From Mogibacterium sp. (lineage in GTDB: Bacteria > Bacillota > Clostridia > Peptostreptococcales > Anaerovoracaceae), in assembly GCA_017432075.1 (NCBI GenBank), contig JAFRJV010000059.1, positions 1 through 46,484 on the forward strand: a stretch of 46,484 nucleotides of DNA, written 5' to 3'. The notes under the pieces are model-generated. The model made no database searches. It saw only the letters and a program-made list of their open reading frames with translations, and was not told the DNA's origin. The number at the start of each line of letters is the position of its first letter. Positions within the stretch are counted from its first letter, which is position 1. The translations under genes were made by a program, and so were the position numbers. Below are positions 1-46,484 of this stretch, piece after piece.

Positions 1-1
1 A

Positions 2-64
2 ATTTATTTGAAATGTGTGCTAGGCGAGGATGGGTTATATGGGGGCGGATTTGAAGGCGAGTAA
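2..64 (+). CDS. possible C-terminal tail of a protein cut by the window edge
   Basis: An open frame enters from the left edge and stops with TAA at 62-64, coding for about 20 residues that end in Gly-Gly-Gly-Phe-Glu-Gly-Glu. Nothing can be recognised in so short a piece, and another frame is also open until 54. It would converge on the D-serine ammonia-lyase gene, with the terminator at 77-113 between them. This is only a possible gene end; it could equally be non-coding. Confidence 0.25.
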   Translation: MYLKCVLGEDGLYGGGFEGE

Positions 65-72
65 TTAGTGCG

Positions 73-113
73 AAAAAAATACCCCCGCATCGTTTTATGA
101 TGCGAGAGTATTT
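73..113 (-). terminator. rho-independent terminator after D-serine ammonia-lyase
   Basis: Arms 86-91 and 99-104 pair perfectly (CGCATC/GATGCG), and the outer arms 77-82 and 108-113 extend the stem. On the minus strand the stem is followed by a run of seven T (positions 79-73). It lies about 50 bases past the stop of the gene ending at 164, so it ends that minus-strand operon. Confidence 0.75.
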
Positions 114-163
114 GTTGGTCATCTTAACTTAATGACATTGGGAATTGTTCCCGGGGATCTTTT

Positions 164-1513
164 TTATTCCATGTAAGTGTTCATGTATTTGTCCCAGATC
201 TCATCCGGTACGAGTCGTCCGCCGGTCGCCCAGCAGACCTGTGTGGCGTTAGCCAGCTTCTCCGGAGTAAGTCCGTGCTTTTCAAGATATGCCTTGCCGG
301 CATCGAGCTTCATTATGTTGAGCGGACCTATGAACGCTGCGCAGCTCGACGGCTCGATGAAGATGTCCTCTGTCTTCTTCAGCATCCTCATGTAGTCGAA
401 GAGGATCGCATCGCGAACCGTGAAGTCTCCGGACAGAAGATTGCGGCAGATCCTTGTGACCAGTCCCGATGGGCTGGCGCAGGCAAGACCGTCTGCAGCT
501 GACATTCCTGTAAGTCCGAAGTCGCTTACATTCACCTCGTTGAACCTGTCGGAAGCCATTCCCAGAAGAACCGAAGGGAACAGCGTAGGCTCGCAGAAGA
601 AGATGTGTACATCATCCTTGAAGAGACGCTTGAATCCGTAGCAGACTCCGCCCGGAGCTCCGCCTACCCCGCAAGGTACGTATATGATCATCGGATGATC
701 CTTATCGACGGTAACGCCCTTTTCCTCGAGCTGCTTCTTCATTCTGCCCGCGGCCACCGCATATCCGAGGAAGAGCGGCAGCGAGTACTCATCATCTACG
801 AAGTAACTCGTAGGGTCGAGATCCGAAAGCCGGCGGCCCTCGCTCACGGCCTTGGAGTAGTCCTCTTCATATTCGATCACATCGACGCCCTTGCTGCGGA
901 GCATGTCCTTCTTCCACTGCCTTGCGTCAGCCGACATATGCACCTTTACCTTGAATCCGAGGAAGGCGCTCATGATGCCGATCGACAGTCCCAGGTTTCC
1001 GGTCGAGCCGACCTGCACGGTGTGCTTGCCGAAAAACTCCTTCATGTCGTCATCGGCGAATCTCTCGTAATTGTCATCTTCGGTGATGAGCCCTGCCTCG
1101 AGAGCGAGATCCTCCGCGTGCTTCAGCACCTCGTAGATACCTCCCCTGGCCTTTACCGATCCCGCGATAGGAAGGTGGCTGTCCATCTTGAGCATGAACC
1201 TTCCCGGTATCTCAGCATCGTACTTCTCCTCGAGAGCCTTCTTCATCTCAGGGATGTCGGCAAGCGGCGATTCGATCAGTCCGTCGTCTTCCGCTGTCTC
1301 AGGGAAGCACTTCTTTATATACGGAGCGAATTTGTGGAGCCTTCTCTCGGTGTCTTCGATGTCTTCATCGGTCACTACCAGCTGGCAAAGTGCATCCGTC
1401 ATCTCAAACGGGAGCAGCTTGTCATTGATCCAAAGTGTCTCGGTCTGTTCAGCTATGTCCCTGAAGACCTGATCCCTTTCGATCATCTCTTTTGCGTATT
1501 CCTTGATGCTCAT
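164..1513 (-). CDS. dsdA: D-serine ammonia-lyase (D-serine dehydratase)
   Basis: PLP enzyme of 449 residues that converts D-serine to pyruvate and ammonia in the cytoplasm; the length fits DsdA. The Schiff-base lysine is K121 in the motif GSVKARGG, and the phosphate-binding loop is the Ser-Thr-Gly-Asn-Leu-Gly stretch at 170-175. A glycine-rich loop (PCGVGGAPGG) lies further on. The start is supported by AGGAGG just upstream. It is the last gene of a minus-strand group (aconitase X, esterase, dsdA) and is followed by a terminator. No DsdC-type regulator or DsdX permease is nearby, so its control appears tied to the operon. Family assignment is firm. Use of D-serine rather than D-threonine or a related amino acid is from the family only. 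Confidence 0.93.
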   Translation of the reverse strand: MSIKEYAKEMIERDQVFRDIAEQTETLWINDKLLPFEMTDALCQLVVTDEDIEDTERRLHKFAPYIKKCFPETAEDDGLIESPLADIPEMKKALEEKYDAEIPGRFMLKMDSHLPIAGSVKARGGIYEVLKHAEDLALEAGLITEDDNYERFADDDMKEFFGKHTVQVGSTGNLGLSIGIMSAFLGFKVKVHMSADARQWKKDMLRSKGVDVIEYEEDYSKAVSEGRRLSDLDPTSYFVDDEYSLPLFLGYAVAAGRMKKQLEEKGVTVDKDHPMIIYVPCGVGGAPGGVCYGFKRLFKDDVHIFFCEPTLFPSVLLGMASDRFNEVNVSDFGLTGMSAADGLACASPSGLVTRICRNLLSGDFTVRDAILFDYMRMLKKTEDIFIEPSSCAAFIGPLNIMKLDAGKAYLEKHGLTPEKLANATQVCWATGGRLVPDEIWDKYMNTYME

Positions 1514-1526
1514 ACCGCATCCTCCT

Positions 1527-2858
1527 TTACATCGGTCCTTTATCTCTCGCGAAAGTATGATCCAGCTTTCTGCGGATCGCTATCGGCGATATCTTATGTG
1601 TCGATCCGTCGCTGAAATGTCTGAAAGATCTGTTCAGCCGGCTTACAGGCGGCCAGTACGGCAGTCCTCCGCCGTTCGGGTTCTGGAAGTGCACGAAGTT
1701 TGCGACATAATGGACCATCTCGTCCTTCAGATCATAGTCGATCTGTTCGAACGGGCGCCAGCACTTATCCATATTGCCGAACATGTACCAGAGGTCCGAT
1801 CCGTGGAAAGCCTTGAAGCTCTTACCCGGAAGGTGCCTGTCAAACAGGTAGCCATAGACCGGGGATTTACCGTGCCTCACATGCTTCATCGCCCAGCCGA
1901 TCGCCATGTCATAAATGATATACGGCATGAAGTCCTGCGAAGTGACTCCGATGATCATCGGCACATCGAGATATTCCCTTTTGCGGATGACCCTCTGCGG
2001 GAGGTCAGGTATCACCTTTCCGTCTATACCCGGCTGTACAGCCTGGATACTCCAGTTCTCCCTCGACTCATCATACCATGCTTCCCAGATGACTTCAGGC
2101 GGAAGTTTCTTGAACTCTTCGGTCGTCTCCACTCCCGCGCGTCTGCGGACACCTTCCCAGAAAGGCAGTGACTTTTCTTTTGTCCACGGTTTTGTAATAA
2201 GCGGAACTGCTCCGGCACCGGACATCAGCACCGCGCCTTTTACTATCCACTTGAGATCCTGTGTATACATCAGGTTCATTATGGACATGGCGCCTGCGGA
2301 CTGCCCCATTATGGTGATCTTATCCGGATCACCGCCGAAGTCGGCAATGTGATCGTAGATCCATCTGAGTCCGAAGACCATATCCTTCAGTCCGTAGTTG
2401 CCTGATTCGTACAGTGAGAATACATTCAGTCTGTATCCGAGTGACACGAACACAATATTGTGTTTTGCATATTCGGTGCAGGTCCCGTAAGGGAGCTCTC
2501 CGACAGTACCCGTCTCGAATCCCCCGCCGTGGATGAATACCAGGACCGGATCCTTCTCCGCGTTCTCCCTTGCGATTATATTCATCGTCATCGGAGATTC
2601 GGCGAACTTAAACTCCTGATCATTGCGGAATTCCTTATGATAAAACGCGTCCGGACCGGTCGACTCATCTCTGTATGTAAGATACTGGTAACAGTCGGTC
2701 TCGATCTCCGTAGCATCAAACACATCCCATTCCGGATATGGCTTCGGCTCTTCAAAACGCTCTGTCACAGCATACGGGATGCCCCTGTACATGCAGACCC
2801 CCTTGTCCACCGTTCCTATGACTTTCCCAAGACCCGTCTCTATCTCTATTCTGTTCAT
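1527..2858 (-). CDS. type-B carboxylesterase
   Basis: An alpha/beta-hydrolase of 443 residues in the carboxylesterase/para-nitrobenzyl esterase family. The oxyanion-hole motif HGGG is at 110-113 and the nucleophile elbow GQSAGA has Ser187. No signal peptide is evident, so a cytoplasmic ester hydrolase is likely. It lies 11 bases after the small subunit of aconitase X and 13 bases before dsdA, in the same minus-strand operon. That suggests it frees a hydroxy-acid or amino-acid ester, amide or lactone for the dehydratases beside it. The real substrate cannot be read from the sequence. It is about 50-100 residues shorter than many family members but keeps the core motifs. Confidence 0.85.
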   Translation of the reverse strand: MNRIEIETGLGKVIGTVDKGVCMYRGIPYAVTERFEEPKPYPEWDVFDATEIETDCYQYLTYRDESTGPDAFYHKEFRNDQEFKFAESPMTMNIIARENAEKDPVLVFIHGGGFETGTVGELPYGTCTEYAKHNIVFVSLGYRLNVFSLYESGNYGLKDMVFGLRWIYDHIADFGGDPDKITIMGQSAGAMSIMNLMYTQDLKWIVKGAVLMSGAGAVPLITKPWTKEKSLPFWEGVRRRAGVETTEEFKKLPPEVIWEAWYDESRENWSIQAVQPGIDGKVIPDLPQRVIRKREYLDVPMIIGVTSQDFMPYIIYDMAIGWAMKHVRHGKSPVYGYLFDRHLPGKSFKAFHGSDLWYMFGNMDKCWRPFEQIDYDLKDEMVHYVANFVHFQNPNGGGLPYWPPVSRLNRSFRHFSDGSTHKISPIAIRRKLDHTFARDKGPM

Positions 2859-2869
2859 TTTATTCCGGT

Positions 2870-3328
2870 CTAGAATGGATCGCTGACTAATACCTTCCCG
2901 TCTTCCTGAATGATTATGTTCATGCCGTCCTTGACGTATTCGAGGAACTCGTCACCAAGTGAATCAACTACCGGCATCTTTGCTTCAGGAGCATCCAGCC
3001 ATACATCGGCCAGAACAGCTCCGGCAGCCGCAAGTGAATCGATAGGGTTCGAGAACAGCATTGCTGCAGGCTGGCGTCCCATGGAGCACGCGCAGTAAAG
3101 CACAAGTCCGCCTGTCGTGGAACCGATAGTCTGAGGCAGGCAGAGTGCCTTCCCGGCCATCTGCTTGCCGTAGAGGTCCGGATTGTTCTGGTCGCCGCAT
3201 GTCGCCTTTTTATCGCCGAACTGCAGTGCTTTCTGGAAGGAAGCGAGTGTGTTAAGACCGCCGTGTGATACTAGCGCTTCGGCAGATACTCTGCCCGGAG
3301 CGACTACACGTCCCTGGAATGTCTTCAT
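2870..3328 (-). CDS. aconitase X small (swivel) subunit, DUF126
   Basis: A protein of 152 residues matching the DUF126 swivel domain, the small partner of the DUF521 large subunit encoded immediately upstream (2-base gap). The family motif around residues 69-76 (a Gly-Ser-Thr-Thr-Gly-Gly stretch) is present. In two-subunit aconitase X enzymes this domain closes over the Fe-S active site. Its ribosome site AGGAGG lies inside the end of the large-subunit gene, which fits coupled translation of a 1:1 complex. Known family activities are cis-3-hydroxy-L-proline dehydratase in bacteria and phosphomevalonate dehydratase in archaea. The neighbours favour an amino-acid role. Confidence 0.88.
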   Translation of the reverse strand: MKTFQGRVVAPGRVSAEALVSHGGLNTLASFQKALQFGDKKATCGDQNNPDLYGKQMAGKALCLPQTIGSTTGGLVLYCACSMGRQPAAMLFSNPIDSLAAAGAVLADVWLDAPEAKMPVVDSLGDEFLEYVKDGMNIIIQEDGKVLVSDPF

Positions 3329-3330
3329 GT

Positions 3331-4626
3331 CTATTTGCCTCCTTTCCTGTTGCGTGTGATCTGCTCTGCGATCTCATCATCCGTATAGAAGCGTGCCGAT
3401 GTGTACGTTCTGAGCTTGTTGCTGGATGTTATTACCGGCATCTTCTCGCTCAGCGGATTGTTCATGTACATGAGCGGGCAGATATACGATGTGATGACTC
3501 CGGTAGCCTTGAGCCTGTCGGCATATTCCGTCTTTCCGAACGCTTCGAGAACATCAGGAGCAGCGGTAAAGACTGTCGGTACCGAAACCCTGGATGCGCC
3601 GCTCTTTGCGAGTCCGGCCTCCACCTTTTCAGTCCAGTCCTTAAGCTGCTGCAGACTCATGTGAGGGCAGCCCATGAAGCAGAGCTTTGGTTCAGCATCC
3701 TTGTTCTTCCATATCACAGGATATTCCCTGTAGACTCTTTCGAGTTCTTCGTCATCGACTACGTAGACCTTAGCGCCTTCTTTTATGAGCGACTCACCGT
3801 ACTTTGCAGCTTCAGGAGTCAGCTTGTCAATGTGATAGAGTCCGACTGCACCGTTCGAAGCGGTTGCAGCACCGAAGTCCTTCAGATAAGTGCATGCCTC
3901 GTCGTCGAGCTCCGTGCCGAGCCATTTATCGAGCCCCTTTACATACGGAACATCTTCCATGACCTTCATGCCGATGGCGGATCCGAGCAGTTGAGCTTCA
4001 GGCTTTTTGGTCGTCTTTATCTCTACGATCCAGTCAGCCTTGCGGCCCTCGTCTGTAAGAAGACCGAATTTCGGCACGTATCCGATCACCGAACCCATGA
4101 GGTCGATAATACCGGAGTTGCGGTTGCACCTTGCACCGAGCACCGAGTTAGCATATACGACAGCCGATGACTCAGACCAGCTGAGCACTTCACCGAAGCC
4201 CGGCTTGTTGCCTACTTCGTCCATGTAACACGTACATGTGAAGGCGTTGTCCGAGAGTAAGCCGAGATCTGCCAGCTGTTTCTCGTAGTCCTTCTGCCTG
4301 CTGTACATGAACAGTTTGAATACGACATCCTGCGCAAAGTTGCTCGGAACGTTCTTGTCGAGCGGCTTAGGGTCTACCGTGAACTTCTGTCCCGACGGAG
4401 CACCTGCTTCGAGCAGCTTGTCCATGAGATCATATACCGGTCCGAGAGCCTTGAGTCCGAACGAGGTAACGAGGTGGTTGTACTTGCTGCTGATAGGCAC
4501 CATCTCGGTCGCGCCGAAGAGCTCGCCGTATCTTACAAGTGACTCCATCACCTTCGCGAGAGTCTCGCCCTTTGAGCCTTCGAGTATCGCTCTCTGCTCA
4601 TCGGTCAGTTTTACTTTATAATCCAA
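3331..4626 (-). CDS. aconitase X catalytic subunit, DUF521 (putative cis-3-hydroxyproline dehydratase)
   Basis: A 431-residue member of the aconitase X large-subunit family (DUF521). Cysteines in the three expected neighbourhoods could bind an Fe-S cluster: GARCNRN, FMGCPH, and the YICP segment near the C-terminus. The family dehydrates small hydroxylated acids: cis-3-hydroxy-L-proline in characterised bacterial members, mevalonate 5-phosphate in archaea. The start codon is TTG at 4626-4624, nine bases after AAGGAG; the only nearby ATG in the leader runs into a stop at once. Neighbours are the DUF126 partner, an esterase and D-serine ammonia-lyase, with HypD a few kb away. I favour an amino-acid or imino-acid dehydratase. 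The exact substrate is inferred, not shown. Confidence 0.88.
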   Translation of the reverse strand: MDYKVKLTDEQRAILEGSKGETLAKVMESLVRYGELFGATEMVPISSKYNHLVTSFGLKALGPVYDLMDKLLEAGAPSGQKFTVDPKPLDKNVPSNFAQDVVFKLFMYSRQKDYEKQLADLGLLSDNAFTCTCYMDEVGNKPGFGEVLSWSESSAVVYANSVLGARCNRNSGIIDLMGSVIGYVPKFGLLTDEGRKADWIVEIKTTKKPEAQLLGSAIGMKVMEDVPYVKGLDKWLGTELDDEACTYLKDFGAATASNGAVGLYHIDKLTPEAAKYGESLIKEGAKVYVVDDEELERVYREYPVIWKNKDAEPKLCFMGCPHMSLQQLKDWTEKVEAGLAKSGASRVSVPTVFTAAPDVLEAFGKTEYADRLKATGVITSYICPLMYMNNPLSEKMPVITSSNKLRTYTSARFYTDDEIAEQITRNRKGGK

Positions 4627-4677
4627 CTATCCCATCTCCTTTCCTTATATTTCTATATCTGCATCTTCACTGATATT

Positions 4678-4700
4678 TTAACACACTGAAGTGTTGTTAA
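4678..4700. promoter_or_regulatory. imperfect palindrome, possible operator upstream of aconitase X
   Basis: The 23-base stretch has TTAACA...TGTTAA-like ends and an ACACT/AGTGT core, with one extra base in one arm. It is between the dipeptidase stop (4705) and the aconitase X start (4626). There is no T-run after it on the minus strand, so it does not look like a terminator. An operator or a weak mRNA hairpin is possible. Confidence 0.35.
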
Positions 4701-4704
4701 CCTT

Positions 4705-6165
4705 TTAATTGTCAGCCAGTTTCGAATTGTTCTTCATGCGTACGCTCGAGGTGTCGAGAATGCGGCCGAGAGTCTTTGTGGTCTCTTCCTTTGCGGCTTC
4801 ACATATCTTCTTATTGGCTTCTGCGGCCAGCGAATAGTCACCCGTCTCAGCCATTTTTTTATCATATTCTATGATGAGCCTGCGTGCGCGGATGTTGACG
4901 GCATCCTGATAGCGCTCGATGTTCTGTATACAGTGATCGTAGTTCTTATCAGCCATGGCTCCGATGAGTCTTGATGCCCAGAACAGGTTCTCTGTCGAAA
5001 CATCAAGCGTCACTTTGCTCAGGTAGTCAGGGATCGACGGTACGCTTGTATACAGCGGCACCCAGCACGAGAATGTGGTGCATCCGTAGCATATCCACTG
5101 GAGACCTCTGGTTTCAGCAGGCATCCCGTTTCTGATCTGCGTTATATGAGTAACACCGGTGCGGTTTATGCCTATAGGGCGGTACTTCCCGCTCAGACCG
5201 ATCTCGTGTTTGCCGTAAGGATCGTAAGGTGTACCCTGGAAGTGTGCCGACAGCAGATACTGTACGTCTTCGACAGTGACCTTTCTGTCAGGTACCAGCG
5301 ACCACGGAATATCGTCGCTCTCCAGTCCGAACTCGGCATCAGGGCCGTCCCAACTGTGTGACTTCGGAGCGAGATAGCGTCCGATGAACCAGGCTCTCGG
5401 AGTATTGTAGACATGATCCATATCGCGGCGCGATCCGAATATCTTTCGCGGATCGAACTCTCCGTTCTGATTGCAATCGAGGTTATTATCGCGGATGAAC
5501 TCCCTGAGGTCAGCCGAGCACATGTGAGACTCCTGCTTTCCGAACGCATCATCCAGATCGAAATTGTCGGTACTGAACTGGTTCGGATTGATCACGACTC
5601 TGTCTTCAGGGATCTTTGTCGCGATCCAGTGATGTCCGCCTATGGTATCCATCCACCAGACTTCGTTTTCATCATTGAAGGCGATACCGTTCGATTCGTA
5701 TGTCCCGTACTCCTCGATCAGTGACGCAAGCCTTTCTACACCTTCTCTCGCGCTGTGTATATACGGCAGTACCAGCACCACTATATCCTCTTCACCGATG
5801 CCTCCCGGGACTTCCCTTTTGCGGCCCTTTGCCGGCTGGTATTCCACAAGCGGATCTGCCGACAGAACGAGAGGATTTGAAGTGAGCGTTTCAGTCGCGG
5901 ACATTCCCACGCCTGCCGCGTTGATGCCCGTCGCAGCCCATATCCCGTGTTCAGGATCCACGCTCGGACATGCTGTGTATCTCATCGGATCGTCCGGCAG
6001 CTGTATCTCTAAATGCGAGATCTTGCTCTTATACTTTTTCGGTTGTTTTTTCGGCCCGACTACTATGGTCTTCTTTACGTCGAAGTGACCATCGTCAGTC
6101 CTTGAAATCATTGTTGAATTATCATTACTAGCCCTTTTCCCTACCAATACAGTAGTACACGACAT
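4705..6165 (-). CDS. C69-family dipeptidase
   Basis: An N-terminal-nucleophile hydrolase of the PepD/C69 family, about 486 residues with the start used here. I place the start at 6165 because AGGAGG lies nine bases upstream and the protein then begins Met-Ser-Cys-Thr-Thr. This puts the expected catalytic cysteine at residue 3, near the terminus exposed by processing. The next stretch (Lys-Arg-Ala-Ser-Asn-Asp-Asn-Ser) is typical of the family, as is the later WWMDT motif. The frame runs open a further 20 codons upstream, but that would bury the nucleophile. Members cleave a broad range of dipeptides. Placement before aconitase X and D-serine ammonia-lyase suggests it feeds amino acids to that operon. 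No lipobox or long signal peptide is seen. Confidence 0.9.
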   Translation of the reverse strand: MSCTTVLVGKRASNDNSTMISRTDDGHFDVKKTIVVGPKKQPKKYKSKISHLEIQLPDDPMRYTACPSVDPEHGIWAATGINAAGVGMSATETLTSNPLVLSADPLVEYQPAKGRKREVPGGIGEEDIVVLVLPYIHSAREGVERLASLIEEYGTYESNGIAFNDENEVWWMDTIGGHHWIATKIPEDRVVINPNQFSTDNFDLDDAFGKQESHMCSADLREFIRDNNLDCNQNGEFDPRKIFGSRRDMDHVYNTPRAWFIGRYLAPKSHSWDGPDAEFGLESDDIPWSLVPDRKVTVEDVQYLLSAHFQGTPYDPYGKHEIGLSGKYRPIGINRTGVTHITQIRNGMPAETRGLQWICYGCTTFSCWVPLYTSVPSIPDYLSKVTLDVSTENLFWASRLIGAMADKNYDHCIQNIERYQDAVNIRARRLIIEYDKKMAETGDYSLAAEANKKICEAAKEETTKTLGRILDTSSVRMKNNSKLADN

Positions 6166-6223
6166 TAACCTATTCCTCCTTAAAAAAACTGTTAAGACAA
6201 ATATATCACAATCACGGACACAC

Positions 6224-6249
6224 AAAAAGGAGCGGGACGCGCCCGCTCC
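6224..6249 (-). terminator. rho-independent terminator after the MFS gene
   Basis: A perfect eight-base stem (GGAGCGGG at 6229-6236 with CCCGCTCC at 6242-6249) and a five-base loop. It is followed on the minus strand by five T (6228-6224). It lies nine bases past the MFS stop and separates that gene from the dipeptidase. Confidence 0.85.
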
Positions 6250-6257
6250 GGCTTCTT

Positions 6258-7517
6258 CTATTGTTCACGATTATAGATCTCCGATATGGCTTTTTTGTTC
6301 CCGCCGATTATTACAAGCGCAAGGGCTGCCTGTATGATCATGGCGATCATGATTATGGTGCGTTCCGGCACCGCTTCGCTCGCGAGACCTGCTATCGCCT
6401 CACCCAAAAGGGCTCCAAGCATGGACATCATGTTGAACGCGCCGTTGAATCGTCCCTTTTTCTCATTCGGCACATAGCTCTGCGTAGCGGATATCCTTAT
6501 CGTGTATGTAGTCACGCCTCCGATACCCACCAGGAAGCACATCGCCATCATGACCGGTACTTTACAGAACAGATAAAAGCCTTCAAACAGTGAGTTGAAT
6601 ATGTACAGAGACAGTGCAATGCTGTATCTTCCTGCAGCCGGGATTTTGGTCTTATAATGTATGCCGCCACCGATAGTGCGGCCAACTACCGCACAGCCCC
6701 AGACCATCATGTAGATATACTCGCCGTTTGAGAAGGTGTTCTTGAAATAAGGCAAAGTTATCACGTTCTCCATCCCGCCCGTGATGAAGATCACCGTGAA
6801 GTAAAGAGTGACCGCCAGCAGGCCCTTTTCTCCTGCCAGATATCTGAAGCCCTCTTTCATGTCGACCAGCATCTGCCTTGTCTTTCCTGCACCCTCGAGC
6901 GCGGTCAGCTTCTGCGTTTCTATATACTCCTCATCAGCGCCTATGCGGGTCTCCATGACCGCTGCTATAAAAAAGCATACTCCGTTCGCAGCCAGTAATG
7001 GCGCTATACCTATGCCTTTGTACAGAAATGCCGATACAGGCACCATTACCATGGAGACCGTATCGAGTATACTTTGTATTGAGTACGCCTTCTGGAAATT
7101 GCCTTCGGTGATCAGAAGCGGATAGAAGCTGTCGTATGCGACCATGTAAATGCTTTCTATCGATCCGACAACAAAGCAGCACAGGGCAAACACGGGGAAC
7201 GAGAACCAACCTGTTGCAAGCACTGCAGCCATAACGATGAAGAGGCCGGCTGATATGAAATCCAGCGTATAGATAGTTTTCTTTCTCGAATACCGGTCAA
7301 GTATCGCGCCTGAAAACAGAGGCATTATTATCTGCGGGATAGTAAACATCGCAAGATAAACGGCGTAAAGCAGCGTCGACTTTGAAATATCGAGCACCAT
7401 AAGACTGGTGGCAAAGCCGCCTATGGCATTGCCAAACATGGAGATCACGGTTCCCACCGTTATTATTGTGAAGTCGCGCGTCCATAAGGACGCATCCGGT
7501 CTCCTGCTGTCTTCCAT
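6258..7517 (-). CDS. major facilitator superfamily transporter
   Basis: A membrane protein of 419 residues with about twelve hydrophobic segments. A motif-A-like loop between helices 2 and 3 reads GAILDRYSRKK. The overall pattern resembles drug-exporter and siderophore-exporter type MFS members. AAGGAGAG precedes the start by about ten bases. It is a single-gene unit: a terminator follows it, and the next gene upstream is divergent (the flavin oxidoreductase at 7621). It could import peptides or amino acids for the neighbouring catabolic genes or export an end product; nothing in the sequence decides this. Confidence 0.85.
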   Translation of the reverse strand: MEDSRRPDASLWTRDFTIITVGTVISMFGNAIGGFATSLMVLDISKSTLLYAVYLAMFTIPQIIMPLFSGAILDRYSRKKTIYTLDFISAGLFIVMAAVLATGWFSFPVFALCCFVVGSIESIYMVAYDSFYPLLITEGNFQKAYSIQSILDTVSMVMVPVSAFLYKGIGIAPLLAANGVCFFIAAVMETRIGADEEYIETQKLTALEGAGKTRQMLVDMKEGFRYLAGEKGLLAVTLYFTVIFITGGMENVITLPYFKNTFSNGEYIYMMVWGCAVVGRTIGGGIHYKTKIPAAGRYSIALSLYIFNSLFEGFYLFCKVPVMMAMCFLVGIGGVTTYTIRISATQSYVPNEKKGRFNGAFNMMSMLGALLGEAIAGLASEAVPERTIIMIAMIIQAALALVIIGGNKKAISEIYNREQ

Positions 7518-7620
7518 CAGTTATAGCTCTCCTTTTTCGCTTTTTTGAGTATAACACACAAGGTTCGGCACAGTATGATAAAATGAATCAGACGATATCC
7601 ATACAGTCAGGAGGCTCGCC

Positions 7621-9759
7621 ATGAACGAAAAATATGCTCCTCTGTTCACACCGTGGAAGGTGGGAAATATAGAAATAAAAAACCGCATCGTGATGCTGCC
7701 TATGGAAGGCACCAACATGATAGCGTGGGAAGCTAAGACCGGGTTCGTTAAAGGTATAGAGAACCTGTACCGGGACCGCAAAGACAACAATATCGGGCTG
7801 TTCATACCGGGTCTCATACCCATGATCAGCATCATGGGTGAAAAGTGGCTGTATAAGCACCCGGAGGTTTTCGAGCCGGTAAAACCTATCATAGAGGAAA
7901 TCCATCAGAGCGGGGCAAAGATCTTTTTCCAGCTCAGTGCCGGAGCAGGCAGGTCCATGATACTCCCGCCTGTGCTGAAACCGTTTGTAAATAACAGAAT
8001 ACTCAAAAAGGCGAGTTCCAGAATGATCATGACCAAATGGTGGTGGTCAGCTCCGGATCCTGATATGCCTAATGTCTGGGCTCCGGATGTAAAGATGGAT
8101 CACTTTACTTCGGAAATGATACATCAGTTCGTATACGCGTTCGGCCAGAGTGCTAAGCTTTGCAAGGATGCCGGAGTCGACGGAGTGGAGATCCACGCGG
8201 TGCATGAGGGCTATCTGCTCGACCAGTTCGCGATGCCTTACACCAACCACAGAACGGACGCTTACGGAGGCAGCCTTGAGAACCGTCTGCGCTTTGCCTG
8301 TGAGATAGTCCGCGAGATCAAGAAGGTCTGCGGAGATGACTACCCTGTTTCGCTTCGTTACTCAGTGCGCTCCATGACAAGAGGATTCAATCAGGGAGCT
8401 GTTCCGGGTGAGGATTTCACCGAGGCAGGCCGTACCCTTGAAGAATCTGAAAAGGCGATAAAGATCCTTGAAGATGCCGGTTATGACCTCTTCAACTGCG
8501 ACAACGGAACTTACGATGCATGGTATTATTCGCATCCTCCGGTCTATGCACCGGTCAACATAAATCTCTCCGATGTAGAGCACATAAAGAAATTCACGAG
8601 CAAGCCTGTTGTATGCGCCGGCCGCATGCAGCCTGAGGACGCTGCGGCATCGATCGCGGCAGGCCGGATCGACGCGATGGGACTCGGGCGCCAGCTGCTC
8701 TGCGATCCTGAATACATCACAAAGATAAAAGAAGACCGCATGGACGACATCCGTCCGTGCATCTCGTGTCATGGTGCCTGCCTGACGTTCTTCGGCATGA
8801 ACGGGCAGGGAACCGATGTGGGCGATAATCCTATGAACGTTGAGATGGGCCGCTGCGTTCTGAATCCATGGACCAATAATGAAACGAAATACTCCAAAGC
8901 TCCGGCGAAGCATCCTAAAAAGATCGCCGTTATCGGCGGAGGCTTAGGCGGCATGGAGACAGCGATCCAGGCTTCGCTTCGCGGCCACAAGGTGGATCTT
9001 TACGAGAAGTCCGGGCGCCTCGGAGGAGTATTCAATGCAGCTGCGGCTCCTTCGTTCAAGGAAAAAGATAAGCAGCTGCTGAAGTACTACGCCAGGCAGC
9101 TGTATAAGAGCGGAACCACGGTGCACCTGAATACGGAGATCAGCGATCTCAGTTCGCTCGATGCGGATATCGCTGTCGTGGCAATAGGTGCACGGCCAAG
9201 ACTGCTGAATGTCCCGGGAGTAGAACGTGCGGTTTCAGCTGCCGACTTCCTTAACGACGGAATGAAATGCGGCGATGAGGTAGTAATTATAGGCGGCGGA
9301 CTTACCGGATGTGAAGTTGCCTACGAACTCGCCCTTCAGGGGAAACATCCTTCGATAGTTGAAATGACAGATCATCTCGTAGGAGCCCGCGGCATATGCA
9401 TGGCCAACTCGTCAATGCTCAGGGAGCTGCTCCGCTTCCACAAGGTTCCCGCATATCTGAACTCCACAGTGGATTCGGTCACTGAAGAAGGCGTTGTCGT
9501 GAATACGCCTGAAGGTACAGTCACCGTTCCGGCAGATACAGTCGTCATGTCTGTAGGCTACAACCCGGACAAGCGATTTGATCCGGAAGACGCAAAATCT
9601 TCCAAAGCCAGGAAGGACAACCGGGTGAGAGCTTTTGTGAATGCGTACTCCGACAACGAAGGTCCGGAAGTATTCTTCGTGGGGGACTGCGACAAGGTAG
9701 GCAGCCTGCGGACAGTCATCAAACAGGCTTACGAGCTCGTACAGAAGATCTCTTACTGA
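7621..9759 (+). CDS. old-yellow-enzyme type NADH:flavin/Fe-S oxidoreductase (2,4-dienoyl-CoA reductase-like)
   Basis: A 712-residue protein. An N-terminal FMN TIM barrel (about 1-370) is followed by Fe-S cysteines, then FAD/NAD domains with the dinucleotide loops VIGGGLGG near 438 and VIIGGGLTG near 560. This is the layout of FadH, BaiCD and trimethylamine dehydrogenase relatives, which reduce activated C=C bonds. Cluster cysteines are C380, C383 and C387, with C412 as the likely fourth. The gap to C412 is longer than the roughly 11 residues I expect in FadH-type enzymes, so there is an insertion in this loop. CAGGAGG supports the start. It converges with hypD and shares a terminator with it. 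Candidate substrates are enoates or other unsaturated acids from amino-acid dehydration; this is inference. Confidence 0.88.
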   Translation: MNEKYAPLFTPWKVGNIEIKNRIVMLPMEGTNMIAWEAKTGFVKGIENLYRDRKDNNIGLFIPGLIPMISIMGEKWLYKHPEVFEPVKPIIEEIHQSGAKIFFQLSAGAGRSMILPPVLKPFVNNRILKKASSRMIMTKWWWSAPDPDMPNVWAPDVKMDHFTSEMIHQFVYAFGQSAKLCKDAGVDGVEIHAVHEGYLLDQFAMPYTNHRTDAYGGSLENRLRFACEIVREIKKVCGDDYPVSLRYSVRSMTRGFNQGAVPGEDFTEAGRTLEESEKAIKILEDAGYDLFNCDNGTYDAWYYSHPPVYAPVNINLSDVEHIKKFTSKPVVCAGRMQPEDAAASIAAGRIDAMGLGRQLLCDPEYITKIKEDRMDDIRPCISCHGACLTFFGMNGQGTDVGDNPMNVEMGRCVLNPWTNNETKYSKAPAKHPKKIAVIGGGLGGMETAIQASLRGHKVDLYEKSGRLGGVFNAAAAPSFKEKDKQLLKYYARQLYKSGTTVHLNTEISDLSSLDADIAVVAIGARPRLLNVPGVERAVSAADFLNDGMKCGDEVVIIGGGLTGCEVAYELALQGKHPSIVEMTDHLVGARGICMANSSMLRELLRFHKVPAYLNSTVDSVTEEGVVVNTPEGTVTVPADTVVMSVGYNPDKRFDPEDAKSSKARKDNRVRAFVNAYSDNEGPEVFFVGDCDKVGSLRTVIKQAYELVQKISY

Positions 9760-9781
9760 TCCGACTGATCAAAAGCAATTC

Positions 9782-9808
9782 AAAAACGCCTCATGTGAGG
9801 CGTTTTTT
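9782..9808. terminator. bidirectional terminator between convergent genes
   Basis: A palindromic stem CGCCTC/GAGGCG (9787-9792 and 9797-9802, loop ATGT) is flanked by A5 on the left and T6 on the right. It can therefore end transcription from both sides: the plus-strand flavin oxidoreductase and the minus-strand hypD. Confidence 0.9.
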
Positions 9809-9825
9809 CGTGTGTTTAATTCATT

Positions 9826-12198
9826 TTAGAATGACTGAGCAGTACGGTTGATGATCTCGTTCTGGAGCTCCTCGTCGAGGTTCCTGAAGTAGTCGGAATA
9901 TCCGGCTACGCGTACGATCAGATCCTTGTAGTCATCAGGATGCTTCTGAGCCTCAAGCAGTGTCTCCTTGTCGAAGACGTTGAACTGGATGTGGTGGCCG
10001 TCCATCGCGAAGTATGTTCTGATAAGGCTTGCCAGATTTTCGAGTCCTGTATCTCCCGCAAGGGCGCTCGGCGTGAATTTCTGGTTCAGAAGAGTTCCGC
10101 CGGTTGAGCAGTGATCCATCTTTGCGCACGACTTGATTACGGCTGTAGGTCCGTGTGTATCCGCGAATTTCTCCGGCGAAATGCCTTCGGATACCGGTTT
10201 CTTAGCGCGTCTGCCGTTTGCGGTAGCGCCGATCACCTCTCCGAAATAGATATGGCATGTCGTCGGGAGCATGTCGACATGATACTGTCCGCCGCTCATA
10301 GTCGGACGTCCGGTCACTTCGTCCCTGTACTGCCTGAATACGTCCTGCATGATGTCATCGGCGTAGTCATCGTCATTGCCGTACTTAGGCGTCTTGTTCT
10401 GCACCATGTTGAGTATCTCCTCGTGGCCGACGAAGTCGTCATCCAGCGCCGTCATGAGCTCCCTCATAGTGAAGTTTTTATTATCGTAAACATTGTACTT
10501 AATGGCTGCGAGGCAGTCAGTGACCGTTCCGATACCAACGCCCTGGATATATCTTGTGTTGTATCTGGAGCCTCCGTTGTTGTAGTCCTTGCCGTTGCTG
10601 ATGCAGTCATTCGTAACTATCGACAGGCACGGAGCAGGCATGTACTTTGCGTAGAGTTTCTCGATGACGTTGTTTCCGCGGACCTTTACGTCTACCATGT
10701 GCTTCAGCTGGATCGCGAACGCGTTCCAGAGTTCTTCATATGTGTCGAAATCCCAGGCATATCCCGTCTCAGGTCCGAGCTGCTTGCCGCTCTGATCGTC
10801 AAAGCCGTTGTAAAGTGTCAGCTGGAAGATCTTAGGGATATTGAGATATCCGGTAAGTATGTAAGCCTCATTGCCCCACGAACCGGTCTCAACGCATCCG
10901 GACGAGCCGCCCTGGCGCGCATCAGCAAGAGTCTTTCCAGCATTCAGCAGCTCCTGTACGATCTCGTCAGTGTTATAGAATGCAGGCTGGCCCCATCCCT
11001 CTCTTGAGATCTCGCATGCTCTCTTAAGGAATCTGTGCGGAGTCTTTTTGCTTATCTGAACATTGGAATTTGGCTGCACCAGCTTCATCTCGTCCATGCA
11101 GTCGAGTATGAGATAGCTGACAGCGTTAACGCCGTTTGTTCCGTCTTCCTTTATACCGCCCGTGTTGATGTTGGCGAAGTCCGTATATGTACCACTCTCC
11201 TTGAGAGTAACGCCTACCTTTACCGGTGCCGGCTGGTTGTTGAACTTTACCCACAGGCACTCCAGCAGCTCAAGGGCTCTCTCGTCATCGAGTATGCCCG
11301 CCTCTGTATCCTTTTCGTAATATGGATACAGATGCTGGTCGAGTCTGCCCGGGCTGAAAGCGTCCCACGGATTAAGCTCTGATGTGACAGCCAGATGCGT
11401 GAACCAGTACAGCTGGATCGCCTGCCAGTATGTCTGCGGCGCATGTGCCGGTACGACATCCAGGTTTGCTGCCATCTGCTCAAGCTCCGCCTTGCGCACC
11501 GGGTCCCCGCACTTTTCCGCCTCTGCCTTCAGCAGCTTCTGGTATCTCTGGCCGAGTATCATGACTGCGTCGCAATCGATGAGCATGGCCTCGAGCTCGT
11601 CTTTCTTTTCGACCGCTTCGATATCGTTCATGAAATCGAGAGCGTCGATGGCAGCCTGTATCTCCTCTTTATATTCTGCGTATCCTTTAGTGAATACGTT
11701 CTTTCCTCCGCATGTATGTCCCGGACCTCTCTGCTCCATGAACTCGGTGAACATGCCGGCTGCATAGCATTTCTTCCACTCATGTGTCATTCCGGCGATG
11801 ATCTTGTCTCTCATGGACTTGCCCTTCCAGAACGGGATGATTATTTCCTCCTGGTCCTTAAGGTCCTGCTTCGTCACGGTATAGTTGACGACAGCTCGGT
11901 CATTCATTATATACATGTCTTCGATCGTGTGGCATGTGAGTTCAGGGAATGTAGGTGAAGACTGCGGATCCTTTCCTTTTTCACCGACGATAAGCTCGCC
12001 TTCTCCGAGGTAGAGCGTCTTCTTGCTGAAGTACTCCCTGAGCACCATCGCTCTGAGTACAGGAAGAGACACTTTGCCCTCCCACTTTTTGTATACCTCA
12101 GTCTCTATGATCGCTCTTTCGAGGTCGATGTGAGGCTGAGTCTCCATGCTAACCTTGCGGAGTGCCTTTACCCTTGCGTTCATTCCACGTTCTTCCAT
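9826..12198 (-). CDS. hypD: trans-4-hydroxy-L-proline dehydratase, glycyl radical enzyme
   Basis: A glycyl radical enzyme of 790 residues that dehydrates trans-4-hydroxy-L-proline to pyrroline-5-carboxylate. The thiyl cysteine is C435 in GCVETG, with the base Glu at 437. The radical glycine is G766 in RVAGYSDYF near the C-terminus. These lie one residue from the positions I recall for Clostridioides difficile HypD (C434, G765). Long stretches also match my memory of that protein, for example FMEQR.PGHT and ARYNTRYIQGVG. GGAGG lies six bases before the start. The activase gene is directly upstream (2-base gap). The usual neighbour proC (pyrroline-5-carboxylate reductase) is not in this window, so the product must be reduced or used by an enzyme coded elsewhere. 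Confidence 0.93.
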   Translation of the reverse strand: MEERGMNARVKALRKVSMETQPHIDLERAIIETEVYKKWEGKVSLPVLRAMVLREYFSKKTLYLGEGELIVGEKGKDPQSSPTFPELTCHTIEDMYIMNDRAVVNYTVTKQDLKDQEEIIIPFWKGKSMRDKIIAGMTHEWKKCYAAGMFTEFMEQRGPGHTCGGKNVFTKGYAEYKEEIQAAIDALDFMNDIEAVEKKDELEAMLIDCDAVMILGQRYQKLLKAEAEKCGDPVRKAELEQMAANLDVVPAHAPQTYWQAIQLYWFTHLAVTSELNPWDAFSPGRLDQHLYPYYEKDTEAGILDDERALELLECLWVKFNNQPAPVKVGVTLKESGTYTDFANINTGGIKEDGTNGVNAVSYLILDCMDEMKLVQPNSNVQISKKTPHRFLKRACEISREGWGQPAFYNTDEIVQELLNAGKTLADARQGGSSGCVETGSWGNEAYILTGYLNIPKIFQLTLYNGFDDQSGKQLGPETGYAWDFDTYEELWNAFAIQLKHMVDVKVRGNNVIEKLYAKYMPAPCLSIVTNDCISNGKDYNNGGSRYNTRYIQGVGIGTVTDCLAAIKYNVYDNKNFTMRELMTALDDDFVGHEEILNMVQNKTPKYGNDDDYADDIMQDVFRQYRDEVTGRPTMSGGQYHVDMLPTTCHIYFGEVIGATANGRRAKKPVSEGISPEKFADTHGPTAVIKSCAKMDHCSTGGTLLNQKFTPSALAGDTGLENLASLIRTYFAMDGHHIQFNVFDKETLLEAQKHPDDYKDLIVRVAGYSDYFRNLDEELQNEIINRTAQSF

Positions 12199-12200
12199 CT

Positions 12201-13112
12201 CTATCCTCCGATTTTCACATTGCCGAATCCGGCTTCATTCCATTGGCTGACGAAACCCTGCATCTCTTCGTCTGACGGTGCTGTCAGTGACTGCCCCGTG
12301 TATTCCATCCCCAGCTTTCCGTACTTGTGTGAGCCGGTGCTGTGATAAGGCAGCAGATTTACCTGCAGCGGTCTTATGTTATTGGTTTTGAGAAATTCTA
12401 TTATCTCGGACATCGATCCTGCGTCCCCGTTGACCTCTCTGACGACCGGTATCCTGATATATATCTTAGCTCCTGAACCGGCCAGCCGTGTCAGGTTTTC
12501 AAGTATGAGCTTATTCCCCATGCCCATGTACTTCCGGTGCTTTTCCTCATCCATGACCTTGATGTCATAGAGCCATGTGTCTACATAAGGAAGTATCGCC
12601 TCGTAATTGCTGTATGGAGCCTGTCCGCATGTGTCTATTGCGATGTCAACGCCTTCCCTGTGCAGCTTTTTCACGAGTTTCAGGATGTAGTCTGTGTCCA
12701 TCGCCATGACTTCTCCGCCGGAAAGAGTAACTCCTCCTCCGGACTGCTCATAGAACATGAGGTCCTGCATGCATATCTTAACGAGCTCGTTTATGCTGTA
12801 GTCGCGTCCCACTACGGTACGGTAATTTCCCAGACATGCCGCCTCGCATCTGCCGCAGATGACACACTTTTCCCTGTCCGTCACGGACTTTCCCTCCGGC
12901 GATATCGATATGGCACCATGAGGGCAGACAGCTGCACATCTTCCGCAGCCCGTGCATTTCGGGATGTCCACCTGAAGCTCTTTTTCGAAGCTCTGTGTCT
13001 CGGGGTTGTGACACCACTGACATCTGAGGTGGCAACCTTTGAAAAACACCGTCGTCCTTATTCCGTCACCGTCATGTATTGAGTATTTCTGTATATTAGT
13101 TACCGAATGCAT
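12201..13112 (-). CDS. hypE: HypD-activating radical SAM enzyme
   Basis: A glycyl radical enzyme activase of 303 residues. The radical SAM cluster motif CxxxCxxC is at C27, C31 and C34. It is followed by a ferredoxin-like insert with two CxxCxxCxxxC sets (C53-C63 and C83-C93). A GGE-type SAM-binding motif (LSGGE) follows. It uses S-adenosylmethionine and a reduced cluster to abstract hydrogen from G766 of HypD. The gene ends two bases before hypD, so the pair is almost certainly co-transcribed and translationally coupled. The ribosome site (AGAGAAA) is weak, as expected for an enzyme needed in small amounts. Confidence 0.92.
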   Translation of the reverse strand: MHSVTNIQKYSIHDGDGIRTTVFFKGCHLRCQWCHNPETQSFEKELQVDIPKCTGCGRCAAVCPHGAISISPEGKSVTDREKCVICGRCEAACLGNYRTVVGRDYSINELVKICMQDLMFYEQSGGGVTLSGGEVMAMDTDYILKLVKKLHREGVDIAIDTCGQAPYSNYEAILPYVDTWLYDIKVMDEEKHRKYMGMGNKLILENLTRLAGSGAKIYIRIPVVREVNGDAGSMSEIIEFLKTNNIRPLQVNLLPYHSTGSHKYGKLGMEYTGQSLTAPSDEEMQGFVSQWNEAGFGNVKIGG

Positions 13113-13118
13113 TTTCTC

Positions 13119-14159
13119 TTACTTTGCTGTTATCAGCATGACTGTGAACCACATCCAGAATGCCCAGCCCAGCGCAAACAATATCGCGTGCTTCTTTTCA
13201 GTGTGCACTGCGATGAACTCGCGTATAAGCGCGCTCGGCCAGTAATATAAAGCAACGTGGCTTCCGATACCCTTGCACTTGAGACCTACCCTGCGGCAGT
13301 ATCTGAGCGCCCTGTAAACATGATAATTGCTGGTCACCAGAGCCGTATACTTTCTTCCTTCGCGGCTGTCTATAATTGCTTTTGAAAATCTCAGGTTTTC
13401 AAAAGTAGTCGTTGACTGATCTTCCAGTATGATATCGCTTTCGGGGATCCCCTGTTCAAGCAGATATCTCTTCATGGCCTCCGCCTCAGAAATATTCTCA
13501 TCGGAGCCCTGGCCGCCCGAAGGTATAAGCTTCGTAGGCGAAGGATCCTTGCGGTAAACCAGTATGGCCTTGTCCAGTCTTTCCTGAAGGAGCTTTGAAA
13601 CCGTTTCTCCGTTTATAAGTCCCGCACCGTGTATTATGACGTAATCGAAGTCCTTGCTCCTCGGGATTATCATCAGGAAAACCGAGTAGATCATGAATAT
13701 GACAAAAGAGACCGAGCCGTAGATCACTGTCACGACGATCAGTGTAGTCACCAGGAATACAGGAGAATGTAAATACACAGCCTGCGCCTCAAGGCCGAAT
13801 ACCATTGAATAAATAACTATATTGTATGCGAGCAGTACCTCACCCACAAGTACAACTATCCCCAGCGCCAGTGAAAGAAGATGCGCCGCGCTCCTGCCCT
13901 CATTTTTTATCATTACGATACCGTTGTGTATGAGGAAAAACGGGACTACCAGAAGTACGGCCACTATAAGCAGGAATGTCACAAACATCATCTCTCTCGC
14001 CTGATCTCCTGCGATGTTTATGAAAAACGGGATCATTGAAAGCAGCGCAAAGAAAAGCAGATAGCAGTTGCGGTATCTGCTTCTGTCTCTGCTGAATGAA
14101 TAGTAAAACATTCCCCAGAATATCAATGTGAACAATAAGGTGATCGCGGTTGCTCCCAT
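13119..14159 (-). CDS. YdcF-like (DUF218) membrane protein
   Basis: A protein of 346 residues. The N-terminal half holds several hydrophobic segments (about 1-180). They are followed by a cytoplasmic or surface DUF218 domain with the family marks VIIHGAGLING, SGGQGSDE and SNYHVYRA. The DUF218/YdcF/SanA family is poorly understood; some members bind S-adenosylmethionine or act in envelope maintenance. The gene ends six bases before hypE and is transcribed in the same direction, so it may head the hypE-hypD operon. It could equally be an unrelated gene read into hypE. I see no direct functional link to hydroxyproline. Confidence 0.82.
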   Translation of the reverse strand: MGATAITLLFTLIFWGMFYYSFSRDRSRYRNCYLLFFALLSMIPFFINIAGDQAREMMFVTFLLIVAVLLVVPFFLIHNGIVMIKNEGRSAAHLLSLALGIVVLVGEVLLAYNIVIYSMVFGLEAQAVYLHSPVFLVTTLIVVTVIYGSVSFVIFMIYSVFLMIIPRSKDFDYVIIHGAGLINGETVSKLLQERLDKAILVYRKDPSPTKLIPSGGQGSDENISEAEAMKRYLLEQGIPESDIILEDQSTTTFENLRFSKAIIDSREGRKYTALVTSNYHVYRALRYCRRVGLKCKGIGSHVALYYWPSALIREFIAVHTEKKHAILFALGWAFWMWFTVMLITAK

Positions 14160-14226
14160 TCTCTGACCTCAAAACAATTATTTATCAAACCGGCTTTTTG
14201 CCGACGTTTAATTATACCGCAAGCAT

Positions 14227-14259
14227 AAAAAAAGGACTACCTCCAAAAGGCAGTCCTTT
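14227..14259 (-). terminator. rho-independent terminator after the Na/Pi symporter
   Basis: Arms AAAGGACT (14231-14238) and AGTCCTTT (14252-14259) pair perfectly, with two further G-C pairs inside. On the minus strand the stem runs into seven T (14233-14227). It lies just past the stop at 14267. Confidence 0.85.
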
Positions 14260-14266
14260 CACTGTT

Positions 14267-16036
14267 TTATTTTATAGCCGGTATCTCAAACCGTTCTTTG
14301 AACTCCGCGAAATTATCTTTGAAGAAATCATCGTGCCTGAAGCTTGGCTGTTTGTGGTATGCATGCTTTCCTTCGATTTCAGAAACTGCCTCCAGGACAT
14401 CCAGAGCTATATTGCTGCAGTGGTCTGAGATCCTCTCATAATCCGTGATCATGTCGTTAAAGACGAATCCGTGCTCAAGAGTGCACTCCTGTCTGCTGAT
14501 CCTTTCGACATGATTAGCCTTCATTGCGTCACAGATGTCATCTATGACTTCCTCGAGCGGATCAACACGAAGCGCATTGTCGTAGCTGTTGTTCGCAAAA
14601 GAGAATATGGTAAGATTCGTGATCTCCCGGATCGCTTCCTCCAGTACATGCAGCTCATTTAATGCGCTGTTCGAGAATACTATCTTCTTCTCATGGATCT
14701 CTTCTATGGATTCTGCGATATTTCTTGCATGGTCGGATATTCTCTCGAAGTCGGAAAGCACTTTCAGGTCCTTGCTGACTTCCGCAGAATGCTCTTCATC
14801 AAGATCAGAAGTAGTGAGCTTGAAGAGATAATTGCCGAGTTTGTCTTCGTAGCGGTCTATCACTCTCTCGAGATCGGCCACTCTCTTGACGCCATCCTTG
14901 CTGTACTCTCTTCTGGCATCAATGACACCCATTACACTTTCCAGAGTCTTGGATGCCATGGAATCTATGACTTCCTTGCTCTGTGCGAGAGCAAGTGTAG
15001 GGTGATCGAGGAATCTCGGCTCGAGCTTGTCCATGTCTGCCTTTTCTTCCAGTGCTTCCTGTCCCTCCGGGAACAATTTGACCACCAGCTTTTCGAGCAG
15101 TCCTATCGCCGGTGCCAGTACTATGACTACCGCCAGCCTGTACAGAGTATTCGTGAGGGCCACAGAGACCATGTTCATTTCCATCGTCATGAAGTTGAAA
15201 TGAGCGATCGCATTCACGATATAGAAAACGCCTCCTACTATTATGGCGCCCAGCACGTCGATTATCAGATAGACAAAAGCCGTTCTCTTACCGTTGACGC
15301 TGGCTCCGAGAGCGCTGAGCATTACAGGAACCGAAGCTCCGATACCGATACCCATAAGGATAGGGAAGGCCATATCAAACTCCAGTGCGCCTGTCCCGGC
15401 GAGAGCCTGGAGAATACCGACTGCAGCGCTGGCACTCTGGATGACTGCCGTCACGAGAACACCTATCAGAACTCCGAGCACAGGATTGCTGAAACTTGTC
15501 ATCATATCGATGAATTTCGGATCAGTCCGCAGCGGAACGATGGCTCCGGACATCATGCTCATGCCGTACATGAGGACCGCGAATCCCAGCATGATGCCTC
15601 CGATGTTCTTGTGTGAAGTTTTCTTTCCAAACATCCAGAGCAGTATACCTATAAGAGCTACCACGCCTGTCAGCACCTCAGTGCTGAACAGCGAAGCTAC
15701 TCCTCCGCCTCCGCCTATGCTGTTGAGCGCAAGGATCCAGCCCGTGATGGACGTACCCAGAATCGCTCCGAGCACTATCCCGATCGCCTGTTTCACCTGC
15801 ATCATGCCGGAGTTTACAAAACCGACGACCATAACCGATGTCGCAGATGATGACTGGATAGCTGCCGTGACTCCTGTTCCGAGCAGGATACCTTTTACAG
15901 GATTTCCCGCAAGTTTATACAGGATCATTTCCATTTTGCTTCCCGCTACCTTCTTGAGCGAGTCACCCATGACCGACATTCCGAAGAGGAACATCGCCAC
16001 GCCGCCTAATAAGGAGATTATGTTTGTTGCATCCAT
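14267..16036 (-). CDS. Na+/phosphate symporter with PhoU-like C-terminal domain
   Basis: A 589-residue membrane protein with two Na_Pi_cotrans repeats. Each repeat carries a QSSSA-type motif (AAIQSSSATSV in the first, AVIQSASAAVG in the second). A charged helical C-terminal part of about 220 residues resembles two PhoU repeats. It belongs to the NptA/YjbB family, which moves inorganic phosphate with sodium. It stands alone between its own promoter/riboswitch and terminator. The 5' leader (16069-16194) is a yybP-ykoY manganese riboswitch, so transport is predicted to respond to manganese. This suggests relief of metal stress through phosphate movement, or control of metal-phosphate balance. 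AAGGAAC precedes the ATG. Confidence 0.92.
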   Translation of the reverse strand: MDATNIISLLGGVAMFLFGMSVMGDSLKKVAGSKMEMILYKLAGNPVKGILLGTGVTAAIQSSSATSVMVVGFVNSGMMQVKQAIGIVLGAILGTSITGWILALNSIGGGGGVASLFSTEVLTGVVALIGILLWMFGKKTSHKNIGGIMLGFAVLMYGMSMMSGAIVPLRTDPKFIDMMTSFSNPVLGVLIGVLVTAVIQSASAAVGILQALAGTGALEFDMAFPILMGIGIGASVPVMLSALGASVNGKRTAFVYLIIDVLGAIIVGGVFYIVNAIAHFNFMTMEMNMVSVALTNTLYRLAVVIVLAPAIGLLEKLVVKLFPEGQEALEEKADMDKLEPRFLDHPTLALAQSKEVIDSMASKTLESVMGVIDARREYSKDGVKRVADLERVIDRYEDKLGNYLFKLTTSDLDEEHSAEVSKDLKVLSDFERISDHARNIAESIEEIHEKKIVFSNSALNELHVLEEAIREITNLTIFSFANNSYDNALRVDPLEEVIDDICDAMKANHVERISRQECTLEHGFVFNDMITDYERISDHCSNIALDVLEAVSEIEGKHAYHKQPSFRHDDFFKDNFAEFKERFEIPAIK

Positions 16037-16068
16037 ATGATTCAGTTCCTTTCTCTCATCCCCTTGTT

Positions 16069-16194
16069 AAAAAAAGAGACTCATACCGAAAGCATCGGTA
16101 AAAGTCTCGCTACTTCGAACATATCCCGGGGTTAATTTACCCGTACTGACGAAATATGTAACGCATTTCTGCGCAAGCTACTCCCTATTTAACC
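16069..16194 (-). ncRNA. yybP-ykoY (manganese) riboswitch with terminator platform
   Basis: Read on the minus strand, the leader holds the family's conserved parts in order. GGGAGTAGC is at 16185-16177, followed by a GCGCAGAAATGCG hairpin. Next is a long arm with the loop CGTCAGTAC opposite CCCCGG, and last is GCGAGAC at 16110-16104. The first paired region GGTTAAA (from 16194) can pair with TTTTACC (16103-16097). Those same 3' bases also form a terminator: GAGACT/AGTCTC (16108-16103 with 16081-16076) plus a perfect ACCGA-type inner stem, then seven T (16075-16069). Ligand binding should hold the first stem and block the terminator, so I predict an ON switch. The family senses Mn2+. Confidence 0.87.
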
Positions 16195-16200
16195 AATTTA

Positions 16201-16229
16201 AATATCACACAAAACACTCCGAAATGCAA
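16201..16229 (-). promoter_or_regulatory. promoter for the Na/Pi symporter riboswitch transcript
   Basis: On the minus strand TTGCAT (16229-16224) is 17 bases from GATATT (16206-16201), which is preceded by TG as in an extended -10. The expected start point falls near 16194, exactly where the aptamer's first paired arm begins. The -10 is weak by consensus; the fit to the aptamer start is the main support. Confidence 0.5.
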
Positions 16230-16254
16230 TACTTTAATCTGATACAAGATGCAT

Positions 16255-17409
16255 TTATGATTCGAACTTTTCCGCTACTGTTTTCAGGAGTTCTCTTATC
16301 TCCAGATGCTGCGGGCATACCGCCTCGCACATGCCGCATTCTATGCAGTCTGCCGGCTTTCCGCTCCCGTGCTCGATAATGAATTCATATGTCTCCCACG
16401 GATTGTTTTTGCCGAAGAGGACCTCGTTGTTATAGCACGCGAACAGCTTCGGTATCCTTATCTCCATCGGGCAGTGATTTTCCTCAACACAGTATCTGCA
16501 CTGTGTGCACGGAATCGCTCCTTTGGAAGCAAAGACTTCCGTGACCTTTTTTACAGCCTCAAGCTCCCTGTCGCTGAGAGGAGCGAAGTCTCCGTCATTG
16601 CAGCTAAAAGTTTTCAGATTGTCTTCCATCTGCTCCATATTGCTCATGCCGGACAGGATCATCTCCATGCCGTCAAAGCCGGCAGCAAACCTGAGGGCGT
16701 AGCCTGCGTTACTGCAATCCGATCCTGTCTCAGCCCTGAGATCGTCGAACACCTTCTGCGCATCTTCAGGCAGATTGACGAGATTTCCGCCTCTTACCGG
16801 CTCCATCACGAGCACAGGTTTATTGTGTTTGCGGCAGACTTCATATACCTTGCGGCTTTCTACGGAAACACTCTCATAGTCGAGATAGTTGAACTGTATC
16901 TGGACTATTTCCACATCAGGATACTCCGTGAGAATGCGGTCGAGCACCTCTGCCTTGTCGTGGAACGAAAGACCGACGTGGCGGACCTTGCCTTCTGCCT
17001 TAAGGGCAAAGGCTGTCTCGTAAGCACGGCACTGTTTGAAAAATTCGAAATTCTTCGCGTTCTGAGCATGCATCAGGAGGAAGTCGAAGTACTCCACTCC
17101 GCATGTCTCCAGCTGCAGGTCTATCAGCGGCCTGATGTCCTCTTCCGTTTTGAAATACTCGTCAGTCAGCTTGTCTGTCAGGACATATTCACTGCGGTCA
17201 TGTCTTGAAGTGAGGCACTCCCTGACGGCGACCTCGCTCAGTCCGTCGTGATAGCCGTGAGCGGTATCGAAGTAGTTGAATCCCTTTTCGAGGAACAGGT
17301 CGACCATTTTGCACACCTGCTCATTGTCGATCTTGTCATCCTTCATCGGCAGTCTCATCATGCCGAACGCGAGATGCTTTTTGTTTTCACTGAATGCTCT
17401 GTTACCCAT
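16255..17409 (-). CDS. aldo/keto reductase with C-terminal 4Fe-4S ferredoxin domain
   Basis: A 384-residue protein. An N-terminal aldo/keto reductase barrel has the catalytic tetrad visible as D48, Y53, K80 and H114. The C-terminal part carries ferredoxin cysteines: CTQCRYC...C near residue 300 and CIECGMCEAVCP near 360. Such proteins reduce aldehydes or ketones and may take electrons from ferredoxin-like carriers as well as NAD(P)H. GGGGAG precedes the start. It begins 21 bases after the end of the SCP2-like glycyl radical enzyme gene and is the last gene of that run. It may therefore reduce an aldehyde or ketone made by that enzyme, as alcohol or aldehyde dehydrogenases do beside diol dehydratases. 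The link is inferred from position only. Confidence 0.88.
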   Translation of the reverse strand: MGNRAFSENKKHLAFGMMRLPMKDDKIDNEQVCKMVDLFLEKGFNYFDTAHGYHDGLSEVAVRECLTSRHDRSEYVLTDKLTDEYFKTEEDIRPLIDLQLETCGVEYFDFLLMHAQNAKNFEFFKQCRAYETAFALKAEGKVRHVGLSFHDKAEVLDRILTEYPDVEIVQIQFNYLDYESVSVESRKVYEVCRKHNKPVLVMEPVRGGNLVNLPEDAQKVFDDLRAETGSDCSNAGYALRFAAGFDGMEMILSGMSNMEQMEDNLKTFSCNDGDFAPLSDRELEAVKKVTEVFASKGAIPCTQCRYCVEENHCPMEIRIPKLFACYNNEVLFGKNNPWETYEFIIEHGSGKPADCIECGMCEAVCPQHLEIRELLKTVAEKFES

Positions 17410-17430
17410 AGTTTTCTCCCCTTTTATATA

Positions 17431-20394
17431 TTACATGCTGTAATCCGCGCGGCGTACAAGCTCAAGCTGCAGATCACGGTTAAGCTGTGTGAAGTAAGCG
17501 TTGTAGCCCGAGATGCGTACCATGAGGTCCTTATACTCCTCCGGTCTTGCCATCGCAGCACGCATCGTCGCCGATGATACAACGTTGAACTGCATCTGCA
17601 TGCCGCCCATCGTGGCGTATGCCTTTGCGTAGTTGGTGACATGTTCCACCGTCTGCTCGTGGCTGTCGCGCGGTGACGGATTAACCTTTACATTGAACGC
17701 GATGTTGTTGTTCATGCTCGTAGGCTCGAGTCTCGTTACATCGCGGATATTGTCGAGCAGGCTCTTCGAAGCATTGGCTTCAGGCGTAAGTCCCGGAGTA
17801 AACGGTTCGTAAGCCAGACGTCCGGAAGGCAGTGCGCCGGTCAGGGCTCCGAATGCGACGTGGTTCGACATCGACCAGAAGCCTGTGGTGTAATGGCCTC
17901 CGCGGAAGTTCAGGTGAGACCAGAAGCAGTCCTTCATGAACTTCGTAACACGGTTGGCAACCTCAACGGCTTCATCGCTGCCTGAACCGAACCTCGGAGT
18001 TTCCGTCAGTATCCTGCTGCGCATTACATCGTTGCCTTCGAAATTGTTTCTGACAGCTTCGACCAGCTCATCAAATGTGTAAACTTTGCGGTCGTATACC
18101 AGGCTCTTGATGGCCATCAGTGAATCCACTATGTCTGCCAGGCCGATGCATGCAGTACCGGATGAATTGTATTTTGACCCGCCTTTTGTGACATCCAGCC
18201 CTTTCTCTATGCAGTTGTCTACCATTGCAGACATGAGCGGCGTAGGACGTATCACGGAGTGCGCTTCTCCCAGATAGTTGTTGTACTGGCATGTCAGATC
18301 CGCAAGGCATTCAAGCTGTTTGAAGAAGGCCTCGAGGAATTCATCGAATGTTCTGAATTCACTTACTTCGCCGGTCTTTGGTCCGAGATGCCAGCGCATG
18401 AGCGGATGATATCCGTTATAGAGCGCCATCTCAAGGGCAGCCACCATATTGAACATCATGCAGTTAGTGTGTCCGATATGCTTTCCTGAAATCGTAGGCT
18501 CCACGCATCCTGTCGCTGACCAGTCGCGGAGATCCTCCGGTTCGTAGTTGAGGTCGACAAGAGATGCCATTACCGCTTCATCGTTATGTATGGATGGTGT
18601 GGATGTAGTGTGTACGTTTACCTCGCACAGGCGGCGAAGGTAGACATCACTGTTCTTCTGAGGATTGTAGCGGGCGTTTACATTAGGGTCACGCATGCCA
18701 AGCATCTCAGTTACCTTGAGGAATACATATGTCATGTCGTTGACTGCGTCTTCTCCTTCAGGTGTTATGCCTCCAAGAGTGATCGCTTGGTCGGATGAGC
18801 TGCCTCCGAAGAGGTAATTGCCGATATCCGGCACGAGAGGCACATGATCCTGGCAGCGGAGATAGAAGCAGCCGAGAAGCTCGAGCACATGTGAAACGTA
18901 CGAGTCGCGCTCCTCTTTTGTTTTCAGCTTCGCCATGTCCGCTTCAAAGAACGGCTGCAGCCACTGGTCCATGCGGCCAAGCGAGAATCCCGCGTTGGTG
19001 CTCTCCATGTGTACTCCTATCCAGTGTACCCAGATGGCATGGACGGCCTCATCCATGTTGCGGGCCGGGAATTCCGGTGAATGCGCCACAGCTTCGGCGA
19101 TGACCTCAAGTTCCTTTTTCCTCTTCGGATCAGTCTCCGCATCAGCTTCTTTGCGGGCCTGCTCTGCAAGATGACGCGCATATGTGATCATGCCCTCATA
19201 GCAGAGTATCATGGCATTGAGCTCCTGCTGTTTTGCCTCAGGAACGTCAGGCTTTGCAAGTTCTTCTTTTATTTCATTGATTATACCCGTGAGGCCGAGC
19301 CTCAGGAGTTTAGGATAGTCAAGAATAGTATGTGAAAGAGCTACCGTCTTCCACATGAAGCACGCCGCCCAGCGCTCGTCGAGCTGCTGGCATTTCGGCT
19401 CATGGTATTTATTGCGGACATATTCTCTGAATGTACGGTTGACCCAGTAAGGAAACACATCTGAATTCAGGGCTTTTATCTCCCAGTCCTCAAGAGGTTC
19501 GTAAGGCTGCAGCATGCGCTCACTGACAGTGAGCAGCTCACCCCAGATGAGGACGCCTACGCCGTCAGGATAGATCGGTACGCCTATTTCCTTGGTTGTC
19601 GTAGTACCGGCCAGAAGATCGCCCTTGCGTATGATCGGTTTCTTCTTCTCCATCAGGTACTTGAACGCCTGTCCCTGACGAAGCTCAGGCACCCACGGTG
19701 TACCGTCGTATTTTACTTCGAATCCGTTTTTGCGGTACCAGTCCGTAAGGATCACCGCACGTTCCACACAGATCGCAGGGCGGTCGCTCAGGTGCTTGTC
19801 GAGATACTCTTTCAGCCGAGGGAACTGATCCAGTTTATATGTCGAAAGATAAGGATCGTCAGTTATGCACTTCACTCCCGGGTCGGCTTTCTCAGCCTTC
19901 AGGAATTCAAGCGGAGGGCGTACGCGCTCCGCATCAGGATCTTCTGCCATCTCCCTTCCTGTGCTTTCGCGTTCCTCGATCTGCGCATGCATCTGCTTTA
20001 CCTGCTTGTCCTTCATAAGAACGGATATAAGCAGATTGAACAGTTCGAGGTAGGACATGTTGCCGCTGCTCGCCATCTTATTTTTGAGCATCAGATTGAG
20101 AACTTCATTAGGAGGCAGCGATGCCAGCTGCGCAAGCACGCCGGTATCCTGAAGGATCAGCTTTGTATCAACGCCGTCGATGTTGTTTCTTACTTTAGCG
20201 TTTCCTCCCTGGAACCATATGCTCTGCGCCACGGCGCCGTCTTCAGTCGTCAGTCCGATAGAGAAATTGATCCATCCGTCTCTGGTCTTCAGATATTCCT
20301 GATTCTTCTTCACCTTTGAGAATTCGAAGGCGAAGAATTGCAGTACAGCGTTTGCCAGACGGTTTGCGATCGCTCCGCTTACTTTGCTGTTCAT
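17431..20394 (-). CDS. long glycyl radical enzyme with N-terminal SCP2-like domain, substrate unknown
   Basis: A 987-residue glycyl radical enzyme. The start is set at 20394, where AGGAGG lies seven bases upstream; a frame start 18 bases earlier would contain that AGGAGG. The radical glycine is about G963 in VRISGYNAYF. The thiyl cysteine is about C630 in ATGCVEP, with a Glu two residues on, as in eliminases, dehydratases and the hydroxyphenylacetate decarboxylase branch. Pyruvate formate-lyase's Cys-Cys pair is absent. Residues about 15-125 lie before the catalytic barrel and resemble a sterol-carrier-protein-2 (SCP2) lipid-binding fold (for example DGVDTKLILQD and LPPNEVLNLMLKNKM). HypD (790) and most dehydratases lack this region. 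Its activase is directly upstream and an Fe-S aldo/keto reductase follows. The extra domain hints at a hydrophobic or CoA/lipid-linked substrate; this is inference. Confidence 0.87.
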   Translation of the reverse strand: MNSKVSGAIANRLANAVLQFFAFEFSKVKKNQEYLKTRDGWINFSIGLTTEDGAVAQSIWFQGGNAKVRNNIDGVDTKLILQDTGVLAQLASLPPNEVLNLMLKNKMASSGNMSYLELFNLLISVLMKDKQVKQMHAQIEERESTGREMAEDPDAERVRPPLEFLKAEKADPGVKCITDDPYLSTYKLDQFPRLKEYLDKHLSDRPAICVERAVILTDWYRKNGFEVKYDGTPWVPELRQGQAFKYLMEKKKPIIRKGDLLAGTTTTKEIGVPIYPDGVGVLIWGELLTVSERMLQPYEPLEDWEIKALNSDVFPYWVNRTFREYVRNKYHEPKCQQLDERWAACFMWKTVALSHTILDYPKLLRLGLTGIINEIKEELAKPDVPEAKQQELNAMILCYEGMITYARHLAEQARKEADAETDPKRKKELEVIAEAVAHSPEFPARNMDEAVHAIWVHWIGVHMESTNAGFSLGRMDQWLQPFFEADMAKLKTKEERDSYVSHVLELLGCFYLRCQDHVPLVPDIGNYLFGGSSSDQAITLGGITPEGEDAVNDMTYVFLKVTEMLGMRDPNVNARYNPQKNSDVYLRRLCEVNVHTTSTPSIHNDEAVMASLVDLNYEPEDLRDWSATGCVEPTISGKHIGHTNCMMFNMVAALEMALYNGYHPLMRWHLGPKTGEVSEFRTFDEFLEAFFKQLECLADLTCQYNNYLGEAHSVIRPTPLMSAMVDNCIEKGLDVTKGGSKYNSSGTACIGLADIVDSLMAIKSLVYDRKVYTFDELVEAVRNNFEGNDVMRSRILTETPRFGSGSDEAVEVANRVTKFMKDCFWSHLNFRGGHYTTGFWSMSNHVAFGALTGALPSGRLAYEPFTPGLTPEANASKSLLDNIRDVTRLEPTSMNNNIAFNVKVNPSPRDSHEQTVEHVTNYAKAYATMGGMQMQFNVVSSATMRAAMARPEEYKDLMVRISGYNAYFTQLNRDLQLELVRRADYSM

Positions 20395-20405
20395 ACCATT
20401 TCCTC

Positions 20406-21317
20406 CTAACATTCGATGCCTTCACTGCGGAATATGTCTTTGCAATGCTCCATTTTTTCATTGCTCTGCCAGGATCTTACACCTGCAAGCTCTTTCGCAA
20501 GTCCTACACCCAGTTTCTCTGTCTTCCCGTACCAGGTTGGGTTGTACGGAAGAAGTTCTGTCCTTTTTACTCCGGTCTCTTTATACAGACCGGCGATCGC
20601 GCCAAGGTTTTCATCTGTATCCGTGATGTCCGGGATAAGAGGCGTGCGCGGCAGAAACGAGAATCCCATCTCTGCAGAATCCGCCACCAGTCTCCTGAAG
20701 TTCTCCAGTATCACATCGTTGTAAATGCCACAGTATTTTTTATGAGTTTCACGGTCGAATATTTTCACATCCATGTATATGCTCGACACGAAAGGCAGCA
20801 GCTTTTCGCGGACCTTTTCATAATTGAACATCCCTGACGTCTCGATATGGACACACATGCCTGCTTCTGTCAGCCTCTTCGCCAGTTCTCCGGTCCAGTC
20901 GGTAAACATAGTCGGCTCTCCGCCGGTCAGAGTCACGCCGCCGCCTGATACGTCATAGAACGGTTTATCAGCTGCGCACTTCTGTACTATCTCATCCATG
21001 GACATCTGCACACCTACACGCTGAATTGCTTTTGGCGGGCAGTTTTGGGCACATGTAAAACAGCGGACGCATTTCGTCCGGTCGACTATTCCCGGTTTCG
21101 CAGGATCGGCAGCGCCCTGCGGGCATACGCTGCGGCACGTACCGCAGCCAATGCAGTCTGCAAGCGAGACCGAAAGTTCGGCCTCGACATGTTTGCTTTC
21201 CGGATTATGGCACCAGATACAGCTCAACGGACATCCCTTGAAAAATACGGCCGTACGGATTCCCGGGCCATCATCCAGTGAATTGCCTTTAAGTTCAAGC
21301 ACTAACGGACTTTCCAT
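20406..21317 (-). CDS. glycyl radical enzyme activase (radical SAM) for the SCP2-like enzyme
   Basis: A radical SAM protein of 303 residues with CxxxCxxC at C29, C33 and C36. A two-cluster ferredoxin insert follows (C55, C58, C61, C65 and C83, C86, C89, C93), then LTGGE. The layout matches HypE and other activases. The gene ends 11 bases before the start of the long glycyl radical enzyme, which almost certainly makes that protein its partner. The ribosome site is poor (an A/G-rich stretch without GGAGG). It starts 28 bases after the glutaminase stop, so it is probably read on the same message. Confidence 0.92.
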   Translation of the reverse strand: MESPLVLELKGNSLDDGPGIRTAVFFKGCPLSCIWCHNPESKHVEAELSVSLADCIGCGTCRSVCPQGAADPAKPGIVDRTKCVRCFTCAQNCPPKAIQRVGVQMSMDEIVQKCAADKPFYDVSGGGVTLTGGEPTMFTDWTGELAKRLTEAGMCVHIETSGMFNYEKVREKLLPFVSSIYMDVKIFDRETHKKYCGIYNDVILENFRRLVADSAEMGFSFLPRTPLIPDITDTDENLGAIAGLYKETGVKRTELLPYNPTWYGKTEKLGVGLAKELAGVRSWQSNEKMEHCKDIFRSEGIEC

Positions 21318-21345
21318 TTTTCTTTTTATAATTATTCCAATGAGA

Positions 21346-22407
21346 TCAGATTATATGAGATTCCCTGATACCCTTTATCAGCTCATTTTCTTCTTCTGTC
21401 TCCCTGTTCCATTCAGGATCATAGAAGAGATTAAGTCTCAGATCATTTGATATCTCCCTGAGGAGCTTGCATCCTGCGATGCTGTTGCCCTGCGAATCGA
21501 GAGCCGGTCCGAACACCCCTAACCCTGCACGCTTGTCGGAAACAGACAGCAGGCCTCCTCCTACTCCCGACTTGGTAGGGATGCCTACCTTTATGGCAAA
21601 CGATCCCGATCCGTCATACATGCCGCAGGTAAGCATAAGGGTCTTGGCGATACGGGCAGTACGTGAAGACATGAATCTCTTTCCTGAATCACCGCACACT
21701 CCGTCATTTGCCAGTATCGCGCCGAGATTTGAGAGTGAATCCGCCGTGGCGGTCATAGAGCACATCTTTGTATAAAACCTTAACGTATCCTCGACGTCCT
21801 TATTCAGAATGCCCTTGCTCTGGAGGAGGTATGCAATGGAACGGTTGCGGGAGCAGGTTTTCATCTCCGATTCGTAGACTGCCTCATTCAGCTCTATTTC
21901 CGGATCTGAGCATATGTTTCTGGTAAACCTCAGTATATCCTGGAACGACAGCTCAGGAAGCAGAAGTCCGCAGAGAGCAAGCCCTCCCGAGTTGATGAGC
22001 GGATTGTACGGTTTCGAGTTGCTGACATCGAGCTCCACCAATGAATCGAATGCTTCACCCGAAGGCTCCATGCCCACTTTGCCGAACACTGCCTTGCGTC
22101 CGCATAACTCGAGAGACACAATCAGCATTATTACCTTGCAAACCGACTGCATGGTAAATCTGACATCGTAATCGCCCATGCAGATTTTTTCACCCTTAAG
22201 CGGTTTTATTACTATTCCCAGCTGATGAGGATCCACCTTTCCGAGCTCAGGAATGTATGTAGCTACCTTGCCATTTGGGATCTCCTCTCTTGCAAGGCCC
22301 ATGGCTTTTTTTATTATTTCTATCGCCTTGGATCTTTCCTGCAGCTTGTATTGTTTGTCTATTACCAGCTGTTCTTCTCCCGGTCCGTTGTTTTTTATAT
22401 CAGTCAT
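21346..22407 (-). CDS. glsA: glutaminase, serine beta-lactamase-like family
   Basis: A 353-residue enzyme that hydrolyses glutamine to glutamate and ammonia. The Ser-x-x-Lys catalytic pair is S88 and K91 in MQSVCK, and the family segment PLINSGGLA aligns with the usual PMINAGA-type motif. It is about 30-50 residues longer than common bacterial GlsA, mainly at the N-terminus. The ribosome site is an AGGGGGG stretch. It lies between the LysR gene (18 bases) and the glycyl radical activase (28 bases). Together with isocitrate dehydrogenase and citrate lyase, it suggests that glutamate and 2-oxoglutarate are part of the pathway encoded by this run. Confidence 0.9.
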   Translation of the reverse strand: MTDIKNNGPGEEQLVIDKQYKLQERSKAIEIIKKAMGLAREEIPNGKVATYIPELGKVDPHQLGIVIKPLKGEKICMGDYDVRFTMQSVCKVIMLIVSLELCGRKAVFGKVGMEPSGEAFDSLVELDVSNSKPYNPLINSGGLALCGLLLPELSFQDILRFTRNICSDPEIELNEAVYESEMKTCSRNRSIAYLLQSKGILNKDVEDTLRFYTKMCSMTATADSLSNLGAILANDGVCGDSGKRFMSSRTARIAKTLMLTCGMYDGSGSFAIKVGIPTKSGVGGGLLSVSDKRAGLGVFGPALDSQGNSIAGCKLLREISNDLRLNLFYDPEWNRETEEENELIKGIRESHII

Positions 22408-22425
22408 GGCCGCCCCCCTTTTCTA

Positions 22426-23325
22426 CTATTTTACCCCATTTCCGGATTCATGCGATATATGTTTTGCCAGCTCCCAGACACTCTGTACTTCCGGGCTCAT
22501 CTCATGTGATGAGGATCTCAGCACACAGATATCCCTGTACATCGATGAGTCGGCAAACGGTATGCTTTTGACATTGAAACTGTCCAGGATCGGAAGTATA
22601 GGCATTATTGCCACTCCGCTGCCCATCGAGACTGAAGCTGCGATGGAACTGTACTCATCAGCCTCGATTATCGTATTCGGTTCAAACTCTGCCTTTCTGA
22701 ACTCTTTCTCGAGCTGATGGTATGTAAGCGTTTCGTGATTGAGCGAGATAAAGTACTCTCCCGCTATATCAGACAGGGTGACCGATTCTGCATCCGCGAG
22801 CCGGTGTGTTGACGGAACTATCAGAAAAAGCTCCTGCCGGTAGATCGGTATGTAGTCGATCGAAGCCAGCTCCGGTTTTCCTGCGATCAGCAGATCCAGA
22901 GAACCGTTGATCAGCAGCTCTATAAGTTCTCCTGCCTTCCCCTGACGGAAGCGGAAGGCGATCTGCTCATTTCCCTGATGCATATAGAATTTGTTGACAA
23001 ATTCAGGCAGTGCGGAAAAGCTGACGCTGTAAATATAGCCCATGCTGATCCCTCCGGAAGCAGGGACTTTCATCTCTCTCAGATGTTCTGTACCTTCTGA
23101 GAGTTCCGCGAGCGCTCTCTTTGCATAGGGGAGGAACTCCTCACCGTATTTTGTAAGCGTCACTTTTTTGCCGTCCTTTTTAAACAGAGGCACACCCAGC
23201 TCCTGCTCGAGTTTGTTCAGAGCATAGCTGAGGCTCGGCTGCGATATGTACAGCAGCCGTGAAGCGCGGGTATAATGCAGCACTTCGGCAGTAACGCAAA
23301 AGTATCTCAGCTCCTGGAGTGTCAT
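22426..23325 (-). CDS. LysR-family transcriptional regulator
   Basis: A 299-residue regulator. The N-terminal winged helix-turn-helix (about 1-60) has the typical LysR pattern, including SQPSLSYALNKLEQELGVPLF. A periplasmic-binding-like effector domain follows (about 90-295). Its ATG overlaps the stop of citXG by four bases (ATGA), so it is translated with that gene rather than from a divergent promoter, which is unusual for LysR proteins. Glutaminase follows after 18 bases. It may sense citrate, glutamate or the glycyl radical enzyme's substrate and control part of this run; no operator could be assigned to it. Confidence 0.9.
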   Translation of the reverse strand: MTLQELRYFCVTAEVLHYTRASRLLYISQPSLSYALNKLEQELGVPLFKKDGKKVTLTKYGEEFLPYAKRALAELSEGTEHLREMKVPASGGISMGYIYSVSFSALPEFVNKFYMHQGNEQIAFRFRQGKAGELIELLINGSLDLLIAGKPELASIDYIPIYRQELFLIVPSTHRLADAESVTLSDIAGEYFISLNHETLTYHQLEKEFRKAEFEPNTIIEADEYSSIAASVSMGSGVAIMPILPILDSFNVKSIPFADSSMYRDICVLRSSSHEMSPEVQSVWELAKHISHESGNGVK

Positions 23326-24644
23326 TCCGGTCCACCTCTTTCGTCAGTAAACAGATCAGCGCTGATGGTCTGCCAGCGCTCAAGCAGAAAAGCAAGCGCA
23401 AGCATATCCGCGCTGCCTCCCGGGGACAGATTGCGGCTGATCAGCTCCCTGTCCAGCGCATGCAGCGCGTCGATACGGCCGGCAGCAGGCATGTCCGATA
23501 TCCGGCCGGCCGCCCGTCTTACATATTCAAGGCCCTCTCTGCCGCCCCTGTGAAGCAGGTTGGTGTCCTCCAGGGCGGCCATGCTGTCGCACAGGGCAAG
23601 GGCGGCCGGCTCCGTGCAGCCGCTTTCCCTGTAAACAGTGAGCCTTTCAAGGCAGTACAGCGCACCGGGGAATCCCGCGGATGCTTCTCCCGTGGCGCCT
23701 CTGGCGCCGTATTTCTTATACGCTGCTCCGCCGTTGGTAACGGGAGCAGCAAGTGTTTTCTTCAACCGGATCTCAGCATCTTCACGGGCTAAAGCCGCTG
23801 CGTGTTCAACGCACGAACCGCCTTCGGTCAGACATCTGCCCATTCCCGCAAGGAGCAGGCCCATGGAATATATGAGACCCTTGTGAGTGTTCACGCCGCC
23901 GGTCGCGGTGAACATCTCCGCTTCGGCTCTCATGCCGCGCTCCCGCAGAATACCGATCCCGCAGTGCTCCATGCCTAGCGCGGCTGCGTCTTCAAAGTAA
24001 GATGTAAGCGCATCCGCACTTTTCTCGAATAAAGGCACATCCATGTCCGGATGCGCACCGTTATTGTTCAGGTCAACAAGTCCCGGTTTAGGGGTCGTAT
24101 ACAGCTCATCCAGAAGGGAGTCGCGGGCAGCCTGCGCCAGTTTTCCGGCACAGAAATCCCTGAGCAGTTCACCCGTCACTCTCTTCACCTCTTCGAGGCC
24201 ATGTTTTCTGCTCCTTGCGCATTCCGCCGCATAGGCGTCGCAGATAAGGCAGCGCCGGCCTTCCGCCCTTGAAAGCTTACTCCCGCCGGGCATTATCACA
24301 TCGAAGTCAAAGAGCCTGGCAGCAGGGAATGAATCCTCGACTTTCTCGAGGCTTGCTTTCACCTGTGTCCCCTCTTCATCGAGCAGCCAGAAAGCCTCGC
24401 TCCCGGTCGCTTCGTCCAGAAGGAACTCCTTCCTGACACTGAATCCGAGTACGTTCATCTCTGAAATGCCGGCATCGAAAAGCATACGCGTCATAGGCGT
24501 GCGCTTTATGTCACCGGCGATGTTCATCGTGAGGCAAACGAGGCACTGCCCCGGTCCCGCATCCTGCAGCATCGCGCTCTGTATCGATGCCCGTCTTTCG
24601 CGGGCCATGAGCATCTGATCAAGATCTACGCTGTATGACTTCAT
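23322..24644 (-). CDS. citXG: CitX-CitG fusion for citrate lyase prosthetic group
   Basis: A two-domain protein of about 440 residues. The N-terminal CitX part (about 1-165, ending near a CLICDAYAAEC segment) transfers the phosphoribosyl-dephospho-CoA group to CitD. The C-terminal CitG part makes its precursor from ATP and dephospho-CoA; the start of this domain shows TTPKPGLVD and NNGAHPDMD. The start is set at 24644, where GGAAAG lies five bases upstream; a start at 24668 is also open but has a poorer site. It overlaps citC by 26 bases. Such fusions are known in some citrate lyase operons. It completes the maturation set with citC. Confidence 0.9.
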   Translation of the reverse strand: MKSYSVDLDQMLMARERRASIQSAMLQDAGPGQCLVCLTMNIAGDIKRTPMTRMLFDAGISEMNVLGFSVRKEFLLDEATGSEAFWLLDEEGTQVKASLEKVEDSFPAARLFDFDVIMPGGSKLSRAEGRRCLICDAYAAECARSRKHGLEEVKRVTGELLRDFCAGKLAQAARDSLLDELYTTPKPGLVDLNNNGAHPDMDVPLFEKSADALTSYFEDAAALGMEHCGIGILRERGMRAEAEMFTATGGVNTHKGLIYSMGLLLAGMGRCLTEGGSCVEHAAALAREDAEIRLKKTLAAPVTNGGAAYKKYGARGATGEASAGFPGALYCLERLTVYRESGCTEPAALALCDSMAALEDTNLLHRGGREGLEYVRRAAGRISDMPAAGRIDALHALDRELISRNLSPGGSADMLALAFLLERWQTISADLFTDERGGPE

Positions 24645-25584
24645 AAGTGCTTTCCGGTACCATCTCACCGGTCTTTTCAGGTTCCCCTGCTTCGATAAGC
24701 GTTCTCACCTTCCCGGCGCTGATCTCCGCAAAACGCGGTATCTCTTCGAATCTGATACCATAAGCCGGGAGCAGCTCTTTCATGCGCTCGTTGTACGCGC
24801 GTGTCACAGGTGAAAACGGTTCTTCTCCCGCGAAGCGGATGCTTATATTCAGCGCAGGAGCTATCCGCCTGCAGAACAGTTCAATGTCGAGGTCAGACTT
24901 CACCAGATCCGCGCGGGACTCGTCCCTGATGAAATATGCCGGGAACGTGGCCCGTGAGATCAGATAAAGGTCACTTTCAAATACGTGGCAGTTCTCAATG
25001 TCCGCAGTCCCCTTTCTGATCATTTCAAGCCGCTCTTCAGGGCTGAACATCGACCCCTTCTCGGAGACCGCAAAAACATACAGGCTGTCGCAGTGCGCCG
25101 CGGCGTATTCGATCAGATGGCGGTGTCCGAGGGTAAAAGGATCGCAGTTGCATACCACCGCTCCGCACACGCCGTCATACTTGGGTATGGATGCCAGGAA
25201 GCCGTCCAGACCTCCCTTTCTGTTCTCGAGCAGTACAGCATCCTTTGTTTCTATGACCGAATGAAATCCCATGGATCTGAACATGCTGAGATTCTCGGGT
25301 TTTGTGCACAGAAAGAGGCGGTGGATGCCGGCAGCATACGCTTCTGCTATAAGAGCAGAGAGGACTGCAGCCATCGCGCCCTGTCCTTCCGCATCAGAAG
25401 AAACAGCAAGCTGCTTCACCGTGTGCCCTGCCAGGGCTCCGCAAGCGATCAGCCTGCCATCTTCAGTCATCAGCGCTATTATGTCAGCATCCCCTTCATC
25501 ACGCAGGCCGCATGCTTCAAGGAGCTGCAGATATTCTTCCTTCTGCCGTGCAGACAGCGGCGGACTGTAAATTCCGATACCCAT
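24619..25584 (-). CDS. citC: citrate lyase acetyl-ligase
   Basis: A 321-residue enzyme that acetylates the prosthetic group of CitD with acetate and ATP and so turns citrate lyase on. A GNAT-like N-terminal domain (about 1-125) is followed by a nucleotidyltransferase-like domain with the motif CNCDPFTLGHRHL at 145-157. GGAGG is near the start. It lies 64 bases after icd with a terminator between them, so it is read either by read-through or from a promoter I cannot see. Its end overlaps citXG. Confidence 0.92.
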   Translation of the reverse strand: MGIGIYSPPLSARQKEEYLQLLEACGLRDEGDADIIALMTEDGRLIACGALAGHTVKQLAVSSDAEGQGAMAAVLSALIAEAYAAGIHRLFLCTKPENLSMFRSMGFHSVIETKDAVLLENRKGGLDGFLASIPKYDGVCGAVVCNCDPFTLGHRHLIEYAAAHCDSLYVFAVSEKGSMFSPEERLEMIRKGTADIENCHVFESDLYLISRATFPAYFIRDESRADLVKSDLDIELFCRRIAPALNISIRFAGEEPFSPVTRAYNERMKELLPAYGIRFEEIPRFAEISAGKVRTLIEAGEPEKTGEMVPESTYEVIQRRS

Positions 25585-25605
25585 CGTCCCTCCGGGTCAA
25601 ATATG

Positions 25606-25637
25606 AAAAAAGGAGACAGGGCAAAAGTCCTGTCTCC
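25606..25637 (-). terminator. terminator between icd and citC
   Basis: A nine-base perfect stem, GGAGACAGG (25612-25620) with CCTGTCTCC (25629-25637), is followed by six T on the minus strand (25611-25606). It sits inside the citrate gene run, after icd. It should reduce expression of citC and everything downstream relative to the catalytic genes. Confidence 0.85.
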
Positions 25638-25648
25638 ATGTGGAACTT

Positions 25649-26857
25649 CTATAACTTTTTCTCAAGGCGCTCACGGATCGCAGCGATAAAGTCCTTCGTG
25701 AGCACAGCTTTGGCTTCCATGCCGTCAACGAGTCCGACCAGGTCCTTCGTCATGATGCCGTCATTGAGCGTATCTATGCACGCTTCCTCCAGCTTGTCGC
25801 CGAATGCCTGCAGGTCTTCGAGTCCATCCATTTCGCCGCGCTTTCTGAGTGCGCCGCTCCATGCGAATATCGTCGCCATCGGGTTCGTGGAGGTCTCTTC
25901 TCCATTGAGATATTTATAATAGTGGCGCGTTACAGTGCCGTGGGCAGCCTCATACTCGAACTTGCCGTCAGGGCTGCAGAGTACGGATGTCATCATGGCG
26001 AGCGAACCGAACGCAGTGGATACCATGTCGCTCATTACATCTCCGTCATAGTTCTTGAGAGCCCAGATGAATCCTCCCTCGCTGCGGATGACACGCGCGA
26101 TGGCGTCGTCGATCAGCGTATAGAAATATGTGAGACCGAGCTCTTCAAACTTCTCCTTGTAGTATTCATCGTAAACTTCCTGGAATACGTTGCGGAAATG
26201 CATGTCGTACTTCTTAGAGATGGTGTCCTTTGCGGAGAACCAGAGATCCTGCTTTGTCTCGATGGCGTACTTGAAGCATGAGTGAGCGAAGGAGTTAATC
26301 GAGGAATCCTTGTTGTAAATGCTCTGGAGTATGCCCGGGCACTCGAAGTCGTATACTGTCTCGCGGTATTCAGCGCCGTTCTCGCCGGTGAATACCAGCT
26401 CAGCCTTGCCCTTTTCAGGAACGCGGTATTCAGTTCCCTTATAGAGATCGCCGTATGCGTGACGTGCAACAGTGATAGGCTTCTTCCAGTTGCGCACTAC
26501 AGGCTTGATGCCGTCGATCGTGATCGGTGCGCGGAATACTGTTCCGTCGAGTATCGCACGGATGGTGCCGTTAGGGCTCTTCCACATCTCATGCAGGTTG
26601 TACTCGGTCATGCGCTGTGCGTTTGGTGTGATGGTTGCGCACTTTACGCCTACGCCGTACTTCTTGATAGCTTCTCCGGCATCCTTCGTGATCTGATCGC
26701 GTGTCTCATCTCTTACAGGAAGACCGAGATCATAGTATTCCGATTTCAGGTCGACGAAAGGCAGGATGAGCTCATCCTTTATCATCTTCCAGAGTATCCT
26801 TGTCATTTCATCCCCGTCCATCTCGACGATAGGGGTGGTCATTCTGATTTTTTCCAT
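25649..26857 (-). CDS. icd: NADP-dependent isocitrate dehydrogenase
   Basis: A 402-residue enzyme of the eukaryote-like dimeric NADP-isocitrate dehydrogenase group. The start reads [16 protein letters not shown], and the substrate segment [16 protein letters not shown] is clear. It interconverts isocitrate with 2-oxoglutarate, CO2 and NADPH. AAGGAG precedes the start by five bases. It is 25 bases after citF, and a terminator follows. Beside aconitase and citrate lyase it links citrate to 2-oxoglutarate. The reaction is reversible when CO2 and NADPH are plentiful, so direction cannot be judged from sequence. Confidence 0.95.
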
Positions 26858-26882
26858 TTTTACTCCTTATATCTCCTGATCC

Positions 26883-28433
26883 TTATACGTCCTTGATCTG
26901 TCTTACGACGTCCATGATAGTGCCGTCGCGGGCTTCGATTATGCCTACTATCCTGTCCTCAAACTCGACCTTATCCGGCTCTCCTACTATCGAATACGCG
27001 ATATCGCGGAGCTCTTCTATGGTCTTGAGCGGCACACAGTCAGCTTCCCTGAGAGCCTGCAGGATGTCCTGTCTTGCAGGATTTACAGCTACTCCGTAAT
27101 CCGTGACGACTACGTCGATACTCTCGCCCGGTGTGGTGACCGTTGTGACCTCGGAGCAGATCGCCGGGATCCTGCCCTGAAGCAGCGGGCAGATCACTAT
27201 CGCGCATTTTGCTCCCTGAGCCGTGTCAGGATGCCCGCCCTGTGCGCCAGTGATCATTCCGTCCGACCCGACTACTACATTACAGTTGAAGTTTACATCC
27301 ACCTCAAGGGATGCCAGCACCACGTAGTCGAGCTTGTTCACGACAGCACCCTTGTTGAGTGGGTTTGCGTAAACGGCAGCCGGTATCCTGTGGTGGTTCA
27401 CGTTCTTCAGGCTTCGCACTGCATCGAGGTCGAAATCCTGTACGTCGAGCATTACGTCTGCCATGCCGTCATCGAGAAGCTTGCACATTGCCTTAGTGAG
27501 TCCGCCGACTCCGAATCCCATACGAATGTTGCGCTCTCTCATGATATCCGCCAGATACTGGGTCGAAGCGATCGACGCTCCGCCTACACCCGTCTGATAA
27601 GAGAAGCCGTCCCTGAACCAAGGTGTGTTGACTACTACGTCTGTGCAGTACTGCGCCATGAGGAGCTTTCTCTGGTCTGTAGTCGGCTTTGCAGCGCCTG
27701 TCGCGATCTTGGACGGGATACCTATCTCGTCGACTACGCACACATAGTCTACCTTTGTCTGCGAGATGTGAGCCGGAAAGTTCGGATACGGGACCAGGCA
27801 GTCAGTTATGGCTACGCAATGATCTGCGTGGTTGCCGTCTACTATAGCGTAACTCAGCACGCCGCAGTCCGCCTTGCCGCCGATACCTCTGAGGTTTCCG
27901 TAATCATCCGAAGTCGGCGCTCCGATGAAAGCTATGTCGATATGGCTCTCTCCTGTCGCGATCGATCTTACACGTCCGCCGTGTGAACGCATTATGGCCA
28001 GGCCTTTAAGCTTGCCCTTCGAGATGGCTTCGCCTATGCCGCCTCTTACTCCTGAGGACTCGATGTTCGTTATTGTGCCGTCCTCTATCATCGGAACGAG
28101 CGCGCTGTGCGCCTTGCCGAGCGAGGATGCGCATATCCTTATATCCTTGAGACCCATATCGTGGATCTCCTTCATTACCATGTTGACTATCAGGTCTCCC
28201 TCACGGAAGTGATGGTGGAACGATACAGTCATTCCGTCGTGCGCATCACACTTCTCCAGAGCTTCTCTGATACTGTTTACCAGTTTGGATTTCTGGTTGT
28301 TCATTACCGGACGTATGGTAGGACCGTGCAGTGTGATCGGCTTATCGTCGCGGTAATAGTTGCCCTGAAACGGCTCTTTCCCGGTGATCTCGAGTATCTC
28401 TTCCGGGATCTCTCTTCCTACTGCGTTTTTCAT
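26883..28433 (-). CDS. citF: citrate lyase alpha subunit (citrate CoA-transferase)
   Basis: A protein of 516 residues, the usual CitF length. Family marks include the early HHHFREGD segment and the glycine-rich GVGGASIAST stretch. It transfers the acyl carrier from acetyl to citryl in the cytoplasmic citrate lyase complex. It begins one base after the stop of citE, so translation is coupled. The order citD, citE, citF is the standard one. Confidence 0.95.
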   Translation of the reverse strand: MKNAVGREIPEEILEITGKEPFQGNYYRDDKPITLHGPTIRPVMNNQKSKLVNSIREALEKCDAHDGMTVSFHHHFREGDLIVNMVMKEIHDMGLKDIRICASSLGKAHSALVPMIEDGTITNIESSGVRGGIGEAISKGKLKGLAIMRSHGGRVRSIATGESHIDIAFIGAPTSDDYGNLRGIGGKADCGVLSYAIVDGNHADHCVAITDCLVPYPNFPAHISQTKVDYVCVVDEIGIPSKIATGAAKPTTDQRKLLMAQYCTDVVVNTPWFRDGFSYQTGVGGASIASTQYLADIMRERNIRMGFGVGGLTKAMCKLLDDGMADVMLDVQDFDLDAVRSLKNVNHHRIPAAVYANPLNKGAVVNKLDYVVLASLEVDVNFNCNVVVGSDGMITGAQGGHPDTAQGAKCAIVICPLLQGRIPAICSEVTTVTTPGESIDVVVTDYGVAVNPARQDILQALREADCVPLKTIEELRDIAYSIVGEPDKVEFEDRIVGIIEARDGTIMDVVRQIKDV

Positions 28434-28434
28434 T

Positions 28435-29337
28435 TTACAGATCCCCCTTGTATACTCCCGATGCCTTTGCCAGTGCTATTGTTCTCTTTGCGCCGTCGTA
28501 GAACGCGATGTCTATCATCTTGCCGTCTACTGTAAACACTCCTATGCCCTGAGCTTTCTTGGTGTCGATCTCCTTGATGACCTTCTCGGCGAAGATGACC
28601 GATTTCTCGCTAGGCGTATATATCTCATGGACGACAGGTATCTGGCGCGGATTGACGATCGATTTGCCGTCAAATCCCATGGAATGTATGATCTCGGTTT
28701 CTCTTCTGAAACCTTCCATGTCGTCAAGATTTGTCCAGACCGTGTCGAAGCACTGCACCTTGGCAGCTCTCGCGGCTATGACCATGTGCTGTCTTGCTCC
28801 CATGAACTCGACTCCTGTCCCGGAGATAGGGACCTGAAGGTCCTTGGAGTAATCGCCGCCCGAAAGGGCTATGCCGAAAAGCCTCTCCGACGAGTCGCAT
28901 ATGCTCATGGCATTGATGACGCCTCTCGCGGATTCGAGGGCAGCCATGATGAGCACGCTGCCTTCAGGCCTGCTGAACTCCCTTTCCGCTTCAGCGATGG
29001 CATACTCTACGGTGCGTACATCATCGGCCGTCTCGGTCTTAGGTATGCGGATGGAATCGCAGCCTCCCGCAACAGCGCACCTTACGTCTTCCCGCCACAG
29101 ATTGGTATCGAGGCCGTTAATCCTTACTACTCTTTCAACACCCCGGTAGTCTATCTCCTGAAGTGCATGGTAGAGGGAGTAGCGCGCCGCGTCTTTCTCT
29201 CTCTCAGCTACGGCGTCCTCAAGGTCCAGCATGATCGAATCCGGTTTATATACATACGGATCCTTGATGAGGCTCGGCTTCTGACAGTTCAGGAACATCA
29301 TAGTGCGGCGCAGGCGGTATTTGTTCGGATTGTTCAT
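28435..29337 (-). CDS. citE: citrate lyase beta subunit (citryl-ACP lyase)
   Basis: A protein of 300 residues of the HpcH/HpaI aldolase fold. It cleaves citryl-carrier to oxaloacetate and acetyl-carrier. The segment DSIMLDLEDAV near the N-terminus and the later GKSIVNPRQI motif are typical. Its ATG overlaps the citD stop (ATGA), and its stop nearly touches citF, giving coupled translation of the three subunits. Confidence 0.95.
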   Translation of the reverse strand: MNNPNKYRLRRTMMFLNCQKPSLIKDPYVYKPDSIMLDLEDAVAEREKDAARYSLYHALQEIDYRGVERVVRINGLDTNLWREDVRCAVAGGCDSIRIPKTETADDVRTVEYAIAEAEREFSRPEGSVLIMAALESARGVINAMSICDSSERLFGIALSGGDYSKDLQVPISGTGVEFMGARQHMVIAARAAKVQCFDTVWTNLDDMEGFRRETEIIHSMGFDGKSIVNPRQIPVVHEIYTPSEKSVIFAEKVIKEIDTKKAQGIGVFTVDGKMIDIAFYDGAKRTIALAKASGVYKGDL

Positions 29338-29633
29338 CGTATCATACCTCCCCAGTTGACTCTTCCTTCATGTTCGGCGGCACGCATGACGGCGCACTCT
29401 ACCCTTGCCTTTATGGTGCAGTCAAGAGCGCCCTTATCGACTATGCTGACTCTGGCCTTTTTAACACCAAGGCGTTTCAGAGTCTCCATTGCCACCTTTC
29501 TGATTTGTCTTCCGTACTGTCTTATGACAGCACTTTCCAGATCGAGTTCAAGGCCTTTTGCCGCCGGCTCGACCGTTACCATGCAGTCGCTGCTTTCCAG
29601 CGTTCCGGCGACTGCGGTTTTTTTGATCTCCAT
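29334..29633 (-). CDS. citD: citrate lyase gamma subunit (acyl carrier protein)
   Basis: A small acyl carrier of 99 residues. The segment AGTLESSDCMV matches the site that carries the phosphoribosyl-dephospho-CoA group, with S14 the expected attachment serine. GGGAGG precedes the start. It is the first citrate lyase gene after the aconitase-family gene (21-base gap). Confidence 0.94.
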   Translation of the reverse strand: MEIKKTAVAGTLESSDCMVTVEPAAKGLELDLESAVIRQYGRQIRKVAMETLKRLGVKKARVSIVDKGALDCTIKARVECAVMRAAEHEGRVNWGGMIR

Positions 29634-29654
29634 GATTTTCCTCCCGGTCTATCC

Positions 29655-31898
29655 CTATTTATTCTGGGCCGCATAGTAATTCATGAGGCAGCCTTCGAGG
29701 ATTATGGTCTTTTCATCTTCGGTGAGACCCTTCACATAAAGTGTGATCTCGTCGACATCTCCGTTTTTGCGTATTGCTTTGGCCGGGATCTCCTCACGTC
29801 CGGCCTCGATGGCAGCGCGGATGTCCGGAACGAACACAAAGTCGCCATCTTCGTATGGGAACTCATCGCCCTCTGCCAGAGTAAACGGAATGATACCCCA
29901 GTTGATGCAGTTGCTGCGATAGCGCTTTGTGGCGTATTCGTAGCATATATTGGCGAAACCGCCGAGCACTTTCTGGCAGGACGCTGCCTGCTCACGTGCA
30001 GAACCGTCACCAGGCTTGTTGGCAAATACGCAGGAGCCGAACTGTGTGTTCTTCAGGAGCTCATCTGCATCTCCTACTGCTCCGAGAGCCTTTACCATCT
30101 TTGCAGGCTTCTCTCCCGCACGGCGCGCAGCCTCGTCAGCAGCGACAGCCTTGGAGCGGCCGACGTATTCCGGAACGCGGCGCGAAAGGGCGAATTCCGA
30201 GAGGCGGAGAGGATTGCTCCTGTAAGAGCTTGTCTCTCCCGAAGGGATCAGCTCGTCTGTAGTCGTTACAGGATCCCTGATCACCGCTGCGAGCTCCAGA
30301 AGCATGTTATCTGCCAGCTCGTACATCTTAGGCCAGTCGGTGATATTCGGTCCGAGTATGAGCTCTGTGTCAGGCTCTGCCTTTCCGAATCCGTAGTAGC
30401 AGCGTTTTTTGTATACTTCGTTGTCGAATGTGTACTGGATCTGTTCCGTTTCGTAGTCTATGTCTGTAGCCGCGGTTATGTATCCGCCATTCTTAGCGGT
30501 AGCGGCGATCGATCTTGAATCCATCAGAGCAACGGCGCTGATCTGGCCTTCGCCCGGCTTGGATCCTTCACGGTTAGGGAAGTTCCTCGTCGTATGGCGG
30601 AGAGACAGGCCGTTGTTTGCCGGTACATCTCCCGCACCGAAGCAAGGTCCGCAGAACGACGGCTTGATAACGGCTCCGGCCTCAAGCAGAGCCTCGGTCT
30701 TGCCGGCGCGTGTGAGGGCCAGGCTCGTAGGAACGCTGGTCGGATAGACTGACAGCGAGAAGTATCCGTTGCCCGTGCTTCCGTCCTTCAGGATATCCGC
30801 AGCTTCGACTATGTTATCAAAGATTCCGCCGGAGCAGCCTGCAATGATACCCTGGTTGGCCAGCACGCCCTTATCGCTGACCTTCGATCTGAGATCGAGG
30901 TGCGCCTTAGGGAACTTCTTTGCGGCTTCTGCCTCAACGCCGGCGAGTATCTCATCGGCGTTTTCGAGGAACTCGTGTATCGTGTATGCGTTTGACGGAT
31001 GGAACGGCAGCGCAATCATCGCCTCCATCTTGTCAAGTTCAATGGTTATGATCGCATCGTAGTAAGCACCTTCCTTCGGCTCCAGCTTTCTGTAGCATTC
31101 AGGGCGCTTGTGGATCTCATAGTATTTCTCTATCTCCTCATCGGTAGCCCAGATGGACGAGAGACAGGTGGTCTCAGTCGTCATTACATCGATGCCGCTT
31201 CTGAAGTCGTATGGCAGATATTCAAGGCCCGGGCCTGCAAACTCGAGGACTTTGTTCTTGACCAGGCCCTGTCCGAAAGTCTCCTTCACGAGAGCGATCG
31301 CTACGTCGTGCGGGCCGATACCTCTCTTAGGCTTGCCTGTCACGTAGCAGAGCACGACCTCAGGCGGAGTGATGTCCCAGGTGTTCTTCAGTAGCTGCTT
31401 TACGAGCTCCGGTCCGCCTTCCCCTACTCCCATGGTACCCAGAGCACCGTAACGTGTATGGCTGTCGGATCCGAGTATCATGTTTCCGCAGGCTGCCAGC
31501 TCCTCTCTTGCGTAAGAGTGGATAACGCTCTGGTTAGCCGGAACGTAGATGCCGCCGTATTTCTTTGCGGCTGACAGGCCGAATACATGGTCATCTTCGT
31601 TGATGGTACCGCCTACAGCGCAGAGGCTGTTATGGCAGTTTGTCATAGCATAAGGAATCGGGAACTCCTTAAGGCCGCTTGCTCTGGCCGTCTGGATGAT
31701 CCCGACGTATGTGATGTCGTGCGAGACCAGCGCATCAAATCTGATATGGAAGATCCCGTCATCAGACGCGGCGCGGTGCGCATTAAGTATCTGATAGGCT
31801 ATGGTGCCGTTTCTTCCGGCGCTTTTGTCAGCATCCTGTGCTGCCTTCTGCGGAGCACCATTGTGCCATTCTGTACCCTGCTGATAGTACTTGATCAT
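29655..31898 (-). CDS. aconitase-family hydratase
   Basis: About 747 residues. The start is set at 31898, just after a GGAAAGGAAGGAAAC ribosome site; an in-frame start 24 bases upstream lacks a good site. Fe-S ligands are likely the cysteine in AGCSGG and the pair in FCGPCFGAG, and the motif LGSDSHTRYG is that of aconitases. The C-terminal swivel domain has the YRSNCINWG segment. It resembles the YbhJ-type aconitases more than AcnA or AcnB. In this place it most likely interconverts citrate and isocitrate, joining citrate lyase with isocitrate dehydrogenase. It is the first gene of the run, directly behind the promoter at 31973-32002. Confidence 0.88.
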   Translation of the reverse strand: MIKYYQQGTEWHNGAPQKAAQDADKSAGRNGTIAYQILNAHRAASDDGIFHIRFDALVSHDITYVGIIQTARASGLKEFPIPYAMTNCHNSLCAVGGTINEDDHVFGLSAAKKYGGIYVPANQSVIHSYAREELAACGNMILGSDSHTRYGALGTMGVGEGGPELVKQLLKNTWDITPPEVVLCYVTGKPKRGIGPHDVAIALVKETFGQGLVKNKVLEFAGPGLEYLPYDFRSGIDVMTTETTCLSSIWATDEEIEKYYEIHKRPECYRKLEPKEGAYYDAIITIELDKMEAMIALPFHPSNAYTIHEFLENADEILAGVEAEAAKKFPKAHLDLRSKVSDKGVLANQGIIAGCSGGIFDNIVEAADILKDGSTGNGYFSLSVYPTSVPTSLALTRAGKTEALLEAGAVIKPSFCGPCFGAGDVPANNGLSLRHTTRNFPNREGSKPGEGQISAVALMDSRSIAATAKNGGYITAATDIDYETEQIQYTFDNEVYKKRCYYGFGKAEPDTELILGPNITDWPKMYELADNMLLELAAVIRDPVTTTDELIPSGETSSYRSNPLRLSEFALSRRVPEYVGRSKAVAADEAARRAGEKPAKMVKALGAVGDADELLKNTQFGSCVFANKPGDGSAREQAASCQKVLGGFANICYEYATKRYRSNCINWGIIPFTLAEGDEFPYEDGDFVFVPDIRAAIEAGREEIPAKAIRKNGDVDEITLYVKGLTEDEKTIILEGCLMNYYAAQNK

Positions 31899-31948
31899 TG
31901 TTTCCTTCCTTTCCCGAAACAATACGTTTTTCTCTTATTTCTGAACAC

Positions 31949-31963
31949 GGGAAGACACTTCCC
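31949..31963. promoter_or_regulatory. small perfect inverted repeat near the start point of the citrate run
   Basis: GGGAAG and CTTCCC face each other around ACA. The expected start point of the minus-strand promoter is near 31966, so this repeat covers the first transcribed bases. It could be an operator or a short 5' hairpin; I cannot say which. Confidence 0.4.
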
Positions 31964-31972
31964 TGCAATTTG

Positions 31973-32002
31973 ATTATATGAGTTAGAAGGTATTAATACC
32001 AA
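31973..32002 (-). promoter_or_regulatory. promoter for the aconitase/citrate lyase run, with overlapping palindrome
   Basis: On the minus strand TTGGTA (32002-31997) is 18 bases from a perfect TATAAT (31978-31973). The 12-base perfect palindrome GGTATTAATACC (31989-32000) covers part of the -35 and spacer, a place where a bound repressor would block RNA polymerase. The GntR-family protein encoded divergently, or the LysR in the run, could bind it. Confidence 0.65.
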
Positions 32003-32014
32003 TACAATTTAACC

Positions 32015-32051
32015 AAAAAACGATAGAGCTTGTCTATCGTTTTTGTTTTTT
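32015..32051. terminator. bidirectional hairpin terminator between two divergent promoters
   Basis: CGATAG (32021-32026) and CTATCG (32034-32039) form a stem with a seven-base loop. A6 lies to the left and a long T-rich tract to the right. It sits upstream of both the minus-strand citrate promoter and the plus-strand gntR promoter. It would stop stray transcripts that cross the intergenic region in either direction. Confidence 0.65.
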
Positions 32052-32101
32052 CTTGTATTCCATCTGCAGCCCTTTTGTACATATAAATCATATGTATTTT
32101 A

Positions 32102-32129
32102 TTGACATTGAACATCAGAAGGGTATACT
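32102..32129 (+). promoter_or_regulatory. strong promoter for the GntR-family gene
   Basis: TTGACA (32102-32107) is 16 bases from TATACT (32124-32129), close to the housekeeping sigma consensus. The start point should fall around 32136, inside the palindrome at 32133-32144. The regulator's ATG is at 32177, after GAGGTG. Confidence 0.75.
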
Positions 32130-32132
32130 TAA

Positions 32133-32144
32133 ATTGTATACAAT
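32133..32144. promoter_or_regulatory. operator candidate for the GntR/FCD regulator
   Basis: A perfect 12-base palindrome, ATTGTATACAAT, placed at the start point of the gntR-type gene. TTGTATACAA-like sites are typical of the FCD subgroup of GntR regulators. A second GTATAC lies at 32123-32128 within the -10. Autoregulation is therefore likely. Confidence 0.65.
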
Positions 32145-32176
32145 AGTGTAAAACGTATGGAATATCGAGGTGCAAA

Positions 32177-32836
32177 ATGGATATCATCAACGGAGAAAAA
32201 TCCAGCCAGCCGCTGTCGGCAGGACTATATACAGAACTTCAAAGAGACATCCTGTCCGGGGCGATACCTGACGGAAGCAAGCTCACGGAGCAGGCTGTAT
32301 GTAAAAGGTACGGCGTCAGCAGGACTCCCGTAAGAGAAGCATTCAGGCAGCTTGAGGCAGACGGCCTCATTGATAACATCCCTAACAGAGGCGCCTTTGT
32401 CACGGGACTCACAAAGAGAGATATCTCAGATCTCTTTGACCTGAGGATCCTCTTTGAAGTCCAGGCCGTGGAATGGGCTATAAAGCGCATGAGCAGCGAG
32501 GAGATCGACGCTCTGGCAGAGAGCATGGAATTCATGGAGTTCTATACTCTTAAGGAAGATGTTGAAAAGGTGCTCTCCTTCAACTCGCAGTTCCATAACA
32601 TAATATACGCGGGCACCAGAAACCGCATGATACAGAAGACTCTGTCTGTCTACCATACCTATCTGAAGTATTCCGCGCCGCATAAGACATATACTGAAGA
32701 AAGCCTCAAAGCGATCCTCGAAGAACATAAAGCGATCTGCGAGGCCTTCGAGGCAAGAAATGTCGCCGCGGGGCGCAAGGCTATGGAGTTCCACATGGAG
32801 CAGTCCAAGCTCCGCCGCATCGCGCAGTACTTCTAA
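32177..32836 (+). CDS. GntR-family regulator with FCD domain
   Basis: A 219-residue regulator. The winged helix-turn-helix (about 14-78) contains ILSGAIPDGSKLTEQAVCKRYGVSRTPVREAFRQLE in two pieces typical of GntR. It is followed by an all-helical FCD effector domain that usually binds carboxylic acids with a metal. It is divergent from the aconitase/citrate lyase run, and perfect palindromes lie at both promoters. It is therefore the most likely repressor of that run; citrate or another carboxylate would be a fitting effector. It stops three bases before the stop of the convergent deacetylase gene, so no terminator separates the two. Confidence 0.92.
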   Translation: MDIINGEKSSQPLSAGLYTELQRDILSGAIPDGSKLTEQAVCKRYGVSRTPVREAFRQLEADGLIDNIPNRGAFVTGLTKRDISDLFDLRILFEVQAVEWAIKRMSSEEIDALAESMEFMEFYTLKEDVEKVLSFNSQFHNIIYAGTRNRMIQKTLSVYHTYLKYSAPHKTYTEESLKAILEEHKAICEAFEARNVAAGRKAMEFHMEQSKLRRIAQYF

Positions 32837-32839
32837 GTA

Positions 32840-33610
32840 TCAGACAGTCTCCGGTATACAGTGCATGTGTGTCTGTCCCAGCACGCGGAATCCTTCCGCA
32901 TGTGCGCAAAAGTTCCGGAGTCCGAAATCAGCCGAACGCAGCTTCAGATACATCTGAAGCTGTTTTGTTTCTGCGGTTCCTTCAGGGAACTGACTCGTAT
33001 GACAGCCGAAAAGCGCTTCATTCTGCCTGTCAAACATCTCTTTCGTAACTTTTACGTAACGGTTCGGCTTTGCAGTCATGTAAAAAGCGATGCCCTGTAC
33101 GTCAGCTGCGCCGGCTTCCAGTCTGCCCATGATGCCCGGATAAGGAGCCAGATATGCAACGTGTGCCGCAGCACGTCCGGCATTCAGATGATCTACGTGG
33201 CACTCCCGCCCGGTATAAGGATCCGGCGCAAATATGAGGTCAGGCACGCATTCGCCTGCGGTCTTTGCGATCCCTCTGATCATGTCCTCATAATCATAAA
33301 ATCCGCCGTCGCAAAGATCCAGGAAGCGCACGTCTTTCACGCCAAGCTTTGCAGCCGCAGCGACAGACTCCTGTTTCCTCAGAGCTGCGAGCTCATCACC
33401 CTTTATCCCTCCGGAAAAACCGTCGCCGTATCTTCCGTCGGTCAGTATCAGGAATGTTACCTGCTTTCCCTCAGCGGCAAGCTTTGCAGCTGTGGATCCG
33501 CAGCCGATCTCGATGTCATCCGGATGCGGTCCTATAAACAGGTAGCTTGAAAACGATTCTATTTCAGGCGGCGCTGCCGCTAACTTCAATGCCAGTTTTG
33601 TAAGTCCCAT
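32840..33610 (-). CDS. PIG-L family (LmbE-like) deacetylase
   Basis: About 256 residues. The start is set at 33610 behind GGGAGGAG; an upstream in-frame start would overlap the next gene's leader and adds no conserved sequence. The zinc site shows HPDD (H29, D31, D32) and the later HVDH. The family removes acetyl groups from N-acetylglucosamine-type sugars on lipids, thiols such as bacillithiol precursors, or antibiotics. Its neighbour on the other side is an ATP-grasp ligase read divergently, so the two might act on one conjugated compound. That is speculative. The substrate is unknown. Confidence 0.88.
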   Translation of the reverse strand: MGLTKLALKLAAAPPEIESFSSYLFIGPHPDDIEIGCGSTAAKLAAEGKQVTFLILTDGRYGDGFSGGIKGDELAALRKQESVAAAAKLGVKDVRFLDLCDGGFYDYEDMIRGIAKTAGECVPDLIFAPDPYTGRECHVDHLNAGRAAAHVAYLAPYPGIMGRLEAGAADVQGIAFYMTAKPNRYVKVTKEMFDRQNEALFGCHTSQFPEGTAETKQLQMYLKLRSADFGLRNFCAHAEGFRVLGQTHMHCIPETV

Positions 33611-33769
33611 AGTCTCCTCCCGCCTGTGTATTCCGTTTTTTATTGAAATAAGTATATAACGAAACGCTTCCGGCTTGCGTGTTTTTTGCATCATGTTGTA
33701 GTATTATCAGTAACATCCATGTTCTCATGGGATAAGCTATCACGGGTATTGAAAGAAAAAGAGGCCGGT

Positions 33770-34990
33770 ATGAATTTTGTTTTTATCTCACCAAACTTTC
33801 CGGATAATTTCCGCAACTTCTGCGACAGACTTAACAGAAACGGAGCCACGGTACTCGGCATCGGTGATGCTTCATATGATTCACTCAGTGACATGGTCAA
33901 AAGTTCACTGACAGAGTATTACAAGGTCGACTCTCTTGAAGACTACGCTCAGGTCTACCGCGCGGTCGCATTCTTTGCCTTCAAATACGGCAGGATCGAC
34001 TGGATCGAGTCAAACAATGAATACTGGCTGGAGCTTGACGCACAGCTCAGAAAGGATTTCAATGTCACCACAGGCGTGCAGCCTGAGGAGCTGGCTCTCT
34101 GGAAGAGCAAGGCAGCAATGAAGCCTGTTTACAAAGCTGCAGGAATCCCTTCCGCACGTCAGCACCGCGTGTCCACTATTGATGATGCGAAAAAATTCCT
34201 CGATGAGATCGGAGGATATCCTGTTTTCGCAAAGCCTAATGTTGGTGTCGGAGCGAGTGCAACTTTTAAAATAGAAAACGATGACGATCTGCAGGCCTTC
34301 TTCAGCGCGGTCTCAGGCAAGGATTACGTCATGGAAGAATACATCGTCGGAGATATTTATACATATGACGCTATTTGCGATCCGAACGGTGACCCTCTCT
34401 TCGAGTCATCTTTCAGATGTGTAAATGTCGCCGATTCCGTAAACGACGGAACGGAAGCCATCATTTTCGTAATGCCGGACGTCCCTGAGCAGCTGCGCGA
34501 TTACGGCCGCAAGGCACTGAAGGGCTTCAAGGTAAAAAGCCGCTTCGTGCATTTCGAGTTCTTCAGGCTGACCGAACCACGCAAGGGTCTGGCAGACGCA
34601 GGAGAATTCGTCGGGCTTGAAGTCAACATGCGTCCTGCGGGCGGTTTCATCCCTGACATGATGAATTATTCACACTCAACTGATGTTTATCAGATCTGGG
34701 CGGACATGGTCTGTTACGGCCACAACAACAAGGTTCAGGATGGTGCCGACCGCTGGTGCGTCTTCATAGGTGCCAAGGATACGTTCAGCCACAAGCATAC
34801 CCACGAAGAGATACTGGTCCGTTACGGAGACAGGATCACCATGTGCCAGCGCATGCCTGAAGTCTTCGTTGCCGCAATGGGCAACCAGATGTACATGGCT
34901 CTCCTTGATACAGAAGACGATGTGCGCGAATATTCAAGTTTCATACTGGATGAACAGGCCCCTCTGCTGATGCCAAGCCTTTATAAATAG
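33770..34990 (+). CDS. ATP-grasp family ligase of unknown substrate
   Basis: About 407 residues with the start at 33770, after an AGAGG site. The N-terminal pre-ATP-grasp part (about 1-105) is followed by an ATP-grasp domain. The lysine strand YPVFAKPNVGVGA, the hinge YVMEEYIVGD and the metal-binding GLEVNMRPAGGFIPDMMN are all visible. Such enzymes join a carboxylate to an amine or other nucleophile with ATP. The resemblance is to carbamoyl-phosphate-synthase or biotin-carboxylase-like ATP-grasp proteins, but no biotin or amidotransferase part is present. It stands alone, with a strong terminator after it. It may make an amino-acid conjugate or dipeptide. Confidence 0.82.
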   Translation: MNFVFISPNFPDNFRNFCDRLNRNGATVLGIGDASYDSLSDMVKSSLTEYYKVDSLEDYAQVYRAVAFFAFKYGRIDWIESNNEYWLELDAQLRKDFNVTTGVQPEELALWKSKAAMKPVYKAAGIPSARQHRVSTIDDAKKFLDEIGGYPVFAKPNVGVGASATFKIENDDDLQAFFSAVSGKDYVMEEYIVGDIYTYDAICDPNGDPLFESSFRCVNVADSVNDGTEAIIFVMPDVPEQLRDYGRKALKGFKVKSRFVHFEFFRLTEPRKGLADAGEFVGLEVNMRPAGGFIPDMMNYSHSTDVYQIWADMVCYGHNNKVQDGADRWCVFIGAKDTFSHKHTHEEILVRYGDRITMCQRMPEVFVAAMGNQMYMALLDTEDDVREYSSFILDEQAPLLMPSLYK

Positions 34991-35001
34991 CAAATAACAG
35001 C

Positions 35002-35035
35002 AAAGCACCTCACGCATGTGCGTGAGGTGCTTTTT
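35002..35035. terminator. bidirectional terminator, 32-base perfect palindrome
   Basis: Positions 35002-35033 are fully self-complementary around the central TG, with a stem of about 15 pairs and T5 on the right. It lies between the convergent ATP-grasp gene (stop 34990) and the SLOG-domain gene (stop 35051) and can serve both. Confidence 0.92.
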
Positions 35036-35050
35036 AATTCATTCCGGTAT

Positions 35051-36628
35051 TTATATCCCAAGCCCTTCGTCATGCTTGCTCTGGTAAGCATACCAGTTGG
35101 CATTTTCGCAAAGCTCATCTTCCGCTATACGCAGCAGAAGCGACTCAGTTTCTCCCTTGTCTGCGATCTCACGCTCTGCCTCTTCATACAGCAGCGCCAT
35201 TTTCCGGTGATCATCAATGACATTGGGAAGCGCCAGCCTTCCGTAGTAATTGTTGGCAAAAAGTGTAAGCGCAGAGAACGCGCCCATCAGCAGCTTGAAT
35301 GCGGTCCTGACAGAATCGTTTGTTTCAGGCGCAAACATGCTTGTCCCTGAGATCATGCCGCAGCATATCATTTCGAACAGCAAAGCGGCGATGTAAGTCC
35401 CGATAGTTATGACCAGAGCAGTGGTGACCATGCGGTCATTTCTCCTGAGCTGCAGTTCCGTTTTCTTCAGTGCTTTTTTATGATACTCATTCTGATCGCT
35501 GATCCATGTGTCCAGGATGCTCTTCTTTTCACCGGATCTTTTGCCTGTCATTATTGCGGACATCGCACTGCTGACCCATGGTACATTCACTTGCAGATTC
35601 CACGGAAGTATGTCAGTTACTTCACGGTTTATGCCCGCGGTGAGAAGGTATGTCTGTACCCTGCATGCTTCGGCCAGTATCCTGTATTCGACATATCTTG
35701 CGTTGAAACGTGTCCACCGCGTGAATGCGTTTATCGCAAAGAGCGAAATGATCATGATCCCGCACATCACGATCATCCAGTGCCATTCCGCTTCATCATA
35801 CAGCAGAAAGGCGATCGTTAATGCCGTAGCGCATGCGGAAAGCCCTATAAGCACTCTTCTGTCTTTTATATCATTGATTATGCTGAGTCTGTCTGAAGCA
35901 GTATAAACTGCAGCGATCTTATCATCAGCCATGCATCCGCCTGCTATATCCGCACAGTCTTTATTATAATTGTCGGTATCTCTCAGTATCTCATCGCTCC
36001 TGCTCTTATCTCCGTGCGTGATGATCCTGCCTGCCTCAATATCCGCTCTGTCCGAACTGATACGGGGAGTCGCGATCTGTACGACAGCACCTTCAGATCT
36101 TCGCAGCTGCTCACCCGCACTCCCGTTAGACACATTTCTCAGCTTCGCCTGAACTATCGATGCCGTACCGCAGCCTCCCGCTTCACCCGGGGTCCCGTCC
36201 CACAAAGCAAAAAGTATATGACAGTGTTCTGCTATGTAGAGTCCCGCCTGCCGGTAGAGATAATCTCTGCCTTCCTTAAAGGGTTCCTTATGAGGCGCAA
36301 TGAAGGCCTTTGACGAGCGTTCTGTCAGATCATTCAGCTTTTTCAGGGCGTCACCCTCAAAGTCCTCCGCATATTCACTGACCGGCATAGGCAGAACTGT
36401 AATGATCTCAAGCCCCATCTCAAGCGCAGTCTCTGCGCAAAGCTGGTCAGCGCCTTCCGCGAGACATGTCATTACCTTTATCTCTGAATTCGGATACTCT
36501 GAAAGCAGGGATTCAAGCCCGGCACACACTGCGCTCTTCAGGCTGCTGATATCCTGTTCCCTCAGATCCCTGTGGCCTGTGACACCTGCTATGATGGGGA
36601 TCTTTCCTGTTTCCTTTTTTATCGTCAT
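35051..36628 (-). CDS. SLOG-domain protein with two membrane hairpins (SLATT-like)
   Basis: A protein of 525 residues. Residues about 10-190 form a Rossmann-like SLOG/LSDAT domain with GVTGHRDL (15-22), CLAEGAD (55-61), LPMP (79-82) and LWDG (142-145). These motifs are seen in lysine-decarboxylase-like, TRPM-type and nucleotide-binding SLOG proteins. The rest has two hydrophobic pairs (about 259-278 with 284-302, and 402-427 with 444-460) around a charged helical region, as in SLATT two-helix effectors. Predicted SLOG-SLATT systems are thought to sense a nucleotide signal and open or damage the membrane in defence; this is prediction from genome surveys, not shown here. GGAGG precedes the start. 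It is a single-gene unit, read toward a bidirectional terminator. Confidence 0.75.
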   Translation of the reverse strand: MTIKKETGKIPIIAGVTGHRDLREQDISSLKSAVCAGLESLLSEYPNSEIKVMTCLAEGADQLCAETALEMGLEIITVLPMPVSEYAEDFEGDALKKLNDLTERSSKAFIAPHKEPFKEGRDYLYRQAGLYIAEHCHILFALWDGTPGEAGGCGTASIVQAKLRNVSNGSAGEQLRRSEGAVVQIATPRISSDRADIEAGRIITHGDKSRSDEILRDTDNYNKDCADIAGGCMADDKIAAVYTASDRLSIINDIKDRRVLIGLSACATALTIAFLLYDEAEWHWMIVMCGIMIISLFAINAFTRWTRFNARYVEYRILAEACRVQTYLLTAGINREVTDILPWNLQVNVPWVSSAMSAIMTGKRSGEKKSILDTWISDQNEYHKKALKKTELQLRRNDRMVTTALVITIGTYIAALLFEMICCGMISGTSMFAPETNDSVRTAFKLLMGAFSALTLFANNYYGRLALPNVIDDHRKMALLYEEAEREIADKGETESLLLRIAEDELCENANWYAYQSKHDEGLGI

Positions 36629-36684
36629 TTATGATCCTCCGGACCCGTCCTGTCTTTTTGATTATTCTACCATAACCGCGGCAC

Positions 36685-36723
36685 AAAAAAGCGGAGCCTA
36701 TGCCTCAAAATGCATAAGCTCCG
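36685..36723 (-). terminator. terminator of the PTS operon after ptsI
   Basis: A stem of CGGAGC and GCTCCG with an inner TATGC/GCATA stem spans 36692-36723. It is followed on the minus strand by six T (36690-36685). It lies 40 bases past the ptsI stop. Confidence 0.85.
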
Positions 36724-36762
36724 ATAGTATATGATACTGTTCCGGTCACTTTTAAGCCGGTA

Positions 36763-38469
36763 TTATTCCTTAGCTGCTTCCTTAAGAGCTGCCACGATAT
36801 CTTCTACGTTGTCCATTGCCATGACCTTTTCTGCCAGAGCATCGGCCTCGGCTTTTGTCCACTTCGAGATGATGCAGCGGGATGTGAGAACAAGCACAGG
36901 GTTAACGCTGTACTCATCAAGTCCGAACGACATGAGCAGCGGGATCATCAGAGGATCTGCTGCCGCTTCGCCGCACATTCCTACAGGAATTCCTGCTTCC
37001 TTAGCAGCTGAGATGATCTGTCTGATCGAGCGGAGTACTGCAGGCTGGAATGCGGAGTAGAGGTAAGCAACCTTGGCATTTCCTCTGTCTACTGCCATTG
37101 TGTATCCTGTAAGGTCGTTTGTTCCGATCGAGAAGAAGTCAGCTTCCTTAGCGAGGAGGTCAGCGATCGCAGCGGATGCTGCTGTTTCTGTCATGCATCC
37201 TACTTCGATGTTCTCATCAAACGGGATGCCCTCTTTGCGGAGGTCTTCCTTGATCTCGCCTACGAGCTTTTTAACGGCTCTCACTTCATCTACTGTGGTT
37301 ACGAGAGGTACCATGATCTTTGCCTTACCGAAAGCGCTTGCTCTGGTAATTGCGCGGAGCTGAGTCTTGTACATGTCCGGATTTGCGAGACAGTATCTGA
37401 CAGCCCTGAATCCGAGGAACGGATTCTCTTCCTTCTCGAAGTCCATGTAAGGGATGTCCTTGTCACCGCCGATATCCAGTGTACGGATGATGACAGTCTT
37501 GCCCTCCATGGTCTCGAGTGCTTCCTTATATGCTTCAAACTGCTCTTCTTCGGTAGGAAGATGTGTGTTGTCCATGAACAGGAACTCTGAGCGGAACAGG
37601 CCTACGCCTTCTCCATCGCATTCCATGGCTTTTTTCGCATCCTTAGGTGTTCCGATGTTACAGAAGACTTCGAGTTTGTCGCCGTCTGCAGTCAGTGTTT
37701 CCTTACCGATGAATTTCTTCAGTTCTTCTTTCTTCTTGATGAACTCTTCGCGCTTGGCTACGTAGTTTGCAAGGATATCTCCATCAGGATTGATGAACAC
37801 ATCACCCGCAGTACCATCTACGATGGCAGCATCCTTGTCTTCAACCATGTCAACGATCCCAGGTACCGATAATACAGCCGGGATCTCGAGAGCTCTGGCG
37901 AGTATTGCGGAGTGAGAAGTAGGTCCTCCGACTTCCGTAATGATTCCGACAACATTCTCTTTTACGATCTGCGATGTCATTGACGGTGTGAGGTCCTTGC
38001 ACACGAGCACTGTGCCTGCAGGGACCTTGCCGATCTCGATATCCTTGATTCCAAGCAGTTTCTTGAGAATGCTTACCTTTACGTCTGCGATATCGGATGC
38101 TCTCTGTTTCATCATCTCGTCTTCCATAGTCGAGAAAATGCCATAAAACATGTCGCATACGCCTGTGAGAGCAGCTTCTGCGCACTGCCCTGCATCTATC
38201 ATGCTGAACATTTCTCCCGACATTGAAGGGTCGGATATCATGACAGCATGTCCCAGAAGTATTTCTGATTCTTTTTCTCCGATGTTTTTCTTAACATCTT
38301 CAGCCATTGCGTATGTTTCTTCTACGAAGTCATCGATGGCTTTCTGAAAGCGGGCTTTCTCTGCGGCGATGTCCGCGATCATCTTTGTCTCAAATGACAG
38401 ATCCTGCTCGATTATGCGGCAAATGCTTCCGATTCCGATTCCGCGCGATGCTGCTATTCCTTTGTACAT
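36763..38469 (-). CDS. ptsI: PTS Enzyme I (phosphoenolpyruvate-protein phosphotransferase)
   Basis: 568 residues with the start at 38469, directly after GGAGGAATAAAT. A longer open frame (46 codons) reaches into the hairpin region upstream and is not used. The phospho-accepting histidine is H186 in GGPTSHSAIL, and the C-terminal PEP-binding barrel has the family's FLFMDN and IGTNDL motifs. Enzyme I takes phosphate from PEP and passes it to HPr. It is the last gene of an operon for a glucitol-type PTS, so this may be a dedicated copy rather than, or as well as, the general one. Confidence 0.95.
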   Translation of the reverse strand: MYKGIAASRGIGIGSICRIIEQDLSFETKMIADIAAEKARFQKAIDDFVEETYAMAEDVKKNIGEKESEILLGHAVMISDPSMSGEMFSMIDAGQCAEAALTGVCDMFYGIFSTMEDEMMKQRASDIADVKVSILKKLLGIKDIEIGKVPAGTVLVCKDLTPSMTSQIVKENVVGIITEVGGPTSHSAILARALEIPAVLSVPGIVDMVEDKDAAIVDGTAGDVFINPDGDILANYVAKREEFIKKKEELKKFIGKETLTADGDKLEVFCNIGTPKDAKKAMECDGEGVGLFRSEFLFMDNTHLPTEEEQFEAYKEALETMEGKTVIIRTLDIGGDKDIPYMDFEKEENPFLGFRAVRYCLANPDMYKTQLRAITRASAFGKAKIMVPLVTTVDEVRAVKKLVGEIKEDLRKEGIPFDENIEVGCMTETAASAAIADLLAKEADFFSIGTNDLTGYTMAVDRGNAKVAYLYSAFQPAVLRSIRQIISAAKEAGIPVGMCGEAAADPLMIPLLMSFGLDEYSVNPVLVLTSRCIISKWTKAEADALAEKVMAMDNVEDIVAALKEAAKE

Positions 38470-38490
38470 ATTTATTCCTCCGTTAATAAA

Positions 38491-38519
38491 TGCTCCCCTG
38501 CAAAAAATGCAGGGGAGCA
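38491..38519 (-). promoter_or_regulatory. strong intercistronic hairpin between ptsH and ptsI
   Basis: A perfect 12-base stem, TGCTCCCCTGCA (38491-38502) with its complement at 38508-38519, and a five-base A loop. No T-run follows it on the minus strand, so it is not a classic terminator. It could protect the 3' end of the ptsH part of the message or slow ribosomes and polymerase, giving more HPr than Enzyme I. Confidence 0.6.
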
Positions 38520-38536
38520 GAGAAGTTTGCCAATAA

Positions 38537-38800
38537 TCAGTCTCCCATTCCCGAATCGATGAAAGCTGTGATCTCAGCGAGAGCTGCTTCTTCATCCGGA
38601 CCGTCACATACGACTTCGATTATCGAACCGCACTTGATGAGAGCGGTCATCAGAAGCATAACGCTCTTTGCGTTGAAGTCCTTACCATTGTGCTTAACTG
38701 TAATGTTGCTCTGGTACTTTGCAGCCATCTGGGAAAGAAGGCTTGCAGGACGCATGTGCATTCCCAGCTCATTATTGATTGTGAATTCTTTTGATACCAT
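38537..38800 (-). CDS. ptsH: PTS phosphocarrier HPr
   Basis: A protein of 87 residues, the normal HPr length. The catalytic histidine is H15 in GMHMRPAS; the usual Ala after His is Met here. The regulatory serine S46 (AKSVM) is also present, as in Gram-positive HPr proteins that HPr kinase modifies. AAGGAG precedes the start. It lies between the HAD gene and ptsI in the PTS operon. Confidence 0.95.
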   Translation of the reverse strand: MVSKEFTINNELGMHMRPASLLSQMAAKYQSNITVKHNGKDFNAKSVMLLMTALIKCGSIIEVVCDGPDEEAALAEITAFIDSGMGD

Positions 38801-38837
38801 AATATTCTCCTTGACTACTTATCATTGTGTTGTGCAG

Positions 38838-39512
38838 TTACTCCCTACAGATTAATTTTACAACATCTGCAGGTGTATCGGCAAGTAAAGTTGCACCGGC
38901 ATTGATAAGTTCCTGCCGGTCGCCATATCCGTAGAGAACGCCGATCGACCGGATCCCCGTTTCGACGGCTCCCTGTATGTCAAACATACGGTCGCCGACC
39001 ATAACGGCTTGCTCCTTCTGAAAATGATCTGTTCCGGATTTTGCCAGAAAACTAAATGCTTCCTTAAGCAGTGAGCCTTTATCGGTCTTCTTCTTTCCTC
39101 GAGCCGGCCCTATGACTGCCTGAAAATACCGGTCTATTCCTGTGTGGTTTAAAACTCTTTCAGCCATATCCCGGGGCTTGGCTGTCACAACAAGAAGTAT
39201 TCTGTCTGCATTCCGAAGTGTCTCGAGCATCTGTTCAACACCTTCATAAACAGAGGCGTTATATAGCCCCTCTTTATCGTAGGCTTCAAAAAAAAACGCA
39301 TTTGCCCGATCTGCTTCTTCCGCACTCATATTGTAGAATTTCCGAAAAGACTCCCACAGTACCGGACCGATCATCCTCTTCATATCTTTGCGATCCCCCG
39401 GATCGACCCCCGACTTTTCCAACGCATAGGTTATCGAGTCGTACAGTCCCTCTTCGGACTTGATAAGTGTTCCGTCCAGGTCAAAAATGATGTACTGGTA
39501 AAGCGCCTCCAT
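38838..39512 (-). CDS. HAD-family phosphatase (phosphoglycolate phosphatase-like)
   Basis: 224 residues with the nucleophile motif FDLDGT at D11 and D13. A cap region follows, then VVTAKP (motif II), a lysine-containing segment, and MVGDRMFDIQGA (motif IV). The family removes phosphate from small organic phosphates. Its position in the PTS operon suggests it clears or recycles a sugar or polyol phosphate, relieving sugar-phosphate stress when the dehydrogenase is limiting. The ribosome site is weak (GGCAGAGAAGA). Confidence 0.88.
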   Translation of the reverse strand: MEALYQYIIFDLDGTLIKSEEGLYDSITYALEKSGVDPGDRKDMKRMIGPVLWESFRKFYNMSAEEADRANAFFFEAYDKEGLYNASVYEGVEQMLETLRNADRILLVVTAKPRDMAERVLNHTGIDRYFQAVIGPARGKKKTDKGSLLKEAFSFLAKSGTDHFQKEQAVMVGDRMFDIQGAVETGIRSIGVLYGYGDRQELINAGATLLADTPADVVKLICRE

Positions 39513-39533
39513 TCTTCTCTGCCTTTTTAATCA

Positions 39534-39566
39534 GATCGGTTCGCGGATGGACTACGCGAACCGATC
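39534..39566 (-). promoter_or_regulatory. strong intercistronic hairpin between the PTS IIB gene and the HAD gene
   Basis: A perfect 12-base stem, GATCGGTTCGCG (39534-39545) with CGCGAACCGATC (39555-39566), and a nine-base loop. No T-run follows on the minus strand. Like the hairpin after ptsH, it probably stabilises the upstream PTS part of the message or trims expression of the genes after it. Confidence 0.6.
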
Positions 39567-39574
39567 AGTTTTGA

Positions 39575-40582
39575 TTAGTACAGACCTACGCTGAAAGCAA
39601 ATGCGATCAGAACTGCGAGAGGGCCTGTTACCATACGGGAGAACAGAACTGCCGGAACACCATACTCGATGGTCTCAGGCTCAGCTTCTCCGAGGGAAAG
39701 TCCTACAGGAACGAAGTCTCCACCGACCTGACCGTCAATAGCGAACAGAGCAGGAAGAGCGTACTTTGCAGGGATAGCACCTACTGCGAACTGTGCACCG
39801 AGGAGCGTACCTACGATCTGTGCGATTACAGCTCCAGGTCCGAGGATAGGTGACAGGAACGGCAGTGAGCAGATAAAGCAGATTATCAGCATGCCCGGAA
39901 GCGATCCTGCCAGAGGTGCGATCGTGTTAGCGATTACGTTACCAAGTCCGCTTGCGCTGATGATACCAAGGATAGTACTTGTGAATGCCATGAACGGCAG
40001 AATGTTCTTGATGACCATGTCGATCGTATCACGACCGGCCTGGAAGAACTTACTGACAACAGCACCAACGCCCTTACCAAGACGTACTACGAAGCCCTGC
40101 TTCTTTCCTTCATTGGCAGCAGCGATCTCAGCCTTAGCCTCATCCTTTGTCTTAGGGCCCTTGTCAGCAGCTGCTGCAGCCGCTGCAGCAGGAGCTGCCT
40201 CAACCTCAGGTGCATCGCCAAGAACTTCAATATCTTTTTCTCTTACGCCTGAAACATAGATATCAGGTTTGATGAACATCGCCAGAGGACCTGTAGCTCC
40301 GGAAGGCATAAGATTTACTGTGAAGATACCCTTCTTAGGATATACTCCGCATCTTGCAGTACCGCCGCAGTCTACTACTGCAACCATGATCTCGTCGTCA
40401 GGAAGAGTTGTCTTCCAGCCGTCTACTGCTTCACCACCTGTGAGCTCAGCGATCTTTGCAGCAACAGGGTGGATTCCGCCGCCTGTTACGCTCAGAACTG
40501 TGTGGCACTTTTCGGTTGGTGTAATTTCGAGAGGGCCGCCCCAGCCGCCTTCACCAGGATTAATCTTAATTGTCTTAAACAT
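39575..40582 (-). CDS. srlE: PTS glucitol-type IIB (IIBC) component
   Basis: A 335-residue protein of the SrlE/GutE family. The N-terminal IIB domain (about 1-125) carries the phospho-cysteine candidate C72 in VDCGGTARCGVYP. An Ala-rich charged linker follows (about 126-165), then a hydrophobic IIC-like part (about 180-335) rich in membrane helices. It takes phosphate from IIA and passes it to the incoming polyol. GAGGAGG precedes the start. It lies 15 bases after the IIC gene. The family handles glucitol and related polyols; the true substrate here is unknown. Confidence 0.94.
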   Translation of the reverse strand: MFKTIKINPGEGGWGGPLEITPTEKCHTVLSVTGGGIHPVAAKIAELTGGEAVDGWKTTLPDDEIMVAVVDCGGTARCGVYPKKGIFTVNLMPSGATGPLAMFIKPDIYVSGVREKDIEVLGDAPEVEAAPAAAAAAAADKGPKTKDEAKAEIAAANEGKKQGFVVRLGKGVGAVVSKFFQAGRDTIDMVIKNILPFMAFTSTILGIISASGLGNVIANTIAPLAGSLPGMLIICFICSLPFLSPILGPGAVIAQIVGTLLGAQFAVGAIPAKYALPALFAIDGQVGGDFVPVGLSLGEAEPETIEYGVPAVLFSRMVTGPLAVLIAFAFSVGLY

Positions 40583-40597
40583 TGTCTTACCTCCTCA

Positions 40598-41113
40598 CTA
40601 CTTATTCTTGACCATGCCTGCATAGATCCTCTCTGTGAGAAGACCTCTGATGAGGATCACGATAAGACCAACGATGAAGTAACGAACTGCAAGCCCGCCC
40701 GTGCTGAGTCCAGCCTCCTGCAGGCCCTGTGCGATGCCGAGCCAAACGAAGAGCTCTCCTGCATTTGCGTGAGGGAACAGACCTGTGATCGGGTGTACGA
40801 AGCTGACGGCTGCATCATAGTAAGCAGGTTTGTACTTTTCTTCGCAGAAACGTCCGAATGTGTAGCACATCGGGTTACCCAGGAAGAATACTGCCATTAA
40901 CGGGAGCAGTGTATACCTGAGAACGGCATACTTTGTAATCTTCTGAGCAAATCTCTCAACCTTATCAACACCGACCAGTTTGATGATGGAGTTGACCGCA
41001 GTCATAAGGCAGACGAGTGTAGGAATGATTCCTGTAACCCAGCCCATGAAGGTCTCTCCTCCTGCACTGAACAGTGACATGAAGCCTTCTGCCAGTTTTG
41101 CAACAAATTCCAT
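40598..41113 (-). CDS. srlA: PTS glucitol-type IIC component
   Basis: A membrane protein of 171 residues of the SrlA/GutA family. It has several hydrophobic segments and the typical stretch GNPMCYTFGRFCEEKYKPA in its middle. Together with SrlE it forms the polyol channel. GGAGG lies just before the start, and the srlE gene follows at 15 bases. Confidence 0.94.
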   Translation of the reverse strand: MEFVAKLAEGFMSLFSAGGETFMGWVTGIIPTLVCLMTAVNSIIKLVGVDKVERFAQKITKYAVLRYTLLPLMAVFFLGNPMCYTFGRFCEEKYKPAYYDAAVSFVHPITGLFPHANAGELFVWLGIAQGLQEAGLSTGGLAVRYFIVGLIVILIRGLLTERIYAGMVKNK

Positions 41114-41242
41114 AAAGTTCCTCCATTCATTTTTTCAAACTCATCTTCATACAAATTTATGAAGACTCTACTTATATATATGACACACCGGCAGAGGCAT
41201 ATGCCCCGGTTGCCTCACCGGCGATACATATCAGATTGATAT

Positions 41243-41716
41243 TTATCTCAGCCTTTTTCCTTGCTTTCCTCTTTTTGTTTCCATGAAGGCTTCCTGCTCT
41301 CTCGTCAGTTCACGTTCAGTCAGCCTTACTTCAAGTGCTTCCAGCGCACGAATGTATCCCTGCCAGCGCTTCCACTCTTTTTTGTCAAGACTCTCTGTCA
41401 GTTTCAGAAGGTCGAAGATGCTGCTGCCGACAAGCGGCTGTCCCAGAAAAGAATCCACCGGGTGAAAGCGCGCCCAGAGTCCCGGTCCGTCCAGTGCCTC
41501 TGCACCTGTGATAATACCATCGTTATCACAGGCAATGATGGCAATATGTCCATCAAAGAATTTGCCGCGTCTCTGTCCCATGCCGACATTTCCCAGCTGG
41601 TGCACTCTGCGGACTGCTCTCTGATAACTCTTGATCTGCAGCACTCCGCCAAGCGACTGCATTATGAGCAATCCCAATACTATCAACAACAGAACGGATA
41701 CTCCGCTGAGGTTCAT
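41243..41716 (-). CDS. gutM: GutM-type regulator/accessory protein
   Basis: 157 residues matching GutM (SrlM), an accessory activator of glucitol operons. An N-terminal hydrophobic helix (about 5-27) suggests membrane anchoring, and the following QLGNVGMGQRRGKFFDGHIAI segment is typical. It is the first gene of the minus-strand PTS operon (gutM, srlA, srlE, HAD, ptsH, ptsI). AGGAG precedes the start. A TATAAT at 41746-41741 on the minus strand is a likely -10, though no good -35 is seen at the usual distance. Confidence 0.88.
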   Translation of the reverse strand: MNLSGVSVLLLIVLGLLIMQSLGGVLQIKSYQRAVRRVHQLGNVGMGQRRGKFFDGHIAIIACDNDGIITGAEALDGPGLWARFHPVDSFLGQPLVGSSIFDLLKLTESLDKKEWKRWQGYIRALEALEVRLTERELTREQEAFMETKRGKQGKRLR

Positions 41717-42093
41717 GATATATACTCCTGTTTATCCCCTATTATAATGACTGTATTGTATCCCCAATCCGTGTCAAATATCAAGGATAATGTTCTGACC
41801 ATATGCCTAAATTTATATATCTTTAGCAAAATATTGCAAATTTTGTTTCTATGGATAGATTGACACAAATTTATCTATACATTTGCGTCAGCTCTTTTAT
41901 ATTTTTTTGCATAAGCAGCGGAAACTTACAAAGAATAGTGAGTTTACAGCTATATTGTCAACCTGCACACTGTATAAATGTGTTAAAAATTTAAGCAATT
42001 GTTCTTGACAAATGTTTAAATATGGATTATTATGGACTCATAAAATGAAACTAATCTCGAAAACTATATAAAAGGAAAGAGAGGAAAAGATCC
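41717..42093. promoter_or_regulatory. divergent control region of the polyol PTS genes
   Basis: This 377-base AT-rich stretch holds no gene. For the minus strand there is a -10-like TATAAT at 41746-41741 before gutM. A partial inverted repeat, AAACTTAC/GTGAGTTT, spans 41922-41945. A CATTTGCGT element is at about 41880-41888; a nearly identical element occurs at 45391-45399 before the IIA gene. The plus-strand promoter at 42005-42033 drives the isomerase operon. These repeats are candidate binding sites for the SorC-type regulator at 44252-45232. Confidence 0.5.
42005..42033 (+). promoter_or_regulatory. near-consensus promoter of the isomerase-aldolase operon
   Basis: TTGACA (42005-42010) is 17 bases from TATTAT (42028-42033), almost a perfect housekeeping promoter. 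The start point should be near 42040. The first gene begins at 42094 after an AGAGGAAAAG ribosome site. Confidence 0.85.
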
Positions 42094-42789
42094 ATGGTTA
42101 AAGCAGAACGCCCATTCCTGATCGTCAATCCAAAATCTTATCTCTATGGTCAGAAGAGTCTGGAGCTCGCAATGGCTGCTGACAAGACAGCCGCTGAGAC
42201 AGGTCTTCAGATCTATTTCACATGCCCTTACGCTGATATAAGACTGATCAAGCAGAACACAAGCCATGTGATCGTTTGTGCACAGTCTCTCGATCCGCTC
42301 ACACCGGGACGCGGCATGGGACATGTTCTCCCAGAGTCTCTCAAAGAGGCCGGAGCTGATGCAGTATTCCTCAATCACGCTGAAAATCCTAAGACAGTTG
42401 CAGAGCTGAGCGCATGCATCAAGCGTGCAAAAGAGCTCGAAATGATCACTGTAGTATGCGCAGACAGCACAAAGGAAGCTGCTGCAGTTGCATGCCTCGA
42501 CGCTGACATCGTACTGGCAGAGCCTACAGATCTGATCGGAACAGGCAAGACAGCTGATGACTCTTATGTCACCGAAACAGTTGCTGCACTCCACAAAGTA
42601 AATCCGGACGTGCTGGTCATGATCGCTTCCGGCGTTGTTACAGCTGATGACTGCTACAATGTAGTAAGACTCGGCGCAGACGGCACCGGCGCAACATCCG
42701 GCATCCTGAACGCTCCATCGCCTGCTGTACGTGTACAGGAGATGGCAGAAGCAATCGTAAAAGCTTATAAGGAAAGAGAAGGTAAATAA
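42094..42789 (+). CDS. triose-phosphate isomerase-like sugar phosphate isomerase
   Basis: 231 residues with a TIM fold and the catalytic residues in place: N12 and K14 (NPK), H95 (LNHAEN) and E143 (LAEPTDLIGTGKTA). The length and the ASGVVTADD and GTGATSG segments resemble short archaeal-type enzymes more than the housekeeping bacterial one of about 250 residues. TIM relatives in tetritol pathways interconvert tetrulose phosphates, so in this polyol operon that role is plausible. Plain triose-phosphate isomerase activity remains possible. It is the first gene of an operon with a YjbQ protein and a class II aldolase. Confidence 0.9.
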   Translation: MVKAERPFLIVNPKSYLYGQKSLELAMAADKTAAETGLQIYFTCPYADIRLIKQNTSHVIVCAQSLDPLTPGRGMGHVLPESLKEAGADAVFLNHAENPKTVAELSACIKRAKELEMITVVCADSTKEAAAVACLDADIVLAEPTDLIGTGKTADDSYVTETVAALHKVNPDVLVMIASGVVTADDCYNVVRLGADGTGATSGILNAPSPAVRVQEMAEAIVKAYKEREGK

Positions 42790-42791
42790 TA

Positions 42792-43322
42792 ATGAAGATT
42801 TACAAAGAGCAGATCAATCTGAAGTCCCACGGCGGAACACCTACTTTTATCAACATCACTCCTGAGGTTAAGCAGGCCATCGCAAACAGCGGCATCCAGA
42901 GCGGAATCGTAACTATCATTTCCCCGCACACAACATGCTCGGTATTCTTTGAAGAATTCGTTCACGACCTCACTGAAGACGGAACAGAATTCTTGCAGAT
43001 CGACCTGAACGCAGCTCTCTGCAAGATCATTCCGGATCAGACCGAGATCCCGCCTGCAGGTCCTTACATGTATCCTGGTCCTGAGCACTACGCTGATGTA
43101 GCTTCCTGGCCTGATGCTGAAGCATATCTGCCGGGCGGCGACAAGACAGCTCTTCTCAACTGCGATGCACACATGAAGGCTACCCTCCTCGGCAACAGCG
43201 CTACACTGGAAGTCGAAGGCGGAAAGCTGGCAGTCGGCACCACAGGTTACGTCTACTTTGTAGATTTCGACAGAACAAGAGAACGCGGCAGAAGATGCAG
43301 AGTCATCGTAATGGGTGAATAA
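42792..43322 (+). CDS. YjbQ-family protein (UPF0047)
   Basis: 176 residues matching YjbQ/UPF0047, with the conserved SPHTTCSVFFEEF segment and the C-terminal GTWQ-like stretch (GTTGYVYFVDFD). Some members rescue thiamine phosphate synthase mutants, but the true reaction is not settled. It starts two bases after the isomerase stop and is followed by the aldolase. Its presence in a polyol operon is odd for thiamine synthesis and hints at a sugar-phosphate related role. Confidence 0.9.
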   Translation: MKIYKEQINLKSHGGTPTFINITPEVKQAIANSGIQSGIVTIISPHTTCSVFFEEFVHDLTEDGTEFLQIDLNAALCKIIPDQTEIPPAGPYMYPGPEHYADVASWPDAEAYLPGGDKTALLNCDAHMKATLLGNSATLEVEGGKLAVGTTGYVYFVDFDRTRERGRRCRVIVMGE

Positions 43323-43344
43323 TCAGGACAAGGAGGATACAGAA

Positions 43345-44175
43345 ATGCTCGTTAATTCAAAAGTACTGTTTGAGAAGGCCCAGGAAGGCCATTACGCAAT
43401 TCCATCCGCAAATGTTCTCGATATGGAGAGCATAAAGAACCACATTCAGCTGGCAGAGAAGCTCGGTCTTCCTCTGATCGTCGGTGTAGCTGAGAGTCAT
43501 CTCGGCAGCAACATCAGCCTCGAAGACGCAGCTCTAGTCGGCAGAAAGTATGCTGCTGAAGCAAGCGTTCCTGTTGTTCTGCACCTTGACCACGGCGAAA
43601 GCTTTGAGACATGCAAGAAGGCCATCGACCTCGGATTCACTTCCGTCATGATCGATGCTTCAATGAAGAGCTTTGAGGAAAACGTAGAGACAACACGCAA
43701 GGTAGTTGAGTATGCGCACGCACGCGGAGTAACTGTTGAGGCTGAGATCGGCCACGTTGCCAGCAACTTCGACGAGAATGATACAGAAACACTGTATACA
43801 ACTGCTGAGGAAGCTTCTTCTTTCGCAGAGCAGTCAGGCTGCGACTCCCTGGCGATCTCGATCGGCACAGCTCACGGTGTTTATAAAGCAAAAGCTATTC
43901 CTGAGATCAGCTTTGATTCACTTGCAAAGATCCGCAAGGCAACGAATGTGCCTCTCGTACTTCACGGCGGTTCCGGCTCCGGAGACGATAACCTCAGCCG
44001 CTGCGCCAAGGAAGGCATCTGCAAGGTAAACATTTACACCGACCTCTATCTTGCTGCTATGAAGGCTCTTGATGAAGAGAATACCTCCAGCTACTTCAAG
44101 GTAAGAGATGCCCTGCAGAAGGGAATGAATGAGTGCCTCGAGCATTATTTCAAGGTATTCGGCACAAGAGCATAA
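43345..44175 (+). CDS. class II fructose-bisphosphate/tagatose-bisphosphate-type aldolase
   Basis: 276 residues with the start at 43345 after AAGGAGG; an earlier GTG overlaps the YjbQ gene and is not used. It belongs to the zinc-dependent FbaA/GatY/KbaY aldolases. The catalytic D82 and zinc ligand H83 lie in LHLDHGES. Later metal-site residues are the His in GTAHGVY (H177) and the His in LHGGSGSGD. It splits a ketose phosphate into dihydroxyacetone phosphate and an aldehyde. In this operon it presumably cleaves the oxidised, phosphorylated polyol. The terminator follows 25 bases later. Confidence 0.93.
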   Translation: MLVNSKVLFEKAQEGHYAIPSANVLDMESIKNHIQLAEKLGLPLIVGVAESHLGSNISLEDAALVGRKYAAEASVPVVLHLDHGESFETCKKAIDLGFTSVMIDASMKSFEENVETTRKVVEYAHARGVTVEAEIGHVASNFDENDTETLYTTAEEASSFAEQSGCDSLAISIGTAHGVYKAKAIPEISFDSLAKIRKATNVPLVLHGGSGSGDDNLSRCAKEGICKVNIYTDLYLAAMKALDEENTSSYFKVRDALQKGMNECLEHYFKVFGTRA

Positions 44176-44199
44176 AACATCGGACAGAATCTATAAAAG

Positions 44200-44233
44200 A
44201 ATGGCGGAAGCTCCCTGCAGGACTTCCGCCATT
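44200..44233. terminator. bidirectional terminator after the aldolase
   Basis: AATGGCGGAAG (44200-44210) pairs fully with CTTCCGCCATT (44223-44233), with a 12-base loop and a T-rich tail on the plus strand. It lies between the convergent aldolase and SorC-type genes. Confidence 0.88.
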
Positions 44234-44251
44234 TTGTTTGTTTATTGATTC

Positions 44252-45232
44252 CTACTGCTGTGCAAGTTCGATAAGTCTCTTTGCGCATTCAGTATCGGTG
44301 ATCAGAATATTTATATAACCCCCGCGGATCGCACCGATCACGGCATCTACCTTTCTCGCTCCGCCGGCGATCCCTATCTTGCTCGGGATCCTGCGGATGT
44401 CACCGAGACGCATCGCAGCTACGCGGTCATTGTAGAAACTGTACTGGTCCGTATTGCCGTCTTTATCGAAGAATTGCAGACACATGTCGCCAACAGCTCC
44501 CTTTTCCACCAGTTTTCTGCGCTCTTCCTCGGTCAGGTACCCTGCCTTGTTCAGAGTATGCTCCGTGCCGTCCGGAACTCCTATTCCTACGACAACGACA
44601 TTCAGCCTTTTGAACTCATCAAGAATGTAGTTGACGGCTTTTTCTTTCATGAAAAACTCGAGGACTTTCCAGTCAGAGAAGACCGCCGGTGAAAGGAACT
44701 GCGTGTAGGTCCCGCCGAACTTATCCGCAAACTTTCTTGCAAGCTCGTTTCCCTGCACATCCGTACCCTCGACTGTGATCCTGCTGATGCTTCCCTCAAG
44801 CGCAACAAAGAGGAGATCCTTATGTTTTTCATAAGCCTTGTTGGTGCTTACGACATTGTTTAGCGTATTGCCCATGGCAACGCCTATCCGGTCACCTTCT
44901 TTAAAGAAGCTGTGCAGATAATCCGACGCCGTTCCGAACATATAGGATGCTGCTTCAGATCTGGTGTCGAGCACGCTGTTTTCTACAATCAGGACATCCT
45001 TGAGGCCGTATGCTCTCTCAAGAGTCTTTTCCATGTCGCCGTAGTCATAGAATCTCGGGTTATGCAGCTCGATAGTGACTATGCCCATCTCACGGCCCTT
45101 CTGAAGCATGCGCAGTACGGAAGACCTGGAAACGCCCAGATAGTCCCCGACTTCCTGCTGATTCATATTATCCTGATAGTAAAGGCTGCACACCTTATAT
45201 ATCAGCCGTTCGTCATCTACGATTTTTTTCAT
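44252..45232 (-). CDS. SorC-family sugar-responsive regulator
   Basis: 326 residues. The N-terminal helix-turn-helix (about 20-60, NQQEVGDYLGVSRSSVLRML) is followed by a sugar-phosphate binding domain with the family marks VAMGNT and the GGARK and ADAVIGA-like segment near the C-terminus. Such regulators sense phosphorylated sugars. It is divergent from the IIA gene and convergent with the aldolase operon, in the middle of the polyol genes. It most likely controls both the IIA and the isomerase/gutM promoters. A clear promoter is at 45307-45335. Confidence 0.92.
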   Translation of the reverse strand: MKKIVDDERLIYKVCSLYYQDNMNQQEVGDYLGVSRSSVLRMLQKGREMGIVTIELHNPRFYDYGDMEKTLERAYGLKDVLIVENSVLDTRSEAASYMFGTASDYLHSFFKEGDRIGVAMGNTLNNVVSTNKAYEKHKDLLFVALEGSISRITVEGTDVQGNELARKFADKFGGTYTQFLSPAVFSDWKVLEFFMKEKAVNYILDEFKRLNVVVVGIGVPDGTEHTLNKAGYLTEEERRKLVEKGAVGDMCLQFFDKDGNTDQYSFYNDRVAAMRLGDIRRIPSKIGIAGGARKVDAVIGAIRGGYINILITDTECAKRLIELAQQ

Positions 45233-45306
45233 TTCAAATTTCCTTTTCGGATTTGTTGCACAAATGCCTCAGTTGAATAAATGCAATTGTCTTAAAGTGC
45301 TTTTAG

Positions 45307-45335
45307 ATTATATAGACCGAAGTTGGCAAAAGCAA
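45307..45335 (-). promoter_or_regulatory. promoter of the SorC-family gene
   Basis: On the minus strand TTGCTT (45335-45330) is 17 bases from a perfect TATAAT (45312-45307). The start point lies about 70 bases before the ATG at 45232. Confidence 0.75.
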
Positions 45336-45390
45336 CCGTTCTTCGTCATTTTTCTAACAGATATTCACAACATATTCATTTGTATGCAGG

Positions 45391-45402
45391 CATTTGCGTA
45401 AA
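45391..45402. promoter_or_regulatory. possible SorC operator element before the IIA gene
   Basis: GCATTTGCGTAA-like element at about 45390-45401. A close copy (CATTTGCGTCA) is at about 41880-41890. An inverted relative (GGCATTTGTGCAA read on the minus strand) is at about 45254-45266. All lie in the three promoter regions of the polyol genes. This is a candidate only, found by eye. Confidence 0.35.
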
Positions 45403-45451
45403 TCATAATGGCTAAATGGCGCTTTTTAGTCATATGTTCTGAACAAAACGC

Positions 45452-45480
45452 TTGAAGTTGAGTGTAATTAGACATATAAT
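45452..45480 (+). promoter_or_regulatory. promoter of the PTS IIA-oxidoreductase operon
   Basis: TTGAAG (45452-45457) is 17 bases from a perfect TATAAT (45475-45480). The start point is near 45487, about 38 bases before the ATG of the IIA gene. Confidence 0.8.
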
Positions 45481-45524
45481 ACTCAATGTAAAGAGATATT
45501 AAACGCAACAAAAGGAGGTCCCAT

Positions 45525-45896
45525 ATGAAATATGATGTAACCGTTACCGGACTCGGCGATATGGCACTCGCATTCCTCGATCCTGCAATGGAGATGAGAT
45601 TCGTTATCCTGTTTAACGAGGATGCACCTGCTGAACTTGCTGAGCTTGCTATCCTGCACACAAAGGCAGAAATGACAGAAGCACCGGCTCCTGGCGATAC
45701 CATGAAGATCGGCGAGAAGACTTACAAGATCACAGCCGTCGGAGACGAAGCTATACATACTCTCAAGGAACTGGGACACTGCACACTTGCGTTCACTGCA
45801 GATACAGAACCTTATCGTCCGGGCTGCATCAACCTGGATGGTGAGATCATCACAGAGGCAGACCTTGCAAACGGAACAGCTATTCAGATTTTCTAA
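45525..45896 (+). CDS. srlB: PTS glucitol-type IIA component
   Basis: 123 residues of the SrlB/GutB IIA family. H45 (LHTKAE) aligns with the phospho-histidine I expect in the Escherichia coli protein, and the ELGHCTLAF segment with H85 is also conserved. It takes phosphate from HPr and passes it to SrlE. AAAGGAGG precedes the start. It is separated from the IIB/IIC genes by the regulator and isomerase operon and leads its own operon with an oxidoreductase. Confidence 0.93.
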   Translation: MKYDVTVTGLGDMALAFLDPAMEMRFVILFNEDAPAELAELAILHTKAEMTEAPAPGDTMKIGEKTYKITAVGDEAIHTLKELGHCTLAFTADTEPYRPGCINLDGEIITEADLANGTAIQIF

Positions 45897-45993
45897 GCAG
45901 TCTGCATAAAAACGTTATAAACAATACCACACATAAAACCTTAAAGAAAAATCCATAACTCAAAGCATAGGACCAACAAGGAGGATTACTATT

Positions 45994-46484
45994 ATGCTTA
46001 ACATGAACTGGAAACTCGAGCAGAGAGAAAAAGAAGGCAAGATCATCAAGGTCGGTATCGTAGGCGCCGGACAAATGGGACGCGGAATGGTTACACAGAT
46101 GGTTCTCATGAAGGGAATGACACCTGCAATCGTATCCGACATCAATGTTGATCTCGCAGTACAGGCTTTCAAGTATGCAGAAGTTGCTGACGATGAAATC
46201 GTTGTTGCAAACACTCTTGAAGAAGCTAACGCAGGAATCGCAGCAGGCAAGTACGTTGCATGCGGTGATGCAGGATTCGTTTCCGCTGCAGAAGCTGTTG
46301 ACGCTGTCATCGACTGCACAGGAGTTCCTGATGTAGGCGCTAAGGTTGCTACAGACGCTATGAAGAACGGCAAGCACGTAGTAATGCTCAACGTTGAGAC
46401 AGACGTTGTTATCGGACCTTACCTCGACAAGTTTGCTAAGGATCACGGCGTAATCTACACAGGTTCCGCTGGTGATGAGCCGGG
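45994..46484 (+). CDS. homoserine dehydrogenase-like NAD(P) oxidoreductase, cut by the window edge
   Basis: At least 163 residues are visible; the frame continues past the end of the window. A Rossmann loop, VGIVGAGQMGRG, begins about residue 21 and is followed by the typical alternating pattern of a homoserine-dehydrogenase-like domain. AAGGAGG is just before the ATG. I take it for a member of the group that often carries a C-terminal SAF domain, but that part is outside the window. Its position right after IIA suggests it oxidises the phosphorylated polyol, the job SrlD does in sorbitol use. This is inference from context. Confidence 0.85.
   Translation, partial: MLNMNWKLEQREKEGKIIKVGIVGAGQMGRGMVTQMVLMKGMTPAIVSDINVDLAVQAFKYAEVADDEIVVANTLEEANAGIAAGKYVACGDAGFVSAAEAVDAVIDCTGVPDVGAKVATDAMKNGKHVVMLNVETDVVIGPYLDKFAKDHGVIYTGSAGDEP

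Follow-up and report, generated by a model that had tools for sequence, protein, structure and literature searches.

A glycyl radical enzyme family with an N-terminal SCP2-like domain, a candidate eliminase for hydrophobic alcohols in anaerobes

Many abundant glycyl radical enzymes (GREs) of the gut have unknown functions, according to excerpts of a 2024 review (PMC11574389). As far as the portions covered of the relevant papers go, the characterised GRE eliminases (GD, PD, CutC, HypD and IslA) act on small water-soluble substrates. The window analysed here, a stretch of 46,484 nucleotides from Mogibacterium sp. (assembly GCA_017432075.1, contig JAFRJV010000059.1), encodes an oxygen-sensitive enzyme of this class with an additional N-terminal domain resembling SCP2, the sterol carrier protein. 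What would a domain of the lipid-carrier type do on a radical enzyme, and on what kind of substrate might such an enzyme act?

The GRE gene is the second of three on the minus strand. The first (20406..21317) encodes a radical SAM GRE activase of 303 residues, which matched Radical_SAM and Fer4 in Pfam and TIGR02494, the glycyl-radical enzyme activating protein model (255.6 bits, cut-off 174.35); no function-specific activase model was matched over its cut-off among the 25 of 40 NCBIfam matches listed. The longest GRE open reading frame (17431-20412, minus strand) has 993 residues. Its start is likely the ATG at 20394, because an AGGAGG ribosome-binding site (20402..20407, minus strand), which overlaps the activase stop, lies 7 bases upstream; this gives a protein of 987 residues (17431..20394). 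In the 993-residue numbering, Pfam PFL-like covers residues 206-855 (E = 9.9e-175) and Gly_radical residues 871-975 (E = 5.6e-21), both over cut-off. The third gene (16255..17409, minus strand) encodes an aldo/keto reductase (AKR) of 384 residues with a C-terminal Fe-S dicluster domain (Aldo_ket_red, E = 7.4e-40, plus Fer4 dicluster matches). With the ATG at 20394, the gaps given in a previous sequence-only reading, 11 bases between activase and GRE and 21 between GRE and AKR, are exact. The Cys-Val-Glu motif and the radical glycine in VRISGYNAYF named in that reading are both present in a protein that Pfam confirms as a GRE, and its estimate of about 200 residues more than HypD agrees with the 790 residues of the HypD in the window. 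A glutaminase gene (21346-22407, minus strand) lies 28 bases upstream of the activase, between it and a LysR-type regulator; at a related locus (L005) the LysR gene directly adjoins the activase and the glutaminase is absent between them.

That HypD (1432 bits, cut-off 1100) belongs to a possible hydroxyproline-use cluster (2870-6225 and 9826-13112), together with its activase (432 bits, cut-off 425), aconitase X and its swivel part, and a C69 dipeptidase. A flavin enzyme (7621-9759, plus strand; Oxidored_FMN and Pyr_redox_2) lies beside HypD on the opposite strand. At 23322-28433, Pfam identifies genes accessory to citrate lyase, one for citrate lyase ligase and one for a fused CitX-CitG; the open reading frames that follow are taken by appearance to be isocitrate dehydrogenase and CitF. 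The same genome carries a third GRE (L002, G000:C112:1149-3503), which scored 688 bits to CutC (cut-off 1050).

When scanned alone, the N-terminal domain of the window protein (residues 1-145; 19960..20394, minus strand) matched no Pfam family at E ≤ 10. A profile (A2) was taken from the first 145 residues of an alignment (A1) of 40 members, comprising the window protein and 39 of the 44 family open reading frames of 940-1040 residues (L008, L024, L030, L032 and L058 were omitted). Among these 40 sequences, 16 matched Pfam SCP2 weakly (best E = 0.0014) and 24 did not; Thioredoxin_11 was matched weakly by six (best E = 0.00093), and nine further families by one or two each. Searched against 177,635 PDB sequences, A2 gave only four matches at E ≤ 10, all of them SCP2 proteins (best 1c44, E = 0.053). 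Alignment of A2 with an SCP2 profile built from 30 Bacillota loci gave an hhalign probability of 92.1 (E = 6.4e-7) over 73 columns. In the controls, probabilities did not exceed 1.2 for 60 column shuffles of A2, 1.5 for the reversed profile and 0.8 for 22 other families, and the SCP2 profile against the same 22 decoys reached at most 3.2. A2 and PF02036 converge on one stretch of another genome (G199:C8 from 68159), with E = 2.4e-4 and E = 3.8e-4 respectively; a PF02036 search of 40 genomes, the window's own and 39 relatives, gave no match. These profile comparisons establish that the domain is homologous to the SCP2 family (PF02036), and the exact SCP2 fold of residues 1-145 is predicted from them. 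The SCP2-like module proposed from the single sequence is thus recovered by the family profile, with controls, where a single-sequence Pfam scan is blind.

The SCP2 family includes UbiJ and UbiT, and the module occurs beside enzymes or fused to them. UbiJ uses its SCP2 domain to bind ubiquinone intermediates, which are hydrophobic; the same role has been proposed for UbiT in the pathway that is independent of O2, and ubiT also occurs fused to ubiU (PMC6747719, as excerpted). The present family differs in that the module is fused to a GRE and is mostly invisible to the Pfam SCP2 model, and here it would bind lipid by analogy.

An already known extension of another GRE was considered and rejected. 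No known N-terminal extension was recognised: the stretches best shared with PDB entries start no earlier than about residue 190 of the query, and in the long choline lyase 9f3w the match covers the final portion of the chain (residues 363-1145). Nor is a transmembrane anchor likely, given that the peak 19-residue hydropathy mean over the first 160 residues was 1.45 among 11 of the 40 members and 1.14 in the window protein. That the SCP2-like part is not known from characterised GREs, as previously suggested, agrees with NCBIfam, the PDB and open PubMed Central, the collections searched. Among the open full texts of PubMed Central, no related paper combined a GRE with SCP2 or sterol carrier protein. 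Searches there for a GRE similarity network and for AOR with Smithella likewise gave no paper, and none was found among the matches listed for lipid literature with a GRE term.

A scan of genome contigs gave 63 loci, 58 of which (L004-L061) constitute the family; L062-L064 (other GREs, 26-29% identity), L065 (a fragment, 47%) and L066 (97 residues, 44%) were dropped. The hosts are Clostridia of gut and rumen, Syntrophaceae, Smithella, Desulfobacterales, Spirochaetes, Myxococcota and Lokiarchaeota; among them is Desulfoluna butyratoxydans (L046), a sulfate reducer in cultivation. The SCP2-like domain was seen in 52 of the 58 loci, and in the other six (L044, L050, L053, L056, L057 and L060) the GRE starts at base 1 to 3 of its contig. 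An activase was found within 5 kb of the GRE in 45 loci and was absent from that distance in 13. Four of these contigs end less than 1 kb downstream of the GRE (L030, L041, L049 and L061) and two begin less than 300 bases upstream of it (L016 and L060), while L017, L035, L039, L046, L047, L051 and L052 offer no contig-edge reason. Recurrence of the SCP2-like module, GRE and activase across relatives, part of a check set for the original reading, was observed. Two family GREs (L059:9884-12945 and L083:6327-9316) are in two pieces in their assemblies.

The domain also occurs outside the fusion. A search of 398 Bacillota genomes with A2 gave nine matches in 7 genomes, the window's own included: three GREs (one of them the window's), three Mo enzymes, two proteins of about 285 residues and one stand-alone domain. 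The stand-alone gene (L076, 9595-10050; 152 residues) is flanked by genes for a GRE without the extension (10056-12530) and an activase (8684-9595), and the three share one strand; its product matched nothing in Pfam at E ≤ 0.001. With the catalytic domain of the window protein the L076 GRE shares 37% identity; the figure is 26-30% for GD, the window HypD and three CutC sequences. The L076 GRE joins the fused clade with support of 100/100 in a tree whose 31 rows comprise this split member, 20 of the 41 fused ones and 10 further GREs, and which carries a long-branch warning for HypD, C112 and L078. The split form comes from one genome, the sole one of its family in the dataset, and a search for the stand-alone gene in the 398 genomes gave no further split form, its two additional matches being fused GREs. 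The two proteins of about 285 residues (L080:6074-6934 and L081:7013-7864) have two SCP2-like stretches each, and each gene is followed by what appears to be a class III aminotransferase gene.

By sequence the window protein belongs to the GRE superfamily, with both Pfam domains and an invariant Gly963. Its active site was compared in an alignment of 41 family members, GD (glycerol dehydratase, 1r8w), three CutC, the window HypD and four other GREs, a distant alignment in which single columns may be off. Invariant in 41/41 members were Cys630 and Glu632 of the Cys630-Val-Glu632 (CXE) motif (18499..18507, minus strand; GD Cys433-Glu435), the glycyl radical site Gly963 (17506..17508, minus strand; GD Gly763), His355, His603, His639, His642 and Thr643. 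The five residues that we take to form the glycerol site of 1r8w are all changed: His281 and Ser282, presumably an acid pair, are replaced by Ala468 (38/41) and Gly469 (41), and Tyr339, Asp447 and Tyr640 by Asp535 (39), Asn644 (37) and Trp840 (41). By these residues the family falls outside the glycerol/propanediol dehydratases. His355 aligns with GD His164 and with the HypD histidine that was taken as His160, a position at which all three CutC have Asp. HypD variants at His160, Asp278, Asp339 and Glu436 lose activity (PMC7077986, in part), and CXE is described as a conserved feature of GRE eliminases in the part covered of PMC8473560.

None of the 12 NCBIfam models matching the GRE reached its cut-off. 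The best was TIGR01774 (500 bits against 678), followed by HypD (446/1100), CutC (409/1050) and the (2S)-3-sulfopropanediol dehydratases HpsG/HpfG (384 and 377/1000); PflB and PflD scored lower and were also below their cut-offs. With GD and the other CXE eliminases (PD, HypD, CutC and IslA) the protein shares the PFL-like fold family, the CXE motif, the radical glycine and a radical SAM activase. It differs from GD, CutC and HypD in an identity of about 30% at most and in the extra domain, and the SCP2-type GREs form their own clade (100/100 among the 31 rows). As judged from the alignment, the active site fits a hydroxyl-type eliminase with a remodelled pocket. A microcompartment enzyme was considered and rejected; the enzyme's own genome (83% complete) gave no BMC shell match.

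Profile matches within 5 kb of the GRE at the 58 loci comprised TetR (28), SDR (15), AOR (13), extended SDR (12), ferredoxin (11), acyl-CoA ligase (10), DUF169 (2) and AKR (1). Many Deltaproteobacteria have the order TetR, GRE, activase, extended SDR, SDR, with the last two fused in some; in Syntrophaceae, AOR and ferredoxin are divergent from TetR-GRE, and in L008 and L009 the AOR directly follows the GRE. A recurring set that includes the AKR is not supported: the AKR lies near the GRE in one of 58 relatives only (L005, 89% identical) and about 6 kb away in L006. The window AKR is a local variant of the carbonyl-handling neighbours and no family-wide partner. Of the related proposal that the radical product is an aldehyde or ketone that is then reduced, the general part, further processing of a carbonyl product, is supported. 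An AOR, SDR or AKR was present within 5 kb at 29 of the 58 loci; the other 29 had none.

A tree of 11 of the 13 linked AORs and 22 unlinked ones placed the linked AORs in two subfamilies, with two unlinked sequences inside one and one inside the other, and no single GRE-specific clade. The association of GRE and AOR has therefore probably arisen more than once. The number of AOR matches per genome was 5 to 11 in four Deltaproteobacteria (Syntrophaceae) genomes and 1 to 4 in four Bacillota, so that an AOR neighbour is not very rare in Syntrophaceae; the link in L040, at 3.4 kb, may be due to chance.

We give about even chances to a radical eliminase that receives a hydrophobic alcohol from its SCP2 domain and releases a carbonyl product, probably an aldehyde. 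What the sequences show is the homology of the domain, the motifs, the activase, the spread of the family and its neighbours; the following scheme is built on these. The SCP2-type domain would bind the hydrophobic substrate and bring it to the buried active site, and the adjacent activase would generate a radical on Gly963, to be passed to Cys630. The substrate would be a long-chain alcohol or another lipid-like one; the Cys630 thiyl would abstract hydrogen from its carbinol carbon, Glu632 would hold or deprotonate the hydroxyl there, and His355 would aid the leaving group on the next carbon. A 1,2-elimination, in this presumed order of steps, would yield the carbonyl, which the adjacent Fe-S AKR may reduce in Mogibacterium and an AOR or a pair of SDRs may handle in relatives. 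AORs oxidise aldehydes, and for this reason an aldehyde is preferred over a ketone. The closest precedent for SCP2 as a substrate holder beside enzymes, UbiJ/UbiT (PMC6747719, in part), supports the loading role. In favour of this eliminase we count the SCP2 homology with its controls, the domain in 52/58 loci, the L076 split form, His355, the replaced substrate-side residues of GD, and the AOR, SDR, acyl-CoA ligase and AKR neighbours, with AORs from two subfamilies. Against it we count the 29/58 loci without AOR, SDR or AKR, the 13/58 without a nearby activase, the frequency of AORs in Syntrophaceae, the failure of Pfam SCP2 on 24/40 members and the L076 protein, and the weak Thioredoxin_11 matches in 6/40. 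The loss of the GD acid pair to Ala (38/41) and Gly also puts the leaving-group acid in doubt.

The SCP2-like domain might instead be a scaffold for dimerisation, activase docking or partner recruitment, on an enzyme that dehydrates a small polar diol as glycerol dehydratase does. Glycerol dehydratase is the best PDB match of the catalytic part (381 bits), His355 and the CXE motif are kept, and the SCP2 protein UbiJ has an organising part in an enzyme complex as well (PMC6747719, as excerpted). All five glycerol-site residues are changed, however, and acyl-CoA ligases and SDRs recur beside the GRE gene, and we hold this reading to be unlikely.

Quite improbable, in our estimate, is a radical lipid lyase that cleaves glycerol ether lipids (archaeol, alkylglycerols) anaerobically. 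Hydrogen abstraction at the free carbinol carbon would be accompanied by elimination of the alkoxy or hydroxy group next to it, and the SCP2 domain would serve to lift the lipid out of the membrane. Such an activity would fit the spread over rumen, digester and sediment anaerobes, as these live among dying archaea and eukaryotes; no paper on GRE with ether lipid was on point by title and abstract start in open PubMed Central.

The missing His281/Ser282 pair would be compatible with a leaving group that departs without the help of an acid, as in an amine-lyase that eliminates ammonia from sphingoid bases in the manner of CutC and supplies a 3-hydroxy fatty aldehyde to AOR and acyl-CoA ligase, genes found together in 7 of the 58 loci. 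The three CutC rows have Asp where the family has His355, however, and the matches listed for 'glycyl radical' with 'sphingo' included no on-point paper, so that this seems very improbable.

The three Mo enzymes with an N-terminal match to A2 (L077:6124-9117, L078:4963-8046 and L079:6799-9756) are each followed by an Fe-S protein gene. The one that was scanned matched Pfam AhtL-like, of the pyrogallol hydroxytransferase type, and in L078 another GRE (1561-3951) and its activase adjoin the Mo enzyme. As in the GRE family, a related N-terminal domain precedes an anaerobic catalytic subunit; the Mo enzymes differ in their unrelated catalytic domain and cofactor and in a weaker A2 match (17 to 23 bits). 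The shared module, and the GRE with activase beside one of them, could point to an enzyme that acts on aromatic or phenolic substrates, such as a decarboxylase. The decarboxylase models are nevertheless far under cut-off (indoleacetate 288 bits against 1100; HPAD, 4-hydroxyphenylacetate, 207 against 1150) and the Mo enzymes' own substrate gives no guide, leaving this reading little prospect.

Binding of acyl-CoA by the domain, with the GRE acting on a CoA-linked substrate, is just as remote: it can draw on the acyl-CoA ligase within 5 kb at 10/58 loci, but the window has no such gene beside the GRE, where an AOR joins the ligase (7/58) the latter is better placed after an aldehyde than before the GRE, and no finding speaks for the CoA-linked substrate suggested earlier.

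If the hydrophobic-alcohol eliminase is correct, a widespread GRE family with a lipid-carrier-type domain would extend GRE chemistry to hydrophobic substrates, and would provide a concrete gene with which to test for the anaerobic breakdown of lipids in the rumen, in digesters and in sediments. For biochemistry, L076, where the domain is a gene of its own, is a ready two-component system. The layout found in many anaerobes may point to an undescribed anaerobic attack on oily molecules.
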